From NCBI GenBank assembly GCA_009760885.1, contig CM019713.1:2747031-2811030 (forward strand): DNA of 64,000 nucleotides, given 5' to 3'. This DNA comes from Achatina immaculata (taxonomy: Eukaryota > Mollusca > Gastropoda > Stylommatophora > Achatinidae). A program made the position numbers and the translations under genes. Shown here one piece after another: positions 1 to 64,000 of this stretch; position 1 is the first letter of the stretch; each line of letters opens with the position of its first letter. Under the pieces are notes generated by a model. The model ran no database searches, was not told the origin of the DNA, and saw only the letters and a list, made by a program, of their open reading frames with translations.

Positions 1-131
1 TGAAATCACTTTCTTGAAGTTTAATAGATGATGATTGGTGTTTTTTTTTACCTGACTGCTTAAATAACAATTATCTTTTTATATATATTGTAGTGAGCAA
101 AATTTTATTTCTACTTACATGGCTAGCTGAT

Positions 132-563
132 TTAAGGAAGGAATTGCTTCAGTGAATCTAGTTGCATAATCTGGAGATCATCATAAATAGTATACACATG
201 ACAAAAGCTAATATTATCTACATGTGACTGAAAAACTAAACTGGCTCTAATGAATGTTAGACTGAAGACACGAAGTATAAAGCAATGGCAAAAATTAATA
301 TCACTAGGGGAAATGATTCTCAGCTGCTGATGTAATTGGTCAAGTAGCCAACATATGAATTCTAAATTTAACACTAAGCTGTTACCAATAAAGAAAATCT
401 CCCATTTGTTATGTGGAGTGCTGCCAGAGTGAAGAAAAAAACTTGCTATCACTTTAAATGTAGGCAGAACAGGGAATTCACAAAAATGTATGTGGATAAT
501 AATTTGTACCCCGTAAAATGAGGACATGTCCATATAAAAGAGGAGCATGGTAACCCTGAGCAT
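132..563 (-). other. Open frame without recognisable product
   Basis: A 143-codon minus-strand frame rich in Phe, Ile, Ser and Cys, with no motif, signal or splice structure that I recognise. It lies about 2.6 kb 3' of the Ly6 gene 1 stop, so it may be untranslated transcript or chance in AT-rich DNA. Confidence 0.15.
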
Positions 564-812
564 TACTTAATGCAAATATAAGTGTGCTTGCATGAAACAT
601 GCCACATAATTCTCTGCTAATATGATCAATAAATATCATAACTAAGTTTAAATATCATACAACATGTATGTATAAAAAGTTTACTTTATACCTGAGTAAA
701 ATGACTCTTAAAAATGCAAACGGGTTTTAAAAAAGGAAAAGAAAGTCATGCTCTAAAGTATCAATAAATAAAACAAACCCAGCAAGAGATTTACACACTT
801 GTAGACATCCCA

Positions 813-1001
813 AAACAAGCTATCATGTGGAACACAACAGGCCAAAGAAAAAGAGGTGACCACGTTAAACTCTAAAGAGGAAATTGTTTAGAGAGGCCAA
901 TTAGTAGGCATAACATTTCTTAATGAGGTTGAAAAACTCGCTGAATACAGGAAAACTTTGCAAACTACCTATGTGACATTTAATGGCACAGGAAGGATGT
1001 A
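813..1001 (+). mobile_element. LINE-B 3' fragment, heavily decayed
   Basis: The sequence matches the last 190 bases of other LINE-B copies (for example 8500-8695), covering the Arg-rich segment and the C-terminal WRTTLRALCDV region, but with indels and stops. The end of the family, cggcacgggaaggatataag, survives as a mutated version at 980-1001. It is the oldest-looking B copy here. Confidence 0.7.
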
Positions 1002-1639
1002 AGAAGACATTTTAAAAATTATTCTTACACCCAAGAGGACATTTTTTGTTTTGTTTTGAAAAACTGAAATGACATTAAGCATATCTGTAAAACCTTTGAA
1101 ATAACTTTTTTTTTCATATATATATATTTAATAGCTTTAAATGTAAGAGAATTCCTTTAAACCCCATTACTATAGATGAAGGTAAAATATATGATTTACA
1201 AATTTTCAATGCTTGTGAACTGAAAAGGCCTGGACATATTGGTATACACACATAAACATAAGATATTTTATTAATATAATTCATTGAAAGTTAAGTATTT
1301 AATTAATTTCACCACTCAGTTAAAGGAGTGCTGTATAAATAGTGAGAACATTGTTAAATCACTTTTGCACCAAACTTTTTTTTTTTTAAATACAAAATGC
1401 CCGTGTGTTCACTTATCACTATTAAGAAATGAAACAAGAAAAAAATGACAAGAGCAACCAAAAAAAAAAGTGCCCATCTCCATCATGTCTTCCAAGTCAA
1501 TAATTATTTCGTTTTTTTCTCTGATGTTCTTTCATCTCTCTGAAGTTGTCCTCCAGCAGGAATCTCCCATTAAAAAAAATTTTAAAAATAAATAAAAAAC
1601 TATCTCTTTTCAGTGGAAATTTCAGAGAAAAAAAACTGA

Positions 1640-2245
1640 CATAGCTCCATAGCTCAGAAAAAAATAAAATCTGTATTCTTAGCTCTCAGAAAAAAAATCC
1701 CTGTGATCTTATCTCTCGCAAAGAGATCTCTGTGACCTTAGCACTCAGAAAAAGATCTCTGTAATCTTAGTTCTTAGAAAAAAGTCCCTGTAGTTTTAGC
1801 TCTCAGAAAAAAAATGTGTGATCTTAACTGTAAAAATAAAATCTCTGATCTCTGATCTCAGAAAAAAGTCTCTGTGAATTTAGCTCACAAAAAAAATCTC
1901 TCTAATCTTAGCTCTCAGAAAAAAGTCCCTGCAGTCTTAGCTCTCAGGAAAAAATCTCTGAACTTAACTCTAAGAAAAAAAATCTGTGTAAACTTAGCTC
2001 TCAGAAAAAAAAAAATGTGATCTTAGCTCTCAAGAGAAAAAAATCTATCCAGTCTGATCCTGTTAAAAAAAACTCCCTGTGATCTTATCTCTCAGTAAAA
2101 ATCTCTGTTTGTGATCTTATTTCTCAGTAAAAAATCTGTCTATGATCTTATTTCTCAGTAAAAATCTCTATCTATGATCTTATCTCTCAGTAAAAATCTC
2201 TGTTTGTGATCTTATCTCTCAGTAAAAAATCTCTGTGACATCTCT
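1640..2245. repeat. Degenerate A-rich minisatellite, about 33-bp unit
   Basis: About 18 diverged copies of a unit built from agctctcagaaaaaa and tctctgtgatctt follow one another. Lengths vary through the A-runs. No coding content. Confidence 0.8.
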
Positions 2246-3160
2246 CAATAATAAAGTTTGTGACTCCTATTTTACACTGGAAATACTAATGGTCTAACCT
2301 CCCAAATATGAATCCCTGTGATTTTATTTTTCATTATTTAAATTCATTTCTTATTTGTGCTGCAGTATTTATTTTTTCTAAATGACTCTAATCCTTGTAT
2401 TTTCTGTTGTTTGTATGCTAGCAACTGACTGGTCATTTCTGGATTTGCATTCCTTCATTTTGTCCACTATATCTATAATTTTATCCACTCTATTTCAGGT
2501 CTTCATTTCAAATTCAAAACTGTTTTCATTATTCATTTTTTTTCTTTTAAAATTAGACACAATCCTTCTTGAGCCACATGAGTAGATGTAACACACCTCA
2601 GTGCACAATCCTCTGTAAAATTGTAGCTAGTAAGCAATGTTCCCTCTAAGCTGTGCTAGTTTGTTCTTGCATACAAATCTTTAGCCCTTTGTGCACACAT
2701 TTTTTTTCCCATGATAATGAGATATAACAATAAATATTGTTACACAACGTTAATGCTAGTGGTTCTTTTGGATCGCAAAGTAAAATTTTTGCTCATAACA
2801 CTCCACACCTTAGAGGTCACCATGCTACTATAGTGACACATAATATCTAAAAATAACTGCGGTTCCATTCCAAAAAAGAGCTGGTCGCACTGTTATCAGA
2901 GTGTTTATGAACTGTAGCAATTTTCATTATTTAAAGTTGTAAATTCTGCAACCAGCTTGCATTCAATAACAAAAAACTAGTTGTATAATTCATGTACTTA
3001 CTCAGAGGTGCAGATGTTTGCAACAACTTTTTGTTAAATATTTAATACTACATATGAATGAATTAAGGTTTCCCAGATTACAATTTTATATGCAGCCACA
3101 TTCAGACTTCAGCCTACAGGCATAGTACACTCCATATATCCTGTACCCATATCCAGCTCT
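2246..3160. other. Gene 1 3' flank or 3' UTR, nothing recognised
   Basis: AT-rich sequence 3' of the Ly6 gene 1 stop (minus strand). A small plus-strand open frame at 2382-2585 is hydrophobic and featureless. A motif near 2634 (caatgttccctctaagctg) resembles one near 63386 in inverse orientation, possibly old transposon ends. Confidence 0.3.
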
Positions 3161-3363
3161 TTAACGTACCTTTAAAACAATGAATGATAAGCAGAGGAAA
3201 GGTACTAGCAGTGCAACCCCTGAAGGCAAGAGTACAGAACCACTGTTGCAATCATCTGTGCCACACCAACACTTGATAGTGATCCCTCCATTGTTCTGCC
3301 ATGCTGTGCAACCTTCCTTATGTCCCTTCTTACGCTGACAGCCTCGTGTCACAATTTGGGAAT
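3161..3363 (-). CDS. Ly6 gene 1, exon 3 (C-terminal half and GPI signal)
   Basis: The acceptor is ttcaacag, with the exon starting at 3363 in phase 1. It encodes SQIVTRGCQRKKGHKEGC, then CWCGTDDCN with the terminal Cys-Asn typical of Ly6 domains, a short Ser/Gly stretch and a hydrophobic tail ending LKVR. The open frame that continues upstream to 3388 is read-through into the intron. Confidence 0.85.
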
Positions 3364-6300
3364 CTGTTGAACAAATGAAAATATACACATTTCTCTTCTT
3401 TTAATTAATGAGTATGTAATAGGCAACTACCCATCATCTAATAGACTTTTATAAAAAAATAAATACAGAAGGAGGAATGTACATCATCACTAAGGAGACT
3501 TTCAAAAATTCTTAAATATCAAACATATGGTTGGCTGACTGCAGTTTCTCTTCCACTGTTTTGTTTTGCAGAAAGTGTTATGGTAAAGATTCTAAGGTGC
3601 AGGCAGTGGCTTGTTTGAGGAGCAGAATCTAATGGCTTTTTAAATTTCAGAAGCAGATTTTTAAAAATCCAATTCACAGCAGGCTGTACCATCATGACGG
3701 TGGTAGATCTCTCAGTTGTTTACGGAAGCTGAAAGTCCTTGATAGTTCATACTATAGTGAGGAACTGAGCCATATTTTCTTGGGGCATTTGAATAAGCTA
3801 GTACCATTATGGAGAACCATGTTGATTGCTGCGTCTTTGGTCATTCTGAAATAACATGGCCATCTGTCGCTAAATGTGTCACATGTTCTGCTGGGATAAC
3901 AGCCAACTATGGCACACAGGGCCTGATACCTGGGCCATCTCTGTACTTCAGTTCCTAGTGGTGCTATCCTGGCAAAGGGGGTGCCAGAATATAATGGAAA
4001 AATCGGAAACCTCTCCTAACATTTAGAACAAAGCATGCATTAACAGATTTGAAAACTGCGCATAAAGCGTGTTAGACATGAAAGTATGAAAAATTGTAAG
4101 AGAATGGCTGTGAATGAGGACTAGCAACCACCTAAACATGTAAGGAGAGGCACTATCAGCTTGATTATGAAACACTCGTATTATGTTGTTTAATCTGAGA
4201 CTGAGAAAAAATATGCACTCCTCTCTCTCTCTCTCTGTGCGTGCGTGCGTGCATGTATACGTGCGTGCGCGCGTGTGTTGGGGGGAAGGGAAGAAACGTG
4301 AGAAGCAAAGATAAATGATGACAGCGACTACTGAAAAAAAGCACAAAACAACTGTAATAGTAAATTTAACTCTTTGAGCTTTTTAAATTTATGGATGTAT
4401 GAGTTTTTCACTCTTTCTTTTCGTGAGTTAAGTAATGAAATATGCTGACTTCTTTCAGAGCATCTATACACTGTGTGAGTGTGGTTGGGGAGGGAAAAAT
4501 GAGGTTGTTTAATATTATTATTATAATAATATAATAATAATATAATAACAGTATAATGTTTAATGATGGGACAGATATTGAAGAAGTCAATCAATTTGCA
4601 TACCTTGGCAGCTACATAGACCAGGATGGTGACACCAGAAAGGAAGTTAGAATCAGAATTGCAAAAGCAGGATCGATCTTCAAGAATCTTGAGAACATAT
4701 GGAATTCAAAAATTATAAGCACAAAAACCAAGTTAAGACTATTCAATTGAAATGTAATATCCACCCTCATTTATGCATGCGAAAGCTGGAAAACAACTAA
4801 AGAAATAAAGAAGAAATTAGACTCTTTTGAAAACAAATCTTATCCTATCTTAACTTATATCCTTTCCATGCCGTTAAACGTCACATATGGCTCGCAAAGT
4901 AGTTCGCCAATTGAAAACAAATGCCTAAGGAAAATACTTGGCATCAAGTTGAACGAATTCAAGAACAATGCAGAGATAAGACAGATTACTGAACAACAAC
5001 CAGTCTCTTGGGTGATCAGGAAAATGAGATGGACATATGTTGGTCACTTGATGAGAAGAAATGATCAGAGAATCCTAAAACAAGCTATCAGGTGGAACAC
5101 AACAGGCCAAAGAAAAGGAGGGAGACCGCGTGAAACTCTGAAGAGGACATTGCTAAGAGAGACCAAATTGAAAGACTCGCCAAAGACAGGAAAAATTGGC
5201 GAACTACTTTGCGAGCCCTATGTGACGTTTAACGGCACGGGAAGGATATAAGATAATGTTTAATGAAGCTCAGAACAAGGCACCCTAACAATTTATTTTA
5301 AAAATGTGCGTATCACATGATACATGTTTCAAACTACAAATAGTAGATCATCCATTACACTAATAAGGCTCTCTGTCATCTCACTGCTTATCTTAGTTAT
5401 CTCATCTTTTTTTTTTCTTCTTCAGCAGCTATCAACCTAACTCCATTATCTTTGCCTAATTTCCAGTTCTTTGTCATTTATTCTTACATCTCCTCGAGCT
5501 TCCATGTTTATTATTCTGTCTCCCACAGTTCTCATATAGTTAATCAGTTAGAAAGGACCATTATCCATGCACTTCAGACACATCTATAGGTACTCCAATC
5601 TCCTCTTCAGTATCTCCTCCAGCATACAGCAATTGTTGACACCTAGTCTTTGTTAGTTGATCATTCATCTGGTGCTCTTGATGAATCATTTATTTTTCTC
5701 CACCTAAAGTTTAACGTCCAGTTCTTTCACCCTTAACATGACACTGATTCACAGTTTGTTAATGAAGTCCTAATAGCTGATCTATACATGTTCTTCCTGC
5801 ATGACAAATGAGTGAGCCAACTAATATCTGCTCTTTCATTTCTCCTGACACCCGCATATTATAGTATAAAAATGAATGGATTTGTGACATATCCAGGGAT
5901 TCAAGCCACTGCTGCCTTAGAGAGAAAGACTGAATCTTCTTTAGCATGTTCAGTGGGTCACTCAAGGTGCAGGCTTGTGTGTAGTGACTTGAGTCAGCTC
6001 AGAACTTTTGTCACAGCCATGGCTTCCACTGTGAGGCTACTTGTTGTTACAGCAAAAGCACTGCTGGCTTCTTTCACTGTTCTGCTATTTGAGTTGACTG
6101 TAAAGGCCCAAGCAGACTTTCTTGCTTCATCTACCAATCCGTATGTATAAATAATGTGCACTATCTCTGGTGTTATCACAAATTTGACCTAAACATCTGC
6201 TGCAGCAGGAATATGTTCTCTACATCTTCTATACAGTGTAATATAAACAGCAGTCACTTTGAAGCTTGGTGGTGCAAGTGGCCAATTCTGTTCAGGATCT

Positions 6301-9300
6301 ATGTTCTCAAGAGGACTCACGTCAGGAATTACATCCTCCACGCAGACCACTCACACCTTTGCTCTCTTGAATCTGTTCCTTTTGTTCTTATCAGTTCATT
6401 GTGGAGTGGGTGTGTCAGTTTATTGTGGAGTGGGTGTGTCAGTTCATTGTGGAGTGGGTGTGCCAGTTCATTGTGGAGTGGGTGTGCCAGTTCACTGTGG
6501 AGTGGGTGTGTCAGTTCATTGTGGAGTGGGTGTGCCAGTTCATTGTGGAGTGGGCGTGTCAGTTTATTGTGGAGTGGGTGTGTCAGTTCATTGTGGAGTG
6601 GGTGTGTCAGTTCATTGTGGAGTGGGTGTGTCAGTTCATTGTGGAGTGGGTGTGTCAGTTCATTTTGGAGTGGGTGTGTCAGTTCACTGTGGGGTGGGGG
6701 TGCCTTGGATCTACTTATTTTGAGGTGGGATTGTGCACTAGCTATTTTTTTTTTCTGCCGTTCATGGTTGAAAAGTTTGGTAGATATTTCATGACCTTGC
6801 AGGATGAATTTGCATATTCAGTGTATTTAAAGAATCTAACTTTTGTCATTGACTTAGTCACCCTTTGTATAAAAATTCAAATATAAATTATCCTGTCTGT
6901 TTTGGCCCTAGGGTTGCTACAGTTTTGTAATAAGTGACAGACAACAAGTATAATCAAAATTTGTGCTGTTGCTAGACTGAACTGTACTTGCCCTCACCAG
7001 GATGATGGAAAAATCCTCACCTCAGTACATACAAGTGCCTTCATCTCATTTAACTAGATTAAAAATGATGCAGTGCAACTTACGTCTTTCCCAGCCATCA
7101 ATGTAGCCAGAGTCTCTGATCTTGACAATGGTTTTAACTTTGGTGCAGAAATATTCATCATTATCATCACATGAATCTGAATCACTTGTTGTATAAGGGT
7201 CCTTGCATGTCTTGTACTCTAGCGTTTGGCACTGATGACAGTTTAGTCCAAAGACTAGTTTGAATAGAAGACAAAAAGTTAACCACTAAAACAGATATAC
7301 TATAATGCATGACTATTATAAGGCTGAGAAAAATTTAGGCACATTAACAATTGATTTTTTTTTTGTGAGAACTTTGCAATTAAGAAAGAGTTAGTCTAAG
7401 TATGCCATTTATTTTTAATATTTTTATTTAGTAGCAACATTGTTGTCACTGCTCTCTGAACTTGTACATGTACTATCTCGCTGTAACTGCGAGCTGGTGT
7501 TCTTTGCAGTTGATGTTGCAGAGGTGTTGAGGCACAGCATCGTATCAGCATGGAAGCGGGTTATGGCAGCTATTTTTTCAGTCCCGGAGTACAGCTAAAA
7601 AAGCAGGGGGTGTGCAATGCTTCTTTACCAGACTTCACCACCATGGGGGCTATGGTGATCCCTGCCCCATTAGCCAGGCTAGGCCTGTTACTGGGGGTAT
7701 GATGGAAAGGTGGGACAGAGTCTTTGTCAGCTATGGTTCACTAACCCTGATGCTAGCATATCAGCTATGGGTTGCTGATTGCCTCATTGGACAGGCTCTT
7801 TGAAAAAATATATATTATTATACACATAATGCCAATAATTTATAACTGATAGTCCTAAACTATGCTACAAAACTTCAATGTCATTCTAAAATCGTAGTTA
7901 AAGACAGACGTCATGAATTTCAAAAGCATTTTGTATCTTCTTTTATCTGATGACATCTCACAAAATGAGAAACGTGTAATGTCATCTCTATCACTAAACA
8001 ACAGAAAAAAGAATTTTAAAATGTCTGTCATGAACAATCCAATGTAAAGATCACTAGAGGTCACAGAGATGTAGTTTCTTAGATGAAGGAGTGCCATGGG
8101 CAGCTAAGATTACAAACAGGAAATGTCTAGCAAAAGCAAATATAGAAAGGAACTTAGGATCAGAATTGCAAAAGCAGCATCAATCTTCAAGAATCTTGAG
8201 AACATATGGAATTCAAAAGTTATAAGCACAAAAACCAAGTTAAGACTATTCAATTCAAATGTAATATCCACCCTCATTTATGCATGCGAAAGCTGGAAAA
8301 CAACTAAAGAAATAGAAAAGAAATTAGACTCTTTTGAAAACAAATGCCTAAGGAAAATACTCGGCATCAGGTGGAATGAATTCAAGAACAATGCAGAGAT
8401 AAGACAGATGACTGAACAACAACCAGTCTCACAGGTGATCAGGAAAAGGAGATGGACATATGTTGGTCACTTGATGAGAAGAAATGATCAGAGAATCCCA
8501 AAACAAGCTATCAAGTGGAACACAACAGGCCGAAGAAAAAGGGGCAGACCACGTGAAACTCTGAAGAGGACATTATTAAGAGAGGCCAAGTTAACAGGCA
8601 TAAAATCCTTTGTTGAGGTTGAAAGACTCGCCGAAGACAGGAAAAATTGGCGAACTACTTTGCGAGCTCTATGTGACGTCTAACGGCACGGGAAGGATAT
8701 AAGATATAAGATAAGATAATGCATGACTATTATAAGGCTGAGAAAAATTTAGGCACATTAACAATTGACTTTTTTTGTGAGAACTTTGCAATTAAGAAAT
8801 AGTTAGTCTAAGTATGCCATTTATTTTTAATATTTTTATTTAGTAGCAACATTGTTGTCACTGCTCTCTGAACTTGTACATGTACTATCTCGCTGTAACT
8901 GCGAGCTGGTGTTCTTTGCAGTTGATGTTGCAGAGGTGTTGAGGCACAGCATCGTATCAGCATGGAAGCGGGTTATGGCAGCTATTTTTTCAGTCCCGGA
9001 GTACAGCTAAAAAAGCAGGGGGTGTGCAATGCTTCTTTACCAGACTTCACCACCATGGGGACTATGGTGATCCCTGCCCCATTAGCCAGGCTAGGCCTGT
9101 TACTGGGGGTATGATGGAAAGGTGGGACAGAGTCTTGGTCAGCTATGGTTCACTAACCCTGATGCTAGCATATCAGCTATGGGTTGCTGATTGCCTCATT
9201 GGACAGGCTCTTTGAAAAAATATATATTATTATACACATAATGCCAATAATTTATAACTGATAGTCCTAAACTATGCTACAAAACTTCAATGTCATTCTA

Positions 9301-12119
9301 AAATCGTAGTTAAAGACAGACGTCATGAATTTCAAAAGCATTTTGTATCTTCTTTTATCTGATGACATCTCACAAAATGAGAAACGTGTAATGTCATCTC
9401 TATCACTAAACAACAGAAAAAAGAATTTTAAAATGTCTGTCATGAACAATCCAATGTAAAGATCACTAGAGGTCACAGAGATGTAGTTTCTTAGATGAAG
9501 GAGTGCCATGGGCAGCTAAGATTACAAACAGGAAATGTCTAGCAAAAGCAAATGTAGAAAGGAACTTAAACACATAAGAAAATGGCAGTTATCATTCCTT
9601 GGACATATAATGAGATGTGGAGGGCTTCAAAACAACAGGAAAGCTAAATGAGAAGAGAGGGTGGGAATTGTGGAAAGAAAAACAAATCAAGCACAGTATA
9701 ATGCGATGGCATTAATGAAAGGTCACCAATGAGCTCATGGAAAATATCGAGGAAAGAGCTCTATGGAAAAACATGACTACCAGTGTTTCCCTGCACAGGA
9801 CCTAATAATAATGATTATCCCACTTTCACTAACATCCTTGTCAATGGCATCTTTGTCAATGACACCCTTGTCAATGCCATCCTTGTCAGTGGCATCCTTG
9901 TCAATGGCATCTTTGTCAATGGCACCCTTGTCAATGGCATCTTTGTCAATGGCACCCTTGTCAATGGCATCTTTGTCAATGGCACCCTTGTCAATGGCAT
10001 CTTTGTCAATGGCACCCTTGTCAATGGCATCTTTGTCAATGGCACCCTTGTCAATGGCATCTTTGTCAATGGCACCCTTGTCAATGACACCCTTGTCAAT
10101 GGCATCCTGGGGTATTTACACTAGAGACAAAAGCTACTTTTTTCCTAGTCTTGGACATTCAAAATTTTGTATTTTGAAGGTGATTTGTTCTAATCCAGAA
10201 AGATAATTTTCTTTTTTTTTTTTGGTCAAATTAGATGAGAAAATGTGGGAGGAGGGACAGACAGACAGACAGGTAGGTAGGTGGGTAGGTAGGTAGGAAG
10301 TAGATAGAAATAAGGGAGCAAAGAGTGGTGGTTTCTGGTGTCCAAAGCATGCCATTATCATCAGAATGATTAGCTTTTAGAGGCCAGTATTTGCAGGATA
10401 TCTTAGCTAAATCTTCTGCATCTCAGGCAGTAAAATCTTTTACTCTAAATCCATTTTAAAGCATTTTTGTGTGAGAAAAAAAGTTTCTGTAACTCCGTTT
10501 TGAATCATTTGTAGGTACACTTTTTTTTAAAACCCAAAAAAACTCCAGTTTGAAGCATTTGTAAGTATACATTTTTCAGTAAACTCAGTTTGAAGCATTT
10601 GTACATAAGTATAAAATTTTCAGTAACTGCAGTCTGAAACATCTGTATGTAAGTACAAAATTTTCATAAATTTGGTTTGAAGCATTTGTGTGCAAATATG
10701 AATTTTTCATTAACTGTAAATTTTTGTGTTTTTTCCCATCTTTGTGTAAGTATAAAATTTTCAATAACTCCAGTTTGAAACATCTGTGTGTAAATATAAT
10801 CAGTCATGTGTGTGTAAGTACAATCAGTCATTTGTATGTTAGTATAATCAGTCATCGGTGTGTAAGTACAGTCAGTCACCAGTGTGCAAGAACAGTCAAT
10901 CATTTGTGTGTAAGTACAATCAGTCATCTGTGTGTTTGTACAGTCAGTCATCTGTGTGTAAGTACAATCAGTCATCTGTGTGTAAGTAAAGTCAGTTATC
11001 TGTGTGTAAGTACAATCAGTCATCTGTGTGCAAGTACAATCAGTCATCTGTGTGCAAGTAAATCAGTCATCTATGTGCAAGTACAGTCTTGTCATCTGTG
11101 TGCAGGTACAATCAATCATCTGTGTGTAAGCACAATCAGTCATCTGTGGGTAACTACAGTCAGTCATCTGTGTGTGATTTCAGTCACCTGTAAGTACAAT
11201 CAGTCATCTGTGTGTAAGTACAATCAGTCATCATAGTTTCTCATCAGACTTTTAAGCTCGCGTTCAAGTAAAAAATCTAACCATTCAGCTGAGACTATCT
11301 TGGCCATAGATGTGTTATAGATTGTTACCTGAAAATTTTGTTTCTATCCATGCCAGAGTCTACCTTGTCCCTTGTTTTCCTTGTTCTAGAATAGATGACT
11401 GCAGTTAGGGTGGAGGGGTTGTAATCTGATGCCGTGTGGAGGTTTTGAAATATGTATAGCAAGTGAGAGTGGAAGGGAACTTGACACAGAGGGAATATGT
11501 TTGTGGGAGAAGGAAATGTTAGGTGTAACTGAACTGCGAATTCAAACCATGTACTTTTCCCCTAGTTTATACTTTTTTCCCTAGTTTATACATTTATAAG
11601 TTAATCTTCAGCTCTACTTCAGTCTCACTAGATTAATCTTCAGTTCTACTTCAGTCTTAGTAGATTAATCTTCAGTTCTACTTCAGTCTTAGTAGGTTAA
11701 TCGTCAGTTCTACTTCAGCCTCACTAGGTTAATCTTCAGTTCTACTTCAGCCTCACTAGGTTAATCTTCAGTTCTACTTCAGCCTCATTAGGTTAATCTT
11801 CAGTTCTACTTCGGCCTCACTAGGTTAATCTTCAGTTCTACTTCAGCCTCATTAGGTTAATCTTCAGTTCTACTTCGGCCTCACTAGGTTAATCTTCAGT
11901 TCTACTTCAGCCTCATTAGGTTAATCTTCAGTTCTACTTCAGCCGCACTAGGTTAATCTTCAGTTCTACTTCAGCCTCACTAGGTTAATCTTCAGCCCAT
12001 GTTATTTACTAATAAATGTTCCAGCCTCAGAACTATACATTTAATTGCTTGTTATAGAAGAAAAAAAAAAGCGCTCTTAAATGGGTACTTTAGCAGGAAT
12101 TTCCTGTTCGTTATTATTC

Positions 12120-12152
<33 letters not shown>

Positions 12153-12972
12153 CACACACACAATAATTGTACCCTTTGGGTAATTCATCGAATTCTGTAA
12201 TTTGTGTTGTTCTAGAAAACTTACACAAAAAAAAACTTTTACTGTACAGTATGTTTATTAACTTTTCTGCAGCATTAATCTAGTTTCCTTTATTATCTTT
12301 AAAATTATAAAATCCTTTTGGATTTCTTCTTCCATCTCCAGATATTAACAGGTAAATTTTGTGTAAAATCAATGGATTTCTTACAGTTTTCTGTATCTTT
12401 TTAGCTGTTCCTGAAAAGTCACTTATTTTGACTTTTATCTTTTCCTTTGTTCGTCATGAATAAAGTAGTTCTGACCATGTTTTTGTATAAACCACACTTA
12501 TTTCTATAATTTATCATATATATATCTCTCTCTCTGAACCTTAAGTGCCCAGGGCACATGGGGCTTCCGCAAGGGTTTTCCACAAATGCCTGTCCTTCGC
12601 CTTTTTTTCTGCTCTTGCCCAGGTGAGTCCTCTATTGCTCAACATCCTTTCTGTTGTTCTTCTCCGTGTCTCTTTTGGTCTACCCTTACTTCTGCTCCCC
12701 TGTGGTGTCCATCTTAGTGCTATTTTTGGTAGTGAGTTGTCAGTCATTCGGAGCACATGTCCCAACCATCGCCAGCGTCTTTCCTCAATAATTGTTGTCA
12801 GTGGTTTCATCTGCATTTCTGCTAATAAGATGTTATTTCTTATGGTGTTTGGCCAAAATATTTTTCTAATTCTTCGTAAACATTTAGTCTGGAAAGAATT
12901 CAACTTGTTTTCTATGGTTTTGGTGATTTTCCAGCATTCACTTCCATAGAGTAGTACACTTAGAACATTACT

Positions 12973-13011
<39 letters not shown>

Positions 13012-13397
13012 CACATACACACAGAGAAAAATCAAGCGGACTGGTCCTTCCACATAGAGAGGAAAAAAAAGTACATGTTCATACCCCCAGAGATACTCAC
13101 GAATATGAACACCATAATGCCGATATAAAGATAATGGATGACACAATGTAAAATGCATATTGCACAATTTTGTTTGTTTAAACGCAATAAAATGTAAAAC
13201 TTATTACTTTCATTTACACGCGCGCTTCTTGATTTTCATAATGCGAAATTTCTTAATGTGTGAAGTGTTATTTATGCCATTTAAAAATTATATATAAAAT
13301 CAGCCATAAGATTGAACTGTAAAGATAAATAAACGAAATAGATCATACCCAGTGATATCAGAGAGGTGATAACTAGGCCTAAGGTCAAGCGTTTCAT
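3161..13397 (-). CDS. Ly6/uPAR-domain GPI-anchored protein, gene 1 (three exons)
   Basis: I assemble three minus-strand exons: 13397-13349 (signal peptide), 7254-7084 and 3363-3161 (stop at 3161). All junctions are GT/AG and both introns are phase 1, giving 423 nt or 140 residues. The mature protein starts near the motif LNCHQC, has ten cysteines in Ly6 order, ends its domain with CWCGTDDCN, and then has a hydrophobic C-terminus (VALLVPFLCLSFIVLKV) as expected for a GPI signal. Ly6 proteins are three-finger extracellular proteins that bind receptors or channels at the cell surface; the ligand here is unknown. Intron 1 (about 6 kb) holds the 855-bp duplication, a LINE-B copy and minisatellites. 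Gene 2 downstream shares the intron positions and the segment RDSGYIDGWER, so they look like tandem paralogues. Splicing is predicted by eye, not proven. Confidence 0.8.
3364..4200. other. Intron 2 sequence of Ly6 gene 1, nothing recognised
   Basis: Unique-looking sequence. The part at 3760-4000 can be read on the minus strand as a decayed open segment (RWPRYQALCAIVGC, FSDRWPCYFRMTKDAA), which suggests an old mobile-element protein that I cannot name. Confidence 0.25.
4220..4285. repeat. (TC)n and (TG)n microsatellite
   Basis: A run of ctctctct followed by gtgcgtgcgtgc and gtgcgcgcgtgtgt. It makes the His/Thr/Arg-rich minus-strand frame at this place spurious. Confidence 0.85.
4567..5252 (+). 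mobile_element. LINE-B copy, 5' truncated, with nested self-insertion
   Basis: This is the C-terminal part of a reverse transcriptase: GTDIEEVNQFAYLGSYID, LENIWNSK, ACESWKTTKE, LRKILGIKLNEF, RWTYVGHLMRRND, then the C-terminal region. It is flanked by a 14-bp target-site duplication, ataatgtttaatga, at 4553-4566 and 5253-5266. The frame is broken at 4748 by a stop and at 4839-4910 by an antisense insertion of the family's own 3' end. The tail is a short ataaga sequence right after the stop codon. The truncated start shows ordinary target-primed insertion. Confidence 0.9.
4839..4922 (-). mobile_element. LINE-B 3' end inserted antisense into LINE-B
   Basis: Bases 4839-4910 are the reverse complement of the last 72 bases of LINE-B (tail cttatcctatctta first, then the gcatgccgttaaacg-like end). 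They are flanked by a 12-bp duplication, ttgaaaacaaat, at 4827-4838 and 4911-4922. The host frame resumes exactly at the second copy. Confidence 0.88.
5540..6180 (-). pseudogene. Non-LTR retrotransposon RNase H-domain remnant
   Basis: Minus-strand open segments at 6179-5994 and 5965-5759 read KSAWAFTVNSNSRTVKEASS, SAFAVTTSSLTVEAMAV and LSDPLNMLKKIQS, then QQWLESLDMSQIHSF and LICHAGRTCIDQLLG. This order and spacing match the RNase H domain carried downstream of the reverse transcriptase in I-type LINEs (the HAGV-GN-AD motif region is degraded here). A stop lies between the two pieces and the tail toward 5540 is decayed. The family name is my recollection of the protein pattern, not a search result. 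Confidence 0.65.
6392..6705. repeat. Minisatellite, 24-bp unit, about 13 copies
   Basis: The unit is gtgtcagttcattgtggagt plus gggt. The period is divisible by three, so three plus-strand frames stay open (for example repeats of WSGCVSSL), which explains the apparent 150-210 residue proteins here. No evidence of real coding. Confidence 0.92.
6706..7083. other. Intron 2 of Ly6 gene 1, no feature seen
   Basis: Non-repetitive AT-rich sequence next to exon 2. Nothing recognised. Confidence 0.3.
7084..7254 (-). CDS. Ly6 gene 1, exon 2 (first half of Ly6 domain)
   Basis: The exon is 171 nt, between an AG acceptor (aaactag) and a GTAAGT-like donor. It encodes FGLNCHQCQTLEYKTC through RDSGYIDGWER, with five cysteines (LNC, QC, TC, SC, FC). 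It contains no stop, both ends are phase 1, and it resembles exon 2 of gene 2, especially at its 3' end. Confidence 0.8.
7302..8156. repeat. 855-bp direct repeat, copy 1
   Basis: This segment recurs at 8716-9568 with only a few differences (five noted by eye: a T-run length, four substitutions). It ends exactly where the LINE-B copy begins. It contains a dispersed repeat (7655-7805) but no gene; the matching open frames of 63 and 80 codons in both copies reflect the duplication. Confidence 0.9.
7655..7805. repeat. Dispersed repeat of about 130-150 bp, copy 1
   Basis: Shares gcctgttactggggg, a gtgggacagagt-like segment, cactaaccctgatg and cagctatggg with 19147-19275 at clearly lower identity. 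The order of blocks is the same, so it is one old dispersed family, possibly a SINE. No A or B box was identified. Confidence 0.5.
8157..8715 (+). mobile_element. LINE-B copy, 5' truncated, between long direct repeats
   Basis: Encodes one open C-terminal reverse transcriptase segment from RIRIAKAASIFKNLENI to the terminal WRTTLRALCDV, in frame to the stop at about 8683, with a good Arg-rich region (RRKRGRPRETLKRT). The tail ataagatataagataag follows the stop by about 20 bases. The 5' junction has microhomology (tagaaaggaa) to the target. There is no short target-site duplication; instead 855 bp is repeated on both sides. Confidence 0.88.
8716..9568. repeat. 855-bp direct repeat, copy 2
   Basis: Near-identical to 7302-8156 and continuing into unique sequence after ggaactta. 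It includes the second copy of the dispersed repeat at 9067-9217. Confidence 0.9.
9830..10112. repeat. Minisatellite, 15-bp unit in 30-bp higher-order pairs
   Basis: Alternating cttgtcaatggcacc and ctttgtcaatggcat units, about 19 in total. The 30-bp pair is the real recent amplification unit in the middle. All frames remain open because the unit is divisible by three; the deduced proteins are not credible. Confidence 0.92.
10255..10300. repeat. (GACA)n/(GGTA)n microsatellite
   Basis: Runs of gacagacagacag and gtaggtaggtgggtagg. Confidence 0.85.
10440..11240. repeat. Two adjoining minisatellites, about 40-bp then 24-bp unit
   Basis: From 10440 to 10795 there are diverged copies of a unit containing gtttgaagcatttgta and aaaattttcagtaact. 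From 10796 the unit becomes about 24 bp, cagtcatctgtgtgtaagta plus caat, with about 17 copies. The two share gtgtgtaagta, so the second may have grown from part of the first. Confidence 0.85.
11595..12000. repeat. Minisatellite, 32-bp unit, about 12 copies
   Basis: Unit ttaatcttcagttctacttc plus agcctcactagg, with cactagg/cattagg variants alternating in the centre. Confidence 0.92.
12001..12525. other. Unannotated interval with (TG)n tract
   Basis: Contains a gtgtgtgt tract that turns into gcgcgcgcacacacac at 12120-12162, a Z-DNA-prone alternating stretch. The rest is AT-rich with nothing recognised. Confidence 0.5.
12526..12985 (-). mobile_element. LINE-C 3' portion, 5' truncated
   Basis: On the minus strand it encodes SVLLYGSECWKITKTIENKL, LRRIRKIFWPNTIRNNI, RRWRWLGHVLRMTDNSLPKI, ALRWTPQGSRSKGRPKETRR and ends WKTLAEAPCALGT. 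The frame is open over about 140 codons. The (AG)n tail begins at ggttcagagagaga just past the stop. The 5' end adjoins a (TA)n tract at 12969-13010, which blurs any target-site duplication. Confidence 0.88.
12969..13020. repeat. (TA)n microsatellite
   Basis: About 20 TA dinucleotides followed by acacatacac, at the 5' truncation point of the LINE-C copy. Confidence 0.85.
13349..13397 (-). CDS. Ly6 gene 1, exon 1 (signal peptide)
   Basis: The start codon is at 13397-13395. The exon encodes MKRLTLGLVITSLISL, a basic N-terminus followed by a hydrophobic core, and ends at a GT donor (gtatga, 13348-13343) after the first base of a codon. This phase matches exon 2, where the join reads VFGLNC. The short length makes it the least certain exon of the gene, but phase, donor and hydrophobicity all fit. 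Confidence 0.68.
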
Positions 13398-13789
13398 GAT
13401 TGAAACTGATAACATTTCACAATTTGAACGCTCCTTTAGATGCCGGAAGACCTATTTCACACTTCCTCTCCCACCTGAAGGTCGGGTATGTCAAGATTAT
13501 CAATTCGGGGTAGGGGGAAAAAACTAGAACAGAGCAAATACACAATAATAGCGGAGTAAAGAGAGAGAAACAACCTGGTTGGTTAGTTAGTCTTTCTGCT
13601 GACTAGATTCTTTGCTGGCAATGCCTCGGATAGTCAGGCTATGTGGCTTTCCATAATAGACCTTTTGTCACGCTGTAACACGTATTCCCGTTTACAGACT
13701 TTTGTTAAAGGGTCAAATGGCTTCGTGTTGCAGGTAAAGGAGAAGCATCGACACTGTTAGTTTGTTTTTTTTCATACAGTACTGTACTT

Positions 13790-14518
13790 GGCTAGCAAAA
13801 TAGGACTGGAAATTAACAAGGACAAAACAAAAATAATGAAAATTCCTCTCAATCAAAATGGAAAAATACACATAGAAGGGACAGACATTGAAGAAGTCAA
13901 TCAATTTGCATACCTTGGCAGCTACATAGACCAGGATGGTGACACTAGAAAGGAAGTTATGATCAGAATTGCAAAAGCAGCATCAATCTTCAAGAATCTT
14001 GAGAACATATGGAATTCAAAAGTTATAAGCACAAAAACCAAGTTAAGACTATTCAATTCAAATGTAATATCCACCCTCATTTATGCATGCGAAAGCTGGA
14101 AAACAACTAAAGAAATAGAAAAGAAATTAGACTCTTTTGAAAACAAATGCCTAAGGAAAATACTCGGCATCAAGTGGAATGAATTCAAGAACAATGCAGA
14201 GATAAGACAGATTACTGAACAACAACCAGTCTCATGGGTGATCAGGAAAAGGAGGTGGACATATGTTGGTCACTTGATGAGAAGAAATGATCAGAGAATC
14301 CCAAAACAAGCTATCAAGTGGAACACAACAGGCTGAAGAAAAAGAGGCAGATCGCGTGAAACTCTGAAGAGGACATTATTAAGAGAGACCAAATTAACAG
14401 GCATTAAATCCTTTGATGAGGTTGAAAGACTCGCCGAAGACAGGAAAAATTGGCGAACTACTTTGCGAGCCCTATGTGACGTTTAACGGCACGGGAAGGA
14501 TATAAGATATAAGATAAA
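13790..14518 (+). mobile_element. LINE-B copy, 5' truncated
   Basis: Encodes LASKIGLEINKDKTKIMKI, GTDIEEVNQFAYLGSYID and the rest of the C-terminal reverse transcriptase, interrupted by a stop at 14334 where arginine is coded in other copies. Flanked by the 9-bp duplication actgtactt at 13781-13789 and 14519-14527. Tail gatataagatataagata follows the stop. Confidence 0.9.
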
Positions 14519-14529
14519 ACTGTACTTCC

Positions 14530-15620
14530 GAGGCAGCTTTGAATAAAGCTACTACCGTGCATCATTTTTGTAAACTTCTTCATAACCCATGGTTAGAAAC
14601 AAAGTCCACGAAACAAAACTCGAAGCCCTGTTTTAGAAACATTTTTTTTTTTTAAAATCAAATCACCAGGGAGCGATAAACACAGTGCTTGAGTGACACT
14701 ACATTGTCAGGGCCAGCGAACCATAGCCCGGCCGAAAGGTGGCGAAGTATGCCAAGGAGCGATGAAACTTTCCCTGCCTTTTCTTCAGCTTCACTCCGGG
14801 AACACAGCCTAGCTATCCTTAACTCAACCCCCCCCCCCCCCCGCCCCCGTAAATGTGTGCTTCAGTACCTTCGGCTGTAAAGAACGTCCTGCTCCAAATT
14901 CGAGGGACAGAGTACAAGAAGTAGCATCAAATTCTCAAACTTCACAGCCATACAGGTCACAGTTTCAGACAAGTCTGATGGGTAAATCTTCTTGTGGTAT
15001 CACGTGTTCGGTCAAGGCTATTTCATTATACTGCACATTCTTAGAATCTTTAATAATCCTGTAAACTCCACTATGCAGATACATAATCGTTTATACGTGG
15101 TTGGTCGTTTTGTTGTAGTTTAAAATTAAGTCAGTTTTCTTGCCATGTCTGTCGCTTGGACCAAGTACGCCATTGTCTCCCGCTCAGTCTTCAGTATGTT
15201 ATTAATTCTGACGTGTTTCACACTAAACCATTTCACATTTGGTAGTCACTCAAATCATCGGATGTTTCACTAGGTTCTGATGTTTTAACCTTAACTCATG
15301 TTTTGTAGAAGAAGAAGAAGATTTACAAGAACGGAGTTTTTTGTTGTTTTTAAACGTAACTTTAGTTTTTGTGAGCTCATGTTTACTCTGTTAAATTCTG
15401 AAATTTTCCTTGTCACTTGTCACACGATGAAACTTGCTTCTTACTAGATCCTACTGCCACAATAAACACACCAAGTAACGTGGTGGAGCTTTAGCAACAG
15501 CCCACTATTTTTCCAATACTGACCATACAAAATATCCCAAAAGATATACTGTTCGAAATTTGGCTACCAGAATTTTGTAGTTATTCGCCCGAATACGAAT
15601 TTAAATAGAATATTCAGTTA
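14530..15620. other. Interval without recognised gene; poly-C tract
   Basis: Holds a run of about 17 C with one G (14829-14847) and a gaagaagaagaag tract near 15308. Two short open frames (14689-14880, 14855-15064) have no recognisable motif. Confidence 0.35.
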
Positions 15621-15634
15621 GCTAAGCGTGTATA

Positions 15635-16931
15635 ATATAGCCTTAATATCAGTTGTGTCAAAAGTATTTTGCAAGGTCATTTTGAATAGACTCAAAGATA
15701 TAGTGGATACTGCAATGAGAGAAGAACAAGCAGGATTTCGAAAAGGGAGAAGCTGTCTCGATCAGATCTTTACTCTCAGAATAATACTTGAAGAACATAC
15801 TGAAAAGCAGAAACCATTAATACTGAACTTCATAGATTTTAAAAAGGCATTTGATAGCATACACAGAGATTCATTATGGAGAATTTTATGTCTATATGGA
15901 ATACCATCTAAAATTGTCAACATCATTAAGGACTTCTACAATGGATATGTTTGTGCAGTCAAGACAGAAGAAGGGATGAGTGAATGGTTCCAGATTGAAA
16001 CAGGCGTGAAACAAGGATGTATACTGTCTCCTTTACTTTTTGGGATTACAATAGACTTCATAATGAAAAAATGCTGCACATGTAACACAGGTATTGACTG
16101 GGTACATGGGACCCAACTAGAAGATCTTGATTTTGCTGATGACATAACTCTTATCAGTAATAATGTGAATTCCATGCAAGAAAAAACAGATAGCTGTCTT
16201 CACTGGCTAGCAAAATAGGACTGGAAATTAACAAGGACAAAACAAAAATAATGAAAATTCCCATCAATCAAAATGGAAAAATATACATAGAAGGGACAGA
16301 CATTGAAGAAGTCAATCAATTTGCATACCTTGGCAGCTACATAGACCAGGATGGTGACACTAGAAAGGAAGTTAGGATCCGAATTGCAAAAGCAGCATCA
16401 ATCTTCAAGAATCTTGAGAACATATGGAATTCAAAAGTTATAAGCACAAAAACCAAGTTAAGACTATTCAATTCAAATGTAATATCCACCCTCATTTATG
16501 CATGCGAAAGCTGGAAAACAACTAAAGAAATAGAAAAGAAATTAGACTCTTTTGAAAACAAATGCCTAAGGAAAATACTCGGCATCAAGTGGAATGAATT
16601 CAAGAACAATGCAGAGATAAGACAGATTACTGAACAACAACCAGTTTCATGGGTGATCAGGAAAAGGAGATGGACATATGTTGGTCACTTGATGAGAAGA
16701 AATGATCAGATAATCCCAAAACAAGCTATCAAGTGGAACACAACGGGCCGAAGAAAAAGAGGCAGACCGCGTGAAACTCTGAAGAGGACATTATTAAGAG
16801 AGGTCAAATTAACAGGCATTAAATCCTTTGATGAGGTTGAAAGACTCGCCGAAGACAGGAAAAATTGGCGAACTACTTTGCGAGCCCTATGTGACGTTTA
16901 ACGGCACGGGAAGGATATAAGATATATAAGA
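15635..16931 (+). mobile_element. LINE-B, longest copy: reverse transcriptase with intact FADD box
   Basis: Covers most of the RT domain: EEQAGFRKGRSCLDQIFTLR, NFIDFKKAFDSIHR, TGVKQGCILSPLLFG, then LDFADDITLISNNVNSM with both catalytic aspartates, and the thumb and C-terminal region to LRALCDV. A frameshift near 16195-16205 splits it into two long open frames (15628-16218 and 16251-16901). Flanked by the 12-bp duplication taagcgtgtata at 15623-15634 and 16932-16943, so it is a clean 5'-truncated insertion. It is the best reference for the family in this window. The endonuclease half is absent. Confidence 0.92.
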
Positions 16932-17358
16932 TAAGCGTGTATAGAAGTTTCTGAGCACTTTTCTTTTTAATATACACAAACAAGACTCTCACAGAATGTA
17001 CAATAAATAACCTACTGGTTAAATGGGCCACACAAAAAGGCAGTTATACTTTACAAAATCCTGTCACTTTTGAGCATTTATAAGAGCTAGAAAGCTCGCA
17101 ATGTGCAATGCTTTTCTTATGATAGTATTTTGTAAGGGAAGTAATTAACTTTTATTGTTAAGCTACTTGATTATGTCCCTTGTTGGTAGTATTGATTAGT
17201 TAGGATTTTTGTTAGCTCACGTCCCACGTGAAATTATAAGTAGTCAACTCAAGTAACTTTGACTGGTAGCGTAAATTTCCCGGAATTATTCCGAGTTTAG
17301 TTAGGGAAAGTTTTTTTTTATGTGTCAACGTTGGAAATGTCTGTGCTGGCACAACAGT

Positions 17359-18096
17359 CTAAATTTAGTAGCAGAATGTATAAAATCGGAAAAAAGTAGG
17401 AGCAGCTTTATTACTTAACGATTACAAAGTTGTGACGTTTCGGCGTGAGCCTTAATCATACAAAAACATACAGGACGAAGAAATAGAGAGAGGAGATAAA
17501 GTATAGATTCACATGAATACTGTTTAAAAAAAAATTGTTAAAGGAGTACTTAGCTGTAAATTGCAAGGTGTGGCTTGTCCGGCGGTGTGTGTCAGGAATG
17601 GATCTGGTAGGACGTGGAAATTGTTTAAATAGAGACCTGTGACATGTGGTCGGTGGGTTGTAACTGGGGGTGGTGGATGGGGAACCGGGGAGGGGAGAGA
17701 GAGTGACGCACTACTGGCCTAGCTAGGAGAAATTGAAACAGGTGATTGGGGAAGAGGGGTTGCAGAGAAAATAGCGGGGTTGCAGAGTGATGGAAACTTC
17801 CTCACAGCATCACTTTTTTTTAGCAATTTACAGCTAAGTACTCCTTTAACAATTTTTTTTTAAACAGTATTCATGTGAATCTATACTTTATCTCCTCTCT
17901 CTATTTCTTCGTCCTGTATGTTTTTGTATGATTAAGGCTCACGCCGAAACGTCACAACTTTGTAATCGTTAAGTAATAAAGCTGCTCCTACTTTTTTCCG
18001 ATTTTATACATTCTGGTATCACAGCTTTACTGCAGTGCTTAGTGTATAGTTGTATACTTATACACCAATTATTGTGTTACTAAATTTAGTAGCAGA
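17359..18096 (+). mobile_element. Penelope-like or foldback insertion with perfect 189-bp inverted repeat
   Basis: Arms 17376-17564 and 17823-18011 are exact reverse complements by eye. A 258-bp spacer (17565-17822) separates them and a 68-nt tail (18012-18079) follows. The whole is bounded by a 17-bp direct duplication, ctaaatttagtagcaga, at 17359-17375 and 18080-18096. The right arm contains gattaaggctcacgccgaaa then cgtc, which resembles the hammerhead-ribozyme-like 3' segment reported in Penelope-like elements (stem ggc/gcc, GAAA, GTC). No protein is encoded. Strand is given by the right arm. A MITE-type foldback is an alternative, but a 17-bp duplication is long for that. Confidence 0.65.
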
Positions 18097-18329
18097 GTTT
18101 TTAGTTGTTAGGAAGTTGTTGGTTTAAGGAACTAAAGTTTATCAAAACATGTACATTCACGTGAATACAGTGTTTCATGATGGAATATTCAGGAAACTTA
18201 GGAAGATTTGGTAGGGAATATTTAAAGCTCCGAGAGAGTCAGAGCCAGGGGATTATAAGATTATATGATGGTAGGAGAATGATTATGTTTAGAAGTATCA
18301 GAGTAATAGTGTAAATGTAGTTCAGAAGT

Positions 18330-18444
18330 CAGAAAGGATGTTGAGCAATAGAGGGCTCACCTGGGCAACTGCAGAAAAAAAGGCGAAGGACAGGCATTTG
18401 TGGAAAACCCTTGCGGAAGCCCCATGTGCCCTGGGCACTTAAGG

Positions 18445-18485
<41 letters not shown>
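18330..18485 (+). mobile_element. LINE-C 3' fragment
   Basis: Matches the end of LINE-C (gttgagcaatagagggctca, then the AEAPCALGT end and an (AG)n tail). Flanked by the 11-bp duplication agttcagaagt at 18319-18329 and 18486-18496. Confidence 0.88.
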
Positions 18486-18490
<5 letters not shown>

Positions 18491-19146
18491 AGAAGTAGTT
18501 TCAGTTGTGTTCAGAGAGGCTGCACCTCTGTTAGCTGAAATGTAGTTTTTGTTACTCGATTGTCCTTTTTAATGACACAATATTGTAAAGTTATTTATGT
18601 AGTGTTGTAGCTAATCGCCCGGAACATTTTTATATTCTCATGTTAATTGCTTCCATCAGTTACACACTACATCCATTTGCAACACACATTTAACAAATGG
18701 GAATTCATCATTCAAATTTTGTTGATTTTTTTGTAACTGTTGAATCCTGTGATAATTGGATTCATGTTGAGTGTCAACTGTGGTGTTGAATGAGTTGATT
18801 ACATGTAACTGGTCATGTTGGTGTACGGAAATGTAATGGTTGTCGTCCTTGGTTGTCGTTGTCACACGGTGTATAACAATGTGTGTCAGTTGTGTCACTT
18901 GTGTAGCAGTAAAGTAAATCTGCTCTGTGAATAGTGAAATAGTGAATGAATAGTTCACTAGTTCAAGATAAGTTAGCCACACATGCACACACACACACAC
19001 AAACACACACACTACCAAAGTACAGTACAGTGTGTGGGCAAATCTCGTGTTTTATGTTAATGTGTAGTAAATACACTAATAAGACCAATAAGAAAGACTA
19101 CTTTACTCTTAAAGAGATGGAGACTGTAACTACCTATGCTCATTTA

Positions 19147-19275
19147 GTGGGTTTAGCCTGACTAAGTCTGTTACTGGGGTTACCAACGCAGATGTGGGAC
19201 AAGGTGTTGATCGGATAGAGTTCGCTAACCCTCAGGCAACCAGTCAGCTATAGACCCCCAGAAGAGCCTGGTAAA
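19147..19275. repeat. Dispersed repeat of about 130 bp, diverged copy
   Basis: Shares ctgttactgggg, gatgtgggacaaggt, cgctaaccctcagg and cagctataga in the same order as 7655-7805. It is duplicated at 20988-21116 with the surrounding segment. Confidence 0.45.
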
Positions 19276-19496
19276 ATATAGCTGTCGTTGAAATGCCACA
19301 TTGTAATTTACTTGTTATTTCCCTTACACTGTCCGCTGTTTTAGTAATAATACGAAAAAGAAGATGCAGGGATGTGGCATGTGGTATAAGTATTTATTTA
19401 GTACATGTGAAAAACAAACAATATTTCCTTTAATGTTTGTTCAGTTTGTTAATTTTTGCAGACTGCATAAGTCTTATATGAAGTATTATTATTATT

Positions 19497-19960
19497 ATTA
19501 TTCATTTGAATGTAAATGCTACAGAAGAGTTCTTCATATATCATGGACACATAAAAGATCAAATATATCCATACTACAAGAACTTAATATTGAAGAAGGC
19601 TGGCTAGTAGAGAGGATTAAAGAGAGAAAACTTCTCGGCCTTTTGGCTATTTTAATCAACAAACCCTCACCACACATGTGGTAAAATTATCTAACAAGCC
19701 CATGCGGGCATTAAAAATTTGAAAAAAAAGAGAGAAAACCTAAATATTTTGGACACATTAAACGTCATGATAATCTAGAGAAGACCGTCTTGGAAGGGTA
19801 CATAATGGGAAAAAGAAAGAGAGGAAGACCAAGGCGAAGATGGCTGCAAGACTTCGTTGATGATCTGCAAATGGATGCATCAGCAGCAGGCCATCTTTCT
19901 CACAACCGAGAGGTCTACAGGAGTGCTGTTAGGGAGGCAAAGGACACGCAAATGAATGAA
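19497..19960 (+). mobile_element. LINE-A 3' portion, interrupted by a U2-headed insertion
   Basis: Encodes FECKCYRRVLHISWTHKRSN, LQELNIEEGWLVERIKERK, then after the insertion KYFGHIKRHDNLEKTVL, GYIMGKRKRGRPRRRWLQD, FVDDLQMDASAAGHL and NREVYRSAVREAK. The tail is gaatgaatt, overlapping the stop region. The 5' end abuts an ATT repeat. This is a dead 5'-truncated copy. Confidence 0.85.
19632..19726 (+). mobile_element. Short U2 snRNA-headed chimeric retroposon (95 bp)
   Basis: The head cttctcggccttttggcta equals nucleotides 5-23 of U2 snRNA. It is followed by an unrelated body of about 65 bp containing a small hairpin (gcccatgcgggc) and an A-rich tail. The insertion is flanked by aaagagagaaaac at 19619-19631 and 19727-19739 and splits the LINE-A motif ERK/KYFGH exactly. 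The structure (5' snRNA head, unrelated body, poly-A, target-site duplication) fits a retroposed chimera or a SINE with an snRNA head. Confidence 0.75.
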
Positions 19961-20023
19961 TTATATATTTTTATATATAGTCCACACTGTACATATATAC
20001 ATGTGGGCAGCAGATGTGAAACT

Positions 20024-20167
20024 CATTCATTCATTCCTTTGCTTGTCCCTTGCGGAACTTTGCCTCCCAAACAGCACTCCTGTAGGCCTCTCGGTTGTGA
20101 GCAAGATGGCCTGCTGCTGCTGCATCCATTTCCAGATCATCAACGATGTCTTGCAGCCATCTTCGTT
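20024..20167 (-). mobile_element. LINE-A 3' end, recent insertion only in duplication copy 1
   Basis: The minus-strand end of LINE-A with an (ATTC)n tail at its 3' side. Flanked by gatgtgaaact at 20013-20023 and 20168-20178; the second duplication copy has the empty site at about 21860, so the insertion is younger than the duplication or absent from the other haplotype. Confidence 0.9.
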
Positions 20168-20336
20168 GATGTGAAACTACATTTAACATTTTAATATAGA
20201 CAAAACTCCTAGAGTACTGATATTTTTCTTGTCAAGAGAATAATAATATAATAGTAAAACAGGTTAAACGGGCATTGTTTGGGTACTTGAGACTCTACTG
20301 CAAGACTTTGGTTTCCCAGATGACATAGTTCTTATC

Positions 20337-20458
20337 TTCTCTTCTCGGCCCTTTGGCTAAGATCAAAGGGATGAGATCAAAGTGTCCTCTTGGCAGGTAC
20401 CCTGGTTAAAAAAAAAGACATTTGATTAAGACAAAAGCGCAGATTTTTGAGCTAAACG
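20337..20458 (+). mobile_element. U2-like retroposon, 5' half, cut by duplication breakpoint
   Basis: Same sequence as 22023-22144: cttctcggccctttggctaa onward. It stops at gagctaaacg, where the second duplication copy begins. The left target-site duplication, tgacatagttcttatc, is present at 20321-20336. Confidence 0.75.
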
Positions 20459-21337
20459 CCCGGAACATTTTTATATTCTCATGTTAATTGCTTCCATCAG
20501 TTACACACTACATCCATTTGCAACACACATTTAACAAATGGGAATTCATCATTCAAATTTTGTTGATTTTTTTGTAACTGTTGAATCCTGTGATAATTGG
20601 ATTCATGTTGAGTGTCAACTGTGGTGTTGAATGAGTTGATTACATGTAACTGGTCATGTTGGTGTACGGAAATGTAATGGTTGTCGTCCTTGGTTGTCGT
20701 TGTCACACGGTGTATAACAATGTGTGTCAGTTGTGTCACTTGTGTAGCAGTAAAGTAAATCTGCTCTGTGAATAGTGAAATAGTGAATGAATAGTTCACT
20801 AGTTCAAGATAAGTTAGCCACACATGCACACACACACACACAAACACACACACTACCAAAGTACAGTACAGTGTGTGGGCAAATCTCGTGTTTTATGTTA
20901 ATGTGTAGTAAATACACTAATAAGACCAATAAGAAAGACTACTTTACTCTTAAAGAGATGGAGACTGTAACTACCTATGCTCATTTAGTGGGTTTAGCCT
21001 GACTAAGTCTGTTACTGGGGTTACCAACGCAGATGTGGGACAAGGTGTTGATCGGATAGAGTTCGCTAACCCTCAGGCAACCAGTCAGCTATAGACCCCC
21101 AGAAGAGCCTGGTAAAATATAGCTGTCGTTGAAATGCCACATTGTAATTTACTTGTTATTTCCCTTACACTGTCCGCTGTTTTAGTAATAATACGAAAAA
21201 GAAGATGCAGGGATGTGGCATGTGGTATAAGTATTTATTTAGTACATGTGAAAAACAAACAATATTTCCTTTAATGTTTGTTCAGTTTGTTAATTTTTGC
21301 AGACTGCATAAGTCTTATATGAAGTATTATTATTATT

Positions 21338-21801
21338 ATTATTCATTTGAATGTAAATGCTACAGAAGAGTTCTTCATATATCATGGACACATAAAAGAT
21401 CAAATATATCCATACTACAAGAACTTAATATTGAAGAAGGCTGGCTAGTAGAGAGGATTAAAGAGAGAAAACTTCTCGGCCTTTCGGCTATTTTAATCAA
21501 CAAACCCTCACCACACATGTGGTAAAATTATCTAGCAAGCCCATGCGGGCATTAAAAATTTGAAAAAAAAGAGAGAAAACCTAAATATTTTGGACACATT
21601 AAACGTCATGATAATCTAGAGAAGACCGTCTTGGGAGGGTACATAATGGGAAAAAGAAAGAGAGGAAGACCAAGGCGAAGATGGCTGCAAGACATCGTTG
21701 ATGATCTGCAAATGGATGCATCAGCAGCAGGCCATCTTTCTCACAACCGAGAGGTCTACAGGAGTGCTGTTAGGGAGGCAAAGGACACGCAAATGAATGA
21801 A
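21338..21801 (+). mobile_element. LINE-A 3' portion, duplicate of 19497-19960
   Basis: Same structure and the same interrupting U2-headed insertion (here ctttcggcta instead of cttttggcta), offset 1841. Present only because of the tandem duplication. Confidence 0.85.
21473..21567 (+). mobile_element. Short U2-headed chimeric retroposon, duplicate copy
   Basis: Duplicate of 19632-19726, with two substitutions seen. Confidence 0.72.
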
Positions 21802-21947
21802 TTATATATTTTTATATATAGTCCACACTGTACATATATACATGTGGGCAGCAGATGTGAAACTACATTTAACATTTTAATATAGACAAAACTCCTAGAG
21901 TACTGATATTTTTCTTGTCAAGAGAATAATAATATAATAGTAAAACA

Positions 21948-22513
21948 GGTTAAACGGGCATTGTTTGGGTACTTGAGACTCTACTGCAAGACTTTGGTTT
22001 CCCAGATGACATAGTTCTTATCTTCTCTTCTCGGCCCTTTGGCTAAGATCAAAGGGATGAGATCAAAGTGTCCTCTTGGCAGGTACCCTGGTTAAAAAAA
22101 AAGACATTTGATTAAGACAAAAGCGCAGATTTTTGAGCTAAACGAGATACCCGAGGCCTGCCCTGCACATTGAATGTCACATCTCGTTACGGGTGGACCT
22201 GGTTTTGCAGTGCAGCGGGTCAGGGCCTGTTGTTTTCGTTGTCTTAAAAAAAACCCAAAAAACTGACATAGTTCTTATCAGTGACAATGTGAATTCGATG
22301 CGAGAAAGAACAGATGCCCTGTCTTCACCGGATAGTAAAATAGTGCTTGAAATTAACAAGGAAAAAAACGAAAATAATGAAATTTCTCATTAATCAAGAA
22401 GAATAAATATACACTGAAGGAGCAGCTGTTGAAGAAGTAAACCAGTTTGCGTACCCCGCAGCTATATAGACCAGGGTGGTGACATTAGAAAGGAAGTTAG
22501 AGTTGCAAAATAA
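21948..22513 (+). mobile_element. LINE-B-related reverse transcriptase remnant hosting the U2-like insertion
   Basis: Reads LLQDFGFPDDIVLIS up to the insertion and SDNVNSMRERTDAL, then KIVLEINKEK and a decayed Tyr-Ile-Asp region after it. This parallels LEDLDFADDITLISNNVNSM of the better LINE-B copy. The insertion lies just 3' of the catalytic Asp-Asp codons. It is an old, diverged relative of LINE-B; the tail is lost in aataataat. Confidence 0.75.
22023..22263 (+). ncRNA. U2 snRNA-like retroposon (retropseudogene or U2-derived SINE)
   Basis: Near its start it has cttctcggccctttggctaa then gatcaa, like the conserved 5' end of U2. In the middle is an Sm-like gatttttgagc. Near the end, gacctggttttgcagtgc resembles U2 stem-loop IV (gacctggtattgcagtac). 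The central part, including the branch-point-pairing segment, does not match U2. It ends in an A-rich tail and is flanked by the 16-bp duplication tgacatagttcttatc at 22007-22022 and 22264-22279, so it was inserted by LINE machinery. Most likely it is a derived U2-headed and U2-tailed retroposon, not a working spliceosomal RNA. No upstream promoter element was recognised. Confidence 0.68.
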
Positions 22514-22861
22514 TAATAATAATAACCATGGGTGTATTATATCTGTATTGAACAATGTGTGTGTTTGCATTAAAGTACAACAGTTTATTTGCATATTCAA
22601 TATTTTATATATTTATGCCATTATCTTTTTGTATTCCGCTTTCCTCTAACTTCACATGTGAGAAGGAAGCACAAACAGAGCCATTGACTTCCTGGGTTTC
22701 AGGCCTTAAGGCATCAAGTATCTTAAACTCAATTGATTTGCTTTTCTCGCACCAATCATTTTGATTCTATTCATACCTTTTTGAACAAAATTGCGTTTCT
22801 TTTTCTGTTTAACTTTAGTACTTTGTTTTCATAAATTAATGGTCCGTAACATGGAAGAAAC

Positions 22862-23175
22862 AACTGAAGTGCAAACAACGAACCAGATGCAATACACCAA
22901 CTACAAAAGCATCAGCAAACCACCCTCTTTCGCCTACGGACAGGCTACTGCAGACTACTGAGCCACCTACATCGACTCAAAATGTCTCACACACAGACGA
23001 GTGTCCATGTGGCAGTGGAGTCCGGACTCCAGAACAAATCCTTCAAGAGTGCCCAAATCATGCGGACCTGAGGCATGAGACATGACCAGAGGACACAAGC
23101 TTGGGGCAAAAGCTTTAGGAGGTCCTATCAGGATCTGGAGAGGACTGCGAGCTTTGCCATGTCGACAGGGATCAG
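22862..23175 (+). pseudogene. Jockey/I-type LINE C-terminal zinc-knuckle fragment
   Basis: Reads QTTLFRLRTGYCRLLSHLHR, LKMSHTDECPCGSGVRTPEQ, ILQECPNHADLRHET, one stop, then PEDTSLGAKALGGPIRIWRG and a stop after MSTGIRI. The arrangement RLRTGH-L-H...CPCG...E-IL--CP is the usual C-terminus of reverse transcriptases in several animal LINE clades. The upstream part is missing. Confidence 0.75.
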
Positions 23176-23596
23176 GATCTGATGTGACCAACAACCTTGA
23201 ACGCAGAAGAAGAATAAGAATGATTCGATTGGAACCACCCAAATGTCTTGCCCGATAAGGCTTAAGACTCGAAAAGGTTAAAAGCTGAAAATGATTTCAC
23301 GCTGTGAATGCTCTGGACACCATTTCCCCATGAATATCACTGTTAACTCTTTTGCTTCAAAATAACACCGGTAGAGTTGGTAGATTTTACACGCCTATGC
23401 GAATCACCGCTCAGAGAGTTCTTTAGGCGCAGTCTAAGTACAGTGAGAAATACAAGTAGTGAGTGTTGATATGACAAAACAGAACGAATTTAACGAAGAT
23501 TCTTCTTGACGCCGTATCAGTCATTTTCAATGAGCACTTTTATTAAAGAAATATTCCTTAAATTCTCAGAAATTTGCAACACAACGGGATCAACTG

Positions 23597-23599
<3 letters not shown>

Positions 23600-23642
<43 letters not shown>
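23600..23642. repeat. (TC)n microsatellite, tail of minus-strand LINE
   Basis: About 21 TC units directly 3' (minus strand) of the LINE remnant at 23643-24200; on that strand it reads ccagagagagag, like LINE-C tails. Confidence 0.8.
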
Positions 23643-23646
<4 letters not shown>

Positions 23647-24200
23647 TCAGGCGTTGGTCGTCATTGATTTCTACAACCATTTAACCTTAGCTCTTTTTAT
23701 AAAATGTGTGTTGGACCGTGCTCCGTCCCATTCTTTAAGTCCTTTAGTATCTTGTTCCTTTGTCTTCCTCTGTCTCTATCTCCCTCCAATTTTTCCCTCT
23801 GTCATCGTATGTTCCAGTTTGCCTCTTCTCAAAACCTGTCCTATAAGTCTGGATTGTCGTGTTCTGATTCCTATATTTTCTCTAATTTTGCCCAGCCTCA
23901 CTTAGAACCTCTTCATTTGTTTTATTGGCTGTCCTTAGTATTCTCATCTTTCTTCTAGGAAACCACATCTCCGCTGCATTCAGTAGATTTTGAGTTTCCT
24001 TGGTTACTGTCCATGTTTCGCACCTATATAACAATAGAGGTCCCATGTAGCACTGAATAACTCTCTGTTTGGTACGCATTGACAGAGGTGCGCAGTATGT
24101 TTTTCATTTTCATAAAAACTGAATTGGCCTGGGTTATTCTGCTTCTTATTTCGGTTTTACTTTCAGCTCAGTCTAATTGCAGTCGCTGTTACAAAAATAG
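23643..24200 (-). mobile_element. LINE D/E-type reverse transcriptase C-terminal remnant
   Basis: Minus strand reads RTKQRVIQCYMGPLLLYRCE, TWTVTKETQNLLNAAEMWF, RRKMRILRTANKTNEEVLSE, then a decayed GKIGGR region. This parallels the LINE-E copy at 55.8 kb (VLKCYIEPILLYGSESWT, AAEMWFIRRMLRIPWTAK). Frameshifts and stops are present throughout. Confidence 0.75.
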
Positions 24201-25040
24201 ATCCGCACAGCGAGTATAAGATGTAAGCAGTAGTCCACATAACTATTTAGACAGCTTTATGACATTTTTATTTATCTTCTAACAAAAGACTGTGCAATCT
24301 CTAGACACGAAGTCAAGACGTCATGGAGGTAACACAATTCTTGAGGACAGTAAAGTAAAACTAGATTCGGAAATCTACAACGGCGCCAAAATACCCTGGA
24401 AGTATCATTTAGCATTAGTTACGTTTACTGCAGCACAACAGCTCATATCAAGCTACATACTTTCCAAAAAAAAAAAATAGGAATAGTGTTATGTAAAACT
24501 TGAAATTTAATGAAACAATTCAGTAACAAAATATTAAGACAACAATTGAATGTCTGTTTTCTAGCGCTGCTTTTATGACTAATGATATATATTACGGTTA
24601 TAAATGAAACAAAACGAGCAACAAAAGCCAGAAATTATGTCGCATTGTTAATACAAGTTAAGATGAGTAATAAAACCACTTTACAAAGAGCCTGGCTTAT
24701 GTTTTTTAGTCTTATTTATTGAAGGCTAACCATATACTATGTACTCTGTCGTTTTAATGTGTACAAGCCTCGCTGTTTCCTAGTTAAACACAAGCACACA
24801 GAGGGAACTTTCTAAAAAAGGGAACCTTGTATACACTTACATAAATCTTCTAAATCTACCTTCGTGTTCTTGAATAGCGAACACCCTAGTTCAGTTATTA
24901 TTTCCTTTAGGCCATAATTTTATCTTCGCCAAAATGTATGCTTGGTAAGAGATCTGGATCATAGTGTTGTATTATTTTTCTCTTTTTTATGTTTTATGAA
25001 CCTCCAAACAACAACAGCAGCCAAGACAATTATTGTTATT
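24201..25040. other. Interval with nothing recognised
   Basis: AT-rich, non-repetitive to the eye. A 62-codon frame at 24292-24480 ends in a poly-A run and has no motif. Confidence 0.3.
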
Positions 25041-25042
25041 AG

Positions 25043-25248
25043 TCAGTCATTTGTATGTCCCTCGCGGAACTTTGCCTCCCTAACAGCTCTCCTGTAGGCC
25101 TCTCGGTTGTGAGAAAGATGGCCTGCTGCTGATGCGTCCATTTGCAGATTATCAACGATGTCGTGCAACCATCGTCGCCTTGGTCTTCCTCTTTTTATTT
25201 TCCCCATTATGTACCCTTCTAAGAGTGTCTTCTCTAGATTATCATGAC

Positions 25249-25250
<2 letters not shown>
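25043..25250 (-). mobile_element. LINE-A 3' fragment
   Basis: Minus-strand end of LINE-A (the EGYIMGK...RGRPRRR and DDLQMDASAAGHL region decayed), with the Met-Asn-Asp-type tail catttgtatgtccc at its 3' side. The 5' end meets a run of about 13 ATT units at 25251-25286. Confidence 0.82.
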
Positions 25251-25287
<37 letters not shown>

Positions 25288-25400
25288 CGTGACGAATAGT
25301 GTTGGCAATCATGCCTCTTCATCTTGTGCGATTCTTGGTGTTTCCGATCAATTCAAAGGTTTTTTTTTTTGCCAATTGGTCAGTCCAATGATTGATTGTT

Positions 25401-25735
25401 CTCAATCTCTGTCTGGTTGAAATGATGTGCTCTGCTCATTGATAGTTCTCAATCTCTGTCTGGTTGAAATGATGTGCTCTGCTCATTGATAGTTTTTAAT
25501 CTCTGTCTAGTTTAAATGATGTGCTCTGCTCATTGATAGTTCTCAATCTCTGTCTGGTTGAAATGATGTGCTCTGCTCATTGATAGTTCTCAATCTCTGT
25601 CTGGTTGAAATGATGTGCTCTGCTCATTGATAGTTCTCAATCTTTGTCTGGTTGAAATTATGTGCTCTCCTCGGTGATTGTTCTCAGTCTCTGTCTGGTT
25701 GAAATGATGTGCTCTCCTCTCCTCTCCTCAGTGAT
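25401..25735. repeat. Minisatellite, 47-bp unit, seven copies
   Basis: Unit contains ctcaatctctgtctggttga, then aatgatgtgctctgctcatt and gatagtt. Copies start at 25401, 25448, 25495, 25542, 25589, 25636 and 25683. Confidence 0.92.
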
Positions 25736-25769
25736 CCTTTTTATCAGAAAAAAAATTTTGGTAGTCTCT

Positions 25770-26222
25770 TTGTGACCATTGTTTAATACGTGACCGTATT
25801 CTTGCCATGATTTTTTTCTCTTTATCTTCTTTTATTACTTTCTTTAGACTGTCTTCTTGTAACTAAGTATTCAACATAGACTTGCTCTTGCTTATTTTTC
25901 ATCCATTCTTTAATTAATTGTTTTTTCGCCACAGCCTCTTTGACCGTATCAAACCGCCATTTTGTTATTTTGATTTCTGTGCCTCAGTTTTTCGTAATTT
26001 CATTTTTCCTTTGCCGATTCTGAACAAGGCCATTTCCTCTTCCATTGATTTCATTTCTGTGAGTAAGTTTATGAACAATTCTCTCACTTTCTTCTCGCGT
26101 TCTTCTTTGATATTCCTTTCCCTGAGCTTGCTTAGTTTTACAGTTTCGCTTGTCTTCTTCTGATGAATTCTAATGTGTCTTTTCCCGTGCGTTCCAATAA
26201 CCGCTTCTACTGCTTTGTACAT
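25770..26222 (-). mobile_element. Probable LINE-D-type linker remnant
   Basis: A charged minus-strand frame (KRHIRIHQKKTSETVKLSKL, REREKKVRELF-like, then EAVAKKQLIKEWMKNK) resembles the Lys/Glu-rich region between endonuclease and reverse transcriptase of RTE-like LINEs. It has no diagnostic motif, so the assignment rests on composition and on the nearby RT fragment. Confidence 0.4.
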
Positions 26223-26420
26223 GAGATCAGGTTGGGTGTTGCTCTTGCATCTTGTTGTTCCTTGCTAGTATGAAATCAATCTGGGCGTTGCTCTTGCATC
26301 TATGAATGACCTTTTCTTGTTGTTCCTTGCTGGTATGAAATCAATCTGGGCGTTGCTCTTGCATCTATGAATGACCTTTTCCTGTCATTCCTTGCTAGTA
26401 TGAAATCAGTCTGGCTTCTG
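26222..26420. repeat. Minisatellite, about 65-bp unit, three copies
   Basis: Unit starts tatgaaatcaatctgggcgt and includes tgctcttgcatctatgaatg. The first copy is incomplete. Confidence 0.88.
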
Positions 26421-26559
26421 CGGGCCACATAATTCAGTTTGTATCAAGTGTATACTTGAGACTCTTAGTGTTTAAAGAGTTGCATTTGTGATGAAATTTC
26501 TTTGTCATCTGTTAATGCAAATTTCTATTGGTTCAATATAACACTATAATACTCTTCTT

Positions 26560-26995
26560 CTCACTTTTAGGGACATCTTCTTCTTTGTTAGCATCTTCTT
26601 CGTGTCATAAAAAGCAGCGTTGGCCTTGCCTATTCGTGATTTTGTTTCATTTGTGCACTTGCCATCAGATGCTTCGAGGTAGTTGAATTTATGTACGTGT
26701 GTCAATGTCTTCCCTTTTATAAGTACGTAACATGGTGGTATATTACTTTTTTTTTCTAATATTATTATTTCTGTCTTGTTGCTGTTTAGCTATAAACCTA
26801 TTTGACTGGTCTATTCAATAATCTTGTTGACTAGTTTCTGCAAACTGCTTTTACTTTCTGGTTTTAGAACGGTGTCATTTGCATATCTCAGCGTGCTGAT
26901 TTTATGACCTTCTAATTTGATTCCTTTCAAATGTTTAACACCCTTGATAATGTTTTCTCTGTATAATTAGAAAATATCAAGTGACAGTACACACC
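26560..26995 (-). mobile_element. LINE-D-type reverse transcriptase remnant
   Basis: Minus strand reads NYTENIIKGVKHLKGIKLEG, then ISTLRYANDTVLKPESKSSL (a YADD-box relative with the first Asp changed to Asn), then LNSNKTEIIIL and a decayed C-terminal part. It is broken by stops and closely parallels 36.2-36.5 kb. Confidence 0.75.
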
Positions 26996-27235
26996 ATTAT
27001 CTTAATACTTGTTGTGTATCCTGATATTCGCCTATGTATTTGTTCACTCTTACTGCTGCTGCTGCTATTAATAACAACAATAATAGTAATTCCCTTCTCC
27101 CCACAACAATAATAGGAACTTTCTCTCTGGTTAGGCTTTGGTTCCTGCTTTCATGAATCCTGTTACTGGAGAAGTAATTGACGCTGGTATTCAAGCACTG
27201 TTTTTTTTAAGGAGTATGGAAATGGGAGATAGAAA

Positions 27236-27616
<381 letters not shown>

Positions 27617-27731
27617 CAAACCTTTTGTAACATGCTGCAACAAGAAAATAAGGAGTTCTCACTGGTAGGAGCAAGTCTGGCGGAACTTATGTTACGCGTC
27701 TTCCCGGACTAAATGCTCCGTCACCCCTAAA

Positions 27732-27955
27732 GCTTGCACTCAGTCAGGGCTCTCTCAAAAGCTCCAGAGCTTGCATTCAGTCAGGACTCTCTCAAATGCT
27801 CCAGCGCTTGCATTCAGTCAGGGCTCTCTCAAACGCTCCAGAGCTTGCATTCAATCAGGGCTCTCTCAAACGCTTTAGAGCTTGCGTTCAGTCAGGGCTC
27901 TCTCAAACGCTTTAGAGCTTGCATTCAGCTGGGGCTCTCTCAAACGCTTCAGAGT
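27732..27955. repeat. Minisatellite, 37-bp unit, six copies
   Basis: Unit gcttgcattcagtcagggct plus ctctcaaacgctccaga. The plus-strand frame 27734-28027 over it is not credible coding. Confidence 0.92.
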
Positions 27956-28056
27956 ACGTGCAGTCGACGATGTCTGACTTACGGAAACGTCAAATTATGT
28001 GGTAATATAGCTGTAATCAGAACGTGAAAAATGCTATCAAATTACCATACCTAATA

Positions 28057-28333
28057 CAGGCCGTCCTTGAGTTGTCTGTCTATTATGTTACAAATTCGAG
28101 TTACACAAAATAATAAACAGGCATTGCTTTGTGGTGAGTATCAAGATATTGCAAGTCAGCATCTGTTCGTAGGTTTTTTAAATATTTTTTTTTCTTTATG
28201 CATAGAAAGGTACACCGTATACTATATACTTACACAACTGAAATAATCGTATGTAACTGTTTCGAGTTAAGTACAAATTCGACCTACGAACAGACTTAGG
28301 AACAGAAGTCGTTCGTAACTTGGTGACTGCAAG
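28057..28333. mobile_element. Possible pogo-like MITE
   Basis: Starts after TA with caggccgtccttgagttg and ends gtaacttggtgactgcaag before TA; the ends are imperfect inverted repeats. Internal sequence has repeated gttacaaattcga-like and cgttcgtaact-like segments. The terminal match is weak. Confidence 0.35.
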
Positions 28334-28634
28334 TAAGCTTGACTACCAGGTGAGATATTTTAAAGTTTAAAGCAGCTGAGAAGTTTATAAAATATAACAC
28401 ATCTTTTTCTTGATTGGTAATTTTACATTCAGTGTGCGACATTGTTTGTTTGTTTGTTTGTTGAAAACCTTCTTCTATATCATAATCAGCTCTTTCATTT
28501 ATTGCGTAGTTGAAACAATAACATCTGCTCATTATAGCCCAGATTAAATAACGCTGGTTCCAGTTCATATTGGATTCCTGTAGGAGTTTTATGCTGTTCC
28601 AAGCTTGAATTTGAAGCCCGAAGCAGACAGATCA

Positions 28635-28915
28635 TCACCAGAAAATAAACATCCAGTGTCCACGCATGTATTTATTTGAAAACAACATCTCCAGAAGAAC
28701 AAGAACCGTCATAGGAAGAATCAACATGGACAAAGGTAATGAAAAGAATGACAGGGAGACACCAAATGCAGGCTTGGAAGCCCCTGAATTGCAGTTGTCA
28801 GTGTAACAGTAACATCTTTCCGTGTAGCCACCGTTGTTCAGCTGCTTGTAACATCCTGCCGGCTTGATCATCTGGTTTCCGGGAGTAATGCAGTAGCGAG
28901 ACACTACAACCGACA
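28635..28915 (-). CDS. Ly6 gene 2, exon 3
   Basis: The acceptor is cttcatcgccag and the exon is phase 1. It encodes SVVVSRYC, PAGCYKQLNNGGYTERCYC and TDNCN, then a long hydrophobic stretch (SLSFFSLPLSMLILPMTVLV) followed by about twenty more residues. The length after the hydrophobic part is unusual for a GPI signal; a short cytoplasmic tail is another reading. Confidence 0.82.
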
Positions 28916-31075
28916 CTGGCGATGAAGAAGAAGGGAAAGAGGAAAAAAAAATCTGTATATAATTGTCATTGACGGTGATAAAAAAAAAACAAACAAGGAA
29001 AAAGATCAGCAAGAAATGTTTACAATATTTGCTCCTGGCGAACTGTGATAGGGGTGAAAAGTACATAAAACAGTCTAAATCCTAGCAACAAACCTGAAGA
29101 ACACAGATGGCATATATATATATATATATATATACACAACAGGAGGGTTATCAAAGATAAGTTTACCAGTATAAAAGTTAATGTTTTCCGTAAAAAATAA
29201 TGAACTTACATCTCTCTCACATTTGTTAATAAATATGGAGAGACCTAGTGTGCGAGTGAACTAGGACATAACGTTAATGCTCTTATGTTAAAATAATTAA
29301 CTCACTTCTTTCCCACCCGTCAATGTAGCCAGAGTCTCTGAGCTTAACTTTAGCTACGGTTTTCATGCAGGCGATGCAGTCTGTGGCGTTCCTCGGTTCA
29401 CTGCAGAGGTTTTGAACGCCCATGAACCTCACATTGCACTGGGAACAGTTCAGGGCACCTGAAAAAGGTTGTGACGTATCAGTTACCGGGAGATCAAAGC
29501 AGGACAGCTTGTCGATCTGATGATGATGATGATGACAGAGCGACGATGGCGATGACATATAGCGCTAATGATAATGTTGTTTTACTTTTAGTTTATATCT
29601 TGTCACTGTTTGTCTGATAGCGTGCTTGTGGAAACATCAAAGCTGTGTGCAGGGTACAGTGTGAATATGAAAATTCAGTTAAAAAATACGCATGAAGGAG
29701 GGGGTAAATGGCAAGAAAATGATTGACAGCAGAGTCTAACACTCCGGTGGCTCAGTCACCTTGTCAAGCGACGACAGTATGCCAACAACTAGGTCACAAA
29801 GAAACATCAGAAAAGATTTTCTGTGTTTCTTGATTTTGTCTTTTGCTCTGACTTTGTAAACAGAAACCAGACTTCTTCTTTTTTTTTTTAAAATTTAAAA
29901 GCATAGATGACACAATGTCTGGGTTTTTTCTTCTTCTTTTTTAAATTTAAAAGCATAGATGACACAATGTCTGTTTTTTTCCCTTTTTTTAAATTTAAAA
30001 GCATAGATGACACAATGTCTGTTTTTTCTTTTTTTTTTTTAAATTTAAAAGCGTAGATGACACAATGTCTGTTTTTTTCCTTCTTTTTTTAAATTTACAA
30101 GCATAGATGACACAATGTTTGTTTTTTCTTTTTTTTTAAATTTAAAAGCATAGATGACACAATGTCTGGTTTTCTTCTTCTTTTTTTTAAATTTAAAAGC
30201 ATAGATGACATAATGTCTGTTTTTTTATTAATTTTTTTATTTAAAAGCATAGATGACACAATGTCTGTTTTTCTTCTTCTTCTTTTTTTAAATTTAAAAG
30301 CATAGATGACATAATGTCTCTTTTTTCTTTTTTTTTAATTTAAAAGCATAGATGACACAATGTCTGTTTTTTTAAATTAAAAGCATAGATGACACAATGT
30401 ATGTTTTTTTCCTTTTTTTTAAAATTTTAAAGCATAGATGACACAATGTCTGGTTTTTTTCTTTCTTTTAAATTTAAAAGCATAGATGACACAATGTATG
30501 TTTTTTTTCTTTTTTTTAAATTTAAAAGCATAGATGACATAATGTATGTTTTTTTCCTTTTTTTTAAATTTAAAAGCACGGATGACACAATATCTGTTTT
30601 TTTCCTTCTTTTTTTTTAATTTAAAAGCATAGATGACACAATGTCTGTTTTTTCTTCCAGTATCAGTGAGCAAATCCCATTTATCTTTCCAGTAGCAGGG
30701 GTAGGGGAGGAGTTCTAAGAACCAGACCTTGCTCTACGGGGAATCGAAAGAGTAGCTGTCTCATTTTAGTGACATGTAAGGACTGTGAAAAGAACAAGAT
30801 TCTATTATTAGATTCACGGATAAAACTGGAGATAAATTTACCAATTCAACATAACGTAAAATTCTCCAGGACGAAAAAAAAAATAAAAGAACGTCAGTTT
30901 AAACAAAGATAAAAGAGAAGCAACTAGATACCGTACGAAACTCGAAAAGACGAAAAGCGCTGAAAAATCGACCACAGAAAGATAGAAATATAGATCTTTT
31001 ACCCTCTAGACAGTTCTCGCTTTCCAACATGATGAAAAAGAGAAATGGAATTAAAAAGAATTTCAGCGGGGTCAT
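28635..31075 (-). CDS. Ly6/uPAR-domain GPI-anchored protein, gene 2 (three exons)
   Basis: Minus-strand exons are 31075-31003 (tentative signal peptide), 29458-29306 and 28915-28635 (stop at 28635). All introns are phase 1, totalling 507 nt or 168 residues. The mature region starts ALNCSQC, has ten cysteines (LNC, QC, LC, DC, AC, YC, GC, RC, YC, NC), and ends the domain with CYCYTDNCN. The C-terminus is strongly hydrophobic and longer than in gene 1. It is probably a cell-surface three-finger protein; the partner is unknown. The first intron contains a T-rich minisatellite of about 14 units (29880-30655). If the signal exon near 31.0 kb is wrong, the orphan signal exon at 48.1 kb is a phase-compatible alternative. 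Confidence 0.75.
29112..29136. repeat. (TA)n microsatellite in gene 2 intron 2
   Basis: About 12 TA units. Confidence 0.85.
29306..29458 (-). CDS. Ly6 gene 2, exon 2
   Basis: The exon is 153 nt between acceptor cctttttcag and donor gtgagt, both phase 1. It encodes ALNCSQCNVRFMG through KLRDSGYIDGWER with five cysteines. The last eleven residues match gene 1 exon 2, which supports recent common origin. Confidence 0.82.
29880..30655. repeat. T-rich minisatellite, about 55-60-bp unit, about 14 copies, in gene 2 intron 1
   Basis: Each unit has a variable poly-T run, then aaatttaaaagcatagatga and cacaatgtctg. Only the T-run length and few bases differ, which suggests unit-level amplification with slippage in the T-run. 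Confidence 0.9.
31003..31075 (-). CDS. Ly6 gene 2, candidate exon 1 (signal peptide)
   Basis: ATG at 31075-31073 starts MTPLKFFLIPFLFFIMLES, an evident hydrophobic signal. The exon can end at a GT donor (gtaaaa) after the first base of a codon, in the phase needed by exon 2. The donor is not a strong consensus and the segment after the signal is a few residues longer than in gene 1, so this is a candidate only. Confidence 0.5.
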
Positions 31076-31654
31076 TGTATGCGTATAGTACTTTACTGTT
31101 ATTAAACAGACATAATTTAAAACATGAAAATACACCAGAGCGACATTAGTATCTGTATACAAACTCTAAAATAAGTAATTTTGCATTAAGTAAGTGCTGT
31201 ACGTTCTTAAAAAACATTTGTAAATTTACAGTAAGAAGTGTTGCTATTTCAATGGTCTGATGGTCTGAAATACGAATTGTTGCAAAACGGAAAGTCGGAA
31301 AGCGAGGATTAAACAGGGCGTGCGAAAACCCAATGCGCAGTTTCCCAGTATCGATTCCCGTATAGTAGTGGTATATATATGCATACATACAAGGAACATT
31401 CGAATGAAAACGTGCTTGGGGCCCCCAAATCTCACGAAAGGTGTGTGAAGGAGACAATGCCTTTGTTGTAGATAGTGCAGTGTCGTCGGGACCGGATGTG
31501 GAGTTAGTATTGTTTTTTTTTTTTAATTGCCGAGTTCAACGTCATGCTAAAATAAGTCATGCAGAAAGAAATAAGCCGAGACTCGCCTACCAACATATCT
31601 GCACCGAAAATGAACAGCGTGAGTTATTTGGGTTTTTTTTTTGGGGGGGGGGGA

Positions 31655-31866
31655 TAGCTGAAGGAACTTCCCATGCAGAATTTCGTCGACGAATGGTAAA
31701 TGTGTATGATGAACACGCCTTGTCCAAGAATCATATCAAGAAGTGGCCAGCGTGGTTTCGATGTGGCAAAGGGTGTTCGACGATCCGTGTCCGGCTCAAC
31801 CACATGAGATTAACACGTCAGACGCAGTTCATACGGTTGATGATTTGGTGCGTTATGACCGGATAA
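31655..31866 (+). pseudogene. Mariner-type transposase N-terminal (HTH) remnant
   Basis: Reads HAEFRRRMVNVYDEHALSKN, then HIKKWPAWFRCGKG; after a frame change, DEINTSDAVHTVDDLVRYDR and ITED. This order (helix-turn-helix with ALS, W-FR--, then V--LV--DRRIT) matches the N-terminus of mariner transposases. The catalytic domain is absent. Confidence 0.6.
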
Positions 31867-31874
31867 CAGAGGAT

Positions 31875-32275
31875 AGTTCAATACAGGGTCTGGTGATAGT
31901 TCAAAAGAGGGTCTGGTAATGGTCCAATACGGGGTCTGGTGATAGTCCAATACAAGGTCTGGTGATAGTTCGAAACAGGATCTGGTGATAGTTCAATACG
32001 GGGTCTGGTGATAGTTCAATACAGGGTCTGGTGATAGTTCAATACAGGGTCTGGTGATAGTTCAGTACAGGGTCTGGTGACAGTTCAGTACAAGGTCTGG
32101 TGATAGTTTTCAATATAACGTCTGGTGATAGTTCAATACAAGGTCTGGTGATAGTTCAGTCAATGGTATGATGATAGTTCAATACAAGGTCTGGTGATAG
32201 TTGAATACAGGGTCCAGTGATAGTTCAATATAAGGTCTGGTGATAGTTCGATACAGAGACAGGTGATAGTTCAGT
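31875..32275. repeat. Minisatellite, 23-bp unit, about 17 copies
   Basis: Unit ggtctggtgatagttcaata plus cag, with substitutions concentrated toward the 3' part. Confidence 0.92.
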
Positions 32276-33030
32276 AGCACACAGCCTAACATTAATACAC
32301 GTAGTTCACAAAATCAACTTCACAGAGAAAAGTACACATTACAGAACATCAAACACTAAGTACAGTAGACGCCAAGTACACAAGATAGTAATTATGCTTA
32401 TATGATTAGCTTAAAAATCCAATCTACTCCTTTCTTCATATGAACGGCAGCTTGTTCACTGCTTAATTATGCATGCATAGATTATCACATACTAAATTTC
32501 ATAAATGAAACAAGCACTGGATGTTTTAATCAGACGCATGCATTTAACCACGTGAGAGCCCGCGCTGACTAAGGACAAACAGAGTGCATTTATGGTAAAT
32601 ACGGATCATGATACAGCTCTTTCACCTTTCACGTTTGTCAAGTTGGAAATGAGGCTTAAACATAGCGGAGTGTTAACTGATTAGCACGAAAAAAAAAAGA
32701 AGATCGTAGGCAAAAGTAGTCCAGAAGAGAAAAGAAAGGGAAAAAAATAGTAAGAGGAAAATTGTTTCGTGAACTTTCTATCACCTCTGAAGTGTGTTGT
32801 CTTCGGCAGTGGTTCCCATAACGTTGCATCTTTGCCCTCCAGACCATATCTCCAGCGCGTCCAAAAATATCTTATTGAGCCCAGTTCATTGCAACTACAC
32901 ATTCTCCCCCCCCCCCTCACCACACACGATCTCCCATGGAGCCCGTTCACCATTGACCTACATTATTTAATCGTATGTACTGTAGTTTAGATTTTCAGTA
33001 ATGGTCGTTGGAAGTTGTCCTTTTTTTGTG
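32276..33030. other. Interval with nothing recognised
   Basis: No repeat or domain seen apart from a run of C at 32907-32917. Short open frames here lack motifs. Confidence 0.3.
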
Positions 33031-33033
33031 CGA

Positions 33034-33400
33034 GCGGGGCCCCCGAGAGGAATTTTATAAGCTGGTATAACAGGTACGAAGTACTCCCCAAGCAGGGCCC
33101 CCGAGAGGAATTTTATAAGCTGGTGTAACAGATATGAAGTACTTCCCAAGCAGGGCTTCCAAGAGGAATTTCATAAGCTGGTGTAACAGGTATGAAGTAA
33201 TTCCCAAGCAGGGCTCCCAAGAGGAATTTTATAAGCTGGTGTAATAGGTACGAAGTACTTCCCAAGCAGGGCTTCGAAGAGGAATTTTATAAGCTGGTGT
33301 AATAGGTACGAAGTACTTCCCAAGCAGGGCTTCGAAGAGGAATTTTATAAGCTGGTGTAGGAGGTACGAAGTATTTCCGAAGCAAGGCTGACTCTGCAGT
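33034..33400. repeat. Minisatellite, about 58-bp unit, six copies
   Basis: Unit contains gcagggcccccgagaggaat, tttataagctggtgtaacag and gtacgaagtacttcccaa. Confidence 0.92.
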
Positions 33401-35086
33401 CCTAAGGAATGGATCACTCTAGAGTCACTCCTGTCCACGTACAATACAGTGCCCTCGGGCAGGGAGCACGCACTCTAAATACATGTTGTAAACTCGTGGA
33501 TAAAAGATGGTTCTAAGGAGGAGGGGTGGAGGATACCCTCTCCACTCCAATTAAATGTCTCCAAGGCGTGGGCCTCAAATAGCCTCTGACAGTCCAAGAC
33601 CAGCTCCTGGCCTTCTCGTAGCGGAACTGTTTAAACTGACGAGAGAAGGGGCGAATGGCGAGTATCTGGCGCCTAAAAACTTGACGCTTCGAGTAGATGA
33701 GACTCGTTAGTCTTGGTTGGTAGCTCATCTAGGAGAAGGAAAACTTTGATTTCAAACCCCCTGCTGCCTTGTAGGGTAGGCTCTGGCCAGAGTCAAAAGC
33801 TAGTGGAGTAAACCATAAACAAACCTTGTAGGGTAGGCTCTAGTCAGAGCCAAAGGCTAGTGGAGTAAACCATAAACAAACCGGTGGAAGGCAAGGGGAA
33901 ACCAACACTGTACGTTCCCAAGAACAATCATGAAAATCCACAATTCTCTGAATTATAACGACGTTAATGGGGGTTCCAGTGGAACCACCTCGTTCGGTAG
34001 GGACTATCACGTGCGACAGGTGATACCAGATCGTCATCCAACTGCTGTACGCAAAGAAAACAAAAGCAACACCACAGTAATTGCAACATGGAACATTACA
34101 ACACTAATGGAACTTGGAAAACTGGAAAACATCGAACAAGAAATGAAAAGAATGAAAAGTAGCATCCTTAGTTTATGTGAAATGAAATGGTCTGGAGCAG
34201 GAAGCAGAGATCATAAAGACTTCAAATTAATATATTCCGGATGAAACCAGCGTAGAAATGGAGTTGGCATAATATTGGATAAGAAGACAGCAAGAATCGT
34301 GAAAGGTTTCTGGTGCATATCGGACAGAGTGTTAATGGTTAAATTACAGGGCCACTGAATAGACACACATCTCATCCAAGTATACGCACCAACTTCAGAA
34401 AACTGTGATGATGAGATAAAAGAATTTTACAACAATCTGGACATGGGAATGAAAACCATGGGAAGTAAACTTTATGCTGGGTGATTTAAACGTAAAAGTA
34501 GGGACTGAACAAGACAATGAAGCTACTGGCAAGTATGGACTAGGTATCAGAAATACAAGAGGAGAGATGTTGATTGAGTGGGCAGAAAAGAATAAAATGA
34601 TAATAGGAAATACTTTGTTTCAACAACACCCAAGGCGACTATGGAAATGGTAAAGCCCAAATAATAACATACGTAACCAGATGGATTACATTATAATGAA
34701 CAGAAGATTCAGGAACTCAATAATATCCGTGAAAACAAGACCAAGCGCAGACTGCAACAGTGACCACATCCCAATAGTAGGAAAAGTGAGAATCAGGCTA
34801 AAGAGGTTAAAGGCAGCAGCTAAAACCAAAGAACTAAATAGAGAGATGTTACGGAAAGATAAGGCAATACAAGAACAATATTGGACCATAGTACATAATA
34901 TGCATAATGCTATAGAGAAGATCGAAACGATTGATGAACAATGGAATATGCTTAAAGACTCTAATCAGCAAACATCTATCGAAATCATACCTCCAAATAA
35001 ACGATACGCTAAACAGGAGTCGATGACAGAAGAAATTATGCAACTAATGGATCAGAGAAGAAGTCTTAAGGAAGATAAAGATGAAT

Positions 35087-35217
35087 CTCTCTCTCTCTCT
35101 GAACCTTAAGTGCCCAGGGCACATGGGGCTTCCGCAAGGGTTTTCCACAAATGCCTGTCCTTCGCTTTTTTTTCTGCTCTTGCCCAGGTGAGCCCTCTAT
35201 TGCTCAACATCCTTTCT
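35087..35217 (-). mobile_element. LINE-C 3' fragment inserted in LINE-D
   Basis: 131 bp of the LINE-C end with a (TC)n tail at its 3' side, flanked by the 13-bp duplication gataaagatgaat at 35074-35086 and 35218-35230. Confidence 0.93.
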
Positions 35218-35894
35218 GATAAAGATGAATATGATAAATTAAATAAAGAAATAAGACACAAATGTAATCAAGCTAAAGACGAGTGGCCAAATAAGAAATG
35301 TAATGAAATAGAGACACACCATCTTGGAAACACAAGAGATATGTACAAACAAATAAAGGAGTTAACAAACAAAAGGGCATATCACAAGACTGGTTGCCTG
35401 AAGTTAAAGGAGGGGCATACAATAATAGACAGAGATGAAATAATGGCACGATGGTGCGAATACATTAGAGAACTCTATGAGGACAATAGAAGCGAAATAG
35501 ATATACGAAATAATAATGAAGGGCCTCCCATACTAAAACCAGAAGTGGAAGAACCCATCAAACACATGAAGAACAACAAAGCACCAGGACCAGATAAAAT
35601 CACCAAGGAACAACTGGAAACATTAGGGGTGCTTGGCATAGAAATAATTACCAGATTGCTGAATGACATTTATAACAGTAACTATGTCCCATCAGACCTT
35701 TTGTAATCAGTTTTCATTGCCCTACCAAAGAAACAAGGTGCAGTTGAATGTGAAGACCATCGAACCATTAGTCTTATGAGCCATGTTACCAAAACTCTGC
35801 TTCATATTGTTATGAGAAGAGTCAGGAGCAAAATAAAACCAGAAATCGCTGAAGAACAGTGTGGCTTCGTCGAAGGAAAAGGTACAAGTAATGC

Positions 35895-35951
35895 CATATA
35901 TATATATATATATATATATACCTTATATATATATATATATACACACACACA
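35895..35951. repeat. (TA)n(CA)n expansion inside LINE-D reverse transcriptase
   Basis: Between SNAI and LRTLMDRS the frame is filled with tatatata, ccttatata and cacacaca; in related elements these residues are nearly adjacent. Confidence 0.75.
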
Positions 35952-36696
35952 TTGAGAACATTGATGGATAGATCAATAGAAGTAAAAACGGACCTATACT
36001 TATGCTTCATAGACTACTGTAAAGCATTCGATAAAGTGAAAAACACAGAAATTATAAGAATGGTGGAAAACATCAACATAGATGGGAAAGATTTGAAACT
36101 CATCAAAAACATATACTGGCAGCAGTCAGCATTAATGAAGGTTGAGAACCAAATAGGAGCATTCCAAGACATAAAACTGGGAGTCAGACAAGAATGTGTT
36201 CTATCTCTTGACCTCTTCTCCTTGTACAGCGAAAATATAATGAGAAATATAGACAGGTTGCCAGTAATATCAATTGGCGAGTACAACTTAAGATATGCAG
36301 ACAACACAGTTCTGATTGCTAACAGTGAAGGGGAGCTTTAGGCTCTTCTAGACATCGTAGCTCGTGAAAGTAAAACTAAAGGTCTCAGTCTGAATAAAAA
36401 GAAGACTGAAGTGATGGTCATCTCAAAGAAAAGAATACCACCAACATGTAGCATTATCATCGATGGCACAGATCTGAAACAAGTTGATAGATTCAAGTAC
36501 TTAAGAACAATTATAATAGCTGATGGGAAATGTCACAACGAAATAAAAAGCAGACGTCCTCAGGCCAAGTCATCATTCCAGAAAATGAGAAACATCTTGT
36601 GCAACAGATTCATATCGATGGAAACAAGATTCCGAGTACTTAAATGTTACACTGAGCCAATTTTGTTTTATCGATGTGAAGCATGGTCCATGAATA

Positions 36697-37374
36697 GCAG
36701 TATATTGAATGTTTGGATGTAAGATAGATAACTCATCTGAGAATTGGAACATTTGTATAAAATGAGTTATCTTCTAAAGTAATCAGCTGTTTGTGAGTAG
36801 AGTCCATCTGCTTTGTCTCGGAATGCACGATGGTCACAGTTGGGGAATGATAGGAAAAAGGTCAGGTCAGAGAGAAATCATATGACTGAGGGACAGTTGT
36901 GTTTTGTGTATCGTCTGAGATAGACGTAGATTAGGCTGTTAGAAATGCTGTTGTTTAGTGAAATAGATGTAGAATAGAGTGTATTAGGTTATTCTGATGG
37001 CGACAGTGGTCTGCCGGGAACATATATTGTATCGTGGAGATGTCCAGTCTTGAGCCCATTGATTTTGTTGATGCCTTTTGTCGTTCTCGTCATATCGCTC
37101 ATCGACTCATCGTCACCCCGTGCATCATTAAAGTCATTTCAACTGTAAAGTTGCTGCTTCTGTATTACTATTTCCACTGAGAGAGAATGAACCTGGGAGC
37201 AAGTAAGTCTCTGAAGTAAATAACAAAACAGTCGCAAAACAACGTAGAATAGTAATGCAACAAAGAACTAATTGTGGACAGTAGTGGAAAAATACACAGA
37301 AATGAATAGCAATACATCTACAGTTTACATTCTACACACAGAAGAAAAGAATCACCACCGAGAATCCTGCTTTA
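36697..37374. mobile_element. 678-bp insertion of unknown type in LINE-D
   Basis: The LINE-D protein reads SMN at 36696 and resumes KRVQREMEATEMWF at 37383. The intervening 678 bp is flanked by an 8-bp direct repeat, catgaata, at 36689-36696 and 37375-37382. No open frame, no clear inverted ends; a segment near 37120-37170 (gcatcattaaagtc) resembles a polyadenylation-type or LTR-like region. An 8-bp duplication fits a hAT-like element, but that is inference. Confidence 0.5.
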
Positions 37375-37382
37375 CATGAATA

Positions 37383-37658
37383 AGAGAGTACAGCGAGAAA
37401 TGGAGGCCACGGAAATGTGGTTCATAAGAAGTATGTTGAAGGTACCATGGACAGCTAAGAAAACCAATGAAGAAGTTTTAAAAGAGGCTGGAGTTAAAAG
37501 GCAAATTACAGCAAAGATCAGAGGCGGACAAACGAGATTTATAGGACATTTTCTAAGAAGAGAAAAATTGGAACACATTGTGGCAACTGGAAAAATTGAA
37601 GGAAGAAAAAACAAACAAACAAACAAACAAACAAACAAACAAACACACACACACACAC

Positions 37659-37700
<42 letters not shown>

Positions 37701-37910
37701 GTTACTGGATGGGCTGTCAGTGTGTGGCTAGGAAGAAAGTCACCGGTGGATCTCATAACCAAGTCTAAGGACATGGAACTGTGAAGAGATATGATCGCCT
37801 ACGCCAAGCGGCACGGCACTTGATTGACTGAGTAAAAGATATGAAATAAGAAATGTTGGTGCATTTGCTTTTTTAAGAGAGAGAGAAAGAGAGAAAGAGA
37901 GAGAGAGAGT
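37383..37910 (+). mobile_element. LINE-D C-terminal end with internal microsatellite
   Basis: Reads MEATEMWFIRSMLKVPWTAK, KTNEEVLKEAGVKRQITAKI, GQTRFIGHFLRREKLEHIV and ATGKIEGRK; then (CAAA)n(CA)n(GACA)n at 37612-37700; then LLDGLSVWLGRKSPVDLI and finally AYAKRHGT with a stop. The microsatellite replaces the Arg-rich stretch found at this place in LINE-E. An AG-rich tract (37875-37915) follows. Confidence 0.82.
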
Positions 37911-38129
37911 GAGGGTGAGGGAGAAGAGGACACGATAACTTGGTCTCATCCTCTCCAACACCTGCCCGATAGATCAAATCATTGGTTCCAAACCTGTGGT
38001 TTCCTGAGCACGATCAGGTGACCCGTCACTGCGTTACAGGTTTGGGTTGTATTAAGCACTATCTACTGAATACAAACATGTAAGATTTATGCTACTGCGT
38101 TATTATATATAAGATGGTGGTTCGCAACT

Positions 38130-39220
38130 TAATTGGAGAAGTGGTCCTTAGATGTTAAAAAGCTGGGATCCTTGTTTTTTAATTGCATCTTCGCCGATTC
38201 CTTGCCAGTAACAAGTACCTGGCCTCGTAAGATAAGGAACGTTACCAAGGCCCTATACGAGGGCTTTCAGTGCAAACTGATCTGCGGGGACCATGCTCCT
38301 AGCAGCTTTGAGATGCAAACAGGAGTGAAACATGGTTGTGCACTATCACTAACATTATTTATCTTGGCAGGAGACTGGTTACTGGAGGAGCCAAGATCTG
38401 ACAAACGTAGAGGACTACACTGGGCCCTTGATACAGTACTAGAGGTTCGTGACTGTTGCGGACATTTTTCAGAACATGCAAGACAAATTAAACAAGTTAA
38501 CCCAAAATGCAAGTAAACCAGAACTAAAGGTCAAAAGTACAAAGATAAAGAAACAAACTGTGGGCAACAGTAATGTGCTGAGAGTACATAAGTTAGTGGA
38601 AGAAGTCAAGGAATTTGTATACATCTTGGCAACAGAGCAGCAGAAGATGGGAGCAACGAAGAGGACACCAACAACAGACTAACTAGAGCAAACCAGGCTT
38701 TCGCAGTCTTGCTCAATATATGGAAATCTAGAACGGCTGAGCAAGAGAAAACGAAAGTCAGGATATTTAAGAGTAATGTCCTTAGTGTGTTACTGTACCG
38801 AAGCGAATGCCGGAAAGCCACCAAAACTATAGAAAACAAACTGAGTTTTTCCAGACTAAATCTTTATGTAGAATTAGACGAATATTTTGGCCAAATGCGA
38901 TAAGAAACAACACCTTGTTGACAGAATTGCAGATGAAGCCATTGACTTCGATACTGAGGAAAGACGCCGGCGACGGCCAGGGCGTATGCTCTGGATGACT
39001 GGTGACTCAGTGCCAAAGATGACATTGAGATGAAGACCTCAGGGGACAGGAGTAAGGGAGACCATGGAGAAGAAAAGCAGAGAGGATGGTGAATAATAGA
39101 GAGGTCACTTGGCAAGAGTGGAAATAAGCCCACGGACAGCCATTTGTGGAAAACCCTTGCAGAAGCCTATGTGCCTTGGGGACCTATAGGTTCAAAGAGA
39201 GAGAGAGAGAGAGAGAGAGG
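38130..39220 (+). mobile_element. LINE-C copy, 5' truncated and decayed
   Basis: Reads EGFQCKLICGDHAPSSFEMQ, TGVKHGCALSLTLFILAGDW, RSDKRRGLHWALDTVLE, then QNASKPELKVKSTKIKKQT, a decayed thumb region and the C-terminal end, followed by ggttcaaagagagagag. The RT active-site aspartates are lost by a frameshift (VRDCCG where LDFADG is expected). Confidence 0.85.
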
Positions 39221-40280
39221 GGTGGAGGTGAGAGAGAAGGGAGAGTCTGGCCTATTGAGTTTACATTCAATAAATCGTCCGCAAGCATTGCAGATTCTTC
39301 TTCTTCTTCTTCTTCGCTTCTACCACCAAGACCGCCCTGTGATCCTACTGAATTTACGCCTGTGGTCCTCATTAAGTCCCGTGGTCCCCCATGTGGTCTC
39401 CGAAAGGTTCAGAGTATCGTAGGGCTTGAGGCTGTATTCTTGGTGGGTGCCAGAAGCGGGATTGCCTGACACCGTGGTTTTCGTTGCACCAGTTTAGTCT
39501 AGAGTTGGACTTTCTCACCGGAAAACATCGACGTCTTTTGAGATACCCGTGTATCGCCGCCGGGTGAGAGGCTCAGACGGAGTGATTTCCCTTGCTGTTT
39601 GCCCAAAATGAGCGATTGAACGTCTCTCCTATCACTGACTCCTTCACTTTTCCACATAGATTGAACAAACTGCACTTTAAACTACCCCGACACTCATATT
39701 AATCAGGTGGGGATAACGAGGTTTACGCACTCTAACATTCCGGAACAAGTCTGGATGATTAGCATGCAGACAAATCACATTACAGAAGTGAGAGAAAGAA
39801 AAATCGCAAGAGAAGGGCTGCGATTAGACCTCCGAGACTCGGCCAAGTCGCCAACCCGCGAGAGAGCAACGGCCATCAACGGCCATCAACGGCCAGGGAG
39901 CAGCCTTAATATAAGAATACGCTTTCGTGTTACTCATCTGCTGGTCATATATGGTGTTTCCTAATGATGGCACACATTTTAATCGCAGTTATCTAAGACT
40001 GGAACAAACGCATTTAATATAGAATGTTTGAATATAGCACCTCTTAGATGTTCACCACTTCGAAGAGAACTTTCTTTGGGTCTTTTTATCACGGCCTGGT
40101 GCAGCACATGAGCTGGAATGGCCGCTATCTGCCCCCCGGGGTGCTTTGTTTGAGTTCCAGATCACTGTGAAACACTATTTAACGAACATTTTTTTTTACG
40201 AATTCCTGTATCTTTGGTATGTATTACACACATTCTACATTAAATGTGTTCCTTCCAGTCCCAGATAAATGGGTTTAAAA
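39221..40280. other. Interval with nothing recognised
   Basis: Moderately GC-rich for this window; ends with a ttcttcttcttc tract near 39297-39316. Open frames up to 107 codons have no recognisable motif. Confidence 0.3.
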
Positions 40281-40286
40281 TGTGTC

Positions 40287-41535
40287 CCATTCATTCATTC
40301 ATTCATTCATTCATTCATTCATTTGCATGTCCCTTGCGGAACTTTGCCTCCCAAACAGCACTCCTGTAGGCCTCTCGCTTGTGAGCAAGATGGCCTGCTG
40401 CTGATGCATCCATTTGCAGATCATCAACGATGTATTGCAGCCATCTTCGCCTTGGTCTTCCTCTCTTTCTTTTTCCCATTATGTACCCTTCCAAGACGGT
40501 CTTCTTTAGATTATCATGACGTTTAATGTGTCCAAAATATTTAAGTTTTCTCTCTTTAGCCCTCTTTACTAGCCAGCCTTCTTCAATATTAAGCTCTTGT
40601 AGTATAGATATATTTGTTTGTTTTTTTTTTTTTTTGGTGTCCACGATATTTGAAGAACTCTTCTGTAGCATTTACATTCAAAGGCATTTATGTGTTTCTC
40701 AGCTGTTTTGTTAAGTGTCCAGATCTCACAGGCATATGTTGCGATGGGAAAGATGCATGCCCTTAAATATCTTATTTTTGTAGTTCTTTCTGCTCCTCTC
40801 CACAGATTCTTTATTTGTTTTACTTTCTGAATGGCGATAGATGTCCTCCTTTTAATTTCCCTCATTGTATCTCCATTATTAGTTAGTAGTGATTCAAAAT
40901 ATTCAAAACTCTCCACCTCTTCCAGTTTTTCCTCATTAGTACATATTTCAGCTGCCTTGTTTGTTTCTTCATTTGTCATCAAATTAGTTTTCTTTGCATT
41001 AAGATAGAGGTTTTGCTCTTCGCTGTTCTTACGGACTGACATAATTAGTTTTTCCATTCCTTTTTGTGTTGTGGACAGTAACACTGTGTCATCAGCATAT
41101 CTAATCTCTGGTATTTCATAACCTCCAATTGTTATGGCATTGTAGTATCCTTTGTCTACATCTTCTCTAACATTCCTCATTATATTTTCAGTATACAAGT
41201 TAAATAAGTAAGGCGACAATATGCACCCCTGACGGACCCGTTATTTTATGTCAAACCAAGTTGTTGTTTCACCATTTATTCTTACTGCTGCTTGTTGGTC
41301 TAAATACAACAGTGATGTTAATTGTATCAAATGTGTTGGAAATCCCATTTTTTTTTCATTTCCCAAAGTTTCTGGTGTTGTACACAATCAAATGCCTTTG
41401 AGGATAAATATAGATTCACATTAAACTCTCTGCATTTCTCTATTATTAATCTTATATTGAATATATGATCTCTTGATTCTTTTCCTTGCCTGAACCCAGC
41501 TTGGACCATATTGACTTCTTCTTCCATTTTCTATC
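40287..41535 (-). mobile_element. LINE-A, longest copy (RT and C-terminus)
   Basis: Minus strand: VQAGFRQGKESRDHIFNIR, LYLSSKAFDCVQHQKLWE, then MSPYLFNLYTENIMRNVRED, IGGYEIPEIRYADDTVLLST with both catalytic Asp, FECKCYRRVLQISWTPKK, ELNIEEGWLVKRAKERKLK, GYIMGKRKRGRPRRRWLQ, DDLQMDASAAGHLAHKREAY and FRKGHANE. The 3' tail is about eight ATTC units (40287-40320), and the stop codon lies inside the tail motif. A poly-T expansion (40619-40637) and frameshifts break the frame. The first Asp of the usual FIDFxKAFD region is lost. Confidence 0.88.
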
Positions 41536-41975
41536 CCATGGTTATGAAACACCCTGTACAAGCTTCAGTAGTTCTGTAAGATCCGTCCTTTACTTTGATC
41601 GCCCCATATCTAGACAGTATAATGTAGAGTGTTATAAAGATCTGTTACGTACACCAACGGCTTCGTTATACTCTCTAAAATGCTTTCAATCTTCTAATAT
41701 TTAGACTTTACTGCACACATCGGAGCTTCAGTCAAATTAAAATGACTGTTAGAACTTTATGTGGATACTTTTCGGGCCTGTGCAATACATTTATATTGAC
41801 AATTTGTTAATCAATTCATGTAAAATAAGACTTGTGAGCACTGGATCATATTCTAGTCTGGTTTTTAAAATTTCTTACAAATATATTTTAAAGGACCGAG
41901 AGGCTGACACAAATGGTATACACACACTGAACGTTATTCTGTCGGGGAAGAATATTACACTATGCACATTATATA
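41536..41975. other. Interval with nothing recognised
   Basis: AT-rich, no repeats or motifs seen. Confidence 0.3.
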
Positions 41976-41978
41976 TTT

Positions 41979-42239
41979 GGGTGTCTGAGTGGCGAAGTGG
42001 TTAGTGCACTGGTCTCTCATGGCGAAGGTTCGAATCCGGCCGGCAGCACCCCAGTCACCCAGCTGTAGAAATGGGTTCCCGACTTTTTCTAGAGTTGGGG
42101 AAGGAAAAGGCGGCCAGGCGTGATACTGACCATATCACCCTCTAGTGTGCTGACAGGTCAAGGAAAATATGGGCACTAACACCATATCCCTATGTGCCTG
42201 TAAGGCATGACAGGGTTACCTTTACTTTATTTTTTTTTA
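41979..42239 (+). mobile_element. tRNA-derived SINE
   Basis: The head has an A box (gagtggcgaagtgg, 41987-42000) and a B box (ggttcgaatcc, 42027-42037), the pol III promoter of a Ser/Leu-like tRNA. The body of about 190 bp includes ttggggaaggaaaaggcggc and gtgcctgtaaggcatgacag, and the tail is T/A-rich (42223-42238). Length and structure are normal for a SINE. Confidence 0.82.
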
Positions 42240-42314
42240 CATATATATTTATATGTGCAACTTATATGTAAATTAGTATAAGTTTACGTTTTCAAAACTA
42301 AATTTAGCTGAAGC

Positions 42315-42590
42315 ATTTCGTGCCCGGGAAGCGGTGACTCCCCAGGGGAGTGTATGATGACAGGGCAGAACTGACTCTGTGCCGCACTCTGACTCTGGTG
42401 CTTCGTGCCTAGGAAGCGGTGACTCCCGAGGGGAGTGTATGATTACAGGGCAGAACTGACTCTGTGTCGCACTCTGACTCTGGTGCTTCGTGCCTAGGAA
42501 GCTGTGACTCCCAAGGGGAGTGTATGATGACATGGCAGAACTGACTCTGTGCCGCACTCTGACTCCGGTGCTTCGTGCCTGTTACACCAG
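42315..42590. repeat. Minisatellite, 85-bp unit, three copies and a partial
   Basis: Units begin cttcgtgcctaggaagcggt at about 42315, 42401, 42486 and (partial) 42571. A minus-strand frame across it is spurious. Confidence 0.92.
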
Positions 42591-42639
42591 TGCAAAACTA
42601 TCCTCCCCTCATTCCAAAGCCTCATCTCAACAGATTGAT

Positions 42640-43125
42640 CAGTCATTCTATTTTCGCCCTTTATAGCCCTCCCCTTAAAAGAGACAAAGCCCTCTGCATC
42701 CTCCTTTAAAACAGGGGAAGCCCTCTGTGCCTTCCCATAAAACAGAGGAAGCCATATGTGCCCTCCTTTAAAACAGAAGAAGCCCTCTGTCCCTCTCTTT
42801 AAACAGAGAGGCCCTTTGTGCCCTCCCTTAAAACAAAGGAAGTCCTATGTGCCCTCTCTTAAAACAAGGGAAGCCCTCTATCCCTCTCGTTAAACAGGGG
42901 AAGCCCTCTGTGCCCTTCTTTAAAACAAGGGAAGCCCTCTGTGCCCTCCCTTAAAACAAGAGAAGCTCTCTGACCCTCTCTTTAAACAGAGGAAACCCTC
43001 TGTACCCTCCTTTAAAACAGGGGAAGCCCTCTGTCCTTCTCTTTAAACAGAGGAAGCCCCCTGTGCCCTCCCTTAAAACAGTGGAAGCCATCTGTGCCCT
43101 GCATTTAAACAGAGCAAGCCCTTCA
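42640..43125. repeat. Minisatellite, about 30-32-bp unit, about 14 copies
   Basis: Unit gaagccctctgtgccctccc plus ttaaaacaggg; diverged. Confidence 0.88.
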
Positions 43126-43915
43126 AGCCCTCATTTCACTTACTGGCCCCCTTCCTCGCCCCACTGCCTTGTCTCTCGGCCCGTGGTGAGCGTGTGTTTT
43201 CAAGAATATTCCAGAAAATAACTTTGGGCATTCATTCTCTTCTGAATGCTTTCAATCTTTAGTAGCTCGTCCCTTGCTTGGGCTACTGAATATCTACATG
43301 TCACCTCGTTGTGTCGTTCAGCTGATAAAAATGGGTGTAATATATTCAATATTTAGGAGCTCTCTGTAGAATTCTGAACCTTTCATTTCACTGCGGACAA
43401 GCTGACACTGTGAAATCCGGGTCATGAAGCGACCAATAATTATTGCAAAGAACGTTGCTGTCAGCTGCCATCTTTTGTTTCCTGAGATTTATAAACGGTT
43501 CTTCGCGCTTCAACTTTGTGTAGGCGAGAAAAAAAAAAGGCAGCCGTGGGACAAAGCTATTCAAAGACAATGAGTTGATGACACTTTCAGCTGTTAGAAG
43601 CAGTAAGAGCCTTCTACAGAGCTTAGGGGCACTGAGATTTTGGGACGGAGATCAAACTATTCGGTTTATATATATATATATATATATTTTTTTTTTTCAA
43701 GCTCTACGTAACACAGCTAGTCGCCTGGACATTTTCCTGTGAATGATTGAGAACTTGTATCTAATTATGTTTTCTATTCTGTCCAATTTTGATTTTTGTG
43801 GAGAACATTATTTGTTGCTTATATTGTAGTCTCATTTCCCATGTAGTTTATCTTTTTTTTGTACATGTCCATTCGGCCTGCCTTTTTGTGTGCCAAATTT
43901 GCTGAAAACAAACAA
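43126..43915. other. Interval with a (TA)n tract, nothing else recognised
   Basis: (TA)n at about 43668-43686 followed by a T run; otherwise featureless. Confidence 0.3.
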
Positions 43916-43959
43916 ACAATCAAACAAACAAACAAACACGCACGCACGCACACACACAG

Positions 43960-43996
<37 letters not shown>

Positions 43997-44240
43997 ACTG
44001 AAATATTCTGTTCTAAGATAGCGATGACTGAAATATTCTGCTCTAGAGCTCTGAGATAGCGGTAACTGAAATATTCTGTTCTGGGACAGCGGTAACTGAA
44101 ATATTCTGTTCTGGGACAGTGATAACTGAAATATTCTGTTCTGGGACAGTGATAACTGAAATATTCTGCTCTAGAGCTCCGAGACACCAGTAAAGGAAAT
44201 ATTCTGTTCCGAAATAGCGGTAACTGAAGTATTCTGTTTC
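43916..44240. repeat. (CAAA)n/(CA)n/(GA)n tract then about 30-bp minisatellite
   Basis: Compound microsatellite at 43908-43994, then about eight copies of taactgaaatattctgttct plus gggacagcgg, with two longer units carrying ctctagagctc. Confidence 0.88.
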
Positions 44241-44343
44241 TCTAAGCTTGAGCGCATTATTGGAGATGTCGTTCAGATAAGGTGGAGATCAATATGGTCT
44301 CAATGATGGTCGAATTTTCTCACAGATCTTTTCTTTATGTTAG

Positions 44344-44660
44344 TCTTTGGAAGCGAGTTTGCTGAGAAACCTGCTGTTAACGTTATTTGTCAGAAGCGAG
44401 TGTGATGAGAAATCTGCTGTTTACGTTGGTTGTAGGAAGCGAGTCTGACGAGAAGCCTGCAGTGTATTTTTGTCTCTTGAAGTGAATTTTATGAGAAATC
44501 TGCTGTTTCTGTTAGTTTGTGAAAGTGAGTTTGATGAGAAAGCTGCTGTTAGTGTTGGGAAGCGAGTTTGCTTAGAAGCCTGTTGTTTATGTTAGCTGTG
44601 GGAAGTGAATTGATGAGAAACTTTCTGTTTATGTTAGTTGTGGGAATCAGTTTTTGCAGT
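44344..44660. repeat. Minisatellite, about 43-46-bp unit, seven copies
   Basis: Units contain gaagcgagtttgatgagaaa and cctgctgtttatgttagttg with length variation. Confidence 0.85.
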
Positions 44661-44844
44661 TACAATAATATTCTCCAACAACCTAGCAGAGAAACAATGA
44701 AAATTATATACTTATTGAAAAGAGGCCAAAGGAAATTTAGATGTACAAGGAAAAGAATCGGCAGATTATAAATGTCTTGATACGATGCAGGACCATTCTT
44801 ATATAAGACGTTCATTTTCAAACAGTTCACGCTTATCTGCATTA

Positions 44845-45824
44845 TACAGGGTCCGGCATAAAGCATAGCCGGATTTAACTAATGTAGTGCGCAGAAACTG
44901 AATACGTGTGAAAAAAATGACGTCTGAGATGAAGCAGACAAGCGGTCATTTTAAACAAACACAACATCGCGCATTCACTGTTGAAACTTATTTTAAAAGT
45001 GGAGAATCGTCTATTACTGTACAACGAAAGTTTCGTTGCCATTTTGAGTTGCATCCCCATGGTAATATTCCCCATCGGAGGACAAAACAATTTTGAGGTG
45101 AGTCAAAAAATTTAAGGAAACCGGTAATTGCCTTAATAACACGTCTACTGGTCGTCCAAGAACTCAACAGACACCTAAACGAATTCAAGAAGTTCGCAAC
45201 GCATTGCTTCGTAGCTCTCTGCGATCAGCTGTTAGGAACGTTATGGCAGCTGGCATCCTCCTACTATTAATTGCGATCTTTATGTGCAGACGCTAACTGA
45301 ATACTTCATTCAAGACTTGGCCAATAGAATAAGAGACTAATATGGTTTCAACAAGATGAAGCAACTGTCTATACAGCCCGTCAGTCCATGGCCATGCTGC
45401 GACAAGCATTTCCCAATCGTCTTATTTCCAGATTTGGGGATATTCATTGGCCGGCAAGGTCACAAGATTTATCGGCTGCAGACTTCTCTTTTAATGTGGG
45501 TATCTCAAGAACACGGTGTGTGCTAGTCGACCACAGTCAGTTGCAGACCTAAAAGATCGAATCCGACACTACATTCAAAATATCCCTTTGAACATGTTAA
45601 ATGGTGTTATGCAGAAATTTTCCAGACGCCTGGCTGAATGTATCAAATGTAATGGCGGTCGTCTAACCGGCGTAATTTTCAAAACCTAAATAAGATTTCA
45701 GTAATAGTAAAAATACACATTTTTCTGAGTTTCATTTAACTTTTTTTTTTTTTAACCAAAAACCTGTATAGCGCTTATTTATTTTTCATTTAAAAAATCC
45801 AGCTGTGCTTTAAGCCGAGCCGTA
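44845..45824 (+). mobile_element. Tc1/mariner-superfamily deletion derivative with terminal inverted repeats
   Basis: The left end cagggtccggcataaagca (44847 on) and the right end (reverse complement of 45795-45822) match over about 28 bp, with TATA at both outer sides. Inside are decayed transposase pieces: AFTVETYFKSGESSITVQRK, NNTSTGRPRTQQTPKRIQE, then after an internal deletion WFQQDEATVYTARQSMAML, FPNRLISRFGDIHWPARSQD, LSAADFSF and at the end RLAECIKCNGGRLTGVIFKT. The QQD and final D motifs of the DDE/D domain are visible; the first catalytic part is deleted. It is non-functional. Confidence 0.85.
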
Positions 45825-45984
45825 TACTTGCTGAAGCAATCCCCAACATGGCTTTAAGCGTGTTCAAGAAAACTGAAGCTCCATCTAGAAACACAGCAGA
45901 AGCTTGTGATCTTGGCAAAATGACACAGAGCTGTTGACTGAAGTTAATCTTTGCACCATTCACGCGGGCTTTAAAAGACACAAA

Positions 45985-46300
45985 AGAGCGTATCAACAAA
46001 AGAGCGTATCAATTGACTGGTGATACGTGGTAAAGGAAACAAAAGAGCGTATCAATTGACTGGTGATACGTGGTAAAGGACACAAAAGAGCGTATCAACT
46101 GACTGGTGATACGTGGTAAAGGAAACAAAAGAGCGTATCAATTGACTGGTGATACGTGGTAAAGGACACAAAAGAGCGTATCAACTGACTGGTGATACGT
46201 GGTAAAGGAAACAAAAGAGCGTATCAATTGACTGGTGATACGTGGTAAAGGAAACAAAAGAGCGTATCAATTGACTGGTGATACGTGGTAAAGGAAACAA
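45985..46300. repeat. Minisatellite, 43-bp unit with internal hairpin, about seven copies
   Basis: Unit aaaagagcgtatcaattgac plus tggtgatacgtggtaaagga and aac. Copies start at 46041, 46084, 46127, 46170, 46213 and 46256. Each carries cgtatca and tgatacg as an inverted repeat with a 9-nt loop. Confidence 0.92.
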
Positions 46301-46369
46301 AAAACCACGAGCGCGCTTTGTTACAGGGACTAAAATGGAATGGTCAGTTAACACATGAGAGGACATGGC

Positions 46370-46715
46370 TCCTTAAATGCAGGTTACCTTAATATGTGTC
46401 TCTTTAGCTGCATATTACCTTAAGATATGCCCCCTTGACTGCATGTTACCTCTATATATGACCTCTTAACTGCAGGTTATCTTAATATATGTCCCCTTAA
46501 CTGCAGGTTACCTTAATATATGCCCCCTTAACTGCAGGTTACCTTAATATATGCCCCCTTAACTGCAGGTTACCTTAATATATGTCCCCTTAACTGCAGG
46601 TTACCTTAATATATGTCCCATTGACTGCAGGTTACCTTAATATATGTCTCCTTAACTGTAGGTTACCTTAATATATGTCCCACTGACTGTAGGTTACCTT
46701 AATATTCGTCTACGC
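46370..46715. repeat. Minisatellite, 31-bp unit, about 11 copies
   Basis: Unit ttaactgcaggttaccttaa plus tatatgtcccc. Confidence 0.92.
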
Positions 46716-46776
46716 ATCGTCTAAAGGCTGCATCCAATAAGCAAGATAACTGACTTTCTGTGTGCGTATTTTATTT

Positions 46777-46983
46777 TGTTGTGACACTCATGTCTGGGTT
46801 TGGCATAGTCTTTGAACCACTGCCGCTTACTTTTTCTTTGGTTGATTGTTATTATTCCGTCTTTCTTCACATTTTCGTTATACCTTTTGATGTCATTACT
46901 ATTATTATTATTATTTCATTATTCACATTATTATTAAGGTAAGACGGACCAATATACTTCCTGTTGTGACACTCATGTCTGGG
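46777..46983. repeat. 22-bp direct repeats flanking a 163-bp segment
   Basis: The 22-mer containing gacactcatgtctggg occurs at 46777-46798 and 46962-46983. The enclosed segment has an ATT-rich run. It could be a small insertion with a target-site duplication, or chance duplication. Confidence 0.5.
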
Positions 46984-47025
46984 GCTTTTAAAAAATTAAT
47001 CTTCCATGTTATTTACAGGATAAAG

Positions 47026-47029
<4 letters not shown>

Positions 47030-47066
<37 letters not shown>

Positions 47067-47095
47067 CACACACAATCACACACACACCTAAGAGA
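47030..47095. repeat. (TC)n/(CA)n microsatellite
   Basis: About 17 TC units followed by gcacacacacaatcacacac. Confidence 0.88.
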
Positions 47096-47465
47096 ACGCA
47101 AAGACCAGTTAATCCGACTTTAGGAGAGGAGCAATCCTGGCGTGTGATATCTTAAATTTTCGCCGTCTTCTTTCATTCTTTCTTTCTTTATTTCTTTTCC
47201 ACAAACGTTTTTCGTACAAAACGTATAAAGTTTCAAGCTGAGACTAATCTCATAGGACAATGATGACAAGGCTCACGTCCTGGTCTTGGAAGAACATCAA
47301 CAGTCTCCCGTGTGGTAAAACACTTGACAGAGGTCCCAGATTCTGATGAGCCACAATACTGTAGTCCCCTATGACTTACTAGAAACGTGCCAGATAGTGA
47401 GATGGCTAGACGAAGAAACGCAATGCCACAACTATGATGTGCGTTAAAATTCCCTGTACAGTACA

Positions 47466-47632
47466 TTCTTGGCAATAGAATAGCAGAAGATGGAAGCAGC
47501 GAAGAGGACATCAACAACAGACTAACTAGAGCAAACCAGGCTTTCGCAGTCTTGCTCAATATATAGAAATCTAGAAAGGCGAGCAAGAGAAAACTAAAAT
47601 CAGGATATTTAAGAGTAATGTACCCAGGATGG
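47466..47632 (+). mobile_element. LINE-C internal fragment
   Basis: Matches 38625-38780 of the LINE-C copy (ggaagcagcgaagaggacat, caaccaggctttcgcagtct, then atatttaagagtaatgt). Both ends are truncated and no duplication was seen. Confidence 0.75.
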
Positions 47633-48073
47633 ACATTATACAGTTGAACTACACTTAGCAAGACAAACGTTGCTTGTGGAAGTCAAACAAAGACCATTTT
47701 AGTAATGGATGATGATGATGATGATGATGATGAATGGTAGTCGATGAAAAAAAGCCAGCTTCACATAGTTCGAATTGCAGGTGACGAAATAACTGACATC
47801 AAAACACTGAAGCTGAGAACAACTGGCCAGTAGATTGCCACAGAACACACACAATAGGAGACATCTTGTTTCTTCACAAACTCTCTCCAGTGACAAAGGG
47901 AAACACAACTTCATGCACTCGAGAATCTGGGTAGATCTTCCTCTCTGTCCGAGCCTTAGACTATCGATGATACCCGTTGAACCTGTGGTTGGTGATTATG
48001 ATGATATACATTGTGTATGTCAGAGAAGCAATCATAACGACTGATGTTATAAATGGATATATTCTATACGTAC

Positions 48074-48140
48074 CTGACTGCTTCATAAGCTGAAAAAGAA
48101 TGATGAAAGCACACAAGCACACAGTCTGTACAGAAGTCAT
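48074..48140 (-). CDS. Orphan candidate signal-peptide exon
   Basis: ATG at 48140 starts MTSVQTVCLCAFIILFQLMK, a signal-like hydrophobic segment, and the frame reaches a good donor (gtacgt) after the first base of a codon. This is the architecture of exon 1 in the two Ly6 genes. No partner exon was recognised between here and gene 2, so it could be an upstream alternative first exon of gene 2 or the start of another gene. About 0.7 kb upstream, 48840-48900 is GC-richer and carries CACGTG, GGGCGTGG and a CCAAT motif, which could be promoter elements. Confidence 0.4.
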
Positions 48141-48929
48141 TGTTCTGCGGGTGAGCACCGAAATATCTGGCAAGACTCCGAAGCTGGGATTGTTCAAGTT
48201 TTACTATCCTAATTTCGGCTCAACCGTGTAAATATGTCTAGTCTAAAGTTAACGGTTGTTTCGTTTTGCTAGTGCCTATACATCTGTAAATTTTCTTAGC
48301 ATTCTCTTGCAGTCCTGTGAATTAAAACTCAAATCTGAGATAAAAGCGACAGTAAACATGTGAAAATAGTTTCAAGTAATAAATAACCGATTCATTAAGA
48401 AGATCATATAAAGCCATCTGTACGAATTCTGTAGCACATCAGAGACATTTCTGTGACTGGTTTGTTCCGCTTCTAGTGCAGATACTATATCAAAACAACA
48501 ATAGTCATGGGCAGTGGTTTAACGAAAGGGTCAAGAGATGTTAAAGCGTTTCAAACTAAAACACCAGGTTCCGCAAAGGCTGCTATATTGCGATAGACGC
48601 AGTTACATGCCCGATAATGATCTTTAGTTTCTTCTCATTTTTCTTTTCGACTACTTATCCGCGGTACAGTTTTGTTTTAAAAGCAAGATGAAAATAAAAC
48701 GCACTCATAGAAAGATTTATCGGTTTCTCCTTCCCCTCGAAATATTATTGGTCTGGTCTGTAGCTTGCCTGCACCTCCCAGGAGCAAGACAGATCTTAAG
48801 TGAGGTCGTACAGCGCGGAAAGACGTCAGACCATTACTACTGCCGTCACGTGATCATAGTGCTTCTGATCACTAACCTTGCGGGCGTGGCTGACTTTATC
48901 CAATGGATTTAATACACCCGGTAAATATT

Positions 48930-49012
48930 TCGGAGCGCTTCTCTCTCTCTCTCTCTGTTTCTGTCTGTCTGTCTCTCTCTCTCTTTGTTTCTGTCTCTCT
49001 CTGTCTCTGTCT
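48930..49012. repeat. TC-rich microsatellite
   Basis: Imperfect (TC)n with tgtttctgtctg interruptions. Confidence 0.8.
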
Positions 49013-49069
49013 CTAATTTATGAACATATGAATTGAGAGAGGGCAAACTACCTTGTCGAAAAAACGTCA

Positions 49070-50229
49070 AACAATGAATGCCTGCCATGCTTATATATTA
49101 CTTGTGTCGTCCATGAATGCCGGCCGTGTTTATATATTACTTGTGTCGTCCATGAATGCCAGCCATGTTTGTATATTACTTGTGTCATCCATGTATGCCT
49201 GCCATGTTTATATATTACTTGTGTCATCCATGTATGCCTGCCATGTTTGTATATTACTTGTGTCGTCCATGAATGCCGGCCATGTTTGTATATTACTTGT
49301 GTCGTCCATGAATGCCAGCCATGTTTGTATATTACTTGTGTCATCCATGTATGCCCGCTATGTTTGTATATTACTTGTGTCATCCATGTATGCCCGCCTT
49401 GTTTGTATATTACTTGTGTCATCCATGTATGCCCGCCTTGTTTGTATATTACTTGTGTCACCCATGTATGCCCGCCTTGTTTGTATATTACTTGTGTCAC
49501 CCATGTATACCCGCCTTGTTTGTATATTACTTGTGTCATCCATGTATGCCCGCCTTGTTTGTATATTACTTGTGTCATCCATGTATGCCCGCCTTGTTTG
49601 TATATTACTTGTGTCATCCATGTATGCCCGCCTTGTTTGTATATTACTTGTGTCATCCATGTATGCCCGCCTTGTTTGTATATTACTTGTATCGTCCATG
49701 TATGCCCGCCTTGTTTGTATATTACTTGTGTCATCCATGTATGCCCGCCTTGTTTGTATATTACTTGTGTCATCCATGTATGCCCGCCTTGTTTGTATAT
49801 TACTTGTGTCATCCATGTATGCCCGCCTTGTTTGTATATTACTTGTATCGTCCATGTATGCTGCCATGTTTATATATTACTTATATCGTCCATGTATGCC
49901 TGCCATGTTTATATATTACTTATATCGTCCATGTATGCCTGCCATGTTTATATATTACTTATATCGTCCATGTATGCCTGCCATGTTTATATATTACTTG
50001 TATCGTCCATGTATGCCTGCCATGTTTATATATTACTTATATCGTCCATGTATGCCTGCCATGTTTATATATTACTTGTATCGTCCATGTATGCCTGCCA
50101 TGTTTATATATTACTTGTATCGTCCATGTATGCCCGCTATGTTTGTATATTACTTGTATCGTCCATGTATGCCTGCCATGTTTATATATTACTTATATCG
50201 TCCATGTATGCCCGCCATGTTTGTATATG
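49070..50229. repeat. Minisatellite, 39-bp unit, about 30 copies
   Basis: Unit tgtatgcccgccttgtttgt plus atattacttgtgtcatcca. Variants cluster: cctgccatgtttatat-type units at both ends, cccgccttg-type in the middle, and tatatcgtcc-type after 49850. The 39-bp period keeps frames open on both strands, creating false proteins up to 521 codons. No signal, domain or codon bias suggests coding. Confidence 0.95.
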
Positions 50230-50231
50230 AA

Positions 50232-50362
50232 ACCTGCGGCGAGTTCAGCTTAACTGGGACCAACATTAAATCGAATGTCCCTTTCGGAACACTTATTATA
50301 CTTTCTTTGTGGCTTCCGTTTATCTTCAGTCTTATCATCTCAATTCTCACGATTCACTCTCA

Positions 50363-50413
<51 letters not shown>

Positions 50414-50690
50414 GCGCACACACACACGCACGCACGCACGCACGCACGCACGCACACACACGTACGTTTTACTTCATACTTTACAGTTATCACTTACATA
50501 TCAACCAGACGGTCCCTGGTTCGAATTCCAACTCGGGGCGGAATTTTTCCACATCAACTGGCACCGGAATCAGTGGGTATCTGGGGCTTTCCTGGGACAA
50601 CAGAGGCAGCGAGGGTAGGTGCTGCCATGCAGACCTCAACTGCTGTGGTGGCTTATAAATGTGAAGGCACTAACACATCACACCCCTACC
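50232..50690 (+). repeat. Dispersed SINE-like repeat, copy 1, with microsatellite inside
   Basis: Parts 50232-50345 and 50500-50690 match 51975-52290: gcttaactgggacc, gtggcttccgttta, ccctggttcgaattcc, actggcaccgga and gtgaaggcac. A (TC)n(CA)n(CG-rich) tract at 50360-50463 sits where the other copy has none. The ggttcgaattcc motif is B-box-like; the A box is not clear. Confidence 0.55.
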
Positions 50691-50784
50691 GCGTGCACAT
50701 CTCCATCGTTATACCGTCTAAATTGCACATCTTTTTGAAAAACAAATCTTAGCAGGACTCACTCACTCACTCACTCACTCACTC

Positions 50785-51005
50785 ACTCAAGGACATGGAT
50801 GGTTGGACATTACGAATACTGTAAGCTCTCAAGAAAAAAAAACACCTTCAAACTGAGAATACTACATTACAGGCTTAGACACAATCTGTATCAGAATTTG
50901 ACAGCTAGTTCAACAGACCTGTATGCCTGTAGTGAAGAGGACGTGAACCACACTACACCCAGAGATGCCAGCTACACAACCCGCTCAAACAAAATGTCCT
51001 GGTCA
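50785..51005 (+). pseudogene. LINE reverse transcriptase C-terminal remnant (tentative)
   Basis: Reads FKLRILHYRLRHNLYQNLTA, then ACSEEDVNHTTPRDASYTTR; the pattern RLR-H-L---L with a following acidic/His segment recalls the zinc-knuckle C-terminus seen at 22.9 kb. The cysteines are mostly lost, so this is weak. A (CTCA)n tract precedes it (50757-50788). Confidence 0.35.
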
Positions 51006-51970
51006 TACTGAACCCCCCTTACAGGAAAAAAACTCTACAGAGACGAATTTTCGCATCTGTGAAAGAGATTGCCGTCGATGACTGAGCGAGCAACTACAAC
51101 AAAGAAAGGAAAAAGGAAGTATATACAATTTGTATACCCCTTTCTTGGCGTATCTGCTGTCTTTGTGCATTACCACGTAGCTTTACATTGAGTTGTTTAC
51201 AGAAAGGTCAGCCAGATGTGACATACTCCTTGTATATTTGACATGGCATCAAGTTTCATGTCAAACAGAAGGGAGCCAAATTTGCCATATTTTCGTTATA
51301 TTCCTGTGTCTGTACGAACGTTGGACCTGAAAGTTTGAGTTTCAGTTACAAACACAACGTACAAGTTAAACAAGAGAAGAGTTCCAAAGAAAAATATTAC
51401 CCCCCCCCCCCCAGTAAGCAGCTTATTAGAACAAGCCGTGAAAGTAAAAGAGCTGTTTCAGTTGTACGTAGCTGTTTCAGTTGTACGTATGCCGCTTTTG
51501 TTTGTGTGCTGACGATAGCACAGCGAGAATATTTTGCTTCAAAACGATAAATAATAAACCAAAGAATGCAGGATAATAAACCAAAGAATGCAGGATAATA
51601 AATCAAAGAACTTAGTACTACATGAGGCTAGAATTGTCCTAAAATGTTTTGTTTAGCGCGATATTTAAATGAACGTGCACAGTTTCCTACTCTGTTCTAA
51701 ATGTTAAAGTTTTATAACTTATTATAACACGTGGTTTCACGTATTGAATGACACATGCATTCCAGGTTGCAGTAAAATGTCTTCCCCACAGTTTATCTAA
51801 GGATATCTTCCTCAGCACCAAGACACACACACACCACTTGCGCGCGTATACACACACACACACACACATTCACACAAGCAGCACAGAGCTTCCGTTGTAT
51901 TTCAGATATCTTGCAGCCGAATGAAAATAACAGATCAAACCGTTTGATAATGTAGCGAACTGACAATGTA
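51006..51970. other. Interval with poly-C and (CA)n tracts, nothing else recognised
   Basis: Includes a run of C at 51401-51412, a 25-bp direct repeat of aataaaccaaagaatgcagg (51552-51600), and (CA)n at 51823-51870. Confidence 0.4.
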
Positions 51971-51974
51971 CGCA

Positions 51975-52290
51975 TCTTCGACGAGCTCATCTTAATTGGG
52001 ACCGGCATTAGAACTCACGCTCCTTTGGTAACATCTGTTAGACTTTAGTTGTGGCTTCCGTTTACCACGATTCTCACGAAATATTCAAAGACGTTTGGCT
52101 GTACCGTTACTACTGGCTTGTAAATCAGAAGGTCCTTGGTTCGATTTCGCTCTCGGGTAGAATTTCTTTAGACCGACTGGCACAGGAGTCACCCCAACCT
52201 AAACAAAAACGGCGAGGACAGGTGCTGGCATCCTTACTTCAAATGCTGTAGTGGACTAGAAATGTGAAGGCTTTAAGGCATAATACCCTC
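51975..52290 (+). repeat. Dispersed SINE-like repeat, copy 2
   Basis: Homologous to 50232-50690 without the microsatellite: cttaattgggaccggcatta, gttgtggcttccgtttacca, ccttggttcgatttcg, ccgactggcacaggag and gtgaaggc. Immediately followed by a LINE-A fragment. Confidence 0.55.
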
Positions 52291-52503
52291 ATTCATTAAT
52301 TTGCATGTCCCTTGCAGAACTTTGCCTCCCTAACAGCTCTCCTATAGGCCTCTCGGTTGTGAGCAAGATGCCCTGCTGCTGATGCATCCATTTGCAGATC
52401 ATCAACGATGTCTTGCCGCCATCTTCGCCTTGGTCTCCCTCTCTTTATTTTTCCCATTATGCATCCTTCCAAGACAGTTTTTCTCTAGATTATCATGACG
52501 TTC
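52291..52503 (-). mobile_element. LINE-A 3' fragment
   Basis: Minus-strand LINE-A end from catgcaaat(GAAT)n-type tail to the KRHDN region (gattatcatgacgtt at its 5' end). Decayed; same region as at 40.3 kb. Confidence 0.85.
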
Positions 52504-52896
52504 AATCTGAGGTAGTGAAATACAATGTTAAATCAATCACATAAATCATGCCAGATTTGTACATTTAGCTGGCATGAAAGTTATTTCTTATGTTCTCTTG
52601 AAATATATCTTGTTCTCTTATTTCAGTTACAGTAACTGTCCAAAAACTCTTTTGTTTATTGCAATACAACATATACCATAAATTATAGTTTCAGTAACAT
52701 ATAGTCCAACTTTCTATTCCAGTTTCATTCTTCTGCAAGTTTTAAAAGAAAGATTGAATCTGATGCCTACATATATCGTCTTCAGTAGACGATTCTTAGA
52801 AAAAAAAATCACGCACAAGATTTACTGGTTACCAAACACAGACAGACAGGTTCAAAGAAGAAATTCTCAGTTGTGTCTCTCTCAGGAGGAAAAGAA

Positions 52897-53015
52897 AGAT
52901 GAGCCATGCAGGGGGTCAAACACGACTGTTCCATGCAGGGGGTCAAACACGACTGTTCCATGCAGGGGCCAAACAAGACTGTTCCATGCAGGGGCCAAAC
53001 AAGACTGTTCCGTAC
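52897..53015. repeat. Minisatellite, about 27-bp unit, four copies
   Basis: Unit ccatgcagggggtcaaacac plus gactgtt; the last two units are shorter (caggggccaaacaag). Confidence 0.88.
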
Positions 53016-53084
53016 AAACTGTCGATCAGAGGCGTTTATTTGTGCTGTAAAAGTGTTACTTAATTTCTTGCAGTGAAGATTAGA

Positions 53085-53090
53085 TAGATG

Positions 53091-53141
<51 letters not shown>

Positions 53142-53190
53142 GATAGATAGATAGATAGATAGGTAGATTAGGTAGGTAGGTAGGTAGGTG

Positions 53191-53260
<70 letters not shown>

Positions 53261-53261
53261 C

Positions 53262-53301
<40 letters not shown>

Positions 53302-53615
53302 TAGGTGGGTAGGTAGGTAGATAAGTAGGTAGGTAGGTAGGTAGGCAGGCAGGTAGGTAGGTAGGTAGCTAGGTAGGTAGGTAGGTAGGTAGCTAGGTAG
53401 GTAGGTAGCTAGGTAGGTAGGTAGATAGGTAGGTAGGTAGATAGGTAGGTAGGTAGATAAGTAGGTAGGTAGGTAGGTAGGTAGATAGGTAGGTAGGTAG
53501 GTAGGTAGATAGGTAGGTAGGTAGGTAGGTAGGTAGATAGGTAGGTAGGTAGATAAGTAGGTAGGTAGGTAGGTAGGTAGGTAGATAGGTAGGTAGGTAG
53601 GTAGCTAGGTAGGTG
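53085..53615. repeat. (GATA)n then (GGTA)n tetranucleotide array
   Basis: gata units to about 53300, with gaca and ggta blocks, then almost pure aggt with periodic agata/agcta interruptions. Confidence 0.95.
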
Positions 53616-54700
53616 CTAGCAGCGTGTTGAAGGAGAACAGGGGAAAAATAAACTGCTAGATCACTGAAAACCAGCAATATTATTTTGACAGACTTCACAT
53701 CCACCAGGCAAATGAAGTAATCCCTAAAACTAATAATATAGGGCGGAATTAACATTAAAAAAATTGTCAGTTATTAGAATTTATACCAAATCTATCAAAT
53801 CCCAATATTCTAGTTATTGTTATGTGCGGCTGGCGTTTTTCCTACTTGTCAATGTACGTTACAACACTTACAATTAACGTTTGGTCAAAGAGAATGTCGG
53901 TTTAATAAAAAAAAATCTACCCGTGATAAACTGGTTTTGATGTCTGAAAGGTGTGAGAGAAGAGGGTCCGTTTCTGAAATCGTAGGTCTCAAGATGAAAC
54001 ACGTGGCCTAATTGGTCCCGGTGATAATTTGATGATAGGTAATTCTTGAGGAAATGACTGATACTAAAAACTGGGATACCAGTCATAAACATTGACTTAG
54101 AAATCACTTACAGGTGACGCTGTAATTATCTACCTAGTTATTTCTTATGGCGGCAGTAAGGCTTTCGTAATGGGAAGCAGTGCCAGTAATTCCATCAGAT
54201 TTAGACACTTGATTTGTTAAACTATATGTAATGTGATAAACTGACTGTAAAGCCGAGAATATGTGGTTTTCACTTTTTATGCGTCAAATTGCGTGGTTTT
54301 ATATATTTATTTACACTTAGCTATGAGTTTTTTTTACTTCACCACTTTTTCAACGCTTTAATCTTTACCATGTACACCAGGCCACATAGGTCTCAGGTCA
54401 GCTCCAGTGAACTGTCTAGGTTCATCTAGGTTTACCTGACCTGTGCTGTTAAAAACTGCTGAAAGCTGCCAGTGATTCTTTCTTCTTAGCACTTTTATAA
54501 GGACAGTATAAACAAGGGATTGGGGATTGGGGGCATAAGATTGTTGTTGGCGAGGTTCTTTAGTCTAGCACCCTCCGATTTCCCTTCAAACTCTGCCAGA
54601 TTTTCAGAAATTTCGGTGTTATTATTTCTCGTGTACACATTTTTCAAGTAGGAAACAACTACGCTTCCGTACAGTAAAGTGATTTACTAGAGCGTTGTAT
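53616..54700. other. Interval with nothing recognised
   Basis: AT-rich, non-repetitive; no open frame with motifs. Confidence 0.3.
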
Positions 54701-54711
54701 GGTTAGCATTA

Positions 54712-54847
54712 GAAAAAAAAAAGATAGACAAAGCGCTTTAGACATGAGAGAAAGAACAATAACAAGATGGATGTGAATTACCAAGGACTCAAACCCCCTT
54801 TCTCCTTCAAGGCGAGCAGCCGCCAAGCCACGCTGCCATCTTATACC
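54712..54847 (-). mobile_element. tRNA-related SINE fragment
   Basis: On the minus strand an A-box-like tggcttggcgg (54830-54820) and a B-box-like ggtttgagtcc (54795-54785) are 25 bp apart, as in tRNA-headed SINEs. A short body and a T-run follow. Confidence 0.5.
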
Positions 54848-54904
54848 TCCGAATAAAGGTGCTGGAATAACGAAGTCTTCAGTGTGGCTGAAATTACACA
54901 TAAA

Positions 54905-55140
54905 GAAAACGAAGTCACAACACAGAAAGGAAACGAAGTCACGACACATAAAGGGAACGAAGTCACAACACAGAAAGGAAACGAAGTCACGACACAAAAA
55001 TGAAATGAAGTCACAACACAGAAAGGAAACGAAGTCACGACACAGAAAGGAAACGAAGTCACGACACAGAAAGAAAACGAAGTCGCAACACAGAAAGGAA
55101 ATGAAGTCACGACACAGAAAGGAAACGAAATCACGACAGA
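54905..55140. repeat. Minisatellite, 24-bp unit, ten copies
   Basis: Unit cgaagtcacgacacagaaag plus gaaa. The 24-bp period keeps frames open on both strands. Confidence 0.92.
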
Positions 55141-55356
55141 GAAACTCAGTTAGTTAAATTCGACGTCCTGGATAACTCTCTAGTCATTTATCTTTCTCTC
55201 AAGTTTAAAGTGCATTGTGAAATATTTTTCGAATGCTAACATACAATATTGTTCTAAGTCACTCCATGAGACCTCTGTAATTGACTGACAGCGTCGAGAA
55301 AGGACAACATGGGGAAGACCCTTTCTTCATAACAGTTGCTGTGTAAGAACCGTATA

Positions 55357-55357
<1 letters not shown>

Positions 55358-55400
<43 letters not shown>
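55358..55400. repeat. (TA)n microsatellite
   Basis: About 20 TA units just outside the mariner-like end. Confidence 0.88.
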
Positions 55401-55406
<6 letters not shown>

Positions 55407-55462
55407 CACAAGGTGTGTCCGGTAAGCACTGAGACTGACTGCATAAAATTCGATTTGTTCAA

Positions 55463-56387
55463 GATATACTTCATTAATTCATTTGTATGTCCCTTGCGGA
55501 ACTTTGCCTCCATAATAGCACTCCTGTAGGCCTCTCGGTTGTGAGCAAGATGGCCTGTTGCTGGTGCATCCATTTGCAGATCATCAACGATATTTTGTAG
55601 CAATCTTTGCCTTGGTCTTCCTCTCTTTATTTTTCCCATTATGTACCCTTCCAAGACGGTCTTCTCTATATTATCATGACGTTTAATGTGTCCAAAATAT
55701 TTAAGTTTTCTCTCTTTAATTCTCTTTACTAGGCAGTCCTCTTTAATATTAAGTTCTTGTAGTATGGATAACACATCTTTATCAATGAATGTTAGAAAAC
55801 GAGTCCTAAAATGCTATATTGAGCCTATCTTGTTATATGGAAGTGAATCATGGACAATAGGCAAGTCTGCACAAAAATCATTGGAAGCAGCAGAAATGTG
55901 GTTTATTAGAAGAATGTTACGAATCCCCTGGACAGCAAAAATAACTAATGAAGAATGTATGAGAAGAGCTGGAGAGACAAAAAAACATTGTCAGAAAGAT
56001 AAGAGAGAGACAATGTACTTTCATAGGACATGCAATGAGAAGAGGGGGCATTGAAAATATTATAACAACAGGAAAAATAGAAGGAAGAAGATCAAGAGGA
56101 AGACCAAGAGAAATGATACTGGACAGTCTGACGGGATGGTGTGAGAGGAGATCACCAACTGAACTGATGGCCTGCATGAAGGATCGGGTACTCTGGAGAA
56201 GCATAATAGCCAACGCCAGTCGGCACGGCACCTGATGATGATGAGTATGGATATATTTGTTCTTTTTTGTATCCATGATATTTGAAGAACTTTTATGTAG
56301 CATTTACATTCAAAGACATTTACGTGTTTGTCATCTGTTTTGTTAAGTGCCCAGGTCTCACAGGCATATGTTGCGATGGGAAAGATG
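55463..56387 (-). mobile_element. LINE-A copy inserted in mariner 3' region
   Basis: Pieces 55463-55770 and 56254-56387 join into one LINE-A end: WTLNKT-like start, FECKCYIKVLQIS-like part, then after the nested element LQELNIKEDCLVKRIKERKL, YFGHIKRHDNIEKTVLEGY and NREAYRSAIMEAKFRKGHTN. It is interrupted by LINE-E. Confidence 0.85.
55771..56243 (+). mobile_element. LINE-E 3' portion nested in LINE-A
   Basis: Reads RVLKCYIEPILLYGSESWT, AAEMWFIRRMLRIPWTAK, then after a frameshift RGGIENIITTGKIEGRRSRG, RPREMILDSLTGW, and ends IIANASRHGT with a stop. The tail tgatgatgatgag follows at once. Flanked by the 10-bp duplication agtatggata at 55761-55770 and 56244-56253. The protein end resembles LINE-D (AYAKRHGT). 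Confidence 0.9.
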
Positions 56388-57608
56388 CACTTACATATAC
56401 CTAAAATTCATCGAAATAACATCCTTGAACATCTGTACACCGTTGCCAGCGTTTCTGCCACGCGTCGTAGCCCTCCGGGAAGTCTTGAACAGGGATCTCC
56501 TTCAAAGTCCTCGTCACGGTAGTTTGGACGTCATTAACAGTCACAAAACGGTGACCTATCAAGCTTGATTTGGCCGGGGGAAACAAACCAAAAAAAGTCA
56601 GCCGGGGCCAAGTCCGGGCTGTAGGGAAGTTGACACAGCGTTGTCACGGTTTGTTTCAACAGAAGCTCTCTCAATAGCAGCGACACATGGTTAGGCGCAT
56701 TATCGTGATGAAGAACCAGATGTTGGTGATCTTAGGTTGGACTCGCGTGATTCTTTTCTTCAGCCGTTTAAGCACTTTCACGTAAAATGTTGCGTTGACC
56801 ATTGTCCGCGTGGTGCGAACTCCTTATGGACAACACCTTTAGAATAAAAAAAAAACAATGAGCATTGAATTCGTCTTCGATTTGCTGATTCGAGCCTTCT
56901 TTGTTCGAAGAGACTCGGTAACGTGGCACTCAGAACTCTGTATTTTCATCTCCGGATCGTACTCAAAGACCCACGTTTCATCACCGGTTATAATTTTCTC
57001 CAAAAAAATCAGATTCACTTCTCACACTGTCCAAAAGCTCACGAGAAATCGATACATGGTTTTTCTTCTGTTCGTCGCTCAAAACCTTAGGAACAAATCT
57101 GGCACAAATTTTCCCCATGTGACGATTTCATGCACAATGAATTTTGGAAGTCCCACTTGATCTGTTATCAATCTAAGACTCAGTCGTCGGTCAGAGTCCA
57201 AAACCGCTTTCACTTTAACAGCATTGTCGGAAGTGTGAGACGTTTTTGGGCGCCCTTTGTGTTGTTCATCCTCGACGCTCTCGCTTCTTTCGTTGATTTC
57301 CATAAAGCATCCTTTCCGTAGGCTTTCTGTATCACATCAAGCGTATCAGTAGCGGATTTTTCAAGTTTAACACACAATTTTATCGCGTATCGCTACTTGT
57401 GTCAGATCTGCATTTTGACCGTTACGAGACGCTTAAACAGCTGTCCATTTCGCAAGCGATCCGAACTCTGTAAAAGCTCAGAACCAAATGACGAGATATC
57501 GATCTATTACATAACATACCCCACTAACCTTCAGGCCCGGAGAATCTACCATCCCTCCGCCTCTGCTGTTTGGTTCAATAAAATAAATCTCATTACTTAC
57601 TGGATATC

Positions 57609-57917
<309 letters not shown>

Positions 57918-58163
57918 AAAGGTTCCTTCAAAACCGTCTTAAAAAACGAAAACATAATAACTAGTAAACGCTAATTCCATTGTACAAATGAGCTGAAAAA
58001 AGTGAAGAGAATTTTTACTCCATTTAAAAAAATGCTGAAAATGCCCTAAACAGCCAGCAGTTTGTAGCCCAGAACATCATGGCTATCACCCCCACCCTTC
58101 TTTTTTGTCGGATTTGGCTTCCTGCGAATTTTTCTGTTCTCAAAAATGAAGACGAAGATGAAA

Positions 58164-58400
58164 ATGTACCCTTTTGACAATACTGAGGATATCCAGATGT
58201 AATTGCAGGTAATCTTCGACAGACAGCTTCATCATCGAAACAGAATTCCAGAGAGCGTTTCAGAAATGGAGGGAGCGTTGAGACCTCTGTATCCGTGCTC
58301 AAGGGAACTATTTCCATGGTGACGGTGGCCAGTAAGACCAGTGATGAGTTTTTTTTTTTAAGACTTGTGTGGAAAATTTCCAACACACCTCGAAATGCAT
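58164..58400 (-). CDS. Unrecognised cysteine-containing candidate exon
   Basis: A minus-strand open segment includes SSLVLLATVTMEIVPLS, then FCFDDEAVCRRLPAI and GYPQYCQK, and meets a GT donor (gtacat) in phase 1 near 58164. Hydrophobic start, spaced cysteines and the phase resemble a secreted-protein exon. I do not recognise the family, and the start codon and upstream exon are unclear. It could be chance. Confidence 0.25.
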
Positions 58401-58989
58401 TAACACTGCGCATGTGGAGTGTATGTTAAATCCTCCACTAAACATCATCTCTGAGTGGAATGAACTCTAGAAAAAAACGTTCTTTTGGCGTCTTGACTGG
58501 GCTACAAACCCAGACTGACCTCTGAGTGAGTCATGACGCCGTGGAGGCCCACCAGATCGTCAGTGTTTTAAAGGACCGAAACGTTTGCCTGGAAAGGGAG
58601 GACTTCTCTGGCGATCTGTGGAGCAATGTACTCTCTAAGATCTTTCAGTTCGTGTGCAAAATGTTCAAATCATGTGCAATTGTGTTTTCAGAAAACATTT
58701 TGTGTGTAAATGTGTGTTGTAATCTCACATGATAATATACAGTTTAATCATTTTCCTAAAGAAATAATAGAAATCTGAAAAACAAACTCTTGTAACCATC
58801 ATATTCAGTGCTATTATTACAGCGTAGAGTTACATAAGAAAACTTACAAATAAAAGTAGTAGTTTCACTTCCCCCGTTTGATGCCAGGGACCTGGGCACA
58901 TGCCTGTGAGGCAAAGAATAGGACCACTGTACCCTACCACGCATGATCGTGAATGGCGACTACGGAATGTTCCGCATAGGGCCAGCAAC

Positions 58990-60660
58990 CCTATTTGGTA
59001 AAAAAAACAAACCGTCACACTGCTACAGAAACAGAAACAAAGGAAAAAAACCCAGATGGAAAGAGAAACACTCATCGGGAAATTGAGCCCATTAAGGTTA
59101 TCGATGAAAGCCAGTCACTGGAAGTTCCCAGCCAGACTGCAGACCCCCTGGAACCTAAACACAAGATGCAAATAGGCATCTGGAATGTAAGAACACTTAA
59201 TCAAAATGGAAAACTGGCACAAACCATCAAGGAAATGCACAGATACAAACTAGACATACTAGGAATACAAGAAGCAAGATGGACAGGACAAGGCAAAAGG
59301 AAATTAACAACACAGCACACAGAAGATACAATAATATTGTCAGGTAAAGAGGTTAATCACGAGGGAGGAGTTGCAATGATTATGGCAAAAGAAGCACCAA
59401 GAGCATTGCTGAATTGGACCCCTATAAATGAGATATTGTTACATGCACGCTTCAACTCAGGATTCACGAAGCTGTCTGTTATAGTTTGTTATGTACCAAC
59501 AGAAGCAGCTGAAGAGGAATTACAAGAAGATTTTTGCAACAGCCTCCAAGCCACAGTAGAAACAATACCCAAGCAAGATATGCTACTCATCTTGGGCGAC
59601 TTCTATGCAAAAGCAGGTGAGGGAAATGAAGACAGAAGAAGAATCATGGGAAGAGAAGGAATCGGAGAAATAAATGAAATTGGAGAAAGACTGCGCAGGT
59701 TCTGCGAAGAAAACATGATGACCATCGAAGGGACAATTTTCCAACGTAAAAACATCTATAAAATGACTTGGAGGTCCCCAGACAAAATAACAGAAAGCCA
59801 AATTGATCACATACGGATAAATAACAAGTGGAAACGGTCACTACAAGATGTGAGAGCAAGGAAAGGAGCAGATGTAGGAAGAGATCACAACCTTCTGGTA
59901 GCAAAAATAAAACTAAAATTAAGGAAAGTCAAAATCGGAAAACTAAGGAAAGGTACGCTTTGATATAACAAAACTGAAAGACCAGCAAACAATAAATGAA
60001 TTCTCGATAATACTTAAGAACCGCTTCATTGTGTCCTACAAGACGAAGCAGAAATGTCCATACTAGAGTTCAATAAAATACAACTGGAAAGAGCGAAAGA
60101 GGTGCTGGGATATCGGAAAAGAAGAAAAGATGAATGGATAAGCAAGACCACATGGGAAACCATAGAGCAAGAAAGGAAATCACGAATAAATTACTGAGCA
60201 CCAAATCACAAACGCTGAAAGAATAAGTCTTAAATAAATTTTCACCAAAAAAAAAAAAAACAAACCTAACAAACAAACAAAAAACCAAAGAAGTGAAGGA
60301 ATCTTTCAGTCAAGATAAACGTCAATACTACGACAACATGGGAGAGCACCAGAGAAAGCAGCCTATGCGAACGACATGAAAACCATTTACAAAATCACAA
60401 AACAGAGGACAGGTAACTTCAGCACAAGATGTGAGAGTGCAGTAAGGACACGCAAGGGACAACAGATCAGTGGAGAAAGAGAAAAAAATTGAAAGATGGA
60501 GGGAACACTTTAACACCCTACTAAACAGAACACAAGTAGCATAAACAATAGACGTACCCGAAGCAAAAACGGAACTAAGCATCAATATAGGACCAATAAC
60601 AATAAGTGAAGTAAAGGGAGGCGATAAAGAAGCAAAATTAGACAGGGCACCCGGTGAAGA
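58990..60660 (+). mobile_element. LINE-C, endonuclease and RT start (single-copy part)
   Basis: The open frame 58995-59963 is an APE endonuclease: GIWNVRTLNQNGKLAQTI, LGIQEARWTGQGKRKL, VCYVPTEAAEEELQED, LLILGDFYAKAGEG (the usual GDFN has Tyr for Asn), TWRSPDK, QIDHIRINNKWK and ending GADVGRDHNLLVAKIK (usual SDH changed to RDH). Both changed residues are active-site positions, so the enzyme is probably inactive. A decayed Lys-rich linker follows to LDRAPGEDEVTAEMLK, the start of the RT. Confidence 0.88.
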
Positions 60661-61855
60661 TGAAGTGACTGCTGAGATGTTGAAAATAAAAGAGATAGAA
60701 ACACCAAAACAACTCTGTCGGATACTACAACAAATTTGGGATCTAGAAAAAAAGCTCCAGACGAGTGGAAAACTGGCCTTATAGTAAAACTACCAAAGAA
60801 GGGTGTCCTCAGAGATTGCAGGAACTGGAGAGGCATCACACTCCTGCCACTCACCAGCAAAATATTTTGCGGCATAATCATCAACAGAATTGTACCAGCG
60901 CTTGAGGGAACAATTAGGAAAGAGCAGACAAGATTTAGGAAAGGAAGATTTTGTATTGGTCACATATTTGTACTTAGACAAATATTAGAGCCAGCAAATA
61001 CGTGGCATAGCACAAAAGACGCACTGTTTATATATTCTGAGAAAGCCTTCGACAGTGTCAACAGAGATGCTCAGCCAACAATAAGATAGCATGGCCTCCC
61101 TCAAAAGAAAAGTGAATGTCATCAAAGTCCTAACTAGGGTTTTCAGTGCAAAGTGATCTGCGGAAAACACACATCCAACAGCTTTAGGGTACAAACAGGA
61201 TTGAAGAAAGGATTTTTACTATCACCAACATTATTTATCTTAGCAGTAGACTGGTTAATGAATGAGGCAACATCAGATAAACGCAGAGGATTACAATGGG
61301 CCCTCAACTCTGTACTGGAGGACCTTGACTTTGCCGACGGCATTTGTCTACTATCAAGCAGGTACAAAGTCATGCAAGACAAACTAACCCAAAATGCCAA
61401 CAAAAATAGGTTTAAAGATCAACGTAGGAAAGACAAAATTAATGAAGCAAAAAGTGAACAGCAGCAATATACTAAGAGTAGATAATAAGCTAGTGGAGGA
61501 GGTCAGTGAATTTGTAGTAGAGTAGTGGAAGTTGGAGACAGTACAGAGGACATCAACAACAGACTTACTAGAGCAAACCAGGTTTTTGCAGTGCTTCAAA
61601 CTATGTGAAAAAAAAATGAGCATGGAGACGAAAATCAGGATATTTAAGAGTAATGTTCTAAGTATACTACTCTATGGAAGTGAATGCTGGAAAATCACCA
61701 AACCTATAGAAAACAAGCTGAATTCTTTCTAGACAAAATGTTTACGAAGAATTAGAAGAACATTTTGACAAAACACCATAAGAAGCAACATCATGTTGGC
61801 AGAAATGTAAATGAAGCCACCGGCAACAGTTATTGAGGAAAGATGCCGGCGAAGG
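60661..61855 (+). repeat. LINE-C RT segment, tandem duplication copy 1
   Basis: 1195 bp repeated at 61856-63050 with no difference seen. Encodes PDEWKTGLIVKLPKKGVLRD, NWRGITLLPLTSKIFC, KEQTRFRKGRFCIGHIF, YSEKAFDSVNRD, TGLKKGFLLSPTLFILAVDW, LEDLDFADGICLLSSRY (second active-site Asp changed to Gly) and SECWKITKPIENKLNSF. Several stops. The junction is gcgaagg/tgaagtgac with gaag microhomology. Confidence 0.93.
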
Positions 61856-63050
61856 TGAAGTGACTGCTGAGATGTTGAAAATAAAAGAGATAGAAACACC
61901 AAAACAACTCTGTCGGATACTACAACAAATTTGGGATCTAGAAAAAAAGCTCCAGACGAGTGGAAAACTGGCCTTATAGTAAAACTACCAAAGAAGGGTG
62001 TCCTCAGAGATTGCAGGAACTGGAGAGGCATCACACTCCTGCCACTCACCAGCAAAATATTTTGCGGCATAATCATCAACAGAATTGTACCAGCGCTTGA
62101 GGGAACAATTAGGAAAGAGCAGACAAGATTTAGGAAAGGAAGATTTTGTATTGGTCACATATTTGTACTTAGACAAATATTAGAGCCAGCAAATACGTGG
62201 CATAGCACAAAAGACGCACTGTTTATATATTCTGAGAAAGCCTTCGACAGTGTCAACAGAGATGCTCAGCCAACAATAAGATAGCATGGCCTCCCTCAAA
62301 AGAAAAGTGAATGTCATCAAAGTCCTAACTAGGGTTTTCAGTGCAAAGTGATCTGCGGAAAACACACATCCAACAGCTTTAGGGTACAAACAGGATTGAA
62401 GAAAGGATTTTTACTATCACCAACATTATTTATCTTAGCAGTAGACTGGTTAATGAATGAGGCAACATCAGATAAACGCAGAGGATTACAATGGGCCCTC
62501 AACTCTGTACTGGAGGACCTTGACTTTGCCGACGGCATTTGTCTACTATCAAGCAGGTACAAAGTCATGCAAGACAAACTAACCCAAAATGCCAACAAAA
62601 ATAGGTTTAAAGATCAACGTAGGAAAGACAAAATTAATGAAGCAAAAAGTGAACAGCAGCAATATACTAAGAGTAGATAATAAGCTAGTGGAGGAGGTCA
62701 GTGAATTTGTAGTAGAGTAGTGGAAGTTGGAGACAGTACAGAGGACATCAACAACAGACTTACTAGAGCAAACCAGGTTTTTGCAGTGCTTCAAACTATG
62801 TGAAAAAAAAATGAGCATGGAGACGAAAATCAGGATATTTAAGAGTAATGTTCTAAGTATACTACTCTATGGAAGTGAATGCTGGAAAATCACCAAACCT
62901 ATAGAAAACAAGCTGAATTCTTTCTAGACAAAATGTTTACGAAGAATTAGAAGAACATTTTGACAAAACACCATAAGAAGCAACATCATGTTGGCAGAAA
63001 TGTAAATGAAGCCACCGGCAACAGTTATTGAGGAAAGATGCCGGCGAAGG
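61856..63050 (+). repeat. LINE-C RT segment, tandem duplication copy 2
   Basis: Second copy of 60661-61855, continuing into the element's own end at 63051. Confidence 0.93.
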
Positions 63051-63263
63051 TTGGGACATGTGCTCTGGATGATTGACGACTCACTGCTAAAAATAGCACT
63101 AAGATGGACACTACAGGGGAACAGAAGTAAGAGTAGGCCAAAGGAGACATGGAGAAGAACAAGAGAGAGGATATTGAGCAATAAAGGGCTCACCTGGGCA
63201 AGAGCGGGAAAAAAGGCAAAGGACAGAAGTTTGTGGAAAACCTTTGCGGAAGCCCCATGTGCC

Positions 63264-63313
<50 letters not shown>
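63051..63313 (+). mobile_element. LINE-C C-terminal end and (AG)n tail
   Basis: Reads RLGHVLWMIDDSLLKIALRW, TLQGNRSKSRPKETWRRT, RERILSNKGLTWARAGKKAK and DRSLWKTFAEAPCAF, then about 23 AG units. Here the tail follows directly in frame without the usual Leu-Gly-Thr stop, so the frame runs through the repeat. Confidence 0.9.
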
Positions 63314-63315
<2 letters not shown>

Positions 63316-63544
63316 ATTTAATTTTATTTGCGGGGCATATAAGCTTTCGTTCGAGGCATGACTTCTGTGTGTGTGCCCTGCCTCTCAGCTTAGAGGGACC
63401 ATTGCTGCAGATTGTGTTGTTATTTCACTCTCTATCTTTCCTTTTTTATTTCTTTTTTTAGTTTGGCTTTGCACTGATGTGTGTATAAGGGAAATATGAC
63501 AGTGTGTTGGCTGACGAATAACTATTGCCCCTTATACATGTCAG

Positions 63545-63955
63545 ACATTCACACTTATACTAGACATACAACCAACACTGACTTTCTACAACATTCACAT
63601 TTATACTAGACATACAACCAACACTGACTTTCTACAACATTCACATTTATACTAGACATACAACCAACACTGACTTTCTACAACATTCACATTTATACTA
63701 GACATACAACCAACACTGACTTTCTACAACATTCACATTTATACTAGACATACAACCAACACTGACTTTCTACAACATTCACATTTATACTAGACATACA
63801 ACCAACACTGACTTTCTACAACATTCACATTTATACTAGACATACAACCAACACTGACTTTCTACAACATTCACATTTATACTAGACATACAACCAACAC
63901 TGACTTTCTACAACATTCACATTTATACTAGACATACAACCAACACTGACTTTCT
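63545..63955. repeat. Minisatellite, 46-bp unit, nine near-identical copies
   Basis: Unit acattcacatttatactaga plus catacaaccaacactgactt and tctaca. Copies appear identical, so the array is young or homogenised. Confidence 0.95.
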
Positions 63956-64000
63956 GGCGTGTGGATCAAATATAGTAAAGACACAAAATATAATAACCTG

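Follow-up and report, generated by a model that had tools for sequence, protein, structure and literature searches.

A U2-headed retroposon family in Achatina immaculata and its probable origin from elements inserted in U2 snRNA genes

A 241-bp insert in the window, the 64,000-nucleotide stretch of Achatina immaculata contig CM019713.1 analysed here (positions 2,747,031 to 2,811,030), belongs to a short, dispersed, non-coding, multicopy family, SINE B, whose head derives from U2 snRNA. From sequence comparisons we consider it likely, with a probability of about 0.78, that a SINE of this group targets U2 genes, relies on their promoter for its transcription, takes the U2 5' end with it and gains a head with each round. 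This would offer a direct explanation for the origin of mobile elements headed by a splicing RNA, a pol II gene without internal promoter being no obvious supplier of SINE heads, and it concerns an essential, low-copy RNA gene that is heavily invaded. The route is testable, since one and the same genome provides the element, the gene targeted, the U2 promoter, a locus that is a likely source, and the dispersed products. An earlier note on the window sequence had proposed a retroposon with U2 parts at both ends, and that part of its interpretation stood; it missed the second family SINE A, the U2-gene resident SINE C, the LINE and the probable source of the heads.

The insert and its parts were located in the window as follows:

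22007 to 22022, + strand: left target-site duplication TGACATAGTTCTTATC (direct reading, repeat search, empty paralogue at 16138-16155)
22023 to 22263, + strand: U2-headed SINE of family B, older subfamily (own-genome matches)
22027 to 22054, + strand: U2 head CTTCTCGGCCCTTTGGCTAAGATCAAAG, nt 5-32 of this genome's U2 with one T-to-C change
22055 to 22071, + strand: decayed second U2 head GGATGAGATCAAAGTGT, 15/17 like U2 nt 19-35 by eye
22103 to 22128, + strand: decayed third U2 head (best local match to U2 of the old-subfamily middle)
22128 to 22135, + strand: Sm-like site GATTTTTG (direct reading, Rfam alignment)
22141 to 22188, + strand: U2-like stem-loop III, AACGAGAT...ATCTCGTT, with enlarged loop (direct reading, family-consensus fold)
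22191 to 22227, + strand: U2-like stem-loop IV (Rfam alignment, family-consensus fold)
22228 to 22263, + strand: 3' tail TGTTGTTTTCGTTGTCTT and A-rich end (direct reading, copy alignment)
22264 to 22279, + strand: right target-site duplication TGACATAGTTCTTATC (direct reading, repeat search)
20337 to 20458, + strand: repeat of the 5' portion of element B, truncated by a local duplication (20168-20458 equals 21854-22144)

The 16-bp duplication is perfect, and the U2 5' end, the Sm-like site and the stem-loop IV-like part (GACCTGGTTTTGCAGTGC at 22196-22213) were all read directly in 22023-22263, as the earlier note had described them; of its poly-A end, an A-rich tail remains which is not pure A. 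Its placement of the insertion in a reverse transcriptase active-site region was also correct. The host is a LINE copy interrupted at the reverse transcriptase DD box, where a related ORF at 15628-16218 reads ...LDFADDITLISNNVN..., and the empty paralogous site at 16138-16155 lies in the same window. A protein search with the host LINE gave Schistosoma as its only named relatives, at about 40%. The target of the window copy matches the U2 target over 11 nt (GTTCTTATCAG), the longest match among 77 copies; as 4 of 1643 control stretches also reach at least 11 nt, its own insertion at a U2-like target is only suggestive.

The genome searched comprises 1.65 Gb in 145 contigs. With window element B as query, 2184 first-look candidates were obtained, 40 were scored and 44 matches were reported, all of which, the window copy itself excepted, were 80-92% identical to the query. 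With the typical copy L004 as query (2619 first-look candidates), 40 of 40 scored copies were 98-100% identical, with four partial neighbours at 90-98%, and the top of SINE B is therefore judged young and homogeneous. The window copy, about 82% identical to the typical copy, belongs to an older subfamily together with L002 and L005. The SINE B junction was found in 474 exact copies genome-wide, against none for the reversed-pattern control. An exact core pattern gave 0 matches in viral and genome contig collections, from which records of this genome or close to it may be absent.

Insertion features were assessed on 77 SINE copies with both ends (28 A and 49 B, end-cut copies being left out), a set that takes in L029, the SINE A copy of the window and its duplicate L040. 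A duplication of at least 9 bp flanks 23 of the 77, as against 1.1% of mispaired flanks, and A-runs follow the body. The start is exactly U2 nt 1 in 27 of the 77 and falls within nt 1-4 in 58, where the classes later than nt 1 rest on 1-3 bases. Among 19 picked duplications the endonuclease motif was only A-rich and weak. The dispersed copies do not in general sit at U2-like sites (mean match 6.73, compared with 7.05 in control stretches, over the 77 copies), and off-target insertion at U2-like sites was accordingly rejected as a general rule; for the same reason another LINE may serve the dispersed copies.

The proposal of a new type of snRNA-headed SINE, a retroposon with U2 parts at both ends, is upheld by these data as a multicopy family with target-site duplications. 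The note's other suggestion, that of a lone and rapidly decayed U2 retropseudogene, would suit the order of the U2 features, the A-tail and the target-site duplication, but it is barely credible for a member of a multicopy family with a common middle that does not follow U2, or for an insert whose 16-bp duplication is perfect despite its strong difference from this genome's U2. Alignment to the species' own U2 found similarity in parts only and not along the whole length, and with the many copies this led us to reject that candidate.

The Rfam model of U2 (RF00004), the only Rfam family to reach E ≤ 1 across 21000-23400, recognised the window insert at 35.6 bits over model positions 1-192, under the gathering score of 46, and its match skipped the middle of the insert. 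The older copy L002 scored 40.0 bits, beneath the same cut-off, and three of three young copies scored 54.7-59.3 bits, above it, so that automatic U2 gene counts in such genomes may be inflated. A minimum-energy fold of the window copy alone lacks stems III and IV; the family consensus folds into both, with almost no covariation, both partners having changed in just 1 pair out of 75. The scores of the young copies, and the retention of the Sm-like site and of stem-loops III and IV, could be taken to mean that SINE B consists of U2-like snRNA genes which have diverged but still function and which retroposition has spread. We regard this as very improbable, however, because the older copies fall below the gathering score, because the branch-site sequence GTAGTA, present in the intact class-1 U2 genes, is absent from 9 aligned SINE B rows, and because the dispersed copies have A-tails, in part also duplications, and lack a U2 promoter.

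As regards internal promoters, no B box was found within 3 mismatches in SINE A or SINE B, and an internal pol III promoter was rejected for both on this ground; SINE C has two 3-mismatch B-box matches. A-box-like matches with 1 mismatch are present in the heads, and SINE A and B contain internal TTTT runs. A tRNA scan of the window found none. Since an internal pol III promoter is lacking, these elements are SINEs in the wider sense.

Positions 1-34 of SINE B at L029 are identical to this genome's U2, and decayed older U2 heads lie beneath this new head. The old-subfamily stretch GCCCTTTGGTTAAGACAAAAGCGTAG resembles U2 nt 12-37 in 21 of 26 positions, a similarity equalled by 0 of 1000 dinucleotide shuffles, and stops one base before the insertion point described below; the third head of the window copy has diverged beyond this form. 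For the young SINE B middle minus its first 15 bases, 46 of 1000 shuffles were as good against U2. A head in front of another head was read in L052, L060, L086, L094 and L102. The remainder of SINE B can be aligned both with this genome's U2, over the stretch between the Sm site and the end of stem-loop IV, and with SINE C (85% over 133 columns). Whether the SINE B middle was once a SINE C 5' end is doubtful, 141 of 2000 shuffles being as good for the old form and 7 of 2000 for the young form.

The second U2-headed family, SINE A, lies 0.5 kb from the SINE B copy of the window:

21472 to 21570, + strand: U2-headed SINE of family A, a U2 head (up to nt 23) on a different body
21460 to 21472 and 21568 to 21580, + strand: SINE A duplication AAAGAGAGAAAAC (direct reading)
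19631 to 19729, + strand: duplicated copy of element A (head-pattern and repeat searches)

Empty paralogous sites for SINE A are present in the window at 40543-40557 and 55703-55717 (minus strand), and its junction has 78 exact copies genome-wide (reversed-pattern control, 0). A 19-nt head pattern with up to 3 mismatches was found four times in the window, where 0.09 would be expected; owing to the local duplication at 18.6-22.1 kb these represent two independent elements, B and A. In that duplication, 18605-20027 repeats at 20447-21869 (99.5%) and 20168-20458 at 21854-22144 (100%), and a 108-bp piece is inverted (20058-20165 against 19835-19942); the duplication 18605-22144 could be real or an assembly effect. 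Elsewhere in the window, two ORFs at 60736-61485 (117 and 110 aa) have counterparts of identical translation shifted by 1195 bp, at 61931-62680, which indicates another local duplication, and the open frames at 6156-6886, 9763-10206, 49048-50618, 27163-27674 and 57397-57974 consist largely of minisatellite or tetranucleotide repeats and are probably not genes.

A genome search with RF00004 gave 103,004 first-look candidates, a figure which is not a copy count, and 46 scored matches, of which 30 loci were read:

L009 to L016: intact U2 (181.5-184.9 bits)
L017: nearly intact U2 with a different 5' flank
L018 to L023: second, diverged U2 class with its own related upstream sequence (140.6-158.9 bits)
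L024 to L038: interrupted U2 with an A-tail abutting nt 39 (9 LINE tails, 6 SINEs)

U2 is thus uninterrupted in 15 of the 30 loci and interrupted at nt 39 in the other 15. The junction of an A-tail with nt 39 has 50 exact occurrences (reversed control, 0); 7 of these have a further U2 piece at a distance of 193-266 bp and look secondary. SINE C, SINE B (at L029 and L035) and an APE-type LINE all occur in U2 genes with their A-tails abutting nt 39. Heads resembling the second U2 class also adjoin the SINE copies L080 and L094. Downstream of some U2 genes, by about 110 bp, lies a partial U2 piece (about nt 39/42-117) preceded by A's (L071, L073), which an earlier insertion may have left behind.

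SINE C, mostly a diverged U2 3' half, has the order U2 promoter, U2(1-38), TCTGCGCTC..., Sm-like site, stem-loops III and IV, tail, A-tail and U2 from nt 39. Of 119 loci compared with the 100-bp U2 promoters, 25 gave a match, all of them U2 genes or elements within them, whereas the 78 loci retrieved as SINE copies gave none. The promoters were found at the SINE C loci L027, L036, L038 (overlapping L070, L075) and partly L030, and at the SINE B loci L029 and L035; a second promoter type occurs at L069 and L074 (LINE or SINE-plus-LINE) and also at the intact genes L010 and L011. Promoter a (five T's) followed by a head was found at 16 places genome-wide, a count that leaves promoter type b aside. 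Six of the 16 are intact U2 and seven are SINE C (L027, L030, L036, L038, L116, L117 and L119, just 5-10 upstream bases being read for the last three). At L035 promoter a precedes U2 to nt 53 and then a truncated SINE B ending at nt 39, so that U2 nt 39-53 flanks the insert left and right, which by eye resembles an ordinary duplication of about 15 bp, and at L118 it precedes a SINE B head with a diverged continuation. L029, the remaining one of the 16, consists of a promoter (98.5% over 201 bp), U2(1-34) and the SINE B body. At those SINE C, L029 and L069 sites that were read completely, the promoter of U2 and its 5' end lie upstream in the same orientation.

The junction of U2(1-38) with SINE C, AAGATCAAAGTGTAGT/TCTGCGCTC, occurs in 357 exact copies genome-wide (control, 0); set against the 16 promoter-a heads, this places most such copies outside U2 genes, as at L031 and L108. 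This junction also bears on how the heads were acquired. Template switching of the reverse transcriptase onto U2 RNA could have added heads to existing SINEs, the insertions in U2 genes being incidental, and chimeras with snRNAs are made by LINE-1 according to PMC13174262. SINE A, where U2 nt 1-23 is joined to an older SINE body, lends itself to such a route: its older relatives L049 and L062, which have other 5' sequence, read ...GGCTAAG(TAG)ATTTTAATC..., and the head stops at nt 23, at the GGCTA common to these relatives, which a switch could have used. As the SINE A head ends at nt 23 and not at 38, it needs another route, and template switching appears to fit it better. As a general account, however, template switching is unlikely, as it predicts neither a SINE C junction at U2 nt 38, the insertion point itself, in 357 exact copies, nor the position of SINE C behind real U2 promoters.

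The LINE found in U2 genes was read at L074, where ORF2 is open over its whole 1120 aa, has APE (PF03372) and reverse transcriptase (PF00078) domains and is followed by U2 from nt 39; an upstream ORF of 244 aa without Pfam match is probably ORF1. The copies L071 and L072 are full-length, with a U2 head at the 5' end and U2 from nt 39 as 3' flank, and no U2 promoter was found in the upstream stretch examined. The named protein nearest to that of the LINE comes from the land snail Bradybaena similaris (57%). At their 5' ends SINE C and the LINE are similar, to a degree equalled by 1 of 2000 shuffles. The SINE would seem to depend on the LINE protein.

Our favoured reading is a SINE that targets the U2 genes. 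The U2 promoter would transcribe U2(1-38) together with the SINE, a step that we infer from the order of the sequences, and the LINE protein would copy this RNA by target-primed reverse transcription. The cDNA may then anneal through its U2 end to the U2 5' half of a new U2 gene, giving a junction without duplication and a new transcribed copy; alternatively, that end may land elsewhere with an ordinary duplication, giving a silent dispersed copy. Over repeated rounds the U2 heads would pile up. The SINE body would bring along the U2-like 3' half, with its Sm site and stem-loops III and IV, and this half may cause the cell to treat the chimeric RNA as it treats U2. The likely source of SINE heads is U2 genes occupied by the element, and the homogeneous, promoterless dispersed copies fit a few sources such as L029.

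Several observations count against a U2-targeting SINE. The LINE tails match neither SINE C nor U2, the A-tail being all that they share; the sites of the dispersed copies do not generally resemble U2; no duplication of at least 9 bp was found in 54 of the 77 SINE A and B copies; and to these are added the A-box-like matches, the nt 23 head of SINE A, the promoterless headed LINEs L071 and L072, and the failure of the window copy alone to fold into stems III and IV.

A more specific form of the U2-targeting SINE, which we hold tentatively and at slightly less than even odds, is an element specific to U2 genes that uses U2 twice. Its body would be a U2 3' half, and landing at nt 38 would regain a promoter and a 5' end and rebuild an RNA of U2 size (191 as against 193 nt), which may be assembled into a U2-like snRNP that lacks branch-site function. 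As each cycle in a U2 gene would add a head, the family members would keep a layered record of past rounds, along with hundreds of promoterless copies.

U2-headed SINEs are a kind already known, and the present elements appear, from the literature searched and from recall, to be a new variant. SINEU elements (Kojima 2015) are reportedly SINEs with U1- or U2-derived heads and repeated head addition, said to occur in crocodilians, to insert into a mariner family and to be mobilised by Tx1-Mar. As is said of SINEU, the elements described here are short non-autonomous retroposons with a U2-derived 5' head; unlike SINEU, they also have a 3' half resembling U2 in the body, a related element occupies a single site in U2 genes downstream of their promoter, and the new head is underlain by decayed ones.

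R2 is transcribed from its host 28S rRNA gene, and upstream target sequence helps to form its 5' junction. The present elements would resemble it in both respects, with putative transcription from the host gene and the upstream target aiding the 5' junction, and differ in that the target is a pol II snRNA gene whose 5' end stays on the element.

Among the matches listed in a literature search (titles and abstract openings), a U2-targeting SINE was not found, and the sections of PMC4640811 consulted describe no SINE partner of Utopia. According to PMC4640811, Utopia and Keno insert at the same point, U2 nt 38/39; Keno is an APE-type, U2-targeting LINE, and Utopia has a restriction-like endonuclease and many disrupted U2 genes. 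The LINE described here resembles Keno in its APE domain and its 3' junction at U2 nt 39, the Bradybaena similaris protein at 57% being its nearest named relative. With Utopia it shares the insertion point and the many disrupted U2 genes, here 50 junctions, and it differs from Utopia in that an APE-type domain (Pfam) takes the place of the restriction-like endonuclease.
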